Assembly: GCA_011522725.1 (NCBI GenBank)
Contig: WTIL01000081.1
Location: 66,259 to 103,331, forward strand
Source of the DNA: Rhodospirillaceae bacterium
GTDB lineage: Bacteria > Pseudomonadota > Alphaproteobacteria > Puniceispirillales > Puniceispirillaceae
Direction: 5' to 3'
DNA length: 37,073 bases
Shown here: positions 1 through 37,073 of the stretch, in pieces
Numbering within the stretch: the first letter of the stretch is position 1
Layout of the letters: the number at the start of each line of letters is the position of its first letter
The notes under the pieces: generated by a model
Seen by the model: only the letters and a program-made list of their open reading frames with translations
What the model was told of the DNA's origin: nothing
The model's database searches: none
Translations under genes and position numbers: made by a program

Positions 1-1075
1 AACGGCGTTGACGGTTGTGATCCAGCCACGCAGCGTCTCGTCCATCGCGCGCGGTGTCTCCAAGCGAGACCAAGGCATCAAGAAAGGCGCCGGGATCACT
101 CAGGAGCGTCATATCCGCTGCACGGTTGAAATCCACTTCCTCATGCGAGCCGTTGACGCATACGAGTTCGGCGCCGCGCGGGAACAGCGGCGGATTGCCA
201 AAATTCATCTGGTTGTCCAGCCGGCCCCCGACCATCAGGACAAGGTCGGCCTCGCCAAAGGCGTCTTTCGACGGGTGGTACTGGTGGATGTCGGCAAGGC
301 CCATATATGCCGCGCTCTGCTCGCTGAGCAGCTTCTGGTGATAGGGAACATTGAAAACGGGTATGCCGAGCTTGCGGCCAGCTTCCTCAAGCTGCTGCTC
401 GGCACCGGCCCACCAGACTCCATGGCCGCCGATCAGGATCGGTCGTTTCGCGGCCGCGACCTTCGCAAGAACCTGCTGAAGACGCTGCGGTTCCGGCCAG
501 GCACGTGCCGGCGCTTCGGCTGAAAGCTCGAACGGGCGTTCAGCCCGGCCGGCATCCTCGCTGAATGATGAAAACATGATATCAACCGGCAGGCTCAGAT
601 GAACAGCGCCGGGATATCCGTTGATAGCGGTCTTGTAGGCGCGGTCAACGAACTCGCCGATCCGCTCGCCATCGGTGATCGACACGCTGTATTTGGTCAG
701 CGGACCAGCGATGGCGACATCATCGATTTCCTTGAAACCGCCGGCACCCTGGCGTTTCAGGGTGCTCGAACCCGTCACGAAGATCACCGGCGATCGTTCG
801 CCCCATGCCTCCATCATGGCCGGAACGGCGTTGGCGAACCCTTCAGGCCCGACAAGGCAGACGGCCGGTTTGCGGGTTATTCTGGTGTGCCCGTCGGCAA
901 GGTGGCCGGCCACCTGCTCGTGCGGGCAGTTTACCACCTTCATCTGACATTCCATGAACCCTTCCAGCGCCGGATTGCAAAACCCTCCGGAAAGGGTGAA
1001 GACATGCTCTATGCCCTTTTCCTTCAGGGCGCGCGCCAGAAGCGCCCCGCCACGGATTTTGCGGACGCCGGTCAT
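1..1075 (-). CDS. ThDP-dependent enzyme, acetolactate synthase-like (partial at left edge)
   Basis: I translated this frame directly from the reverse strand. It begins with ATG at 1075 and stays open for 358 codons to the window edge, so the C-terminal part is missing. The N-terminal ThDP pyrimidine-binding domain is clear: the motif PHEQVAGHLADGHTR carries the conserved activating glutamate (E53), followed by KPAVCLVGPEGFANAVPAMMEAW. A central domain follows (KRPILIGGHGVWWAG; LVLMVGGRLDNQMNFG), as in acetolactate synthases, oxalyl-CoA decarboxylases and 2-hydroxyacyl-CoA lyases. The ThDP pyrophosphate-binding domain would lie outside the window. Its start overlaps the stop of the upstream hydroxyacid dehydrogenase by four bases (ATGA), so the two are probably translationally coupled. 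A shared 2-oxo/2-hydroxy acid pathway is an inference; the exact substrate cannot be told. Confidence 0.88.
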   Translation of the reverse strand, partial: MTGVRKIRGGALLARALKEKGIEHVFTLSGGFCNPALEGFMECQMKVVNCPHEQVAGHLADGHTRITRKPAVCLVGPEGFANAVPAMMEAWGERSPVIFVTGSSTLKRQGAGGFKEIDDVAIAGPLTKYSVSITDGERIGEFVDRAYKTAINGYPGAVHLSLPVDIMFSSFSEDAGRAERPFELSAEAPARAWPEPQRLQQVLAKVAAAKRPILIGGHGVWWAGAEQQLEEAGRKLGIPVFNVPYHQKLLSEQSAAYMGLADIHQYHPSKDAFGEADLVLMVGGRLDNQMNFGNPPLFPRGAELVCVNGSHEEVDFNRAADMTLLSDPGAFLDALVSLGDTARDGRDAAWLDHNRQRR

Positions 1076-2241
1076 GCCTTGCCCGCAGGCAGGACAGCAA
1101 ATCCGGGGTGCGATGACGCGAGGCAGTGCCGTCCAAGGCCGGCTACCGAGCTGTGGCCGAGCAAACCCATCACGGTTGCGGTCTCCTTACTGACCTGATC
1201 AAGCATTCTCGACAGACCTCGTTCCGCGTCGGCACCGATGCCGTACATCACTGTACGTCCCAGCATGACAAAATCTGCCCCGCAGGCAAGAGCTTTGACC
1301 ACATGCTCGCCCGACCTGATGCCACCATCCATGATCACGGGGTAATCATCGCCAACCGTGTCACGTACGGCGGCAAGGGCTTCAATGGCGCTAGGGGCGG
1401 CGTTCAGTTGCCGTCCTCCATGGTTCGACACCCAGATCGCGTCTGCGCCCGCCGACTTGATGCGCTCTGCGTCGGCAGGGCACTGCACCCCTTTGATCAC
1501 CAGCTTGCGCTTCCATCGTGACCGCAGGCGTTCCAGATAGTCCCAGTCGGCGCCGGTCCGGTCAGCGCCGCGCTCGAAACTGGCACCTGATGACGATGTT
1601 GCATAATTCATCGTGCGTGGCAGTCCGCTGGCGAGTGTGGCACCGAGTGTGGCGATCGACCAGCGGGGATGCGTGGCAAGATCCCAGATCTGGCGTGGCC
1701 CCCAGTGAAAGGGATATTTGAAGCCGTTGCGCAAATCGCGGATCCGCTGTGAAAGGACCGGCACATCAACCGTCAGGATCAGAACCTCGTATCCGGCCGC
1801 TTCCGCCCGGTCCACAAGCTCGTCCGTGAATGCCGCTGACCGATCAGCATAGAGCTGGAACCATGCGTTGCCGCCGGCAACTTCCTGCATGGCTTCAAGC
1901 GTTGTCGAGGATGCTGTCGAAACGCACACCGGGATCCGCCGCGCGGCAGCGGCGCGCGCCAGCATCATGTCGGCGCCGGGCCAGGTCAGATTGCACATGC
2001 CCATGGGGGCAATGCCGAAGGGACTGCCGGTCTCCATGCCCAGAAAGCTGTGGGAAAGATCGCGGGTGGCGACATCGGCCAGCACCCGCGGCATGAGCCG
2101 TATGGCATCAATCACCCGGCTGTTGATGTCACGCAAGGATTCGTCTCCGGCAGCGCCGTCGACAAAGTCGAACATCATTCGCGGCAGCCTTGAGCGCGCC
2201 ATCAGGCGGGCCTCGTCTGCCGAGAAAAAGCGGCCTGCCAT
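1072..2241 (-). CDS. FMN-dependent alpha-hydroxy-acid dehydrogenase (LldD / glycolate oxidase family)
   Basis: The 389-residue protein has the length of the family that oxidises L-2-hydroxy acids to 2-oxo acids with FMN in a TIM barrel. Visible signatures are FQLYAD, the LTVDVPVLSQR strand, the FMN-contacting lysine in LVIKGV, the catalytic histidine in WVSNHGGRQL, and the phosphate-binding end IMDGGIRSGEHVVKALACGAD / MLGRTVMYG. I chose ATG at 2241 because GGAGAC lies six bases upstream; the open frame extends further but only as a shadow of ectC. At the N-terminus the usual substrate-carboxylate tyrosine (Y24 of spinach glycolate oxidase) appears as phenylalanine (PRMMFDFVDG, F26). Lactate, mandelate, glycolate and tartronate are possible substrates. 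The stop overlaps the next ThDP gene by ATGA. Confidence 0.93.
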   Translation of the reverse strand: MAGRFFSADEARLMARSRLPRMMFDFVDGAAGDESLRDINSRVIDAIRLMPRVLADVATRDLSHSFLGMETGSPFGIAPMGMCNLTWPGADMMLARAAAARRIPVCVSTASSTTLEAMQEVAGGNAWFQLYADRSAAFTDELVDRAEAAGYEVLILTVDVPVLSQRIRDLRNGFKYPFHWGPRQIWDLATHPRWSIATLGATLASGLPRTMNYATSSSGASFERGADRTGADWDYLERLRSRWKRKLVIKGVQCPADAERIKSAGADAIWVSNHGGRQLNAAPSAIEALAAVRDTVGDDYPVIMDGGIRSGEHVVKALACGADFVMLGRTVMYGIGADAERGLSRMLDQVSKETATVMGLLGHSSVAGLGRHCLASSHPGFAVLPAGKA

Positions 2242-2401
2242 AATGTCTCCATCCGGCTGTTTCGGGACCTTCGCAGAAAAGTCTAACAAAGAAACGGATT
2301 TGCCAATATCCGAATAGTGGCGTTCGCAAGATCGGCCATGCGCGGCTGAACCATGACGACAGCCCGCAATGATGTGCCAAGGTCGAAAGGGTGAGGGGCG
2401 G

Positions 2402-2788
2402 CTAGTCCGCGAGCCTGTAGCTGCCGTCGGCGTCATGGGTTTCGCGGCCCGACAAAGCCGGCGAAAAGGTGCATACAAGCCGCAGGTCGCCCTTGGTGGC
2501 GCGCAGAATATGCCGGTCATGCTTGTCGAGCGCATACATGGTGCCCGGCCGGATCGGCCAGATGGTGCCTGTGGCGACATCGACCACTTCGCCTTCGCCC
2601 TCGATGCAGTAATTCACCTCGAGATGGTTCTTGTATTCGAGATGCAGCTCGGCGCCTTCCCTGACCAGTGTGTCATGAAGCGAACATCCCATCCTGTCGT
2701 CGGCGAGGACGATCCGGCGGCTCTCCCAGCCGTCACCACTGGCATGCCGCCATGATCCGATGACATCCTTCAGCTCACGAACAATCAC
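2402..2788 (-). CDS. ectC: L-ectoine synthase, solitary EctC
   Basis: From GTG at 2788 the product is 128 residues, the usual EctC length. EctC is a cupin-fold enzyme that cyclises N-gamma-acetyl-diaminobutyrate to ectoine in the cytoplasm. The sequence carries YKNHLEVNYCIEGEGEV and PGTMYALDKHDRH, hallmarks of the family. The iron ligands known from Paenibacillus lautus EctC fall at identical numbers here (E57, Y85, H93), and W21, R25, T40 and Y52 are present. The start is set by AGGAG nine bases upstream; the frame is open back to 3022 but the extension has no family resemblance. No ectA, ectB or ectD is visible in the window. Neighbours are an FMN hydroxyacid dehydrogenase downstream and pxpABC divergent upstream. 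The substrate in this context may therefore be different or imported. Confidence 0.93.
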   Translation of the reverse strand: MIVRELKDVIGSWRHASGDGWESRRIVLADDRMGCSLHDTLVREGAELHLEYKNHLEVNYCIEGEGEVVDVATGTIWPIRPGTMYALDKHDRHILRATKGDLRLVCTFSPALSGRETHDADGSYRLAD

Positions 2789-2797
2789 GTCCTGTTT

Positions 2798-2802
2798 CTC
2801 CT
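2798..2802 (-). promoter_or_regulatory. Ribosome binding site deciding the ectC GTG start
   Basis: AGGAG on the minus strand with a nine-base spacer to GTG at 2788. It supports the 128-residue product over the 206-residue open frame. Confidence 0.7.
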
Positions 2803-3086
2803 GCACATCGTGAAAACGAACGACCGTCTCGTCAATCTGCGCTGACGGGCCCCGGCGATCATGTTTTTCGCCATGGAAGCCCGGGCAATTGAAACCAAGG
2901 CACACGCCATCGCCCGGATGGAACTGCTGGTGTGACTTGTAACAGCGTTTCATTTTGCCAGGGAATTGGCAACGCAATTCAGGCTGAGACAGGCTCCCGG
3001 CGGACGACTTTTCCGCCGGCAACTTTACATTTCAGGACCGTTATAAAATAGTGGAAGCAGGCCGGGCGTGCGCACCGGTTGTCTGC

Positions 3087-3093
3087 GGGAGGG
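3087..3093 (+). promoter_or_regulatory. Ribosome binding site for the pxpA GTG start
   Basis: GGGAGGG lies seven bases before GTG at 3101. The bases GAGG-GTC-CCTC at 3089-3099 could fold back on this site into a small hairpin, which might lower initiation; that is inference. Confidence 0.6.
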
Positions 3094-3100
3094 TCCCTCT

Positions 3101-3880
3101 GTGGCATATGTCGATCTGAATTCTGATCTTGGCGAAAGTTTCGGCCAGTACAAGATTGGCGAGGATGAGGAGATGATGAAAATCATTTCCTCAGCCAATG
3201 TCGCTTGCGGCTTCCATGGCGGCGACCCGCAGGTGATGCACGAGACCCTGTCACAGGCAAGGGCGAACGGCGTGGGGGTCGGCGCGCATCCCGGGTTCAA
3301 TGATCTGTGGGGCTTTGGCCGTCGCCGGATAGTCGGAGACAGCCCGGCTGACATCGAAAAGTCGCTTGTCTATCAGATCGGCGCGATCCAGGGCATGGCG
3401 ACCTCGCTCGATATGCGGGTCACGCATTACAAGATCCATGGCGCCCTCAGCAACATGGCCTGCGAGGATGAAGATCTGGCCATGGCCGCGGCGCGGGCTG
3501 TGAAGTCCGTCGATCAGGACCTGATTTTCCTCGTTCTTCCCGGAAGCGAGCTTGAAAAGGCGGGCGAGAAGCTGGGGCTCAATGTGGCGCGCGAGGTCTT
3601 CGCCGACCGCGCCTATGAGGATGACGGCATGCTGGTCTCGCGAAAGAAGGACGGTGCCATGATCAAGGACGCCGCCGAGGCCGGCAGGCGGATGGTCCGG
3701 TTCATCGAGGATGGCGCGATGCAAAGCATCAATGGGAAGCGCATACCGGTTCAGATTGACTCGATCTGCGTTCATGGTGACAGCCCGACGGCGGTGGCTA
3801 TGGCAAAATCGGTCCGCAACGCGCTGATCGATGCCGGTATCGAGATCAGGCCGATGCACGAGACGATGTTTCCGTCCTGA
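3101..3880 (+). CDS. pxpA: 5-oxoprolinase subunit A (LamB/YcsF family)
   Basis: The product of 259 residues matches the LamB/YcsF family, the subunit that works with PxpB and PxpC in ATP-dependent opening of 5-oxoproline to glutamate. Family motifs are VDLNSDLGESFG near the N-terminus, ANVACGFHGGDP around residue 30-45, GVGAHPGFNDLWGFGRR, THYKIHGAL and CVHGDSP near the end. I took GTG at 3101 as the start because GGGAGGG lies seven bases upstream and because translation from it begins at the conserved N-terminus; the in-frame ATG at 3068 adds only unrelated residues. It is first in a tight plus-strand operon: pxpB begins five bases after its stop. The divergent neighbour is ectC. Confidence 0.95.
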   Translation: MAYVDLNSDLGESFGQYKIGEDEEMMKIISSANVACGFHGGDPQVMHETLSQARANGVGVGAHPGFNDLWGFGRRRIVGDSPADIEKSLVYQIGAIQGMATSLDMRVTHYKIHGALSNMACEDEDLAMAAARAVKSVDQDLIFLVLPGSELEKAGEKLGLNVAREVFADRAYEDDGMLVSRKKDGAMIKDAAEAGRRMVRFIEDGAMQSINGKRIPVQIDSICVHGDSPTAVAMAKSVRNALIDAGIEIRPMHETMFPS

Positions 3881-3885
3881 CAGAT

Positions 3886-4617
3886 ATGGCGACCCCCGAC
3901 GTACAGTACCTGTCCAGCGGCGACACCGCGCTTACCGTCCAGTTCGGCACCGTGATCGAACGCGAACTGAACAGCCGGATCGTCGCGCTCGGCCACAGCA
4001 TCGCACAGGCCGCGATCGCGGGTGTCAGCGAAACGCTGCCGACCTATCGTTCGCTGCTGGTGAATTATGACCCGCTGGTGGTGACACGCGACGAGCTTGT
4101 CGCGCAGCTTCAGCCGCTAATCGAGTCTCCGCCGGAAGCCGGTGATGCCGCGCCGGCCCATTGGCAAATTCCGGTCTGTTTTGACAGTGACCTTGCCCCT
4201 GACCTTGCCCATGTCGCCGCCGCGTCGGGGCTGGACGAGAATGAGGTCATCAAGGCCATGCTCGAGGTGACGCATCATGTCTATATGCTCGGTTTCGCGC
4301 CGGGGCAGCCCTATATGGGCGACCTGCCGCCGGCCCTGAACATTCCGCGTCGCGAGAATCCTGTTGCGCGGGTGGAGAAAGGGTCGGTTGTGACCGCCAC
4401 CGGCCTGACCATCATCTATGCCGTGCCGAATCCCACCGGCTGGCATGTGGTGGGGCGCACGCCGGTCGAGATCTTCAACCTTGCGCGCGAGGAGGCGATC
4501 CTCTTCAAGCCCGGGGACAAGGTCCGTCTCAGCCGGATCGAGCGCGATGAATTCGACGAGCTGACGGCACAGGTCGATGACGGCAGCTTTGACATGACAC
4601 GCTTGAGGCAGCCATGA
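3886..4617 (+). CDS. pxpB: 5-oxoprolinase subunit B (KipI / allophanate hydrolase subunit 1 family)
   Basis: The 243-residue product fits the AHS1/KipI family. Its signature GFAPGQPYMGD begins at residue 136, followed by the conserved IPRRENPVARVEKGSV stretch and PTGWHVVGRTPVEIF. In the PxpABC complex this subunit pairs with PxpC for the ATP-dependent step on 5-oxoproline, in the cytoplasm. The gene starts five bases after pxpA ends and its stop overlaps the pxpC start by four bases (ATGA), so the three are a translationally coupled unit. KipI-type sporulation control can be discounted because pxpA is adjacent. Confidence 0.95.
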   Translation: MATPDVQYLSSGDTALTVQFGTVIERELNSRIVALGHSIAQAAIAGVSETLPTYRSLLVNYDPLVVTRDELVAQLQPLIESPPEAGDAAPAHWQIPVCFDSDLAPDLAHVAAASGLDENEVIKAMLEVTHHVYMLGFAPGQPYMGDLPPALNIPRRENPVARVEKGSVVTATGLTIIYAVPNPTGWHVVGRTPVEIFNLAREEAILFKPGDKVRLSRIERDEFDELTAQVDDGSFDMTRLRQP

Positions 4618-5654
4618 GCGCGGGGCTGGAAGTCATCTCGCCGGGCCTGATGACAAGCGTTCAGGACCGTGGGCGTTTCGGCTATCAGGCGCTTGGCATT
4701 TCTGTGTCGGGGGCGCTCGACACCGACAGTTTCGACATCGCCAACGCGCTTGTGGGTAATGAGTCCGGGAACAAGGTTGGGACGGGCGCGCTGGAAATCC
4801 GGATGCTCGGCCCGACACTGAAAGTGACGGCGGACAGCGTGACGGTGGCACTTGCCGGCACCGCGACCGCGATCGAGGTGGTGGCGCCTGAAAGGGAGGT
4901 GATTTCCGCCTGCCGCAGCGTCACCCTTCTGAAAGGACAGGTCTTCAGGGTCGGGGCGGTCAGCGACAGCGCTGTCTGTTATCTCGCTGTCCATGGCGGC
5001 TTCGACCTGCCCCCGATCTATGGCAGCCAGTCGACCTGCATGTCGGCGGGGTTTGGCGGCTTCCACGGGCGCATTCTGGAAAAGGGGGATTGCCTGCCAC
5101 TGCGCCAGCCCGTCAGCGGCTCTTCATCGCAGCGCATTCTCAGGCGGCCGCCGGACCCGGACAACTCGCCGTTCATCAGGGTGGTTGCCGGCCCGCAGGA
5201 TGACTATTTCTCCACCGCTGGTATCAAGACCTTCTTCGAAACAGGCTACACCGTCTCGCAAGCGGTCAACCGCATGGGCATGCGTCTCGAAGGGGCGGCT
5301 GTCACGCATGAGAAGGGTTACAACATCGCTTCCGACGGCATTGTACGCGGCGCGATCCAGGTGCCGGGCAACGGGTTGCCGATCATTCTGATGGCGGATT
5401 GCCAGACCACCGGCGGGTACCCGAAAATCGCGACGGTCATCTCGTCGGACATGCCGAAGCTCGGCCGGATGATGCCGGGGGCGGATATCAGGTTCAAGGC
5501 AGTCTCAGTCGGCGAGGCAGAGGCTGTCGCCCGCGAGCGACACGAACGCCAGGCTGCGCTGATCGGCGCGATCGAACGGTTCAGCGGTTCGGTTGAACAG
5601 CTCGAGCATCTTCTGATGACACAGAACCTGATCAGCGGCGTGACGGCGGGTTAG
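4614..5654 (+). CDS. pxpC: 5-oxoprolinase subunit C (KipA / allophanate hydrolase subunit 2 family)
   Basis: The 346-residue product begins with the AHS2 hallmark: GLMTSVQDRGRFGYQALGIS, then SGALDTDSFDIANALVGN. Further family features are GGFDLPPIYGSQSTC, the VVAGPQDDYFS segment and the C-terminal block ASDGIVRGAIQVPGNGLPI / LMADCQTTGGYPKIATVISSD. It completes the PxpABC 5-oxoprolinase, which hydrolyses 5-oxoproline to glutamate with ATP. It overlaps pxpB by ATGA and is the last gene of the operon, converging on an alpha/beta hydrolase 23 bases away. Confidence 0.95.
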   Translation: MSAGLEVISPGLMTSVQDRGRFGYQALGISVSGALDTDSFDIANALVGNESGNKVGTGALEIRMLGPTLKVTADSVTVALAGTATAIEVVAPEREVISACRSVTLLKGQVFRVGAVSDSAVCYLAVHGGFDLPPIYGSQSTCMSAGFGGFHGRILEKGDCLPLRQPVSGSSSQRILRRPPDPDNSPFIRVVAGPQDDYFSTAGIKTFFETGYTVSQAVNRMGMRLEGAAVTHEKGYNIASDGIVRGAIQVPGNGLPIILMADCQTTGGYPKIATVISSDMPKLGRMMPGADIRFKAVSVGEAEAVARERHERQAALIGAIERFSGSVEQLEHLLMTQNLISGVTAG

Positions 5655-5660
5655 CCGGCC

Positions 5661-5676
5661 CGGTCGGCTGCGACCG
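5661..5676. terminator. Hairpin in the convergent gap after pxpC
   Basis: CGGTCG-gctg-CGACCG is a perfect six-base stem with a four-base loop, lying in the 23-base gap between the convergent stops of pxpC and the alpha/beta hydrolase. There is no strong T tract on either side, so a bidirectional terminator is plausible but unproven. Confidence 0.4.
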
Positions 5677-5677
5677 T

Positions 5678-6448
5678 TCAGCCGTGAACGAACCTGATCT
5701 GGTGCCTTGCGACCGTTTCCCCCGCCTCGACAAGGATCGAGTGTTTCAGTCCCTCGAGGACAATCAGCTCCGAGTTCGGCATGGCGTCATCGATCAGCCT
5801 GTTTAGCCGCGGGTTGCATCCACCATCCAGTTCTCCGGTGATGATCAGCGCAGGCTGGGTGACCTCGTGGAGCCACGGCATCATTTCGGTGCTGGCATAG
5901 ATACGGAAGACATTCATGAAGATGTCGGGGTCCGTAGCCATCACCTGTTTCAGCCGCCGTTCCACGATGTCGGGGTTCCGGTCTATGAAATCATCGGTAA
6001 ACCAGCGGTTTGTCAGCGTGCCGAGGACCTTCTCGATGCCCTTCTGCTCCATCGCCTCGACCACGGCCCAGACCTTGGCGCTGTCATCCCCGGTCCGTCC
6101 CGCCGCCGTTGAATAAAGCCCTAGGGACGATACCCGGTCAGGGAATCTCAGCGCGTATCGGGGCCCGATCATCCCGCCAAGCGAATGACCGGCAAGATGC
6201 ATGCGCTCCAGCCCGAGCCGAACCCGCAACTGTTCGAGATCGTCAACCAAATCATCAAGCCCGAAGCCGGGGTCCGGCAGCGGGGACTCGCCGTGGCCGC
6301 GCAGGTCATAGGTGACCACGGTAAAATGCTCATGAAGGTGCGGGGTGATGAAGCGCCAGGCGTCACGTGCCGCGCCAATGCCGTGGATCAGGACCAGAGG
6401 CTCGCCCGTGCCTTCAACGGAATAGGCGCAATCTATCGCTTTAGCCAT
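5678..6448 (-). CDS. Alpha/beta hydrolase (enol-lactonase-like)
   Basis: The 256-residue protein is a single-domain alpha/beta hydrolase. Visible are the oxyanion region LVLIHGIGAARDAW (about residues 18-31), YDLRGHGES, the nucleophile elbow AGHSLGGMIG with S89, the acid in ITGELDGGCNP, and the histidine in LKHSILVEAGE. Its closest resemblance is to the PcaD enol-lactone hydrolase and RutD type, but these motifs do not fix the substrate. It is the last gene of the minus-strand run that includes a flavin monooxygenase, a beta-hydroxyacid dehydrogenase and a PhyH oxygenase, with a 71-base gap to the LLM gene upstream. Hydrolysis of an ester, lactone or ring-cleavage product made by those oxygenases is an inference. 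Confidence 0.9.
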   Translation of the reverse strand: MAKAIDCAYSVEGTGEPLVLIHGIGAARDAWRFITPHLHEHFTVVTYDLRGHGESPLPDPGFGLDDLVDDLEQLRVRLGLERMHLAGHSLGGMIGPRYALRFPDRVSSLGLYSTAAGRTGDDSAKVWAVVEAMEQKGIEKVLGTLTNRWFTDDFIDRNPDIVERRLKQVMATDPDIFMNVFRIYASTEMMPWLHEVTQPALIITGELDGGCNPRLNRLIDDAMPNSELIVLEGLKHSILVEAGETVARHQIRFVHG

Positions 6449-6519
6449 GGGTTCGACCTGTTGTCATCCGGTGTCAGTTACAACGTTCAGATACTGCGGA
6501 GATCAGATGCTGCGGGATT

Positions 6520-7569
6520 TCACTCCGCCGCCTCGATCTTTCCGAGCTTGGAGAAGTGGGGCATCACCTCTTCGGCGATCGACTGCATGTTCTCGAGCGT
6601 CTCCTGATTGGGCGTGCCGATATTCTGGCTCAGGATCAGTTCATCCACCCCGGCTTCCTCATAGACCGCCAGCTGGTCGATGAACTCGTCCCGCGTGCAG
6701 ATCAGAAGATTCGTCTCCAGCTCCTCCAGCGTCTGGGTCCGGGGCAGCCTCGCGATCGCCCCGCTTTCAATCTCGCCCGGTCCGGTGAACACATTGTCGA
6801 ACCGCGCATAATAGTCGTTCGCCAGCTCCAGCTTGGCGCGCTTGTCGGCCTCGTCCCTTGCCAGCCAGCACACACGTGACAGGCTGATTGTCAGATGCTT
6901 GCCGGCATCGCCAAGCTCGTCCTTGGCCTTGTAGAATGCGCCGATCTGCTCGAGCATTTTCTCGTTCGTGTCCATCAGGGGCGTCGTCTGGATATGAAAC
7001 CCGCGCCGGGTGGAGTGGTAGATCGCCGGCGGGGACAGGGCGGCCATCATGAGCTGGACCGGACGCACAGGCCGCGGCATCACGGTCAGCTCGTCGAAAT
7101 TGTAGTATTTGCCCGACCAGCTGACATTTTCCCGCTCCAGCAATGCCTGCAGGACATTCAGGCTCTCGTCGAACTTCTCGCGGCTCTCCTCGATCGGCGC
7201 GCCCATCCTGTCCATCTCGACGGCAAAGGCGCCGCGCCCGACGCCGAGGATCAGGCGTCCGTCGGTGAACAGTTCGGCCAGCACCACCTCGCCGGCATAG
7301 GTGCGCATGTCATGCAGCGGCAACTGGACGACCGAGGTGATGATCTTGATGCGCCTTGTCGCCCCGGCGACCTTGATCGCCATCTGCAGCGGAGCAGGGT
7401 TCATCAGGATGTTCATCAGATGATGTTCGGGGATGGACACCGACGCATAGCCGAGGCGCTCAGCGGCAACGGCCTGCTCCAGCATGTCTGCGTAATGCCG
7501 GTCGGCGCCATAGCTGGTGTCCGGATAGTAGGATGACAGAAAATGGTTGAATTCCACGGCCCTCTCCAT
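6520..7569 (-). CDS. LLM-class flavin-dependent oxidoreductase (luciferase-like monooxygenase)
   Basis: The 349-residue product has the bacterial luciferase-like TIM-barrel pattern: FNHFLSSYYPDTSYG at the N-terminus, VSIPEHHLMN near residue 45, the RIKIITSVVQLPLHDMRTYAGEV strand-loop, LGVGRGAF and the later PRPVRPVQLMMAALSP. Such proteins use reduced FMN (or F420) from a separate reductase to oxygenate or oxidise small molecules. No flavin reductase gene is adjacent. It sits between a beta-hydroxyacid dehydrogenase and an alpha/beta hydrolase on the same strand with gaps of about 70 bases. Substrate unknown; the upstream ribosome site (GGCAAG) is weak. Confidence 0.92.
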   Translation of the reverse strand: MERAVEFNHFLSSYYPDTSYGADRHYADMLEQAVAAERLGYASVSIPEHHLMNILMNPAPLQMAIKVAGATRRIKIITSVVQLPLHDMRTYAGEVVLAELFTDGRLILGVGRGAFAVEMDRMGAPIEESREKFDESLNVLQALLERENVSWSGKYYNFDELTVMPRPVRPVQLMMAALSPPAIYHSTRRGFHIQTTPLMDTNEKMLEQIGAFYKAKDELGDAGKHLTISLSRVCWLARDEADKRAKLELANDYYARFDNVFTGPGEIESGAIARLPRTQTLEELETNLLICTRDEFIDQLAVYEEAGVDELILSQNIGTPNQETLENMQSIAEEVMPHFSKLGKIEAAE

Positions 7570-7640
7570 CTTGCCGGGTATCTCGCCGGAAAAGCCTATC
7601 GCCGATCCGCCGTGATGTCAGTACCGGAAGAGCAATGCGT

Positions 7641-8597
7641 TCAGGACGCGCCTGCGCCCTGCGGAATGATCTCGTAGCCCGGTTCCTCCGGCTCGTCATC
7701 CAGCATTTCCGGCGGGAAGCCGGGTGCCCGGATATCGAGGCCGGTCGCATCCTCGAGACGCTTGATGATGTTCGGCGAGAGTTCGCGGCTGCCATAGCGT
7801 GAAATGCCGTCATCGAAGATATCCACCAGCATCGGCGCGATCTCCAGCGGAATCCCGGCGCGGTCGGCGACCTCCTTGAACAGGCCGACATCCTTTTTCA
7901 CCAGATCCATGGTGAAGGAGATGTCGCGCGATCCGTTCAGGATCACCTGGCTCTCGGTTTCATGGACGAAGGATGTGCCGGAGGAAATCTTGATCGCCTC
8001 ATAGGCGGTGTTGAGGTCCATGCCGGCGGCCTTGGCGGTGACTAGCGCCTCGCAGCAGGTGACGAGGTTCGCGGTGGCGAGATAGTTGGTGACGACCTTC
8101 AGGATCGAGGCCGATCCCAGATCGCCGGTATGAAGGATGCGGCGTCCCATGGTCTTCAGGAACGGCGCGATGCGCTCGAAGGTGGCACGGTCGCAGCCGG
8201 CGAAGATCGAGATGTTGCCGGTCGCCGCCCGGTGGCACCCGCCCGACACCGGGCAGTCCACGGCAGCGCCGCCGCGCTCCATCACCAGCGCGCCGAGGCG
8301 TTTGACCTCCGCCTCGTCGGTGGTCGACATTTCCATCCAGATCTTGCCGTCGGTCACCTCGGGCAGCATTTCGTCCATCACCGCGGCAGAGGCGGCGGGC
8401 GAGGGTAGGCAGGTGATGACAGCGTCGCAATTGCGCATCAGGTCGGCCGGGCCTTCGGCGCGCTTTGCGCCGAGGGCGACGAATTCGCCGACGAGGTCCT
8501 GATTGAGGTCATGGACCATGATATCCATGCCGTTTCGCAGCAGCGAGCCCGAGAGTTTGCCGCCGACATTGCCGAGGCCGATGAATCCGACTTTCAT
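7641..8597 (-). CDS. NAD(P)-dependent beta-hydroxyacid dehydrogenase (3-hydroxyisobutyrate dehydrogenase family)
   Basis: The 318-residue protein starts with the Rossmann motif VGFIGLGNVGGKLSGSLLRNG. The substrate-binding motif DCPVSGGCHRAATGNISIFAG and the catalytic lysine region ASILKVVTNYL (Lys and Asn both kept) mark it as a family member that oxidises 3-hydroxyisobutyrate, tartronate semialdehyde, D-glycerate-type or related 3-hydroxy acids. A C-terminal tail of about 20 residues (LDDEPEEPGYEIIPQGAGAS) is acidic and probably disordered. It is 69 bases downstream of the PhyH oxygenase gene on the same strand and upstream of the LLM monooxygenase, so it probably acts in the same catabolic route. 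Substrate not determinable. Confidence 0.93.
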   Translation of the reverse strand: MKVGFIGLGNVGGKLSGSLLRNGMDIMVHDLNQDLVGEFVALGAKRAEGPADLMRNCDAVITCLPSPAASAAVMDEMLPEVTDGKIWMEMSTTDEAEVKRLGALVMERGGAAVDCPVSGGCHRAATGNISIFAGCDRATFERIAPFLKTMGRRILHTGDLGSASILKVVTNYLATANLVTCCEALVTAKAAGMDLNTAYEAIKISSGTSFVHETESQVILNGSRDISFTMDLVKKDVGLFKEVADRAGIPLEIAPMLVDIFDDGISRYGSRELSPNIIKRLEDATGLDIRAPGFPPEMLDDEPEEPGYEIIPQGAGAS

Positions 8598-8666
8598 GAT
8601 CGATAGTTCCCTTGTCTGAAGTTCATATGGGGAAGAGGTGCCGGCGGGATGCCGGCAGGGTTGTGC

Positions 8667-9671
8667 CTAGCAGACGGCCGCGTCGTTCCAGCGGCGGTCC
8701 TCGAAAATACGGCCGGTGAAGCGGCCTGACAGGACGTCATCGCGCGCCGCGTCCCATGCGTCGCCCCATGCCTGCGGGTCGCGAAGCTCGCTCTGCGGGT
8801 CGGCCTTGCTTCGTGCGACAAAGCCGGGAAAGGCCGGCCTGCCGGATGCCTGCCCGACCGGGTGGTAGCGCAAATCCATGCTCCAGCGCAGACCGCCCGA
8901 CAGGTTCGGCAGCGCGCGATGCACATTCATCTTGTGGAACAGCACGACGCCGCCCTTGCCGACGGGAAGCGGCGTGCCCTCGCGCCCCGCCATCACCTTG
9001 TCAGGGACCTGCGGCTCGCGCGCGATGGCCAGGTTCGAGCAATGCACCTTCGGGCCCTCGCGATGCGATCCGGCGATGGATGTCAGGCAGCCATTCTCGA
9101 TCGTCGCCTCGGTGATCGCCAGCCACACCGTCACCTGGTTGGTGTCGTCGGCATCTTCAAGAAGGGCGACAATGTCCTGATGCCAGGTGGTGGCGCCGAC
9201 ATTCGAGTGGCCCGACACCTCGTCATGCAGCGCCGTCGCCGGCGGCTTCATCCGCATCTGCTGGACCGGGCTGGCGAAAATCTCCGGCCCGATGATGTCC
9301 TCGACCACGTCGAGGATGCGCGGATGGCGCATCAGCTCGAACACGGCCGGGCCGTGATGCATGTGATAGGTGTCTGGCTCGCGTCCCTCGTTCAGCAGCG
9401 GCAGCGAGATATTCAGGAACTGGTGCAGCACCGGATATTCGGCGATCACCCGCGCGTAGCGCGCGCCGAATTCGAGGCCTTCATAGCTGTCCGAAATTTC
9501 GCCCCGCGCATAGAGGTCTGTCGCCAGCCTGTCGAGAAGCTCGGCATATTCGGTTTCGATGGGGGCGAGGTCCTCCGGCGGCACGACATTGTCGATGGCG
9601 AGAAAGCCGTCACGCTCGAACGCGGCGAGCTGGTCCTCGGTGAGGGTGGAGGGGGCAGGTCTGGTCTTCAT
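8667..9671 (-). CDS. Phytanoyl-CoA dioxygenase (PhyH) family Fe(II)/2-oxoglutarate oxygenase
   Basis: The 334-residue protein opens with LTEDQLAAFERDGFLAIDNVVP, the usual PhyH N-terminus. The iron triad is visible as H164 and D166 in TWHQDIV and H251 in NVHRALPNLSGG, followed by the 2-oxoglutarate-contacting arginine region GLRWSMDLRYHP. It therefore probably hydroxylates or dealkylates a small substrate using Fe(II) and 2-oxoglutarate. It is clearly not the ectoine hydroxylase EctD: it is longer and lacks the EctD signature. The 163-base gap upstream (9672-9834) is the widest in this run and could carry its own promoter. Substrate unknown. Confidence 0.92.
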   Translation of the reverse strand: MKTRPAPSTLTEDQLAAFERDGFLAIDNVVPPEDLAPIETEYAELLDRLATDLYARGEISDSYEGLEFGARYARVIAEYPVLHQFLNISLPLLNEGREPDTYHMHHGPAVFELMRHPRILDVVEDIIGPEIFASPVQQMRMKPPATALHDEVSGHSNVGATTWHQDIVALLEDADDTNQVTVWLAITEATIENGCLTSIAGSHREGPKVHCSNLAIAREPQVPDKVMAGREGTPLPVGKGGVVLFHKMNVHRALPNLSGGLRWSMDLRYHPVGQASGRPAFPGFVARSKADPQSELRDPQAWGDAWDAARDDVLSGRFTGRIFEDRRWNDAAVC

Positions 9672-9834
9672 CGCGCACCGTCCGGGTCTTGCCTGCCGGG
9701 CGGTTATGCCGTCCCGGACTTGATATCTGTCCGGCTCACGGTGACACCGCTAATCAGCGCGCGCAATCCCATTTCTGCACGGCTGGAAATTTTGTACCGG
9801 ACCGATGTCGGGGCCGGATCATTCAATTCTGAAC

Positions 9835-10041
9835 TTAGTCAGGGCGGCGCATGCCGGTCATGTTGCGCTGGGCATCGGCGATGGCCCGCAACGCGCGGTC
9901 CTCGTCGCCGAGCGCCTCTGCCAGCAGCAGCGCCGCCTTGGCAAGGAACATCTCGCTATGTTCCGGCCCGTGCGCGTCGATGCCCTCGGCCAGCGCGGCA
10001 TAGACCGCTTCCAGATCGACATTCCGGTCCCGGTCGCTCAT
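9835..10041 (-). CDS. DUF2783 family small protein
   Basis: This 68-residue acidic-helical protein (LEAVYAALAEGIDAHGPEHSEMFLAKAALLLAEALGD) resembles the DUF2783 family, which is typically encoded next to FAD-dependent aromatic hydroxylases. Its ATG overlaps the stop of the FAD monooxygenase gene by four bases (ATGA), so the two are translationally coupled and probably made in similar amounts. The family has no established biochemical role that I know; a stabilising or regulatory partner of the hydroxylase is inference. No cysteines, signal peptide or membrane segment are present. Confidence 0.82.
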   Translation of the reverse strand: MSDRDRNVDLEAVYAALAEGIDAHGPEHSEMFLAKAALLLAEALGDEDRALRAIADAQRNMTGMRRPD

Positions 10042-11666
10042 TCTCCGTCCTCCTGCAGGCCGCCGGCGCAGATCCGCGTGATGGCGGAACGGATCGCCGC
10101 CCCATTCGCCCGGTGCCAGCGCGCGGCGATGAACCTGTCGGGGCGGACCAGCACGGCATCGCCGTCACCGGCGCCATAGACATCCGCCGCCTCGCCCTCG
10201 GGCGGCAGCCGCAGCACCGTTGCCAGATCATGTTCTTCCAGCAGGCCGGTCCCCGGCACATCGCCGAAAGCCAGCACGGTGAAGCCGGGGCCGAACCCGT
10301 CCATCAGGAAAGCGCCATCCAGTCTTGCGTCGGGCGCTGCCGCGCCCGGGGGCGGGCCGGCGTCCCACGCCTCGGCATCGGGCAGTGTCAGCGGGCTGTC
10401 GTGATATTCATAGGGCGTCATGTTGCGCGGGTTGGCGAACTGGCTGGCAAAGGGGAAGTCGAGCGCGAGGCTCAGCGCCGCGTCCCGCATGACGGCAAAG
10501 CCGCGGGTGCGCGGGGTCATGAACTGGGTCGATTTCTCCGACTTCTCGATGACGTCCAGCGTGGCGCGCCGCCTTTCATGGTCATAGCTGTCGAGGATCG
10601 CCTCGTCCGCCTTGCCGGCAAGGTGCCAGGCCAGTTTCCAGCCGATATTCACCCCGTCCAGCACCCCGTTATTGAAGCCGCGCACGCCGAAGATCGGCAC
10701 GATGTGCGCCGAATCCCCGATGAAGATGGTGCGGCCGTGCCGGTAGCCGTCCAGCAGCAGCGTGTTCGCCGAATAGACCGACCACCATTCCAGTTCCCAC
10801 GGCGCGTCATAGCCGCATTCATCCAGCACCTTCTGCACGGCGGCGCGGATGTTCTCCTCGCGCAGTGCCTCGTCCTCGTCTTCGTCGTCGCGAAGCTGAT
10901 AGTCGATGCGCCAGATATTGTCGGGCTGCTGATGCACCAGCACGGTCGATCCCGGCCGCGCGTCGGGGTCGAACAGGGCGAAACGCTCGACCGGCACCGG
11001 GTTTTCCATCTGGATGTCGGCGATGATGTAGCGCCCCTCGAAATTCTGCCCGGCAAGCCGCAGCCCCATCATCGAGCGGATCGGCGACCGCGCTCCGTCG
11101 GCGGCGAGAAGCCAGTCCGTGCGCATCTCGTAGGGGCCGTCCGGATCGCGCAGTGTCAGGGCCACGCCGTCACCATCTTCCGCTTCGGCCACGCCGGTGC
11201 ATTCGGTGCGCCAGCGCATGTCGATCAGCGGGTTGGCGGCGACCCCGTCATGCAGGAATTTCTCGATATATTGCTGCTCGATATTATACATCGGGCGGTG
11301 CCGCTCGGTGGCGCTGTCGGGCATGAAGAATTCCAGGATCTGCCGCCCGCGGAAGAAGCTGCGCCCCGACGCCCAGGGAAGCGATTTGTCAAGGAACGGG
11401 CCCAGCACATCCAGCAGCTGCAGCGCGGTGAAGCTGGACCGCGCGACGCAGATGGCGCGCGAGCCGTCATTGAAGGTGTGCTTGGCATCGACGATGACCG
11501 AGGGCTGCCCGTACCTGGCCAGCGTCAGCGCCGCGACCATGCCGATCGGCCCGGCCCCGACGATGGTGACGGGCGCGCGCATCGCCAGCCCGTCGCGGGC
11601 CGGCGCCTCGAACTCCGGATAGTCGAAATAGAGCGATTCCCACCGCCCCTTGCCATGAGGTTTCAT
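10038..11666 (-). CDS. FAD-dependent aromatic hydroxylase-type monooxygenase (PHBH/MhpA superfamily)
   Basis: The protein has the two FAD motifs of the para-hydroxybenzoate hydroxylase superfamily: VGAGPIGMVAALTLARYG (dinucleotide motif at residues 37-42) and GRTIFIGDSAHIVPIFGVRGFNNGVLDGVNIGWKLAWHLAG. A DG-type motif is also present (LLAADGARSPIRSMMGL). Such enzymes use NAD(P)H and oxygen to hydroxylate phenols or heterocycles. I use ATG at 11666 (542 residues); a GTG at 11708 would add 14 residues, and neither has a strong ribosome site. A thioredoxin-like C-terminal domain, common in MhpA relatives, seems present (FLMDGFGPGFTVLAFGD). It is coupled to DUF2783 by an ATGA overlap. The compound hydroxylated is unknown. 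Confidence 0.92.
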   Translation of the reverse strand: MKPHGKGRWESLYFDYPEFEAPARDGLAMRAPVTIVGAGPIGMVAALTLARYGQPSVIVDAKHTFNDGSRAICVARSSFTALQLLDVLGPFLDKSLPWASGRSFFRGRQILEFFMPDSATERHRPMYNIEQQYIEKFLHDGVAANPLIDMRWRTECTGVAEAEDGDGVALTLRDPDGPYEMRTDWLLAADGARSPIRSMMGLRLAGQNFEGRYIIADIQMENPVPVERFALFDPDARPGSTVLVHQQPDNIWRIDYQLRDDEDEDEALREENIRAAVQKVLDECGYDAPWELEWWSVYSANTLLLDGYRHGRTIFIGDSAHIVPIFGVRGFNNGVLDGVNIGWKLAWHLAGKADEAILDSYDHERRRATLDVIEKSEKSTQFMTPRTRGFAVMRDAALSLALDFPFASQFANPRNMTPYEYHDSPLTLPDAEAWDAGPPPGAAAPDARLDGAFLMDGFGPGFTVLAFGDVPGTGLLEEHDLATVLRLPPEGEAADVYGAGDGDAVLVRPDRFIAARWHRANGAAIRSAITRICAGGLQEDGE

Positions 11667-11739
11667 GCGCACCCGCCGCCGCGTTGAAGACGGCAACCAC
11701 GGTGACACGCAGGCCGCCCCGCCTCAAGAGCGGAGTGGA

Positions 11740-11988
11740 TCAAACATCCTCATCCCGCATGCCGCGATAGAGCGGCGGGACGTTCTTTGCGGCGTTTTCG
11801 AAGCGCAGGGTGCGGCGGGCTTCCAGCTCCGCCTCGATCCGCGCCAGCAGCGCGGTGCCGGCCTCGGTAGTGCGTCCGCGGGCGATGGCGCGCTCCAGCT
11901 TCGCGCGGCGGCTCAGCAATTCCCGCTGGGTCAAATGCGGCAGGTCCAGCCGCGAGGCCCCGCTCGTCTCGCTCGCGCCCCCGCTCAT
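11740..11988 (-). CDS. Small hypothetical protein coupled to Gfo/Idh gene
   Basis: I do not recognise this 82-residue protein. Its ATG at 11988 overlaps the stop of the Gfo/Idh/MocA gene by four bases (ATGA), which supports it as a real translated gene. The product is helical and highly charged (LTQRELLSRRAKLERAIAR; ARIEAELEARRTLRFENAAKN) and could form a short coiled coil; it has no cysteine, signal peptide or membrane segment. A longer reading from 12000 adds four residues. It precedes the FAD monooxygenase by 73 bases. It could be a small partner protein of one of its neighbours. Confidence 0.6.
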   Translation of the reverse strand: MSGGASETSGASRLDLPHLTQRELLSRRAKLERAIARGRTTEAGTALLARIEAELEARRTLRFENAAKNVPPLYRGMRDEDV

Positions 11989-12926
11989 CCCCCCAGCCAT
12001 TCGCCCAGCACGCGCACCAGCTCGCGTGATTCCGACAAATCCGTCGGCCGCCCTTCGGCCACGGCGGCGGCGAAATCCCGGACCATCAGCTCATACTGGT
12101 CGCAGGGCCCGAACCGTGCCTCGGCGCCGGTGCCCAGAAGCGCCTCCTTGCCGTCCCGCGCATGCGCCCAGCGCGCCGTCGTTTCCGCTGCCGGGTTGAA
12201 CGGCGTGTCGAGGCGCGCCCACCCGTCGGTGCCGGTCAGCAGCACCGACTGGCACAGCGTCGCCCCGCTGGAGACCGACATCGTCAGCACCTGTCCGTCA
12301 TCGAAGCCGACAAGCGCGCTTGCCGAGCGTTCGACATCGAGATGCGCCTCCGGCAGCGTCGTCGCGCCGATCAGCCGCGGCCTGCCGTTCAGCAGCATCA
12401 TTCCCGCCAGCAGCGTATAGCCGCCGATGTCCCAGACAGGCCCGCCGCCCCAGGCCGCCACATTGCGCACATTGCCCTCGGGCTGCGGCGGATAGGTGAA
12501 GGTGGCGGTCACATGCGTGCGGGCGCCGAGGTCGAGGCCGCGAAGCCAGTCCCATTGCGGGTGGTAGCGCACCATGTAGCCGTCATAGAGATAGAGGCCG
12601 GCGCGCGCCGCCACCGCGGCCAGCCGGTCGAGCTCTTCCACCGACAGCGCCACCGGCTTCTCGCAGATCACCGGCTTGCCGGCTTCCAGCGCGGCGATGC
12701 TCATCGGCACGTGAAGATGGTTGGGAAGCGGGTTGTAGACGGCGTCGATATCGGGGTCGGCCAGCATCGCCTCATAGGTTGAGACACGGACATCGCCCCA
12801 GACCGGGTCCGCCCCGCCGGACGGGTCGCGCCGGCCGAGGTGGGTCACCTCATGGCCTGCCGCGCGGATGGCGGGCAGCAGTTTCTCGCGCGCGATCTTG
12901 GCATCGCCCAATACGCCAAATTTCAT
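11985..12926 (-). CDS. Gfo/Idh/MocA family oxidoreductase
   Basis: The 313-residue product has an N-terminal Rossmann fold (KFGVLGDAKIAREKLLPAI, a variant of the usual GxGxxA) and the family motif GKPVICEKPVALSVEELDRLA with the conserved EKP. The C-terminal half holds the mixed beta-sheet domain with WDIGGYTLLAGMMLLNGRP. These enzymes oxidise or reduce sugars, inositols or dihydrodiol-type substrates with NAD(P); dihydrodiol dehydrogenases are close relatives and would fit an aromatic context, but this is not decided by sequence. It is the first gene of the minus-strand run, divergent from the EamA exporter across about 115 bases that should hold both promoters. Confidence 0.92.
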   Translation of the reverse strand: MKFGVLGDAKIAREKLLPAIRAAGHEVTHLGRRDPSGGADPVWGDVRVSTYEAMLADPDIDAVYNPLPNHLHVPMSIAALEAGKPVICEKPVALSVEELDRLAAVAARAGLYLYDGYMVRYHPQWDWLRGLDLGARTHVTATFTYPPQPEGNVRNVAAWGGGPVWDIGGYTLLAGMMLLNGRPRLIGATTLPEAHLDVERSASALVGFDDGQVLTMSVSSGATLCQSVLLTGTDGWARLDTPFNPAAETTARWAHARDGKEALLGTGAEARFGPCDQYELMVRDFAAAVAEGRPTDLSESRELVRVLGEWLGG

Positions 12927-13041
12927 CGAACCCTCCCGAGGTTTCGCGTGCCGGTGCAGGGGCCAATTTCACACCCTTGGATCATGTCTGGCAAGTGGGG
13001 GGCGGGCTGTGCCATGCTGGATACGGCACCTCTTATGCCCT

Positions 13042-13983
13042 ATGAACCAGCAACCATCCGGCACCGCCTTGTCGTCTCCCGCTCCTGCCACCTCCGTCCT
13101 GACCCGCATCCATCCCTATGCGCCGGCGATCCTGATCATGGTGACGGCGCTGTGCCTTGCGGCGACCGGCGGGGCGCTGATGAAACAGCTGGCTGGCGAG
13201 CTGCCGCCGGTGCTGCTGTCCTGGTTCCGCTTCGCCATCTATGGGGTGATCTTGATCCCGCTGGCCTTCTGGCGCGCCGGCAGGGCCTGCCTTCGCCCGT
13301 CGCGGCCGGTGGTGCAGGTGGTGCGCGGTCTGCTGCTGGCGGCGGGGAACACCTCCTTCATCATCGGGGTGGTGCATGTCGATTACGCGAACGCCATCGC
13401 CATTCTCTATGTCTATCCCTTCCTGATGGTGGGGCTGTCGGCGCTGATGCTGGGCGAACCTGTGTCGCGTCCGGCCTGGGCCGGGGTGGCCGGCGGCTTT
13501 TGCGGCGTGCTGCTGGTGATCCGCCCGGATCCGGCGGCGCTCGATATCGGCGCGATCTTCATCCTGTTCACCGGCTTCACCGTCGCCGTGCAGATGCTGC
13601 TGAACCGCAAGCTCGGCAGTGAATCCGACCCGCTGCTGGTGTCGATGTGGGGCGCGGTGGTGGCCTCGGTCGCGCTCAGCGTCTCGCTGCCTTTCGTCTG
13701 GCAGGTGCCGGCCGGCGACCAGATCCTGCTCATCGCCTTTATCGGCGGGCTGTCGGCGCTCAGCCACACGCTGATGATCGTGGCGATGACCAAGGCCCCG
13801 GCCGAGGAGATCGCCCCCTTCACCTATTTCGAGATTGTCGCCGCCATCATTATCGGCATGGCGATGTTCGGAACGCTTCCCGACGGCTGGGCCTGGGCCG
13901 GCATGGCGCTGATCGCGGTCAGCGGCATCGCGGTGAAGAAGCTGCCGGGCGTGCTGAAGATGCGGCGCCGCGAGAAATACTGA
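13042..13983 (+). CDS. EamA/DMT superfamily transporter
   Basis: The 313-residue protein is almost entirely hydrophobic, with about ten membrane helices arranged as two five-helix EamA repeats. The first begins at APAILIMVTALCLAATGGALMKQLAG and the second near ALDIGAIFILFTGFTVAVQM. The loop after helix one (LPPVLLSWFRFAIYG) is typical of the drug/metabolite transporter superfamily. I start at ATG 13042 because translation from there gives a short polar N-terminus before helix one; the open frame upstream reads as non-coding. It probably exports or takes up a small metabolite across the inner membrane. It is divergent from the Gfo/Idh gene and followed by a terminator. Confidence 0.92.
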   Translation: MNQQPSGTALSSPAPATSVLTRIHPYAPAILIMVTALCLAATGGALMKQLAGELPPVLLSWFRFAIYGVILIPLAFWRAGRACLRPSRPVVQVVRGLLLAAGNTSFIIGVVHVDYANAIAILYVYPFLMVGLSALMLGEPVSRPAWAGVAGGFCGVLLVIRPDPAALDIGAIFILFTGFTVAVQMLLNRKLGSESDPLLVSMWGAVVASVALSVSLPFVWQVPAGDQILLIAFIGGLSALSHTLMIVAMTKAPAEEIAPFTYFEIVAAIIIGMAMFGTLPDGWAWAGMALIAVSGIAVKKLPGVLKMRRREKY

Positions 13984-14008
13984 CCGATAATACTGATCAA
14001 AAATACTG

Positions 14009-14041
14009 ACCGGGCCTGCCGCCGCAGCGCCCGGTTCTTTT
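14009..14041 (+). terminator. Intrinsic terminator after the EamA gene
   Basis: ACCGGGC and GCCCGGT form a perfect seven-base stem around a 13-base loop, followed by TTCTTTT. It lies 25 bases after the EamA stop. A second GC-rich inverted repeat (GGCCC-cggcc-GGGCC) follows directly. Confidence 0.75.
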
Positions 14042-14103
14042 GACAGGCCCCGGCCGGGCCGTCAGAATAGTCCCGGTTTGCGGTTTTACGAGGCGGTGAC
14101 GAG

Positions 14104-14412
14104 ATGTCGATAGTGCGGGTGACGGTCCGGACCTTCCAGAATGCGGAACATGCGACGCTGTTCACCGGCATCTCGGCCAATATTCCAGACCTGTTGAAAA
14201 AGCACGGGCTGAAGGCCGATTGCCGGATCGCGCGATCGCAGGAAAAGCCGCACGAGATCATTTCCATCTGGGTCTATGAGGACGAGGCGCATATGGAGGC
14301 GGTGCGCAAGGTGCTTGCCGAATTCTCGAAATTTCCGAATTCGCTGAACCCCAAGGAAGTCGCCTATCAGGCCGATGTGCTGGCCTCCATCCAGGTCGGC
14401 GGCGGGGGCTGA
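14104..14412 (+). CDS. Small hypothetical protein, dimeric alpha/beta-barrel-like
   Basis: I do not recognise a named family for this 102-residue protein. The pattern of alternating strands and two helices (VRVTVRTFQNAEHATLF, IISIWVYEDEAHMEAVRKVLAEF) looks like a ferredoxin-like dimeric alpha/beta barrel of the kind seen in NIPSNAP and antibiotic-monooxygenase proteins. The start has GAGG about eight bases upstream. It precedes the BaiN/HI0933 flavoprotein by nine bases, so both are probably on one transcript. There is no signal peptide. Assignment to a fold is inference from secondary-structure impression only. Confidence 0.75.
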   Translation: MSIVRVTVRTFQNAEHATLFTGISANIPDLLKKHGLKADCRIARSQEKPHEIISIWVYEDEAHMEAVRKVLAEFSKFPNSLNPKEVAYQADVLASIQVGGGG

Positions 14413-14421
14413 CGCCGGGCC

Positions 14422-15606
14422 ATGACGGAACAGGTTGATGTGCTGATCATCGGCGGCGGGGCCGCCGGGCTGATGTGCGGGCGGGTCGCCGGCGCGCGCG
14501 GGCGGCGGGTGCTGATCCTCGACCATGCGAAAAAGCCAGCCGAGAAGATCCGCATCTCCGGCGGCGGGCGCTGCAATTTCACCAACATCCATTCCGCGCC
14601 GACGGCATTCCTGTCGGGCAACCGGCATTTCTGCAAATCGGCCTTCAGCCGCTACACGCAGGATGATTTCATCGCCCTGGTGAAACAGCATGGCATCGCG
14701 TTCCATGAAAAGAAGCTCGGCCAGCTGTTCTGCGATGACAGCGCGCAGCAGATCATCGACATGCTGCTGGCGGAATGCGCCAGTGCCGGCGCCGAATTGC
14801 GGCTGCGGACCTCGGTCGGCGGCATTGCCGCGCTGCCGGATGGCGGCTACCGGGTGGAGGCGTCGTGCGGCGTGGTGGAATGCGCCTCGCTGGTGATCGC
14901 CACCGGCGGGCTGTCGATCCCCAAGATCGGGGCGACCCGCTTCGGCTATGACGTGGCGCGGCAGTTCGGCCTCGAGGTGACCGGGCTGCGCCCGGCGCTG
15001 GTGCCGCTGACATTCCAGGCGAATTTCCTCGAACGCTGCAAGGCGCTGTCCGGCCTGTCGGTCGATGCCGAGGTGCGCCACGGCAAGACCAGCTTCCGCG
15101 AGGGGCTGCTCTTCACCCATCGCGGGCTGTCCGGCCCGTCGGTGCTGCAGATCAGCAGCTATTGGGACGAGGGCGAGGGGGTCAGCATCGACCTTGCCCC
15201 CGGCATCGACATCGCCGCCATGCTGACCGGTGCCAGGGCCGCATCGCCGAAGCGCGAGGTGCTGACCGAGCTTGCGGCGCATCTGCCTAAACGGCTGGCC
15301 GCGGATATACTTGACGAGCTCGGCATCGGCGGGCGCCTTGCCGAGCTGTCGAAGAAGGGCGTTGCGGCGGCGGGCGACCGGGTCAATCGCTGGCAGGTCC
15401 GCCCCAGCGGCACCGAGGGCTACCGCACAGCCGAGGTCACGCTCGGCGGGGTCGATGTGTCCGGACTGTCGGCACGGACGATGGAGGCGAAGGCGCAGCC
15501 CGGCCTCTATTTCATCGGCGAGGTGGTGGATGTGACAGGCCATCTTGGCGGCTACAATTTCCAGTGGGCCTGGTCCTCCGGCTTTGTCGCGGGCGAGGCG
15601 GCGTAA
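14422..15606 (+). CDS. BaiN/HI0933 (YhiN) family FAD-dependent oxidoreductase
   Basis: The 394-residue protein begins with the FAD-binding motif DVLIIGGGAAGLMCGRVAG and has the family signature ISGGGRCNFTN near residue 46-55. The C-terminal FAD-contact block GEVVDVTGHLGGYNFQWAWSSGFVAG is also characteristic. Length matches the family's usual 390-400 residues. Members are flavoproteins of mostly unknown substrate; BaiN of Clostridium was linked to bile-acid dehydroxylation, but the family is widespread in bacteria that lack that pathway. It follows the small barrel-like protein by nine bases and is followed by a pirin gene about 80 bases on. Confidence 0.93.
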   Translation: MTEQVDVLIIGGGAAGLMCGRVAGARGRRVLILDHAKKPAEKIRISGGGRCNFTNIHSAPTAFLSGNRHFCKSAFSRYTQDDFIALVKQHGIAFHEKKLGQLFCDDSAQQIIDMLLAECASAGAELRLRTSVGGIAALPDGGYRVEASCGVVECASLVIATGGLSIPKIGATRFGYDVARQFGLEVTGLRPALVPLTFQANFLERCKALSGLSVDAEVRHGKTSFREGLLFTHRGLSGPSVLQISSYWDEGEGVSIDLAPGIDIAAMLTGARAASPKREVLTELAAHLPKRLAADILDELGIGGRLAELSKKGVAAAGDRVNRWQVRPSGTEGYRTAEVTLGGVDVSGLSARTMEAKAQPGLYFIGEVVDVTGHLGGYNFQWAWSSGFVAGEAA

Positions 15607-15686
15607 CGCTGCCTTGATTCGGCTTGCCAAAATCCCACATGCTTTGGAAGACACGATTTACAGTTTCCCCGGTTACAGAGTCCCCC

Positions 15687-16625
15687 ATGTCGATCCGTCC
15701 CATCAAGTTCCAGTCCGGCGCCACCCCCACCATGGAGGGTGCCGGCGTCCATCTCCACCGCGTGTTCGGCTTCGGCGACACCGACATGTTCGACCCGTTC
15801 CTGATGATGGACGACTTCCGCAATGACGATCCCGAGCAGTATCTGAAGGGCTTTCCCTGGCATCCGCATCGCGGCATCGAGACCATCACCTATGTGCTGA
15901 AAGGCAATGTCGAGCATGCGGACTCGCTCGGCAACAAGGGGGTGCTGAGCGATGGCGACGTGCAGTGGATGACCGCCGGATCGGGCATCATCCATCAGGA
16001 GATGCCGACCGGCAACGCCGCCGGCCAGATGCACGGCTTCCAGCTCTGGGCCAACCTGCCGCGCGACCAGAAGATGTGCACGCCGCGCTATCAGGATGTG
16101 AAATCGGCCGACATTTCCAGCCTGACCGATGATGACGGCACCCATATCCGGGTGATCGCCGGTGACTATCGCGGCTATTGCGGGCCGGTCGACGGCATCG
16201 ATACCGACCCGATCTATCTGGATATCGCGATGCCGGCAAACAGCACCCGCCGCTTCCCGTTCGACACGCGCCGCCAGGGATTTGCCTATATCTTCGAGGG
16301 CAGCGCGAATTTCGGCAACGCCTCGGACCCGTTCGGGGTGAATGTGGAAAAGGAATTCAACGGCGAGGAGCTGAAGATCCGCGACCAGTCCGGAAACCGC
16401 ACGCTTGTCGTTTTCGGCGCCGGTGACGAGGTCGAGGTGACTTCGGGCGAGCACGGGGTGCGCTTCCTTCTGGTGTCCGGCGCGCCGCTTCGCGAGCCCG
16501 TCGCCTGGCACGGCCCCATCGTGATGAACACCCGCGAAGAGCTGCAGAACGCCTTTCGCGAGCTCAACACCGGCCAGTTCGTCAAGGAAGGCGCGGCGGG
16601 CTGGATGAATTCGCGAGGCAGGTAA
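15687..16625 (+). CDS. Pirin family protein
   Basis: This is a bicupin of 312 residues. The N-terminal cupin carries the metal site: H59 and H61 in PWHPHRGIETITYVLKG, then H103 and E105 in GSGIIHQEMP, matching the His3-Glu site of pirins. The C-terminal cupin includes RRFPFDTRRQGFAYIFEG and VVFGAGDEVEV. Some pirins are quercetin 2,3-dioxygenases, others modulate metabolic enzymes; which applies here cannot be told. I chose ATG at 15687 because the family begins at this point; the 21 codons upstream in frame look non-coding. No strong ribosome site is visible. DUF1989 follows nine bases later. Confidence 0.93.
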   Translation: MSIRPIKFQSGATPTMEGAGVHLHRVFGFGDTDMFDPFLMMDDFRNDDPEQYLKGFPWHPHRGIETITYVLKGNVEHADSLGNKGVLSDGDVQWMTAGSGIIHQEMPTGNAAGQMHGFQLWANLPRDQKMCTPRYQDVKSADISSLTDDDGTHIRVIAGDYRGYCGPVDGIDTDPIYLDIAMPANSTRRFPFDTRRQGFAYIFEGSANFGNASDPFGVNVEKEFNGEELKIRDQSGNRTLVVFGAGDEVEVTSGEHGVRFLLVSGAPLREPVAWHGPIVMNTREELQNAFRELNTGQFVKEGAAGWMNSRGR

Positions 16626-16634
16626 AGGCAGATC

Positions 16635-17312
16635 ATGATGTACAACCCGGCAGTTCCGGACGGCACGAACGCCTCTCTCGACAGTGCCGTCTCGCCAGAC
16701 GGACGGCCGGAGGCCGGCACCACCTACCGGGTGCCGCCGCGCTGCGGGGTGGCGGTGCGAGTGGCGGCCGGGCGGTCGATCCGGGTGATCAACACCCATG
16801 GCACGCAGGTCTGCGATTTCTGGGCCCTGTGCGATGGCGCGCCGCATGAATTCCTGTCGATGGCGCATTGCCACACCGAAACAGGCGGCATCATGCCGGC
16901 CGTCGGCGATGTCATGGTCAGCAACCGGCGGCGCCCCATGCTGACGATCACGTCGGATGACAGCCCGGGCGTGCATGACACGGTCATCGCCAGCTGCGAC
17001 TGGCCACGCTATCAGGTGCTGGGATGCACCGAATATCACGATAATTGCGCGGATAATTTCCGCATGGCGCTGATGGCGATCGGCGAGGCGGCGGTGCATG
17101 TGCCGGACCCGTTCAACCTGTGGATGAACATTCCGGTCTCGCCGCAGGGCCGGATCAGCTGGGAAGCGCCCGTCTCTTCCGCCGGCCACAGCATCGTCAT
17201 GCGTGCCGAGACAGATGTCATCGCGGTGATGTCGGCCTGCCCGCAGGACCTGACCCCGGTCAATGGCGACGGGCTGGCCCCGACCGAGCTGCATTTCCGG
17301 ATCGAGGACTAG
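16635..17312 (+). CDS. DUF1989 (urea carboxylase-associated family) protein
   Basis: The 225-residue protein matches DUF1989. Signatures include INTHGTQVCDFWALC, the FLSMAHCHTETGG segment, HDTVIASCDWPRYQ and the EYHDNCADNFRMAL block with conserved Cys, His and Asn. Family members occur beside urea carboxylase and guanidine/carboxyguanidine genes, but no urea carboxylase, allophanate hydrolase or UCA partner is present here. A metal-binding role is suggested by the conserved His and Cys residues. It lies nine bases after the pirin gene and is probably cotranscribed. Note that the pxpB/pxpC family relatives of allophanate hydrolase are 11 kb away and belong to 5-oxoprolinase instead. Confidence 0.92.
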   Translation: MMYNPAVPDGTNASLDSAVSPDGRPEAGTTYRVPPRCGVAVRVAAGRSIRVINTHGTQVCDFWALCDGAPHEFLSMAHCHTETGGIMPAVGDVMVSNRRRPMLTITSDDSPGVHDTVIASCDWPRYQVLGCTEYHDNCADNFRMALMAIGEAAVHVPDPFNLWMNIPVSPQGRISWEAPVSSAGHSIVMRAETDVIAVMSACPQDLTPVNGDGLAPTELHFRIED

Positions 17313-17323
17313 CCCCGAGGGCG

Positions 17324-17917
17324 TCAGTCCCGGGCCGATGTGATGTGGATGCAGGGCTCCGGGCTGCCAAGCAGGCCGACCATTGAATCAGGCTCTGCCG
17401 CCAGCACGGAAAACCCCGCCTCTGCCAGCATTTCGCGCAACTCTTCCTCGCTGAAATAGGCATAGAAGCGCCCGGCCGCATCGCGGGCCTCGCCGGCGCC
17501 GAGCTTCAGCCCCATATAGAACAGCCCGCCCGGGCGGATGGCCCGATGGATTCTGACAAGATTTGCCGGCATCTCGGCGCGCGGGGCGTGAAGCAGGCTG
17601 AAGCTCGCCCAGACGGCGTCATAGGCCGCGTCTTCCTGCAGCTCGCTGAAGCTCTTCTGTACGGCGTCCAGCCCGTGAAGATCATTCGCCGTCGCCACCA
17701 TGTCGGGCGATGCGTCGGTGCAGGACACGGCGAACCCGGCATCGCGCATCCGCACCGCGCTGTCGCCGACCCCGCAGCCCAGGTCAAGGATCTCGGCGCC
17801 TTCGGAAAGCCGTGCCAGAAAACCGTCCAGCCTGCTGTTGCCGCCGATCTTCGTCACCAGATTGCGATATTTGTCGATGTTCGCGGCATAGGCCGCCATC
17901 GTGTCCCGGTCGACCAT
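17324..17917 (-). CDS. Class I SAM-dependent methyltransferase
   Basis: The 197-residue protein shows motif I as [15 protein letters not shown] (residues 43-56), then [10 protein letters not shown] for the ribose-binding acid, [15 protein letters not shown] as the motif IV region and [12 protein letters not shown] as the post-motif strand. This is the generic small-molecule methyltransferase fold. I start at ATG 17917 because GGAGAG lies six bases upstream; the open frame back to 18028 has no such signal. The gene is divergent from arsH over about 140 bases and convergent with DUF1989. It lacks the paired cysteines of ArsM arsenite methyltransferases, so an arsenic role is not supported. Substrate unknown. 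Confidence 0.9.
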
Positions 17918-18060
17918 CTGTGGCTCTCCATTCAACCTTGCAGGCCAGCTTATCCCGGCGCCGTTCCGGCAGCCAAGCCGGAAACCGTTCCGACGGGATT
18001 TTGCAAAGAACTTGCCGATGGGGTACACCCGCAGTCACAAAGAAATCCGGACCAAAGCCG

Positions 18061-18774
18061 ATGACTGACACACCCAATTTGCAGGATGACCTCCTGCAAC
18101 CTGCTGATATCGCCAGCCTGACACCAGCACAGCACAGTACACACGCCCCGCGGATCCTGATGCTTTACGGCTCGCTTCGTGAACGCAGCTTCTCGCGACT
18201 TTGCGCGGAAGAGGGCGCGCGCGTCCTGACAAGGCTCGGCGCCGAGGTGCGCTTCTATGATCCATCCGGCCTGCCGCTGGTCGATGACGGCGTCGATGCC
18301 GGCCATCCGAAGGTGGAAGAGCTGCGCGATCTTGTGACCTGGTGCGAGGGCATGGTCTGGTCCTCGCCGGAACGTCATGGCGCGATGACGGGACTGATGA
18401 AAACCCAGATCGACTGGATCCCGCTATCGCTCGGCGGGGTGCGGCCCACACAGGGCAAGACGCTTGCCGTGATGCAGGTCAGCGGCGGCAGCCAGAGCTT
18501 CAACACGGTGAACCAGCTTCGGATTCTTGGCCGCTGGATGCGGCTGCTGACCATTCCGAACCAGTCATCGGTCGCGCGTGCCTGGGACGAATTCGGCGAT
18601 GACGGCCGGATGAAGCCGTCACCCTTCTACAACCGGATTGTCGATGTGATGGAAGAGCTGTTCCGCTTTACTGTCCTGACGCGTGACATCAAGGACATGC
18701 TCGTCGACCGCTATTCGGAACGGGTTGAAAGCCATGCCGAACTGGCGCGGCGGGTTAGAACACCAAAAAGCTGA
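18061..18774 (+). CDS. arsH: ArsH-type NADPH-dependent FMN oxidoreductase
   Basis: The 237-residue protein matches ArsH throughout: the FMN-phosphate loop [15 protein letters not shown] (residues 33-47), [59 protein letters not shown] and the C-terminal [10 protein letters not shown]. ArsH reduces flavin with NADPH and in several bacteria oxidises trivalent organoarsenicals, giving resistance; it also reduces quinones, azo dyes and oxygen. No arsR, arsB, acr3 or arsC is nearby, so in this window it stands alone. ATG at 18061 gives the usual length, though its ribosome site is poor. It is divergent from the methyltransferase and convergent with the glyoxalase-like gene with an eight-base gap. 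Confidence 0.92.
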
Positions 18775-18782
18775 ACCCGCGA

Positions 18783-19415
18783 TCAGGCGACCAGTATGTC
18801 GCCGCCGGCGCTATCAAAGACAAAGCCGAGCGAGGGCGCGCCCTTGGTGATCTCCATCAGTTGGCCTAGTCCGAGCCTGTCGAGGCAGTCCATAACCATT
18901 GCCGGATCGGGATGGGACGCTTTCAGACCGGCAAGCGCGAGGCCGCTGTCGGGGAGCGCGGCGACCGGGTTGACCCCCGTCGGCCATTCGATCAGCGCAG
19001 GCAGGATGCCGTCCGCCGCCAGACTGCCATCGTCCGGAACCGTCAGGCGCCAATGAAGATCGCCACGTGTGACCTCGATGATCCGGCCGCATTGATAGCC
19101 GCAGCCGGCCGCTGCCTGTTCGATGTCATCAACCGCCGCCACCCAGCATAGTGCGCGAGGTCCGTCGGCAAGCCGGCCTGCCGTTTCGGGATTGTCCAGC
19201 CCGTACCAGCGGGCCCTGTCAGGTGCCGGGGCATCGGGATCAATGGCGATTACCTCAAGGTATCCGTCGGCCAGCCGCATCAGCCTGTTATGTGTCGCCA
19301 TCAGCGGATGCTTGCCGCCGCCGGTCAGGTCCGCGCCGAGGCGTGCCTCGACAATAGCCGCCGCATCGCCCAGATGCGCGGCGCCGATCACCACATGATC
19401 AAACCGTGAAGCCAT
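18783..19415 (-). CDS. Glyoxalase-like (VOC superfamily) protein
   Basis: The 210-residue protein begins ASRFDHVVIGAAHLGDAAAIVEARLG, the usual start of glyoxalase-like (Glyoxalase_3 type) VOC proteins with an iron-ligand-like His in the first strand. Further on are NRLMRLADGYLEVIAIDP with a Glu in the metal-ligand position and a second, more diverged half. Its enzymatic role cannot be told. I take ATG at 19415; the frame continues to 19463 without added family similarity. It is divergent from the reductive dehalogenase gene (136 bases apart), so the two may share a control region, and convergent with arsH. Confidence 0.82.
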   Translation of the reverse strand: MASRFDHVVIGAAHLGDAAAIVEARLGADLTGGGKHPLMATHNRLMRLADGYLEVIAIDPDAPAPDRARWYGLDNPETAGRLADGPRALCWVAAVDDIEQAAAGCGYQCGRIIEVTRGDLHWRLTVPDDGSLAADGILPALIEWPTGVNPVAALPDSGLALAGLKASHPDPAMVMDCLDRLGLGQLMEITKGAPSLGFVFDSAGGDILVA

Positions 19416-19503
19416 GATGTCAGACCCTGCCTTTCGACTGTCCGGAATGTTTGTCTCTCGCAACTATTGGCAATCACAGCCGAAGTTTGCAACGATGGAG
19501 GCG

Positions 19504-19519
19504 GCGCAGGATCCTGCGC
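19504..19519. promoter_or_regulatory. 16-base perfect palindrome upstream of the reductive dehalogenase
   Basis: GCGCAGGATCCTGCGC reads the same on both strands. It lies 32 bases before the dehalogenase ATG, in the divergent region with the glyoxalase-like gene. Its position fits an operator for a dimeric regulator (or a short hairpin in the leader RNA); no regulator gene is adjacent. Confidence 0.5.
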
Positions 19520-19551
19520 AGCAATAACAATGTGATGTTCAACAGACGATC

Positions 19552-22500
19552 ATGCGCGCACACCGTTTGTTCTCGAGCAAATCCCGCCCCATCCATTACG
19601 GCAACTATCCGCTGCATCGCCTGCGCCGCCGGGATGACAGGCCGGATTTGTCCGGACTTGCCAGTCAGAACTTGTCCTTCCGGCGACCCGAAGACCCGGA
19701 AAGCATCGTCAACGCGATGGCCGAACATCAGGCGATGCTCGACACCATTTGCGACGGGCTTGTGAACGGTGTTGTGTCAGAAATTCCAGACAATCCAGTT
19801 GAGCGCGCCAATCATCTGAAATCATTCGGATATTTCAATGATGCCTCGATGGTTGGCATTGGCCCCTTGAGCGATGAATGCTGGCTTGAAACGCCGGTAC
19901 GCAACCCCGGCATCGACGATCTTGCCGAAATGATCAACACCCGCCAGACCAAGACGCTGGCGGCGGGGATCGACCAGATCATGGCCGACCTCAAGGATTC
20001 CATCAACGCGCCACCGCGCGAGATCGGGCATCACCACACGGCGATTGTCCTGCTCTGGGAATATCATCGTGACCCGCGCCCCGATGAGCCGGGCGGCGCA
20101 TGGATCCGGGACGCGCAGCCGCACCGGGCCTGCCTTCTTTCATCCGAGGCGGCGGTGGTGATCGCCAACTACATGCGGCTTCTTGGCTTTGATGCCAAGG
20201 CGCATACCGGCACAACCTCCGACATCTGCCTGCAGAAAGCGGCCGTCGCTTCGGGCCTCGCCTGGAACGAGGACGGTGTCGCGGTCGCGCCATGGCTCGG
20301 CAAGCGTTTCGGAATCAGCGTCGTCACGACCGACATGCACCTTGAGCATGACCGGATGCTTGTCCCGAGGGCAGAACAACCTGCCTCTGATCTTCACGGG
20401 ATCAACTGGCGGCTTGGACGGCATTCCAGCAAGAGCGCCTTCAACCGGGACCCGTTCGCCGATCGTGACTACCGTGACAGCGCCATGAAGCTGGAAAAGC
20501 TGAAGCGTGTCGAGACCCCGACAACATATATGGACGAGGCCAACATCCCGCGTGTGCCGAAGCGCACGGACATGTTTGCAAGGTCGCAATTCGGCGATAT
20601 GGGCAAGGCCAATCAGGATGCGGCGACCGGGGGCTATTACGCCCGCAAGGCCGCGCCGTCCTATGCCCAGCGCCGGGCGCTGGGTGCCTTCGTGCTGTTG
20701 CAGGACGGCCCGGCCGAGGACGCGCCGCCGCCGGTGCGCGATGCCGGCTGGTACAGTGACCATCTGAAGGCGGCCAGCTACTTCCTCGGCGTGGATGCGG
20801 TCGGGATGTCGCGATGTCCGGAATGGAGCTGGTATTCGCACGACGCGCGCGGTGACGCGGTCACCCCGCCCCATGACCAGGCCATCAGCATGGTCATTGA
20901 CCAGGGGTTCGAGACGATGGAAGGGGCGTCCGGCGATGACTGGATCTCTGTGGCGCAGTCCATGCGCGCCTATCTGCGGTTTTCGCTTCTCGGCGGGGTG
21001 ATCGCGCGGCAGATCCGCAACCTTGGTTTCAGCGCGAAGGCGCATACGGTGCTCGACGGTGATGTGCTGCAGCCGCCATTGCTGCTTCTCAGCGGGTTGG
21101 GAGAGGTCAGCCGCATCGGCGAGGTAATCCTTCACCCGTTCCTCGGGCCGCGCCTGAAGTCCGGAGTGGTGACGACCGATATGCCGCTGGCCCATGACAG
21201 GCCGATTGATTTCGGCCTGCAGAATTTCTGCGAGAACTGCCAGAAATGTGCCCGTGAATGCCCGTCCGGCGCGATTACGGCCGGTCCCAAGCGAATGTTC
21301 AACGGGTATGAGATCTGGAAGTCGGACAGCCAGAAATGCACCACCTACAGGATCACGACCAAGGGCGGGGCCATGTGCGGACGGTGCATGAAGACCTGTC
21401 CTTGGAACCTTGAGGGCCTATTCGCGGATGCGCCGTTCCGCTGGGCTGCGTCGAACGTGCCGCAGGCGGCAAAAATTCTCGCGCGGCTTGACGACATGGC
21501 CGGGCGCGGCGGATTGAACGATGTGAAGAAATGGTGGTGGGACCTCGAACTTGCCGAGGACGGTGCCTATCGCCCGTCGAGCCACCCGGTGAACAGGCGC
21601 GGGCTGAGCAAGGACCTCGACCTTCGGCATGAAGACCAGACCATGGCGGTCTATCCTGCACCGCTGGCACCGCACCCTTATCCCTATCCGTTTCCGATGG
21701 ACCGTGAAGCCGGGATCAAGGCGTTCGAAGCGCTGGTGAGCGCCGGCGAATACAGGCGCAGGCTGGCGGCAGGCGACACAAGCCACATTCACCGCTATGT
21801 CAACGCCGATACCCCGGCAGACCAGTCGCCGGTGATTCAGGCGGTTGTCAGCAAGGTGGAAAAACTGTCCGACCGGATCAGCAAATATGAATTCTCGGCG
21901 CTGGACGGGTCACCGCTTCCGGAATGGACGGCAGGCGGGCATATCGATGTGCTCGTCGCGCCGGGGATGATGCGGCAATATTCCATGTCGGGTGATCCGG
22001 CGAACCGCAATGCCTATCAGGTGGCGGTGCTTCGCGAGGATGAGGGGCGTGGCGGCTCGCTGCTGATGCACCGCATCTTTACCAAGGGGCGTCGTGTCTT
22101 TATCTCGCGCCCGATCAACCATTTCGAACTCCGCGGCGGCCCCGGACGCAGCTTCCTGATGGGTGGCGGCATTGGTGTGACACCGATGGTGGCCTTTGCC
22201 CACACGCTGCATCGCGGCAAACGGCCGTTCGAACTCCACTACTCCGTGTCGAATGCCGAAGATCTGGCCTTTTCTGCCGATATCGGCGCCTTCCCCTGGT
22301 TGGGACATGTCAGCCAGCATGTGTCTTCGGCTGGCGGGCGTGCGGACCTTGCCCGGATCTTTGCGGGAGCGGGTTCGGATGATCACGTCTATGTCTGCGG
22401 TCCGGATGCCTATATGGATGCGGTCCTCGCGGCGGCGGCCGATGCCGGTATTCCGGATGACCATCTGCACCGTGAATATTTCTCGGTTCCGGAACAGCCT

Positions 22501-22779
22501 GATTACGAGAATTACGCCTTTGAACTTCTTCTGGGAAAGTCGGGCAGGCGGATCAGGGTCGAGGCGGACGAGACGGCATCAGACGCCCTGATCGCCAACG
22601 GCTATGCCGTCGATGTCAAATGTTCTGACGGATTGTGCGGGGTGTGCCAGTGCGGCGTCGTCTCGGGCGATATCGAACATCGCGACTTTGTGCTGTCGCA
22701 AAAACAGCAGCAGAGAATGATCATCCTGTGCCAGTCGCGCGCGGCAAAGGAAGACGGCGTTATCGAAATTGACATGTGA
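19552..22779 (+). CDS. Self-sufficient cobalamin-dependent reductive dehalogenase fused to FMN/[2Fe-2S] reductase
   Basis: This 1075-residue protein joins two modules. Residues 1-about 740 are a RdhA core: HDRPIDFGLQNFCENCQKC leads into the first [4Fe-4S] motif (C560, C563, C566, C570) and CGRCMKTCP into the second (C596, C609, C612, C616). Residues about 755-1075 are a phthalate-dioxygenase-reductase type module: FMN motif RQYSMSGDP at R808, NAD(P) motif GGGIGVTPM at G871, YVCGPDAYMD, and a plant-type [2Fe-2S] site (C1024, C1029, C1032, C1060). There is no twin-arginine signal and no RdhB anchor, so it should be cytoplasmic and oxygen-compatible. This is the architecture of catabolic enzymes such as BhbA and, for the core, Nitratireductor NpRdhA, which remove ortho halogens from halophenols. 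Cobalamin is the expected cofactor. An in-frame stop at 19525 and lack of other starts fix ATG 19552; no good ribosome site is seen. Confidence 0.93.
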   Translation: MRAHRLFSSKSRPIHYGNYPLHRLRRRDDRPDLSGLASQNLSFRRPEDPESIVNAMAEHQAMLDTICDGLVNGVVSEIPDNPVERANHLKSFGYFNDASMVGIGPLSDECWLETPVRNPGIDDLAEMINTRQTKTLAAGIDQIMADLKDSINAPPREIGHHHTAIVLLWEYHRDPRPDEPGGAWIRDAQPHRACLLSSEAAVVIANYMRLLGFDAKAHTGTTSDICLQKAAVASGLAWNEDGVAVAPWLGKRFGISVVTTDMHLEHDRMLVPRAEQPASDLHGINWRLGRHSSKSAFNRDPFADRDYRDSAMKLEKLKRVETPTTYMDEANIPRVPKRTDMFARSQFGDMGKANQDAATGGYYARKAAPSYAQRRALGAFVLLQDGPAEDAPPPVRDAGWYSDHLKAASYFLGVDAVGMSRCPEWSWYSHDARGDAVTPPHDQAISMVIDQGFETMEGASGDDWISVAQSMRAYLRFSLLGGVIARQIRNLGFSAKAHTVLDGDVLQPPLLLLSGLGEVSRIGEVILHPFLGPRLKSGVVTTDMPLAHDRPIDFGLQNFCENCQKCARECPSGAITAGPKRMFNGYEIWKSDSQKCTTYRITTKGGAMCGRCMKTCPWNLEGLFADAPFRWAASNVPQAAKILARLDDMAGRGGLNDVKKWWWDLELAEDGAYRPSSHPVNRRGLSKDLDLRHEDQTMAVYPAPLAPHPYPYPFPMDREAGIKAFEALVSAGEYRRRLAAGDTSHIHRYVNADTPADQSPVIQAVVSKVEKLSDRISKYEFSALDGSPLPEWTAGGHIDVLVAPGMMRQYSMSGDPANRNAYQVAVLREDEGRGGSLLMHRIFTKGRRVFISRPINHFELRGGPGRSFLMGGGIGVTPMVAFAHTLHRGKRPFELHYSVSNAEDLAFSADIGAFPWLGHVSQHVSSAGGRADLARIFAGAGSDDHVYVCGPDAYMDAVLAAAADAGIPDDHLHREYFSVPEQPDYENYAFELLLGKSGRRIRVEADETASDALIANGYAVDVKCSDGLCGVCQCGVVSGDIEHRDFVLSQKQQQRMIILCQSRAAKEDGVIEIDM

Positions 22780-22800
22780 CGCCGGCGTCGCGCCGCCAGT

Positions 22801-23226
22801 TCAGTGGGTCTCGTTGTCACCGGCGTTGGCGCTGTCGGCGAGATAGCGGCTATGGTCCTTGCCCTGGGCCAGATTGCCCTCGACTGTCAGCCCTGATGCA
22901 TCATCACTGCGCCAGTCCATGATTGGCACGCCGCGAAACGCACGCGCCACCATTTCATAGCGATGGGCACTTGGCAGGATGCGCTTGGCGATGACCTTCT
23001 GGCACTTCTGATAGGCCGCCGGCGATGTGTATTCCCACAGAATGCCGAGCTTGTATTGATCTGCATGGTTCCAGATTCGTGTGATCGACTTGCGCTGCAG
23101 CCCCAGCCCGGCAAGCTCTTCCATCACAGCCGGTGTCCAGATCGTCTCGATATCCGCGAGATAACGCTGCATCGCGTCGTCGCTGGTAAAGCGAAGCTCG
23201 GTGAAATTCACGCAGGAGGTCGACAT
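22801..23226 (-). CDS. Small hypothetical protein next to the reductive dehalogenase
   Basis: I do not recognise this 141-residue protein. The order of strands and helices (VNFTELRFTSDDAMQRYLADIE, KLGILWEYTSPAAYQKCQKVI) looks like a ferredoxin-like dimeric alpha/beta barrel of the NIPSNAP/ABM kind; the C-terminal 30 residues are polar and probably disordered. It converges on the dehalogenase gene with a 21-base gap. ATG at 23226 follows an A-rich leader with no Shine-Dalgarno sequence, but directly upstream is an inverted repeat and a candidate promoter, suggesting its own control. A role in dehalogenation (for example substrate or product handling) is speculation. Confidence 0.72.
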   Translation of the reverse strand: MSTSCVNFTELRFTSDDAMQRYLADIETIWTPAVMEELAGLGLQRKSITRIWNHADQYKLGILWEYTSPAAYQKCQKVIAKRILPSAHRYEMVARAFRGVPIMDWRSDDASGLTVEGNLAQGKDHSRYLADSANAGDNETH

Positions 23227-23227
23227 T

Positions 23228-23251
23228 TTTCAAAGCCAGTGTTTTTTGAAA
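23228..23251. promoter_or_regulatory. Inverted repeat TTTCAAA-N10-TTTGAAA before the small gene
   Basis: Seven-base half sites 17 bases centre to centre lie immediately upstream of the ATG at 23226, over the expected transcription start. This geometry suits a dimeric regulator binding successive major grooves. Confidence 0.45.
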
Positions 23252-23253
23252 CT

Positions 23254-23284
23254 GTGATACGGCCAGATGCCGTTGCCACGTCAA
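23254..23284 (-). promoter_or_regulatory. Candidate sigma-70 promoter for the small gene at 22801-23226
   Basis: On the minus strand TTGACG (23284-23279) is followed after 19 bases by TATCAC (23259-23254), just upstream of the inverted repeat. The spacer is long and the -10 box imperfect. Confidence 0.3.
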
Positions 23285-23361
23285 CTATGTAGCTTAACCC
23301 ATAGCGGCGCGCCATCACCAAATTCAGAAAATCACTGCCGGGACCATCGGCGCAGGCGCGG

Positions 23362-24306
23362 TCAGGGCAATTTTGCCAGCCGGTCTGTGATGAGCCTGAA
23401 AAAGGCATCGGCATCGAGATCACCGACAACGAACGCATTATGCGGCCGGTCTGTGACCTGCCACCAGTCGATGACCGTCATGCCCATGGTCAGATCGCTT
23501 CCGGTCTCGATCTCGACATTGCAGTGCCGTCCCGAGAACATCTCCGGCTGCAGCATCCAGGCGATGGTGCAGGGGTCGTGAAGCGGGCCACCGTCGCTGC
23601 CGTATTTTTCCTCGTCGAACCGTTCGTAGAATTCCAGCATATCCGCCACCGCAACAGCAGTCTTCGACCCGATGGCGCGGATTGCTGCGGTGCGCGCCGC
23701 CGTTGTCATGGCCTTGTGCGTGACATCGAGCGGCATCATCGTGATCGGGATGCCGGCGGCGAACATTTCGGCCGCGGCCTGCGGGTCGACATAGATGTTG
23801 AATTCGGCGGCTGGCGTGATGTTGCCACCCTCGAAATAGCCGCCTCCCATCATCACGATCCGGCCGATCCTTTCCGCGATGTCCGGGGCCTTGCGCAGCG
23901 CCATGGCGATGTTGGTCAGGGGGCCGATCGGCGCGATGGTCACGCTGCCACTGTCTTCTGACCTGATGGTGTCGATCAGGAAATCGACGGCATGCCCGTC
24001 CTGAAGCGGGGTCGCCGGGGGCGGCAGGACCGGGCCGTCGAGGCCGGTACTGCCATGTACATGCTCAGCTGTCACGAGGCTTCGCGCCAGTGGCTGCTCT
24101 GCGCCTGCAAAGACGGGCATGTCGGTACAGCCGGCAAGGTCGCAGATCTTGCGCGCATTCTCCTGCGTCAGGGCCAGCGGTACATTGCCGGCAACGGTTG
24201 TGATCCCCAGCACATCGAGTTCCGGGCTGGCAAAGGCAAGCAGCATGGCCACCGCGTCGTCCTGCCCCGGATCCGTATCGATAATCAGCTTCTGCTTAGG
24301 TGCCAT
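23362..24306 (-). CDS. Inosine-uridine preferring nucleoside hydrolase family protein
   Basis: The 314-residue product has the calcium-binding N-terminal motif LIIDTDPGQDDAVAMLLAF (D10, D12, D16, D17), the central SVTIAPIGPLTNIAMAL, IVMMGGGYFEGGNITPAAEFN and the catalytic-region histidine-aspartate in GGPLHDPCTIAWML. Such enzymes cleave the N-glycosidic bond of ribonucleosides or related N-ribosides to base and ribose in the cytoplasm. The substrate-specificity loop cannot be read reliably by eye. It is the last gene of a minus-strand run containing a COG4529 flavoprotein, an omega-transaminase and an SDR. The link to those is unclear. Confidence 0.94.
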   Translation of the reverse strand: MAPKQKLIIDTDPGQDDAVAMLLAFASPELDVLGITTVAGNVPLALTQENARKICDLAGCTDMPVFAGAEQPLARSLVTAEHVHGSTGLDGPVLPPPATPLQDGHAVDFLIDTIRSEDSGSVTIAPIGPLTNIAMALRKAPDIAERIGRIVMMGGGYFEGGNITPAAEFNIYVDPQAAAEMFAAGIPITMMPLDVTHKAMTTAARTAAIRAIGSKTAVAVADMLEFYERFDEEKYGSDGGPLHDPCTIAWMLQPEMFSGRHCNVEIETGSDLTMGMTVIDWWQVTDRPHNAFVVGDLDADAFFRLITDRLAKLP

Positions 24307-24382
24307 GATCTATCCGCCAGATGATTGAAAGGTGCTCGGTCAAGTGTCGGCAAGCCGAAGGATTTTTGCAATCTTTGTGGTG

Positions 24383-25705
24383 TTATTGCACCAGACGAGC
24401 GGCAAGCCCTCGTGCCTGTCGCGCGATGCTGGCCGATCCAAGCACGTCACCGGCGACATGTGACGTCATGGGGCCAATCCCGAACATATTGCCGTGCGGC
24501 GTGCCATCCGCCCGGATCAGCGCAAGCTCGCTCGTCATTGCTGGACGATGGCTGACAGTCTGGTGGCGCGCTGCGGTCCCGTTATCCAGAATTCGGGTGA
24601 TCAGCGGGTCGCGGCCGGCACCACTGCAGTTGATCACCGCATCTGCTGAAAGTCTGGCGCCTGTCGCAAGCCCGACATCGTGAACGCCACCACTGGTCGT
24701 CGTGATGCCGGTGACCATGTCGGTGACAATGTCGAGTTGGCCTGTATCGAGAAGCATCTGTGCCGAGCCAAATGCCTGCGGGCCGGCGCGGAAGCGTGCG
24801 AGCGACCACAGCCAGCCGAAGCGGCGCATCAACCGTCCCTGGTCGGCCGCATCCAGCCGCTGCCAGGCGGCTGAAATATGATACCGCAGGCTTTCAAAGC
24901 GACGCTGCCACTCGGTGTCTTCCCAGGGGATGTCCCCCACTGTATCACGCATGAATTTCAGGAAGCCGGAGGCCCGCACATCCTGTGGCCATTCCAGCGC
25001 ATCGGCGTCCCGCCAGCCTGTCTGCACCGGTGGCAACATGCCGTCAGGTGCGACAAGGGTAATTCCGCCATGATGTTGGCGATGGCGCAGTGTGTGGATT
25101 GCGTCGAGTGCCGTCAGTCCGCTGCCAATCACCACGATGCGGGCGCCGCCGTCGATATTTTCGGGCCAGTCGCCAAGCCACGGCACCCTGACGAGAGATG
25201 GTGTATCAGCGATCTGCTCGCGAAATGGCCATACGGGAGGCGGATTGCCGGTGGCGAGAACGATTCGTGATGCGCCGGTTGTGCTGCCGTCATCCAGTTC
25301 GATATCCCAGCCGTCGCCGGAAGCGCTGATGTTCACCGCCGAGGCTTTGATGTGCGGCAGTGATGCAAGTGCCGGCCGTGCCCTGATCTCGCTGGCGATG
25401 TAGGAAGCAAAATCCCGGCGACGGTAGAATGCGCCGACATCTGTATCGGCTTCCCGGTCACCGGCGATGTTCGTGGCAGCCCAGTTGGCAAAATGGCCGG
25501 GATCGTCCGGCCAGACCTGCATGAGCTCTGCCCTGACATTCAGCCGGAAATCGTCATTCACGCATCCGAATGCCTGACCGGTACCAAGCGCCTGCGGCCC
25601 GATGACGGTAACGCCGTCCATCTTGGCGCCGCGTGCCTCGAGATGCAGGAGCAATGCGGCGGCGCTATAGCCGCTGCCAATGATGCACAGGCCGGACGGC
25701 GTCAC
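24383..25705 (-). CDS. FAD/NAD(P)-binding protein, COG4529 type
   Basis: The 440-residue protein begins with LCIIGSGYSAAALLLHLEARG and has a second dinucleotide motif ARIVVIGSGLTALDAIHTLR near residue 190, as in the COG4529/NAD_binding_9 flavoproteins. Other family features are GTGQAFGCVNDDFRLNVRAELM, the LATGNPPPVWPF block and the C-terminal FGIGPMTSHVAGDVLGSASIARQARGL. Function in this family is mostly unknown; related N-hydroxylating and thiol-oxidising enzymes exist. The start is GTG at 25705, eleven bases after the transaminase stop, so the two genes are probably cotranscribed. No signal peptide is present. Confidence 0.9.
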   Translation of the reverse strand: MTPSGLCIIGSGYSAAALLLHLEARGAKMDGVTVIGPQALGTGQAFGCVNDDFRLNVRAELMQVWPDDPGHFANWAATNIAGDREADTDVGAFYRRRDFASYIASEIRARPALASLPHIKASAVNISASGDGWDIELDDGSTTGASRIVLATGNPPPVWPFREQIADTPSLVRVPWLGDWPENIDGGARIVVIGSGLTALDAIHTLRHRQHHGGITLVAPDGMLPPVQTGWRDADALEWPQDVRASGFLKFMRDTVGDIPWEDTEWQRRFESLRYHISAAWQRLDAADQGRLMRRFGWLWSLARFRAGPQAFGSAQMLLDTGQLDIVTDMVTGITTTSGGVHDVGLATGARLSADAVINCSGAGRDPLITRILDNGTAARHQTVSHRPAMTSELALIRADGTPHGNMFGIGPMTSHVAGDVLGSASIARQARGLAARLVQ

Positions 25706-25716
25706 CCCGGCACCCG

Positions 25717-27135
25717 TCAGCGAAGGCTTTCGGCCGTCGCGGTGAATTCATCGAGGGCGGCTTCCACCCGGTCGAACATGTCGTCCAGCTCGTCGCCATT
25801 GATCACCAGCGGCGGGCAGAAACCGATGATGTCACCGGGAAGGGCGCGCAGGATCACCCCGTGCTCCTGAATGACGGCGACGGCGCGCGCCGCAATCTTG
25901 TGCGCGGGGTCGAACTTGGCCTTGCTGTCCGGCTCGGAGCTGAATTCCATCGCCCCGATCATGCCGACGGAACGGGTGTTCCCGATGAAGGGGAACCGGT
26001 CCATCCGCGCCACGCGCTCGGCAAAACGCGGTGCCAGCCGTTTCACATTGCCGATGATGTCGCGCTCCTGCATCAGTTGCTGCGCGCGCAAGGCCACGGC
26101 CGCGCAGACCGGATGCGCCGAATAGGTGTAGCCATGGCCGAAGATGCCGAGCGACTCTGCCTGTCCGGCGAGCGTGTCATAGACACGGTCCGACATCAGC
26201 ACGGCCGAGATCGGAAGATAGGCCGATGACAGCGCCTTGGCGCATGTCAGCATGTCGGGCTGGACATCCATCGTCTGCGATCCCCACATCTCGCCTGTCC
26301 GGCCGAACCCGCAGATCACCTCGTCGGCGACGAGCAGAACGTCGTGTCGTTCCAGAACTTCCCTGATGGCGGCGAAATAGCCGGCCGGCGGAATGATCAC
26401 GCCGCCGGCGCCCATGACCGGTTCGGCGAACAGGGCGCCGACGGTCTCGGGACCTTCCTCGATGATCAGTGCTTCGAGCTCGGCGGCACAGCGTGCGGTA
26501 AATTCGGCTTCGCTCTCGCCGTCGCGGCCCTCGTTGTAGTAATCCGGTGTGGTGGTGTGCTTGACGAAATCAAGCGGCAGGCCGAAGCCGTTCTGCGCAT
26601 AGGCGAGGGCCGTCATGCTGGCCGCCGCCATGGTCACGCCGTGATAGCCGCGCCGGCGGCTGATGATCTTGCGCTTTTCCGGCTTTCCGCGCGCGGCCTG
26701 ATAGTACCAGACCATCTTCATCGCGGTGTCGTTGGCTTCCGAACCCGATGAACAGAAAAATGCCTTGCCGAAGCTCGACCCGTCGGCGGCCGGCGGTGCG
26801 ATGCTGATCAGATGTTCGGCAAGGTCGATGGCCGGGCCGACGGTCTTGCCGGCAAAGCTGTGATAGAAGGGCAGCTGGTTGAACTGGTCGATGGCCGCCT
26901 TCACGAGCTCCGGCTCTGAAAATCCTAGCGAGGTGCACCACAGCCCGCTCATCCCCTCATAGAAAGGCTTGCCGTTGTCGTCATGAACGAAAACGCCGCT
27001 TCCCTTGGCCATGATGTGCGGTCCGGCATCCGCCAGCATCGACGGGTTGGTGTAGGGATGCATGTGAAAGGCGATATCGCGGCTTGCCGGCGAGTTGCCT
27101 GAGAGCGGGCTGGTCTTGGCGTCGTCTGGACTCAT
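25717..27135 (-). CDS. Class III pyridoxal-phosphate omega-aminotransferase
   Basis: The 472-residue enzyme has the class III aminotransferase pattern of the pyruvate-dependent omega-transaminases: HMHPYTNP near residue 25, GMSGLWCTSLGF, the PLP-phosphate loop SSGSEANDTAMKMVWYY at 129-145, ISRRRGYHGVT, the cofactor aspartate in LLVADEVICGFGRTG (D271) and the Schiff-base lysine K300 in CAKALSSAYLPISA. These enzymes transfer an amino group from beta-alanine, taurine, polyamines or other omega-amines to pyruvate. It differs from the ectoine-pathway EctB in its motifs and is not near ectC. Start ATG 27135. Upstream is an SDR and downstream a COG4529 flavoprotein, both close on the same strand. 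Confidence 0.94.
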   Translation of the reverse strand: MSPDDAKTSPLSGNSPASRDIAFHMHPYTNPSMLADAGPHIMAKGSGVFVHDDNGKPFYEGMSGLWCTSLGFSEPELVKAAIDQFNQLPFYHSFAGKTVGPAIDLAEHLISIAPPAADGSSFGKAFFCSSGSEANDTAMKMVWYYQAARGKPEKRKIISRRRGYHGVTMAAASMTALAYAQNGFGLPLDFVKHTTTPDYYNEGRDGESEAEFTARCAAELEALIIEEGPETVGALFAEPVMGAGGVIIPPAGYFAAIREVLERHDVLLVADEVICGFGRTGEMWGSQTMDVQPDMLTCAKALSSAYLPISAVLMSDRVYDTLAGQAESLGIFGHGYTYSAHPVCAAVALRAQQLMQERDIIGNVKRLAPRFAERVARMDRFPFIGNTRSVGMIGAMEFSSEPDSKAKFDPAHKIAARAVAVIQEHGVILRALPGDIIGFCPPLVINGDELDDMFDRVEAALDEFTATAESLR

Positions 27136-27183
27136 GATACGGATCTCCCACGTTGGACGCGGCGCTATGCGGGGGTTGCGGCG

Positions 27184-27924
27184 TCAGACGTGCTGACCGC
27201 CATTCACGTGAAGCTCGGCTCCGTTGATGTAGCCAGCGCTTTCATTACACAGGAAAAAGATGGTCTCCGCCACTTCCTCGGATGTACCAAAACGTCCCAG
27301 GGGGATGGAGGGCAGCATCGCCTCCTCGCTTCCCGGTGACAGGATGCCGGTCAGGATCTCGCCCGGCGCGATGGCGTTCACCCGCACGCCGCGCTTGCCG
27401 AAATCGGATGCCATTTCACGGGTCAGTGCGCTGAGCGCCGCCTTCGATGCGGCATAGGCCGTACCGGCGAATTCATGCACCCGGCTTCCGGCGATGGAGG
27501 TGACATTCACCACCGTCCCGTTGCCCTGCTGCAGCGGTTCGATAAGGGCCCGTGCCAGCATGACGGGCGCGAAGACATTCACCTGAAAGACGCCGTGCCA
27601 TACATCAAGCGGCGTCGACATCGAATCCATACGGTCACCGGCCTCGCTCTTCGGTGATATGCCGGCATTGTTCACAAGAGCATGCAGCGGTGCGCCGCCG
27701 AGTTTCTCGATGAGTTCCCGCGCGCCACTCTCGATTTCTGCCGGTGAGGCAAGGTCGATCTGAAGGTGGTTCTCCTCGCCTGCATCCCAGGGGCAATTGG
27801 GATGAAGCGGGCTGCGCGAGCATGTGATAATTCGCCAGCCGGCCTCAGAGAAGCGCTTGACCGTTGCGTGTCCGATCCCCCGGCTGGCGCCGGTCAGAAC
27901 CATCGTTTTTCTGGCATCCTTCAT
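27184..27924 (-). CDS. Short-chain dehydrogenase/reductase
   Basis: The 246-residue product is a classical SDR: cofactor motif VLTGASRGIGHATVKRF, LVNNAGISPKSEAG, the catalytic serine in VVNVTSIAGSRV, YAASKAALSALTREM with catalytic Tyr and Lys, and VNAIAPGEILTGIL, ending YINGAELHVNGGQHV. Such proteins oxidise alcohols or reduce ketones with NAD(P). I use ATG at 27924, giving the standard length; the frame extends 12 codons upstream. It lies 48 bases from both tupC and the transaminase, on the same strand. A role in oxidising or reducing a carbonyl linked with the transaminase is plausible but unproven. Confidence 0.93.
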   Translation of the reverse strand: MKDARKTMVLTGASRGIGHATVKRFSEAGWRIITCSRSPLHPNCPWDAGEENHLQIDLASPAEIESGARELIEKLGGAPLHALVNNAGISPKSEAGDRMDSMSTPLDVWHGVFQVNVFAPVMLARALIEPLQQGNGTVVNVTSIAGSRVHEFAGTAYAASKAALSALTREMASDFGKRGVRVNAIAPGEILTGILSPGSEEAMLPSIPLGRFGTSEEVAETIFFLCNESAGYINGAELHVNGGQHV

Positions 27925-27972
27925 GCGCAACACGCTAGTCGATTTGCAGCCTGCTGCCAAGGCAGGTCATGA

Positions 27973-28659
27973 TCACAGATGTTCCAGATACTGCCTTGTC
28001 AGCGCATGCCCGGGCGCCTTGAAAAATGTTGCCGCCGGCGCCGCTTCAACAAGCCTGCCGCCATCGAGAAACAGCACGTCCTGCCCCAGACGCTCGGCCT
28101 GCGAGCGGTTGTGTGTCGTCATCACAATGGTGGTGCCGGCTGCATGTGCTTCCCGGATCATGTCTTCGACGAACTTGGTGGCGGCAAAATCCAGATGTGC
28201 TGTCGGCTCGTCGAGGAACAGGATGTCGGGCTTCGTGGCAAGCGCGCCGATCAGGGCCAGTTTCTGCTGCTCGCCGCCTGACAGGGCTCTTGCCGGTGCA
28301 CTCGTCCGGTCCTGAATTCCGGCGCGCTTCATCCAGTCCGCCAGCTCCGTTTCCGCGACGCCGGGGCAGACAAACCGCAGATGTCCGGCTGCTGTCCGGC
28401 GCATGATGATCGGTTTCTGGAAGACCATTTTCTGGCGGTCGCGCGGCGGCGCATCGACGCTTCCGGACTCAAGTTCCAGCAGGCCGTGAAGGCAGCTGAG
28501 CAACAGCGTCTTTCCGGCGCCGTTATAGCCGAGCAGGAAGGTGATGCTTCCCCTTCGGATATCGAGGGAAACTGAGTCCAGGAGCCTGTTGCCGTCGCGC
28601 GACAGGCAGATATCCCGCGCAGACAGGATCATCTCGCTGGTTTGCCGGTCAGACGTCAT
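27973..28659 (-). CDS. tupC: Tungstate ABC transporter ATP-binding protein
   Basis: The 228-residue ATPase carries Walker A GYNGAGKT at residues 44-51, the signature LSGGEQQKLAL, Walker B ILFLDEPTAHLD and the switch histidine in VMTTHNRSQA. The short length and pairing with a TupB-like permease indicate the tungstate (TupABC) type rather than molybdate ModC, which usually has a C-terminal TOBE domain; none is visible here. It acts on the cytoplasmic face of the inner membrane. Its start overlaps the permease gene by 11 bases. The distinction between tungstate and molybdate or vanadate rests mainly on the permease. Confidence 0.86.
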   Translation of the reverse strand: MTSDRQTSEMILSARDICLSRDGNRLLDSVSLDIRRGSITFLLGYNGAGKTLLLSCLHGLLELESGSVDAPPRDRQKMVFQKPIIMRRTAAGHLRFVCPGVAETELADWMKRAGIQDRTSAPARALSGGEQQKLALIGALATKPDILFLDEPTAHLDFAATKFVEDMIREAHAAGTTIVMTTHNRSQAERLGQDVLFLDGGRLVEAAPAATFFKAPGHALTRQYLEHL

Positions 28660-29356
28660 GGCCGAAGTTCCGAAGGCTGTTGCGCAGGATCTGGCTGGCG
28701 ATGTTCACCACAAGGGCGACGAGCAGCAGCACAATTCCGAGCGCCATCGCAAAGGCAAGCTCGCCCATCGATGTGGCAAGCGCGATCGAGGTCGTCATCA
28801 CGCGTGTGGAATGCCGGATGTTGCCGCCGACAATCATCACCGCTCCGACCTCGGAAATGGCCCGCCCGAAACACACCAGAGCGATGGTCAAAAGCGTGGC
28901 ACGGGCCTCGAAAACAAGTGTGCGGATGCGCGTGAGCCTGCCAAGGCCGAGTGACTGGAAAAGCGGAGCATATTCTGCGTTCAGGGCTTCGAAAGCCTGC
29001 CTCGACAGCGCAATCGAGATCGGCAGCACAAGCACGGTTTGCGCGATCATCATTGCTGCCGGCGTATAAAGAATGCCCAGAAATCCGAACGGGCCGGCGC
29101 GGGAGATCAGAAGATAGATCAGCAGGCCGATCACCACCGGCGGCATTCCGAGAAACGTGTTGCTGATCACAATCAGGGGCGTGCGTCCGGGAAACCTGTA
29201 GGCGGCAAGGATCGCGCCGAGCGGCAGACCGATCAGCAGCGATGTCGCCACCGCTGTCATGCTGACCGTCAGCGACAGGCCGATGATGGACATAAGCTCC
29301 GGGTCGCCGTTGGCGAGCAGCGTCAGCGCAATCTGGAACGGGGTCAGGAAATCCAT
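28649..29356 (-). CDS. tupB: Tungstate ABC transporter permease
   Basis: The 235-residue protein has five to six membrane helices and the conserved ABC-permease loop near ARATLLTIALVCFGRAISEVGAV. The segment MIVGGNIRHSTRVMTTSIALATSMGE is typical of TupB. It forms the channel that moves tungstate across the inner membrane, normally with the periplasmic binding protein TupA. No tupA lies within the window: the next gene upstream encodes a DUF2244 protein and only 89 bases separate them. The binding protein must be encoded elsewhere or is absent. The ribosome site is weak. Confidence 0.88.
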   Translation of the reverse strand: MDFLTPFQIALTLLANGDPELMSIIGLSLTVSMTAVATSLLIGLPLGAILAAYRFPGRTPLIVISNTFLGMPPVVIGLLIYLLISRAGPFGFLGILYTPAAMMIAQTVLVLPISIALSRQAFEALNAEYAPLFQSLGLGRLTRIRTLVFEARATLLTIALVCFGRAISEVGAVMIVGGNIRHSTRVMTTSIALATSMGELAFAMALGIVLLLVALVVNIASQILRNSLRNFGHDV

Positions 29357-29445
29357 AACGGCAATGTGGCGCGAAATGACAGGGAATGCATCCTATTTTC
29401 GGCAGGCAGGCCTTGATATTTCGGGCCTTGTGAGGCGGCTTTGGT

Positions 29446-29994
29446 TCAACGCGTCCCTTCGACAGGTTCCGCAGCGACAGGATCTTCGTCACGCAGCGAG
29501 GCGGCACGCGCCCGTTCCACCATTCTGCCGACCTCCCGTGCAAGACGCGGCGTTTCCGCAGGGTGCAGGAACTGCCCGATCTCGGCTGTCTTGCCATGCG
29601 ACCGGGCGATGATTTTCCGGCGTTGGCGCGATCGCATCTCCGGCTCGTCGCGCGGGGTCAGTTCAACCTGTACCCATGCGGTGGGCATTTCGGTCGTTTC
29701 CCTGTCTCCTTCGGGCGACACATTCTCGATTTTCAACTTCTTGGTCGTGGCTGTCAGATGCTGGCGGCGTTTTGCGGCGCGGTAATTCAGCTTGAACGCT
29801 CCCCAAACAACAAGAATTTCTAGCCCGAGGAAGCCGATGACCGGCCAGGCGCCAAGCAGGAAGAAGCCGAGGCCGATGCAGAAAGCCAGCGAGCCGAGGG
29901 CTGCCATCACAAGGGCAAAGCCGCGTGGCGACAACGACCTGTGCGGCCAGATGGTCAGGCTTTCCCGGAATCTGTTGCTGTTGCTTTCAGTCAT
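29446..29994 (-). CDS. DUF2244 membrane protein
   Basis: The 182-residue protein has two adjacent membrane helices (LSPRGFALVMAALGSLAFC and PVIGFLGLEILVVWGAFK) followed by a cytoplasmic beta-rich domain, the DUF2244 layout common in alphaproteobacteria. The C-terminal region EIGQFLHPAETPRLAREVGRMVERA is the conserved end of the domain. The function is unknown. The last 20 residues are acidic and variable. It is upstream of tupB on the same strand with an 89-base gap and divergent from the extradiol dioxygenase gene. Confidence 0.9.
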   Translation of the reverse strand: MTESNSNRFRESLTIWPHRSLSPRGFALVMAALGSLAFCIGLGFFLLGAWPVIGFLGLEILVVWGAFKLNYRAAKRRQHLTATTKKLKIENVSPEGDRETTEMPTAWVQVELTPRDEPEMRSRQRRKIIARSHGKTAEIGQFLHPAETPRLAREVGRMVERARAASLRDEDPVAAEPVEGTR

Positions 29995-30174
29995 GAGCGT
30001 TCAATATTGCGAGAAGACAATCTCTAGAAGCCACAAAGCCGTCTTTCCGGTCAATTGCTATCCTCTGTCAGCCTGCGGTCCGCGACAGTGTTACGCATCG
30101 TTTGGCGATAGGCCGAGATGGCTTGCAATGCCAACGCTTGCGCCGCTAGGCTGATTTCAGGAGGGCTGGGTCAC

Positions 30175-31143
30175 ATGCCGATTGTTGCGCTTGGATATAT
30201 GGGGATCAGGTCACAGGCTCTTGCCGACTGGTCCGATTATGCGGGCAGGCTGCTTGGCATGCAGAAGGTTGATTCCGGTGGTGGATCCATGGCCTTCCGC
30301 ATGGATGACTGGCGTCAGAGGCTGGTGGTCATTGACGAAGGGGGCGACGAGTTCGCCTTTATGGGGTGGCAGGTGGCCGACACCTCCGATCTCGACGGGC
30401 TGGCGGCGCGGATTGAAGGAGCCGGTATCGCCGTCACCGAGGCGGGCCGTGCGCTGTGTGACCAGCGGTTCGTCGAGCGCATGATCCATTTCGACGACCC
30501 TGACGGCAACCGTGTCGAACTGTTCGCCAACCCGCGCCTTGCAACAGACCCGTTCAGCCCCGGCCGTGCTATCGAAGGGTTTCTGACGGGTCCCTACGGC
30601 ATGGGGCACGCGGTTCTTCATGTTGCCGATGTCGCACCGTTGCTTCCGCTTTACCGCGACATCCTCGGCTTCCACGTCAGCGACTATGCGCTGGATCCCT
30701 ATCCCATGTATTTCTTCCATGTGAATGGCCGCCATCACAGCTTTGCCATGATCGGCACGGGCCGGCGCGGACTTCATCATTTCATGGTCGAATACCAGAA
30801 CCTCGACGATGTCGGGCAGGGTTATGACCTCGCGCAGCTCGAGGATGACTGTGTGGCCTACACGCTTGGCCGGCACACCAATGACTATATGACTTCCTTC
30901 TATGCGAACACGCCCTCGAGCTTCTTCATCGAAAGTGGCTGGGGAGGCCGGGTCATAGATGTCGAAAGCTGGCAGCCGCATGAGACAAATGTCGGGCCGA
31001 GCTTCTGGGGTCACGAGCGTGTCCATCTTCCCGAGGATCGGCGCAAGATGATGCGCGATCTTCGCCTTCAGGCCGCCGCCGAGGGCAAGCGCACGCCGAT
31101 GATGGCGGAATGCCCCTGGCTGTATGATCAACTGTCCCGCTGA
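30175..31143 (+). CDS. Extradiol ring-cleavage dioxygenase (BphC-type, VOC family)
   Basis: The 322-residue two-domain VOC protein has the iron ligands of type I extradiol dioxygenases at H145 (GPYGMGHAVLHV), H202 (GLHHFMVEYQN) and E253 (SFFIESGWGG), spaced as in 2,3-dihydroxybiphenyl 1,2-dioxygenase. It should cleave a catechol ring next to the hydroxyl groups with Fe(II) and oxygen. ATG at 30175 follows AGGAGG with a ten-base spacer, one of the best ribosome sites in the window. The MhpA-type hydroxylase begins seven bases after its stop, so hydroxylation and ring cleavage are encoded together. The exact catechol is unknown. Confidence 0.93.
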   Translation: MPIVALGYMGIRSQALADWSDYAGRLLGMQKVDSGGGSMAFRMDDWRQRLVVIDEGGDEFAFMGWQVADTSDLDGLAARIEGAGIAVTEAGRALCDQRFVERMIHFDDPDGNRVELFANPRLATDPFSPGRAIEGFLTGPYGMGHAVLHVADVAPLLPLYRDILGFHVSDYALDPYPMYFFHVNGRHHSFAMIGTGRRGLHHFMVEYQNLDDVGQGYDLAQLEDDCVAYTLGRHTNDYMTSFYANTPSSFFIESGWGGRVIDVESWQPHETNVGPSFWGHERVHLPEDRRKMMRDLRLQAAAEGKRTPMMAECPWLYDQLSR

Positions 31144-31150
31144 TAATCAG

Positions 31151-32647
31151 ATGAATAATTCAGATGTTTCCCGGCGCCCCCATCATGAGGTGGTGATTGT
31201 CGGTCTGGGTCCGACCGGTGCGACGCTTGCCAATATTCTGGCCGGATACGGGCTGGATGTGCTCGTTCTGGAGCGTGAAGAGTCGGTTTATCCCTTGCCG
31301 CGGGCCGTGCATTTCGACGATGAGGCGATGCGGGTCTTCCAGTCAATCGGGCTTGCCGAGGGCATCGGCCGCGACGCGCGGGTCAATGTCGGCACCAAGT
31401 TTGTCGACCGGGATCAGAAGCTGCTGCTCGACTGGCCACGACCACAGGAAATCGGCCCGCTCGGATGGTATCCAAGCTACCGGTTCCATCAGCCCGACCT
31501 TGAGGCGGAACTGAACCGCGGCATCGCTGCCTGCAAGACTGTGACCCTGCATCGCGGTGCATCGGTGACGGCGGTGGCCGACCTTGGTGATGTGGTTGAA
31601 GTCGGCTACAGCCATGATGGTGCAAAGCAGGTGGTGACTGCGGATTATGTCATCGGCACCGACGGCGCGAAATCGGTGGTCCGTGCGGCCATGGACTGTG
31701 AATGGGAGGATCTGGGCTTTCAGGAGCGCTGGCTTGTCATTGACGTGCAACTCGACAAGCCGCGACCCGACCTTGGTGATTTCACCATCCAGACTTGTGA
31801 CCGCGATCGTCCGACAACCTATGTGAGATGTCCACGCGAATGGCGCCGGTGGGAGATCAGCCTGTGGCCCGAAGAGGAGGCCGATGATGTCACGACCGAT
31901 GAATTTATCTGGCCGCGCTTGCGTCCGGCGATCACGCCGGATGAGGGTCGCATCGCGCGCAAGGCTGTATACAGCTTCGAATCCAAGCTGGCGACCAGAT
32001 GGCGTGAAGGCAGGCTGATGATCGCCGGCGACGCCGCGCATCTGATGCCGCCATTCCTTGGCCAGGGTATGTGCACTGGCATTCGCGACGTCGCCAATCT
32101 GGCCTGGAAGCTGGCCGCTGTCCTGCGCTGGGAGGCGCCTGACAGTCTGCTTGACAGTTATGAAAGCGAGCGGCGCGAGCACACCAGAACCTATATTGAA
32201 ACAGCCGTGCGCGTCGGCGAGATGATGAACAGCGCCGAAACCGCCGAAGCGCTCACCCACGCCATTCGCCCTGACGGCGCGGCACAGATGAATTCGATCA
32301 GCCGTGATCTTGACCACGCCATCGGCCCGCCGGAGGACGAAATGAGCGGAATGCGGATGCCGCAGCCCCGTCTCGATACGGGCGAGCTTCTTGGCGATGC
32401 CATGGCCGGCCGGTTCGCCGTGATCGGGCCGGGCGAGGTGCTGGAAAAAGTCACTTTGCCCCCCGAAAACATAGCTGCAGCCATCAGTGCCGAGGCGCAC
32501 CCTGAGGTTGCAGAGGTCTTCTCCGATCTTGGCATTACAGCGATGATCCTGCGCCCGGATTTCTACTGCTTTGGTTCGGTGGGGCCGCAAAACAGCGGTG
32601 GGTTGAGAGATGTTCTGGCCGAGTTCAAAAAACAGGTGCATGGCTGA
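31151..32647 (+). CDS. FAD-dependent aromatic hydroxylase, MhpA type
   Basis: The 498-residue protein begins HEVVIVGLGPTGATLANILAGYGLDVLVLERE with the FAD motif at residues 18-23. The second FAD motif is RLMIAGDAAHLMPPFLGQGMCTGIRDVANLAWKLA, characteristic of 3-(3-hydroxyphenyl)propionate hydroxylase (MhpA). VIGTDGAKSVVRAAM is the DG motif. Such enzymes hydroxylate phenols with NAD(P)H and oxygen to give catechols. It follows the extradiol dioxygenase by seven bases, so together they make and cleave a catechol. A downstream hydrolase (MhpC-like) is not adjacent; the alpha/beta hydrolase at 5678 is 25 kb away. Substrate unknown. Confidence 0.93.
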   Translation: MNNSDVSRRPHHEVVIVGLGPTGATLANILAGYGLDVLVLEREESVYPLPRAVHFDDEAMRVFQSIGLAEGIGRDARVNVGTKFVDRDQKLLLDWPRPQEIGPLGWYPSYRFHQPDLEAELNRGIAACKTVTLHRGASVTAVADLGDVVEVGYSHDGAKQVVTADYVIGTDGAKSVVRAAMDCEWEDLGFQERWLVIDVQLDKPRPDLGDFTIQTCDRDRPTTYVRCPREWRRWEISLWPEEEADDVTTDEFIWPRLRPAITPDEGRIARKAVYSFESKLATRWREGRLMIAGDAAHLMPPFLGQGMCTGIRDVANLAWKLAAVLRWEAPDSLLDSYESERREHTRTYIETAVRVGEMMNSAETAEALTHAIRPDGAAQMNSISRDLDHAIGPPEDEMSGMRMPQPRLDTGELLGDAMAGRFAVIGPGEVLEKVTLPPENIAAAISAEAHPEVAEVFSDLGITAMILRPDFYCFGSVGPQNSGGLRDVLAEFKKQVHG

Positions 32648-33036
32648 CCGGTAGCCGGCCGCTTTTGGTTGCCCGAAAATATTGCCCGGCGCTATTCTCC
32701 GGTCGCGTATTTCGCATTTTGTTTCCTGTGTCGAGTTTGTCTGTCCGCATGCGCCCATCCCGATCAAATGCCCCGACTTGTGTCCCGGCCGCTGTCGCCG
32801 CCTGTAATCGGGTGTCGGGAGCCGAGATACCGGCGCGTCAGGCAACCGGATCACCTCGTCGGTCAATGCATGTTCTCGAGGCGGCGTCGCTTGTCGAAAT
32901 CCTGATGGCCGTGTCGCTGATGGCTATTACGAGGAATGGAGCACGGACAATGCCAGCATCCGCCTAGTCGACGAGGTCGAGCTCAACCTCAGCAATTATC
33001 GGGAATTCTGCAACGCCAACTAGGCAAAGCGGCTGA
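32648..33036. other. Convergent region without an intact gene
   Basis: About 390 bases between the convergent MhpA-type and HIT-DUF952 genes. The first half (to about 32805) shows nothing I can assign; the second half holds a possible gene remnant described separately. No transposon ends or clear terminator were seen. Confidence 0.5.
32808..33023 (+). pseudogene. Possible gene remnant (C-terminal fragment)
   Basis: Between a stop at 32805 and TAG at 33021 one plus-strand frame reads as protein-like sequence, especially its end (DGRVADGYYEEWSTDN, then LVDEVELNLSNYREFCNAN). It has no ATG start or ribosome site, and sits in an otherwise empty convergent gap. I cannot name the family. It could be the tail of a gene lost by deletion, or chance. 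Confidence 0.35.
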
Positions 33037-33798
33037 TCAGGAGGAGGGGAAACCGCCTTCCGGGACAGGGGTGCCGTCCGCGTCGGGATGCATCGGCGTG
33101 ACCGAAATCGCGCTCTCGACCGGCAATGCGTCATAGAGATGCGGGAACAGGTCGCCGCCGCGCGACGGCTCCCAGACCATGTTCAGCTTGCTTGTGTCGA
33201 TGGCAACGAAGACCAGCCCCTCACGACCTTTGAAATGCTTCCGTGCCGTCTCCTGTGCCTGCGTGGCGGTGGAGAAATGAATGTAGCCGTCCTTGATGTC
33301 GATCTCGGCGCCGGTGAATTGCCCGGCGGCCTCGGCCTCGCGCCACAGGGCGGCATCGCAGATCTTGTAGACAGGTGCATTCGCTGCCGCCTGTGAGGCA
33401 AGGAAGCCAGCCAGTTTTTCAATGCGCATATTGCGCATGCTGTCGTCCATGGCTTGTGGTTCGCCTTGGCCCCAGATCGGGGCCGGCCAGGCCGCATCGC
33501 CATCATGCCGGGCCACGATGTGGAGGTGGAGTTGCGGCACGATGTTGCCGATCGCTGCGGTGTTGACCTTGTCTGCGCCGGTGTCCCCTTTCAGCCACGC
33601 CCCGAGACGGGTGGCAAGCGTCATCAAACGATGCTGGTCGGCCGTGCCGAGGTCGTGCAACTCGCTGGTGCCGGCCACTTCCGGAACAAGCATGACCCAC
33701 ATGTAGCGCGAGTCATCGACAAGTCGCACCTGAATGCCGTCCACTGTTTTGACAAGGTGGGTGCTTTCGGCGATGCGGCTGTCAAGCCCGAACGCCAC
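33037..33798 (-). CDS. HIT-like domain fused to DUF952
   Basis: The 253-residue protein combines two domains. Residues 1-about 115 form a HIT-like nucleotide-binding fold: WVMLVPEVAGTSELHDL and the triad region NIVPQLHLHIVARHD, where H91 and H93 are kept but the first triad position is Q89. Residues about 142-240 match DUF952: PVYKICDAALWREAEAAG, DGYIHFSTATQAQETARKHF, LVFVAIDTSKL, WEPSRGGDLFPHLYDALP. DUF952 has some resemblance to a tRNA-2'-phosphotransferase/ADP-ribosyl type fold by its name in databases, but its role is unknown. The start is GTG at 33798, one base from the stop of the dehydrogenase gene upstream, so they are cotranscribed. Confidence 0.9.
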   Translation of the reverse strand: MAFGLDSRIAESTHLVKTVDGIQVRLVDDSRYMWVMLVPEVAGTSELHDLGTADQHRLMTLATRLGAWLKGDTGADKVNTAAIGNIVPQLHLHIVARHDGDAAWPAPIWGQGEPQAMDDSMRNMRIEKLAGFLASQAAANAPVYKICDAALWREAEAAGQFTGAEIDIKDGYIHFSTATQAQETARKHFKGREGLVFVAIDTSKLNMVWEPSRGGDLFPHLYDALPVESAISVTPMHPDADGTPVPEGGFPSS

Positions 33799-33799
33799 G

Positions 33800-34876
33800 T
33801 CAGCCCCCGATCATGTCGGCAATGGCCTTGCCACAGCTTTCCGTGGTGGCGGTGCCGCCCAGATCGGCGGTCCGCAGGGCAGGCTGCGCAAGCGCCGCAT
33901 CGATCGCGTCGGTGATGCAGGTGGCGGCCTCGGCGAAACCGAGATGTTCCAGCATCATCGCCGCCGTCCAGATCTGTCCGACCGGATTGGCGATGCCCTT
34001 GCCCGCAATATCTGGCGCCGAGCCGTGAACAGGCTCGAACAGCGAGGGAAAATCGCCGGTGGGGTTGATGTTGGCAGATGGTGCCACACCGATGGTGCCG
34101 GTGCAGGCCGGGCCAAGATCCGACAGGATGTCGCCGAACAGGTTCGAGGCCACGACAACATCGAACCAGTCCGGATGCAGCACGAAATTCGCTGTCAGTA
34201 TGTCGATGTGATACTGGTCGACATCAATATCAGGATAGGATTTCGCCATTTCGGCGACCCGTTCGTCCCAATAGGGCATGGTGATCGAGATGCCATTCGA
34301 CTTGGTGGCCGAGGTGAGGTGCTTTTTCGGCCGGCTCTGCGCAAGGTCGAAGGCAAATTTCAGCACCCGGTCCACGCCGACGCGGCTCATCACCGTTTCC
34401 TGAATGACCACTTCGCGCTCAGTGCCGGAGAACATGCGTCCCCCGATCGATGAATATTCGCCCTCGGTATTTTCGCGGACAATGTAGAAATCGATGTCGC
34501 CCGGCGCACGGTTGGCCAGGGGCGACGGCACGCCGGGAAGCAGGCGCACCGGACGCAGGTTCACATACTGGTCGAATTCACGGCGGAACTTCAGAAGCGA
34601 TCCCCAGAGCGAAACATGATCCGGAATTTTCTCCGGCCAGCCGACCGCGCCAAAGAACAGGGCATCATGCCCGCCGATCTGTGTCTTCCAGTCTTCCGGC
34701 ATCATGTCGCCATGTTGTGCGTAATAGTCATAGCTGGCGAAATCGAAATGGTCGAAATGAAGCGGAATGTCGAACCGCTTGGCCGCGGCCTCGAGTGCTC
34801 GCAACCCCTCCGGAACCACTTCCTTGCCAATGCCGTCGCCCGGAATGACCGCGATATCATATCTGTTCTTCGCCAT
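33800..34876 (-). CDS. Tartrate/D-malate-type decarboxylating dehydrogenase (isocitrate/isopropylmalate DH family)
   Basis: The 358-residue protein begins YDIAVIPGDGIGKEVVPEG and has IVRENTEGEYSSIGGRMF, the metal-binding NLFGDILSDLGPACTG and the cofactor segment EPVHGSAPDIAGKGIANP of the beta-decarboxylating dehydrogenases. The pattern fits the tartrate dehydrogenase (TtuC)/D-malate dehydrogenase (DmlA) subgroup: LeuB would be expected with leuCD, which are absent. It acts on D-malate or tartrate with NAD and Mn/Mg in the cytoplasm. ATG 34876 has AGAGGA seven bases upstream. It sits between an aldo/keto reductase and the HIT-DUF952 gene in a minus-strand operon. Confidence 0.9.
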   Translation of the reverse strand: MAKNRYDIAVIPGDGIGKEVVPEGLRALEAAAKRFDIPLHFDHFDFASYDYYAQHGDMMPEDWKTQIGGHDALFFGAVGWPEKIPDHVSLWGSLLKFRREFDQYVNLRPVRLLPGVPSPLANRAPGDIDFYIVRENTEGEYSSIGGRMFSGTEREVVIQETVMSRVGVDRVLKFAFDLAQSRPKKHLTSATKSNGISITMPYWDERVAEMAKSYPDIDVDQYHIDILTANFVLHPDWFDVVVASNLFGDILSDLGPACTGTIGVAPSANINPTGDFPSLFEPVHGSAPDIAGKGIANPVGQIWTAAMMLEHLGFAEAATCITDAIDAALAQPALRTADLGGTATTESCGKAIADMIGG

Positions 34877-34922
34877 GTTTGTTCCTCTCGAGTTTTGCGT
34901 TTCAGATGATGTCGAAGCCTGA

Positions 34923-35969
34923 TCAGTAGGGCATCGGGTGGTCTTTATGGGCTGCATCGATGCGGGCCATGATTTCATCGGACAGTTCCAGTTCGGCCGA
35001 TCCGATGGCCGTGGCCAGCTGGTCAAGGGTCGTCGCGCCAAAGATCACCGATCCCATGAATGGTCGCCGCATGGCCCACGCCAGCGCCATCTGGGTCATG
35101 TCGATGCCAAACTCGGCGGCGATCCCGGCATAGGCGTCGATGGCCGGCCACAGGCGCGGCGTGATGCGCCCGCCAAGATCTGAAGTGATGCTCTTGCGCG
35201 ACCCCTGTGGCGGCGGCGTATCAGCCTGATATTTGCCGGTCAGCAGGCCGCAAGCGAGGGGCGAGAAGGCAAGAAGCCCGACATCCTCGTTATGGGCGAG
35301 TTCGGCAAGGTCGGTGTCGAACAGGCGGCACAGCAGGGAATATTCATTCTGGATCGAAGCCATGCGCGGCAACGCGCCATCTTCAGCGAGCCGAAGCCAC
35401 TGCGCCGTTCCCCATGCGCTCTCGTTCGACAGGCCGACATGGCGGATCTTGCCTTCGCCGCGCAGGGTTTCCAGGCAGTCGAGAACCTCCTGCATATGTG
35501 CGAGGGTGGCGGCGCGGTCCTGGCCGGTCGGGTCGTAGTGCCAGTTCTTGCGGAACATGTAGGAGCCGCGGTTCGGCCAGTGAAGCTGGTAGAGATCGAC
35601 ATAGTCGGTGCGCATCGAGCGCAGTGAGGTCTCCAGTGCGGTGCGGATGGTCGCCGGCGAGATCGGGGCGCCGTCGCGGACATTCATGTAACCCTCGCCC
35701 GATACTTTGGTGGCGATGATCACCTCGTCCCGGCGGCCGGACTTTTCGACCCACTGGCCGATGACCCGTTCGGTGTCGCCCTGTGTTTCCTTGCTCAGCG
35801 GATTGGTCGGATACATCTCGGCGGTGTCGATGAAATTAATGCCATGATCAAGCGCCATGTCGATCTGCGCATGGCCTTCAGCGGCTGTGTTCTGGGTTCC
35901 CCATGTCATCGAGCCGAGACAGAGAAGGCTGACATTGAGATCAGTGCGGCCAAGTTGTTTGTAGATCAC
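34923..35969 (-). CDS. Aldo/keto reductase (Tas-like)
   Basis: The 348-residue protein shows the AKR tetrad: D48 and Y53 in FIDTAEMYPTNP, K88 in VIIATKVSGEGY and H130 in LYQLHWPNRGSYMF. Its N-terminus (YKQLGRTDLNVSLLCLGSMTWG) and the long insertion with TNPLSKETQGDTERVIG match the Tas subgroup of E. coli. It probably reduces aldehydes or ketones of sugars or small carbonyls with NADPH. It lies 45 bases downstream of galM and 46 upstream of the tartrate-type dehydrogenase on the same strand, suggesting sugar or sugar-acid use. Confidence 0.93.
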   Translation of the reverse strand: MIYKQLGRTDLNVSLLCLGSMTWGTQNTAAEGHAQIDMALDHGINFIDTAEMYPTNPLSKETQGDTERVIGQWVEKSGRRDEVIIATKVSGEGYMNVRDGAPISPATIRTALETSLRSMRTDYVDLYQLHWPNRGSYMFRKNWHYDPTGQDRAATLAHMQEVLDCLETLRGEGKIRHVGLSNESAWGTAQWLRLAEDGALPRMASIQNEYSLLCRLFDTDLAELAHNEDVGLLAFSPLACGLLTGKYQADTPPPQGSRKSITSDLGGRITPRLWPAIDAYAGIAAEFGIDMTQMALAWAMRRPFMGSVIFGATTLDQLATAIGSAELELSDEIMARIDAAHKDHPMPY

Positions 35970-36014
35970 AGGTAAACTTTCATGTTGTTGTTTCGCACGA
36001 AGTCGGCGACCGGG

Positions 36015-37022
36015 TCAGCGTTGCGAGAATGCAAATTCGCTGACCTGTTGGTACCTCTCGCCGGGGGAGAGGTCAATTGACGGGAATGACGCGTTATTGG
36101 GTGCATCCGGCCATGATTGCGGTTCAAGGCAGATTCCGGCGAAGGGTCCGTTCCCGTGGCCGCCATGGCTCGAACCACCGCCGGTCAGCCCCTGGCCGGT
36201 ATAAAGCTGCAGCCCGGGTTCGGTGGTGCTGACCTGCATCGACAATCCGGATATTGGCGATGAGAGCTGTGCCACCGGGGCAAGATCGCGGCGCAGGTCG
36301 GCAAGGCAGAAATTATGGTCGAAGGCGCCCTCTACTGGCCGCGAGGTGCGAAAATCGAACCCGGTGCCGTCGACCGCCGCCACTTCGCCGGTCGGCAATG
36401 CGGTTTCGTCGGTGGGCAGGTAACGGTCGGCATCGATCCTCAGATGGTGCTTGCGGATGTCGCGGCTGTCATCGAGGCAGAAATAGCTGTGATGGCCGAA
36501 ATTCACCAAAGTGGGCGCATCCGTGGTGGCGGAAAACGCCACCCGGAGAGCCGCATGCCCATCCGTTTCTGCAATGCTGTAGGTGCATGTTGCCCTGACT
36601 GTGCCTGGAAAACCCATATGCCCGTCCGGATCGGTCAGGCCGAAGCTGGCATGCGCCGGCCCGGCATCGAGTATCCGCCAGCTTCTGGCCCCGAAACCGT
36701 TGCTGCCGCCATGAAGCATATGACCACCATCGCTGTTGCTATCGAGCCTGTGGAGCTCGCCGTCGATCAGGGCGCTGGCACCGCCGATCCTGTTGATCAC
36801 GCGTCCGACAGTGGCGCCATGGAACCGGCCATGCACGAGGTAGTCGTCAATGTTGTCGAACCCCAGCACAAGCGGGATGTCACTGTGATTGCCGGCCGGG
36901 TCGAACCGCAGGTCTTGCAGCGTCGCACCCCATGACAGGATGGTCGCGCGAAGCCGGCCGGCGCTGATCCGGACACCTGTGACCGCATCACCGTCCGGAA
37001 GCGTGCCGAAGCTGGAGGTCAT
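36015..37022 (-). CDS. galM: Aldose 1-epimerase
   Basis: The 335-residue product has the galactose-mutarotase fold with active-site residues visible: H104 in HMLHGGSNGF, N174 and H178 in LVNFGHHSYFCLDD, and the general base E300 in GICLEPQSWPDAPN. It interconverts alpha and beta anomers of aldoses in the cytoplasm or periplasm (no signal peptide seen). I start at ATG 37022, with GGAA about six bases upstream; a TTG at 37043 would add seven residues. It is the first gene seen of the minus-strand operon that continues with the aldo/keto reductase and tartrate-type dehydrogenase. The preceding gene, if any, lies beyond the right edge. Confidence 0.92.
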   Translation of the reverse strand: MTSSFGTLPDGDAVTGVRISAGRLRATILSWGATLQDLRFDPAGNHSDIPLVLGFDNIDDYLVHGRFHGATVGRVINRIGGASALIDGELHRLDSNSDGGHMLHGGSNGFGARSWRILDAGPAHASFGLTDPDGHMGFPGTVRATCTYSIAETDGHAALRVAFSATTDAPTLVNFGHHSYFCLDDSRDIRKHHLRIDADRYLPTDETALPTGEVAAVDGTGFDFRTSRPVEGAFDHNFCLADLRRDLAPVAQLSSPISGLSMQVSTTEPGLQLYTGQGLTGGGSSHGGHGNGPFAGICLEPQSWPDAPNNASFPSIDLSPGERYQQVSEFAFSQR

Positions 37023-37073
37023 AGCTGATTCCGCAAAATACAATTCCTGACTATTCCTGAATTTGGATGTTGA

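Follow-up and report, generated by a model that had tools for sequence, protein, structure and literature searches.

The window analyzed here, a 37,073-nt stretch of DNA, carries a solitary ectC gene. We give a probability of about one half to the reading that its product is an intact EctC of an orphan branch, an iron cupin that acts on an amide or a cyclic amidine derived from an amino acid and has its part in uptake, catabolism, or salvage, not in making an osmolyte. We observed directly that the fold and the ligand set are intact, that EctA and EctB are missing, that the gene is under purifying selection, that its product belongs to a clade in which residue 59 is Asn, and that the ectC genes of the sister clade lie among amidase and uptake genes.

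The solitary ectC gene and its product

The ectC gene (2402..2788, minus strand) encodes 128 amino acids from a GTG start and represents an orphan "N59" subfamily of ectoine synthase. Its reading frame stays open in the 5' direction as far as position 3022, and we placed the start at the GTG at 2788 because homology and the relatives begin there. The 78-codon open frame 5' of this GTG is only loosely conserved, with indels relative to the sister species (G055), and was read as non-coding. Family profile searches placed the protein in the ectoine synthase family, with 172 bits to PF06339 (cut-off of 27) and 170 bits to NF009806 (cut-off of 128). Aligned to PDB structures 5onm and 5bxx, it has all three of the metal ligands that the original prediction had named, E57, Y85, and H93 (window numbering), which is also the numbering in Sphingopyxis alaskensis EctC, the Paenibacillus lautus ligands being E57, Y84, and H92 (PMC6344544). 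Residues W21, S23, R25, T40, Y52, C106, and F108 are likewise retained, and position 38 is His, as it is in 97 of the 100 ectAB-linked EctCs surveyed. The AlphaFold model (pLDDT of 87.6) superposes on 5bxx (chains B-D) with an rmsd of 0.8-0.9 and on 5onm with one of 1.0, and its best Foldseek matches are 5bxx, 5by5, 5onm, 5onn, and 5ono, in line with a predicted EctC cupin fold. Between the window species and its sister species, the gene has a dN/dS of 0.076 at a dS of 0.275, and, judged by these substitutions, it is selectively maintained under purifying selection. From its sequence, the protein looks catalytically intact, as had been proposed, and it probably still performs EctC-type chemistry.

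The genes that would supply an ectoine synthase are missing. As originally noted, ectA, ectB, and ectD do not occur within the window, and family profile searches extended this to three genomes: the window's own metagenome-assembled genome (G000; 86.5% complete), the sister species, and a member of another genus of the same family (G025; ~100% complete), whose intact EctC is 86% identical to that of the window. The EctA model had zero matches in any of them, and no true EctB was found; the matches to the EctB model were generic aminotransferases far under the cut-off (at best, in the window's own genome, 167 bits versus 552). The linked ectA and ectB that mark a bona fide, ect-cluster ectoine synthase are thus lacking in all three. 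Only one PhyH protein, that at 8667-9671 of the window, was tested as a candidate EctD, and it was rejected at 37 bits versus 336.5. Within the limits of the assemblies, these searches support ectC being solitary across the genome, and hence an orphan EctC encoded without ectAB. With no EctA and no true EctB in any of the three genomes, the near-complete one included, osmolyte synthesis is an unlikely role for this protein. Solitary ectC genes are known, as the original prediction stated; they account for 145 of 582 EctC records, and their role has been called unresolved (Czech et al. 2018, PMC5924519).

The genome check for uptake and breakdown genes that had been proposed alongside the search for ectA and ectB also came back negative. 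In the three ectC-bearing genomes of the family that were searched, the EutE model had no match and the EhuB model matched only under its cut-off, while EutD/DoeA and EutE/DoeB, which would indicate ectoine catabolism by a doe or eut route, did not rise above theirs (the window's own assembly being 86.5% complete). An M24 protein on a separate contig of that assembly (C33) is EutD-like, yet scored 405 bits against a cut-off of 613, and the M20-type protein adjoining it did not match EutE.

Residue 59 and the orphan clade

A single residue beside the metal site sets the window protein and its relatives apart. Residue 59 (codon at 2612..2614, minus strand) is Val in all 100 ectAB-linked EctCs surveyed and Asn in all 13 members of the window's clade, and it is the sole alignment column in which the two sets have zero overlap; both have the same metal ligands and share most of their substrate residues. 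By this distinction, which was derived in this analysis and not from the literature, the window EctC, with its Asn59, falls outside the ectAB-linked type. Residues E57 and N59 share a predicted strand (57-70) and stand two positions apart on it, so a same-side orientation is expected.

In a tree of EctC sequences with many unresolved forks, the window protein groups with those of Marinibacterium, Sulfitobacter brevis, and G025 in a 13-member clade (support of 97/95), and the sister group of seven (99/95) contains the amidase-linked orphans. Specifically, an amidase gene lies within 1 kb of ectC in six of these seven. Two Rhizobium have the arrangement ehuBCD or ehuBCDA-amidase-ectC, Caballeronia has a binding-protein gene followed by amidase and ectC, with a Paraburkholderia locus laid out alike, and Shinella and Burkholderia multivorans have amidase-ectC with genes for PAAT-type binding proteins and GntR regulators. 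Most of the sister-clade amidase-ectC operons include amino-acid or Ehu-type transporter genes and GntR or MocR genes. We found no report of amidase-ectC operons or of EctC-like ring opening in the literature searched. The closest relatives of the window protein (G025, Marinibacterium, and Sulfitobacter brevis) have no amidase within 1 kb and differ from one another in context, and a catabolic reading is for this reason one carried over from the sister clade.

Further orphan ectC genes adjoin NRPS, PKS, or ATP-grasp genes, and one function common to all orphans is therefore not required. Hydroxyproline-catabolism genes were seen beside two orphans, at two loci only and in two different EctC groups, and were set aside.

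The pxpABC neighborhood

The ectC gene stands back to back with three genes of the 5-oxoprolinase families, as had been described, with 312 bp between the divergent starts (2789..3100); in the sister species, this region measures 323 bp and is mostly conserved, with indels. The pxpA-like gene (LamB/YcsF family; 3101..3880, plus strand) matched PF03746 at 322 bits and NF003814 at 369 bits, and the nearest solved relatives of its product are 1v6t, 2dfa, 1xw8, and 2xu2. It is followed on the same strand by a pxpB-like gene (carboxyltransferase subdomain C/D; 3886..4617; PF02682, 211 bits) and a pxpC-like gene (carboxyltransferase subdomain A/B; 4614..5654; PF02626, 281 bits; TIGR00724, above cut-off), whose product has E. 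coli YbgK (5dud) as its nearest solved relative. Three adjacent subunits of the correct families make up the gene set expected of PxpABC. Since PxpB and PxpC fall under the cut-offs of the 5-oxoprolinase equivalog models (TIGR00370, 129 versus 145.6 bits; PxpC equivalog, 233 versus 500 bits), the label pxpABC is meant at the family level only. We recognized neither a pxpT-type transporter nor a pxpR-type regulator directly beside these genes.

The original prediction had named a lack of conservation of this neighborhood among relatives as evidence against it, and that is what the survey returned. Among the loci surveyed, the adjacency is restricted to the window species and a single sister (an apparent further case, L008, duplicates a 3272-base contig of G055 and adds no occurrence). 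Neither the remaining EctC loci nor the 29 further PxpA loci retrieved as the closest show it, so it does not extend beyond sister species as a conserved module would. The ectC gene is patchy, occurring in three of the family's 61 genomes; within the genus (12 genomes), ectC and pxpA are both present in the same two and both absent from the other ten. In a sample of 385 genomes, the EctC and PxpA families co-occur above expectation (15/37; Fisher p 0.004), but genome size is a confounder here and the genes are not linked elsewhere: among the 15 genomes with both, the matches have adjacent coordinates only in the window's own. At four Porticoccus/Cellvibrionales loci, pxpB and pxpC genes lie ~6 kb from ect operons; with 27-36% identity and no adjacency, they were taken as unrelated.

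Downstream of ectC lies a gene for an FMN-dependent 2-hydroxyacid dehydrogenase (1072..2247, start approximate; minus strand; PF01070, 410 bits), which forms, with the TPP-enzyme gene that precedes it, an older pair of the genus. Three congeners (G050, G053, and G054) keep this pair without ectC or pxp beside it, and the ectC-pxp block therefore looks like a recent gain. The pairing itself was not found in the literature searched, and the case for it as a specific reading is weak.

Possible roles and known systems

Under the reading that we prefer, the orphan EctC would retain EctC chemistry, either closing a ring by joining an amine to a metal-activated amide carbonyl or, in reverse, opening a cyclic amidine, on an amino-acid-derived compound other than pathway-made N-gamma-acetyl-diaminobutyrate. 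Asn59 may alter the substrate or the direction, and the role may be catabolic. PxpABC could, in this genus, take the place as C-N hydrolase that the amidase holds in the sister clade; by analogy, this is conceivable but doubtful, and it is the weakest step. In a further version, which we consider very unlikely and which the literature searched does not describe, Asn59 orphans would hydrolyze a cyclic amidine (for example, ectoine-like or ADPC-like), after which an amidase, replaced in the window's genus by the ATP-driven PxpABC, would cleave the amide or lactam produced. The original suggestion of a ring-opening or ring-closing role in place of osmolyte synthesis thus survives in part: the missing EctA and EctB favor it and the sister-clade amidase and uptake operons agree with it in spirit, whereas pxpABC did not hold up as the conserved partner.

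That partnership would be a functional module in which EctC turns glutamine, or an amide related to it, into ADPC or another five-ring amidine and back again, and the five-ring lactam derived from it is opened by PxpABC. The retention of the divergent layout and intergenic region in two species at a dS of ~0.3 speaks for it, as do the matching presence and absence within the genus and the co-occurrence of the two families, but the two carriers are sister species and count about once. The glutamine idea is chemically possible, given that EctC converts glutamine to ADPC reversibly; however, Halomonas elongata EctC does so with very low efficiency, and the equilibrium lies on the glutamine side (PMC5924519). 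With the adjacency missing elsewhere among the loci surveyed and PxpB and PxpC under their cut-offs, we regard such a module as unlikely. The metal ligands and the majority of substrate residues, being retained, would suit an ordinary ectoine synthase engaged in salvage, closing to ectoine N-gamma-ADABA that is imported or made from imported ectoine metabolites, as proposed for Pseudomonas syringae, whose orphan EctC reportedly enables an H. elongata ectC mutant to make ectoine again (PMC5924519). Ehu-type transporter genes adjoin ectC in some relatives, yet the EhuB and EutE results given above, the V59N change fixed in the window's clade, and the lack of a known source of N-gamma-ADABA beyond ectoine metabolism (PMC6344544) make salvage of this kind improbable. 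A laterally gained leftover or neutral hitchhiker, having no role today and an unrelated 5-oxoprolinase operon as its neighbor, would account for the patchy distribution, the insertion beside an older gene pair, and the differing contexts of close relatives; it is hard to reconcile with the low dN/dS between two species that both keep the catalytic residues intact, or with an intact copy in another genus, and we consider it highly improbable.

An orphan group with a residue-59 change, together with the amidase and uptake operons of its sister group, makes the long-standing question of orphan EctC testable. The exceptionless split at this position points to the mutant to make, the sister-clade operons (amidase, amino-acid or Ehu-type uptake, and GntR or MocR regulators) offer concrete candidate substrates, and residue 59 could help annotation pipelines to avoid labeling such genomes as ectoine producers. 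If the enzyme does run in the ring-opening direction, the ectoine-synthase fold would be put to a new use.

Relative to the PxpABC 5-oxoprolinases of E. coli, B. subtilis, and C. glutamicum (PMC13274462), the window has the same three families in the order A-B-C, but its PxpB and PxpC do not reach the equivalog cut-offs, and 5-oxoproline is a putative substrate here. The ectoine catabolism clusters (ehuABCD-eutABCDE, enuR) are echoed in the sister-clade orphans, with their Ehu-annotated transporters and MocR-type regulators, while the window's own genome offers, at most, the EutD-like M24 protein. Like the orphan EctC proteins that Czech et al. (2018, PMC5924519) placed in groups 2 and 3, the window protein is solitary, alphaproteobacterial, and in possession of its ligands. 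Finally, it shares the fold of the EctCs of P. lautus (5onm/5onn/5ono) and S. alaskensis (5bxx/5by5) at 47-48% identity, along with the metal triad and most substrate residues, but differs from both in being encoded without ectAB, in having Asn rather than Val at residue 59, and in belonging to a separate orphan clade.

The ectC locus and the ectoine pathway

The window's ectC (2402-2788, minus strand) matches PF06339 at 172 bits and NF009806 at 170, and it is divergent from pxpA, with the two start codons 312 bp apart; pxpA, pxpB, and pxpC (3101-5654, plus strand) were assigned through family matches for PxpA, PxpB, and PxpC. The encoded EctC retains E57, Y85, and H93 and, by sequence comparison, most of the residues that contact the substrate in P. 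lautus, while an AlphaFold model (26 sequences, pLDDT 87.6) has solved ectoine synthases as its best structural matches. The original prediction of an intact EctC was thus borne out by the retained ligands, the family score, and the model. Because PxpB and PxpC score below the 5-oxoprolinase equivalog cut-offs, 5-oxoproline stays a putative substrate of PxpABC.

The gene had also been described as solitary, and our profile searches agree for three genomes of the family, namely the window's own (G000; 2.26 Mb, 86.5% complete), that of a sister species in the same genus (G055), and that of a member of another genus (G025), which is ~100% complete, the other two assemblies being less so. Across these three, the EctA and EutE models gave zero matches, the EctB model found aminotransferases only, all below cut-off, and all EutD and EhuB scores fell below cut-off. 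A PhyH protein in the window was rejected as EctD, as its score is not EctD-grade. Separately, a EutD-like M24 protein (L125:12395-14757, contig C33 of G000; 405 bits against a cut-off of 613) adjoins an M20-type peptidase gene, and the same M24/M20-type pair comes after an agmatinase-like gene in G025.

A solitary gene might be a decaying leftover. Between G000 and G055, ectC shows a dN of 0.021 and a dS of 0.275 (ratio 0.076; pxpA, 0.051), and it is intact in both genomes, as is the G025 copy (86% identical). The low ratio, from a single species pair, and the three intact copies argue against decay. In the same species pair, the FMN-dehydrogenase gene (1072-2247) has a dS of 0.045, relative to 0.275 for ectC and 0.349 for pxpA, which hints at recent recombination across that gene.

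Distribution of the ectC-pxp pairing

The adjacency of ectC and pxpABC, from which a role in opening or closing amino-acid-derived lactams, or in salvage, had been proposed, proved not to be conserved beyond two sister species in the loci surveyed. Among 61 genomes from the family, EctC scored above cut-off in 3 and PxpA in 17, and the adjacent pair occurred only in G000 and G055; in the latter, gene order is kept across the remainder of the block, with the genes spread over two contigs that adjoin in window coordinates. A candidate third case (L008) was rejected as the same 3272-base contig in a public collection. Further, across the fetched EctC loci, pxp genes lie within 1 kb of ectC in these two genomes only; before tandem-repeat filtering, this set included 100 distinct EctC sequences that are ectAB-linked and 69 that are not. 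On the PxpA side, 29 further loci, the closest of those fetched, hold no ectC in their flanks (~1.5 kb; 0/29). Across 385 alphaproteobacterial genomes, 37 have an EctC match, 79 a PxpA match, and 15 both, which is above expectation (Fisher p 0.004, genome size uncontrolled); coordinates put the two together only in the window's own genome. Three congeners (G050, G053, and G054) keep the FMN-dehydrogenase/TPP-enzyme pair and carry regulator or peptide-transporter genes where ectC sits in the window. Given this flanking pair without ectC, and a pairing limited to two genomes, the block looks to have been acquired once in the window's lineage.

Residue 59 and orphan EctC subfamilies

Our survey covered 169 distinct EctC sequences, counted as ectAB-linked when ectA or ectB lay within 1 kb. 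Residue 59 is Val in 100/100 ectAB-linked sequences and Asn, Cys, or Val in orphans (those encoded without ectAB). Every alignment column was ranked, so that column 59 was not picked by eye, using as reference the tree-defined clade of 13 that includes the window's EctC. Column 59 was the sole column with zero overlap between this clade and the ectAB-linked sequences, and column 42 came second. It also ranked first against all Asn/Cys orphans, but residue 59 had itself defined that group, which makes the comparison circular. Most of the Val orphans (n=17), orphan by neighborhood within 1 kb, come from halophilic Gammaproteobacteria, Wenzhouxiangella and Marinobacter among them. Residue 59 lies two positions past ligand E57 on the same predicted strand (57-70), so its side chain should point the same way as that of E57; we did not find it named among the substrate contacts in publications on the P. 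lautus and S. alaskensis enzymes.

Cys59-type orphan genes adjoin a polyketide synthase gene in Rhizobium gallicum (L214), a non-ribosomal peptide synthetase gene in Mycetohabitans (L217), and a tryptophan-halogenase gene in Gloeothece (L219), neighbors that suggest a natural-product role for this group. On plasmids of Rhizobium etli (L215) and Sinorhizobium meliloti (L218), an orphan ectC is followed by a gene whose annotation reads acetyl-CoA carboxylase biotin carboxylase subunit family protein. EctC-like domains also occur in tandem, with eight at L192:35-3334 (G364, contig C81) and seven at L206:6995-11099 (G395, contig C106), several of these sharing one open frame; shorter tandem matches occur in G173, G275, G319, and G439. 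Several domains lack Trp21 or Thr40 equivalents.

Relatives of the window's EctC and a candidate substrate class

In a maximum-likelihood tree of 77 EctC sequences, in which many forks are weak, the window's EctC groups with those of G055, Marinibacterium, G025, and Sulfitobacter brevis (92/76) within the clade of 13 (97/95). A neighboring group of seven (99/95) holds all six Asn59 orphans with an amidase within 1 kb, judged from available flanks. Specifically, two annotated Rhizobium plasmids carry a MocR-type regulator, ehuBCD(A), amidase, ectC, and an NAD(P)H-dependent oxidoreductase; an annotated Caballeronia locus, to which that of Paraburkholderia is identical in layout, carries a MocR-type regulator, binding protein, amidase, ectC, DUF2817, and a VOC protein; and in the unannotated Shinella and Burkholderia multivorans loci, amidase-ectC is accompanied by genes for a PAAT-type binding protein and GntR. 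The amidase is absent at the ectC locus of the seventh member, Shinella sp. WSC3-e. Hydroxyproline-catabolism-like genes (proline-racemase family, FAD oxidase, DapA-like, and aldehyde dehydrogenase) lie near two orphan ectC of different groups (L009:2405-6897 and L202:4868-8740).

EctC closes its ring when iron polarizes the amide carbonyl and the amine attacks; the H. elongata enzyme can in addition turn glutamine into ADPC in a reversible reaction of very low efficiency, and it hydrolyzes some synthetic analogues of ectoine, with scarcely any action on ectoine (PMC5924519, PMC6344544). The retained chemistry residues, the one pocket-side change, the lack of a genomic route to N-gamma-ADABA, and relatives in amidase and uptake operons together make it the best-supported reading that the window's EctC would handle an amino-acid-derived amide or cyclic amidine other than N-gamma-ADABA, in a reaction that may belong to catabolism or salvage. 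The window's nearest relatives differ from the amidase-linked group in their ectC neighbors, which are a branched-chain-type transporter and a thiolase in G025, an AraC-type regulator in Marinibacterium, and transposase-like genes in S. brevis.

Follow-up and report, generated by a model that had tools for sequence, protein, structure and literature searches.

Six co-directional oxygenase-rich genes of a SAR116 genome as a plausible patchwork of breakdown modules

Overview

Six minus-strand genes (positions 5678 to 11666 of the window, i.e., the whole stretch of 37,073 nucleotides that was analyzed) plausibly represent a patchwork of breakdown modules that move independently of one another, one of which resembles a known aromatic-acid hydroxylase. 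They are a plausible new catabolic gene set and not a new kind of system. Whether they are a catabolic cassette assembled laterally within a SAR116 sublineage, from modules that travel separately, is in our judgment evenly balanced, and we rather doubt that all six serve one pathway. The substrates are probably hydroxyaryl or enol/lactone-forming carboxylic acids; each reaction, the reaction order, and a shared substrate are read here from protein families and gene context. This analysis assigns testable functions to a gene run of a marine lineage, ties DUF2783, a protein of unknown function, to homogentisate-type hydroxylases by gene context, and brings to notice a recurrent set of luciferase-like (LLM) monooxygenase, tautomerase, and hydrolase genes.

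Gene content and extent of the run

ORF verification recovered all eight minus-strand ORFs that the first-pass annotation had placed at 5678 to 12926, with Pfam matches for six of them (Table 1). GC3 ranged from 0.74 to 0.85 and exceeded GC2 in all eight genes. Comparison of the window genome (G000) with its sister genome G007 yielded dN/dS values below 0.35 for 13/13 genes (the eight of the run plus five flanking genes) and of 0.03 to 0.18 for the six core genes, which are intact and under purifying selection. Orthologue comparison set the start of the FAD gene at the ATG at 11666, not at the GTG at 11708; for EamA, the most likely protein start is 13042. Intergenic gaps in the run measure 69 to 163 bp, and promoter- or terminator-like patterns within it showed no excess over shuffled sequence. 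A 941-aa plus-strand ORF (8862 to 11687) was discarded as an antisense artifact by codon-position GC, and the repeats found there are apparently coincidental, given the high GC content.

Table 1. Features of the minus-strand run and its divergent neighbor (positions in the window)
Feature	Position	Strand	Family match
Alpha/beta hydrolase, 256 aa, PcaD (3-oxoadipate enol-lactonase)-like	5678..6448	-	Abhydrolase_1 3e-30
LLM (luciferase-like) flavin monooxygenase, 349 aa	6520..7569	-	Bac_luciferase 7.7e-48
HIBADH-family beta-hydroxyacid dehydrogenase, 318 aa	7641..8597	-	NAD_binding_2 4e-37, NAD_binding_11 2e-21
PhyH-type Fe(II)/2-oxoglutarate oxygenase, 334 aa	8667..9671	-	PhyH 1.8e-27
DUF2783-like small protein, 68 aa, MhaB-like coupling protein candidate	9835..10041	-	
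FAD_binding_3 aromatic hydroxylase, 542 aa, MhaA-like	10038..11666	-	FAD_binding_3 8e-52
86-aa orphan ORF, probably outside unit	11740..12000	-	
Gfo/Idh/MocA (GFO) oxidoreductase, genus-core neighbor, outside unit	11985..12926	-	GFO_IDH_MocA 1e-17
EamA transporter, genus-core neighbor of GFO gene, outside unit	13042..13983	+	EamA 9e-26

The survey of LLM-bearing genomes covered 101 genomes of the order, and the GFO and cofE searches covered 61 genomes each; duplicate loci (L036 = L071, L037 = L072, and L035 = L039) were counted once. The order hydrolase, LLM, HIBADH, PhyH, DUF2783-like, FAD is kept in G007, there over two contigs. The GFO gene belongs to the genus core and was detected in 27 of the 61 genomes searched (E <= 1e-30); the divergent GFO/EamA pair occurs without the cluster in G001, G002, G003, and G009. 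We therefore rejected an eight-gene unit, and EamA, previously proposed as the transporter of the cluster's substrate, is on present evidence not its transporter. The 86-aa ORF, which overlaps the GFO gene by 16 bp, is probably not part of the unit; it had no match in the family profile search, its sole relative seen is an 88% counterpart in G007, and its dN/dS against that genome is 0.34 (10 synonymous and 10 nonsynonymous changes). Within the six genes, neither a ring-cleavage dioxygenase nor a regulator nor a specific transporter is encoded. The initial description stands in that three oxygenases of different mechanism occur together in a single co-directional run, each under purifying selection and kept within the block in G007.

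Synteny searches found the complete order only in G000 and G007, its parts being separate elsewhere. Orthologues scattered singly in relatives, which, together with a lack of shared expression, had been named as the outcome that would speak against a cluster, are thus largely what the sequences reveal: HIBADH orthologues lie at 23 other loci with none of the cluster partners alongside. This distribution also bears on a reading to which we give slightly less than even weight, namely that in place of one pathway the run holds two or three separate units (the MhaAB-like pair, PhyH with HIBADH, and LLM with hydrolase) set head to tail by successive insertions and acting on different substrates. 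Consistently with it, the FAD pair occurs without the other modules in G011, G038, G044, and G283, the LLM-hydrolase pair also occurs without them, and the PhyH gene stands alone in G037; the 163-bp gap between the small-protein and PhyH genes and a perfect 7-bp hairpin between the PhyH and HIBADH genes could separate such units. However, strand and gene order agree for all six in two genomes, with each gene under purifying selection, and three gaps within the run are just 69 to 71 bp, with no regulator in between.

An MhaAB-like hydroxylase pair

The FAD hydroxylase scored 551.8 bits against NF006002, above the cut-off of 416, and its GxGxxG, DG, and GD motifs are intact at 37, 190, and 317. 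Solved structures offered no match at 1e-40 and only general ones at 1e-15. Its gene overlaps that of the small protein by 4 bp, and a small DUF2783-like gene lies directly downstream in 11/11 loci of the window's FAD clade. Alone, the 68-aa protein reaches 13.7 bits against the DUF2783 model, below its cut-off of 25, and the G216 orthologue reaches 25.8; alignment of the small-protein family with the DUF2783 proteins of hmg operons returned an hhalign E of 2.3e-5 and a probability of 75.8. According to PMC3053370, MhaAB of Pseudomonas putida U comprises a 566-aa flavoprotein and a 60-aa coupling protein with homogentisate as product, and the candidate MhaAB of Burkholderia xenovorans LB400 has 560 and 60 aa. 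MhaB itself would, we infer, be a DUF2783 protein. The window's FAD hydroxylase and small protein form an MhaAB-like pair of the 3-hydroxyphenylacetate 6-hydroxylase type, a likeness of hydroxylase family, protein sizes, and gene order. The initial verdict of "no obvious known pathway" is thus not supported for this pair, given its resemblance to the MhaAB described in PMC3053370.

Such a pair invites the idea that the run is a complete homogentisate-forming peripheral pathway, by which one arylacetate-type compound would be fed into the genus-core hmg operon after side-chain oxidation by PhyH and HIBADH ahead of the FAD step. In G216 the FAD/small-protein pair directly precedes hmgA and fahA, hmgA is present in 11/11 other genus members searched, and an HIBADH orthologue (85%) adjoins the paa cluster of Ruegeria sp. 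THAF33. We nonetheless regard this pathway as unlikely. Among loci of the window's FAD clade, hmg genes alongside were seen only in G216; the window pair has no hmg gene nearby and the LLM-hydrolase pair no hmg link that we could see. Moreover, the genus already owns an hmg-linked FAD-DUF2783 pair of a separate clade (clade A), located by coordinates within 5 kb of hmgA in 11 of the 14 genomes having that paralogue. The G000 assembly has neither an hmgA match nor a clade A FAD gene, and homogentisate could, judging from the sequence as assembled, not be finished there; since this assembly is 86.5% complete, the absence of hmgA may be a gap.

PhyH and HIBADH-type genes

The PhyH protein has its metal triad, with HxD at His164/Asp166 and the distal His251. 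Its orthologues share 96% (G007) and 70% (G037) identity, the next best being 42%; the G037 gene shares its run with genes for an arylmalonate-decarboxylase-like protein and a DAO. The neighbor survey was made with loci L017 to L034 (PhyH matches of about 28 to 37%) set aside. The HIBADH-type protein carries a glycine-rich dinucleotide loop from residue 4, an SGG loop from residue 118, Lys167, and Asn171. No equivalog model exceeded its cut-off for this protein, and its closest solved relative is 3cky, a 2-hydroxymethyl glutarate dehydrogenase; for both proteins, solved structures were general relatives that indicate no substrate. Orthologues of 75 to 87% reside on Rhodobacterales plasmids, and near those of 75 to 77% there are GMC genes and genes of dioxygenases annotated as TauD/GBBH.

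These neighborhoods evoke a pathway for quaternary amines or N-substituted carboxylates in which the LLM enzyme would cleave a C-N bond, as does a 53% LLM relative in Roseovarius pelagicus, next to which lie a choline dehydrogenase gene and betaine-type ABC genes. Nevertheless, the Roseovarius gene has no hydrolase partner within the 17 kb examined, one such dioxygenase scores just 12.7 bits versus 22.8 for the GBBH N-domain, and a tautomerase and an enol-lactonase-like hydrolase need no nitrogen chemistry, all of which makes this pathway very unlikely. Homarine and trigonelline pathways were also weighed as readings, for which the search of open-licence literature yielded no usable paper.

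The LLM-hydrolase pair and a recurrent tautomerase

The hydrolase gene adjoins that of the LLM enzyme in 15 of the 21 LLM-bearing genomes among the 101 of the order and, outside the order, in 4/4 genomes of the class with an LLM of at least 52%. A 4-oxalocrotonate-type tautomerase gene lies between the two in 8/18 other loci, in one of them as a fusion. Neighbors of the pair vary (tartrate dehydrogenase, CoA-transferase, TTT-like transporter, and amidases), none being aromatic by itself. In the LLM tree, which like the tautomerase count was made without G213 (LLM of 41%) and without the partial G011 LLM, the window protein falls with genus g8 and G164 instead of joining the LLM from its own genus, which argues for a lateral origin of the cassette. 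The F420 gene cofE was found in 4/61 genomes and in 0/19 of those among them that bear an LLM gene; it is missing from both G000 and G007. F420 dependence was accordingly rejected, and FMN is likely the LLM cofactor. A candidate FMN reductase is encoded at 17710 to 18774 of the window. The hydrolase displays a GHSLG nucleophile elbow as well as GELD and GLKH motifs. Solved structures for both enzymes were general relatives with no substrate indicated.

Conceivably, though improbably, the LLM enzyme, 4-oxalocrotonate-type tautomerase, and PcaD-like hydrolase make up a so far undescribed module by which marine and other Alphaproteobacteria open rings or ketones (LLM oxygen insertion, enol-lactone hydrolysis, and tautomerization), coupled in the window to the MhaAB-type hydroxylase, PhyH, and HIBADH as one new oxygenase-rich hydroxyaryl-acid pathway. 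If the module were real, it would constitute a catabolic route unnamed by the family models used here. Our search of open-licence literature found no work combining LLM, tautomerase, and enol-lactonase, and nothing on SAR116 aromatic monooxygenases; PMC5591006 names LLM and tautomerase for different ORFs.

Proposed reactions and comparison with known systems

In the patchwork that we favor, the MhaAB-like hydroxylase (a group A FAD monooxygenase with its coupling protein) would hydroxylate an acid of the phenolic arylacetate type, yielding a hydroquinone, for instance homogentisate. The LLM monooxygenase may insert oxygen using reduced FMN, and the enol-lactonase-like hydrolase would then hydrolyze the ester or (enol-)lactone from that step. 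The PhyH 2-oxoglutarate hydroxylase and the HIBADH-type dehydrogenase could hydroxylate and oxidize either a side chain or a 3-hydroxy acid that has been released. The G216 linkage to hmgA and fahA and the hmgA genes of the other genus members speak for this scheme; the missing hmgA match in G000, the rarity of hmg neighbors within the FAD clade, the varied surroundings of the LLM-hydrolase pair, and the lack of ring-cleavage, regulator, and specific transporter genes in the run speak against it. The originally suggested breakdown of a ring compound agrees with the scheme insofar as both the MhaAB-like pair and the context of LLM, tautomerase, and hydrolase genes are in keeping with a role in degrading ring or enol/lactone-forming compounds.

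The Rut pyrimidine pathway employs the LLM-type RutA and the hydrolase RutD. The window likewise joins a monooxygenase of LLM fold with an alpha/beta hydrolase, but the latter reaches 59.1 bits against RutD (cut-off, 238.5), no RutA model appeared for the LLM among the 25 matches listed, and the run contains no other rut genes. With PcaD, the 3-oxoadipate enol-lactonase, the window hydrolase shares family and serine-hydrolase motifs, whereas it remains under the TIGR02427 cut-off (146.7 versus 255.85 bits), is tied to an LLM gene, and is not accompanied by further pca genes in the run.

The hmg-linked FAD-DUF2783-MBL set of Alphaproteobacteria, whose clade A FAD and true DUF2783 proteins occur in SAR116 hmg operons and in the hmg/paa cluster of Dinoroseobacter shibae pDSHI02, has the two protein families of the window pair next to each other. 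Its FAD proteins, however, share only about 36 to 41% identity with that of the window, and it carries MBL and hmg genes that the window locus lacks. The window pair, unlike MhaAB, lies away from hmg genes, and its small protein on its own scores below the DUF2783 cut-off. Both nonetheless consist of adjacent genes for a FAD hydroxylase of about 540 to 566 aa and then a 57- to 68-aa partner (PMC3053370), and the G216 pair of the window's own clade shares the position ahead of hmgA and fahA.

Gene content and extent of the unit

The host assembly is 2.26 Mb long and 86.5% complete, with the window on contig C32. All eight minus-strand ORFs of the first-pass annotation are present as described, and an EamA gene diverges from the run. 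Comparison with orthologues placed the FAD protein start at 11666. The six core genes are real and intact. Promoter- and terminator-like patterns in the run did not exceed those in shuffled sequences; a perfect 7-bp GC-rich hairpin (5-nt loop, without a T tract) lies between PhyH and HIBADH. Opposite FAD and PhyH, an antisense ORF of 941 aa was rejected as an artefact of high GC, judged by codon-position GC. The LamB/YcsF gene and the KipI- and KipA-type ORFs (the latter two read from sequence) are convergent with the cluster and likely represent a 5-oxoprolinase set.

Features of the window and of two compared loci
Feature	Position	Strand	Content
LamB/YcsF set	3068-5654	+	LamB/YcsF, KipI-type, KipA-type
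Eight-ORF run	5678-12926	-	alpha/beta hydrolase, LLM (luciferase-like) monooxygenase, HIBADH-type dehydrogenase, PhyH oxygenase, 68-aa protein, FAD hydroxylase, 86-aa ORF, Gfo/Idh/MocA oxidoreductase (GFO)
Six core genes	5678-11666	-	hydrolase to FAD hydroxylase
Hairpin	8639-8657		
Antisense ORF (rejected)	8862-11687	+	941 aa
FMN reductase domain	17710-18774		
Second aromatic pair	30118-32647	+	extradiol dioxygenase, FAD hydroxylase
Tartrate dehydrogenase	33800-35041	-	TIGR02089, 577.7 bits (cut-off 470.4)
Locus L169 (genome G216)	5752-10976		FAD, DUF2783, hmgA, maiA-like, fahA
Locus L215 (genome G221)	8540-9547		tautomerase-hydrolase fusion

The gene order recurs in the sister genome G007, split over two contigs by a break inside the FAD gene: C245 (locus L039) carries KipI-KipA-hydrolase-LLM-HIBADH-PhyH-small-FAD, and C220 (locus L148) carries FAD-86 aa-GFO-EamA-102 aa-HI0933. 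Between the two genomes, dN/dS was <0.35 in 13/13 genes compared and 0.03-0.18 for the six core genes, with FAD taken in two pieces and KipI limited by the G007 contig ends. GFO occurs in 27 of 61 genomes. In G001, G002, G003, and G009 it is divergent to EamA, and the surrounding 11-20 kb contain no FAD, small protein, PhyH, HIBADH, LLM, or hydrolase gene. Because this pair stands without the cluster, and the 86-aa ORF has a single known relative, in G007, we place GFO, EamA, and the 86-aa ORF outside the unit, which does not extend to the eight genes proposed earlier.

The six-gene order is repeated in G007; the complete order was found in no further genome of the sets searched (61, 101, and 385), and its parts occur separately elsewhere. 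PhyH reaches at least 70% identity in 3/61 genomes (own, G007, and G037), and just two further genomes of the 385-genome class sample have it at E 1e-55 (40-41% identity). The FAD gene at a minimum of 53% is confined to the own genome, G007, G011, G038, and G044 among the 61, and to the own genome, G216, and G283 in the class sample; LLM (E <= 1e-30) occurs in 21/101. Of the refuting pattern named in the first-pass annotation (single scattered orthologues without shared expression), the scattering was largely seen. This scattering disfavours an old, fixed pathway. The cassette was probably laterally assembled, and the six genes possibly serve one pathway. Recognisable logic lies in two modules, an MhaAB-like hydroxylase and an LLM-(tautomerase)-hydrolase set.

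The LLM-hydrolase module

The hydrolase adjoins LLM in 15 of the 21 LLM-bearing genomes of the order (window and G007 included) and in all four class genomes outside the order with LLM at >=52% identity; it is absent in five further class genomes with LLM at 42-47%. At 8/18 loci (window excluded), a 4-oxalocrotonate-type tautomerase lies between LLM and hydrolase or, at L215, is fused to the latter. No tautomerase accompanies the pair in the window or G007, and the host genome has one match of 26%, located elsewhere. At L215, a natural fusion joins such a tautomerase to a PcaD-like hydrolase 3' of LLM. In G049 and G056, the tautomerase and tartrate-dehydrogenase-like gene of an LLM-tautomerase-hydrolase locus are retained, with no LLM or hydrolase within the ~3 kb examined. 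Neighbours of the pair vary, including tartrate dehydrogenase, CoA-transferase, a citrate-synthase-like protein, and amidases (Pfam/NCBIfam), as well as TTT transporters, Dpp-type ABC genes, and EamA genes (read from sequence). A LysR-like gene is divergent at L203, L213, and L214 (Pfam support at L214 alone). The window tartrate dehydrogenase shares 49% identity with one directly 3' of LLM-tautomerase-hydrolase at locus L082.

In the LLM tree, the window protein groups with genus g8 and then genome G164 (99/98 support). The LLM of five same-genus genomes belongs to another subclade, without the hydrolase (a sixth same-genus LLM, in G011, is partial); on this basis we argue for lateral acquisition. 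Because cofE was found in 0/19 LLM-bearing genomes of the set, reduced FMN is the likely cofactor. The window also encodes an FMN reductase domain.

HIBADH and PhyH neighbourhoods

HIBADH relatives (E <= 1e-80; 46-82% identity outside the query genome) occur in 41/385 class genomes, and plasmid relatives reach 87%. No other cluster member was seen at 23 HIBADH loci; one aldehyde dehydrogenase family recurs at ten, one locus lies beside a paa cluster, and three lie beside dioxygenase, GMC, and ALDH genes. Sharing a run with the G037 PhyH orthologue are a DAO and an arylmalonate-decarboxylase-like protein (both by Pfam), RidA, and a Baeyer-Villiger-type monooxygenase (the last two read from sequence). 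As annotated, these neighbourhoods fix no substrate. On a Pantoea dispersa plasmid (L228), two tandem PhyH genes, one 38% identical to the window PhyH, accompany a B12 radical SAM protein and an O-methyltransferase, a set that looks like a small biosynthetic cluster.

The FAD hydroxylase and its small partner

A small DUF2783-like gene lies downstream of the FAD gene at 11/11 loci of the window FAD clade (window, G007, G011, G038, G044, G283, G216, Leisingera caerulea, Agrobacterium tumefaciens CFBP6625, Rhizobium sp. 32-5/1, and Comamonadaceae OTU4NAUVB1). Several of these partners were matched weakly by tblastn (E 1e-5 to 0.6) and were accepted on their position directly 3' of the FAD gene. 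In G216, the FAD gene and that for DUF2783, a candidate coupling protein, are directly 5' of hmgA, a maiA-like gene, and fahA (HgmA and FAA_hydrolase domains confirmed; maiA-like read from sequence). The genus hmg operon has its own FAD, ~36-41% identical to that of the window, along with an MBL protein and a true member of DUF2783 (e.g., locus L196); the same set adjoins hmgA, fahA, and paa genes on D. shibae pDSHI02. By coordinates, the hmg-operon FAD paralogue of the genus lies <=5 kb from hmgA in 11 of the 14 genomes that have it; in G007 and G010 the two are on different contigs, and G036 was outside the hmgA search. In a 13-row tree, the split between the two FAD clades is fully supported.

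Some 17 kb from the oxygenase cluster, the window carries a second aromatic pair. Its extradiol dioxygenase, BphC/HsaC-like, scores under the equivalog cut-offs, and its FAD hydroxylase is MhpA-like (NF004829, 539 bits vs a cut-off of 390).

All 11 other genus members searched have hmgA. Neither hmgA nor the hmg-linked FAD paralogue was matched in the 86.5% complete host assembly, through either an assembly gap or true loss. MhaAB is described as pairing a flavoprotein of 566 aa with a 60-aa coupling protein; together they convert 3-hydroxyphenylacetate to homogentisate, and LB400 homologues adjoin hmg genes (PMC3053370). The window FAD pair has the MhaAB architecture of a flavoprotein with a small partner.
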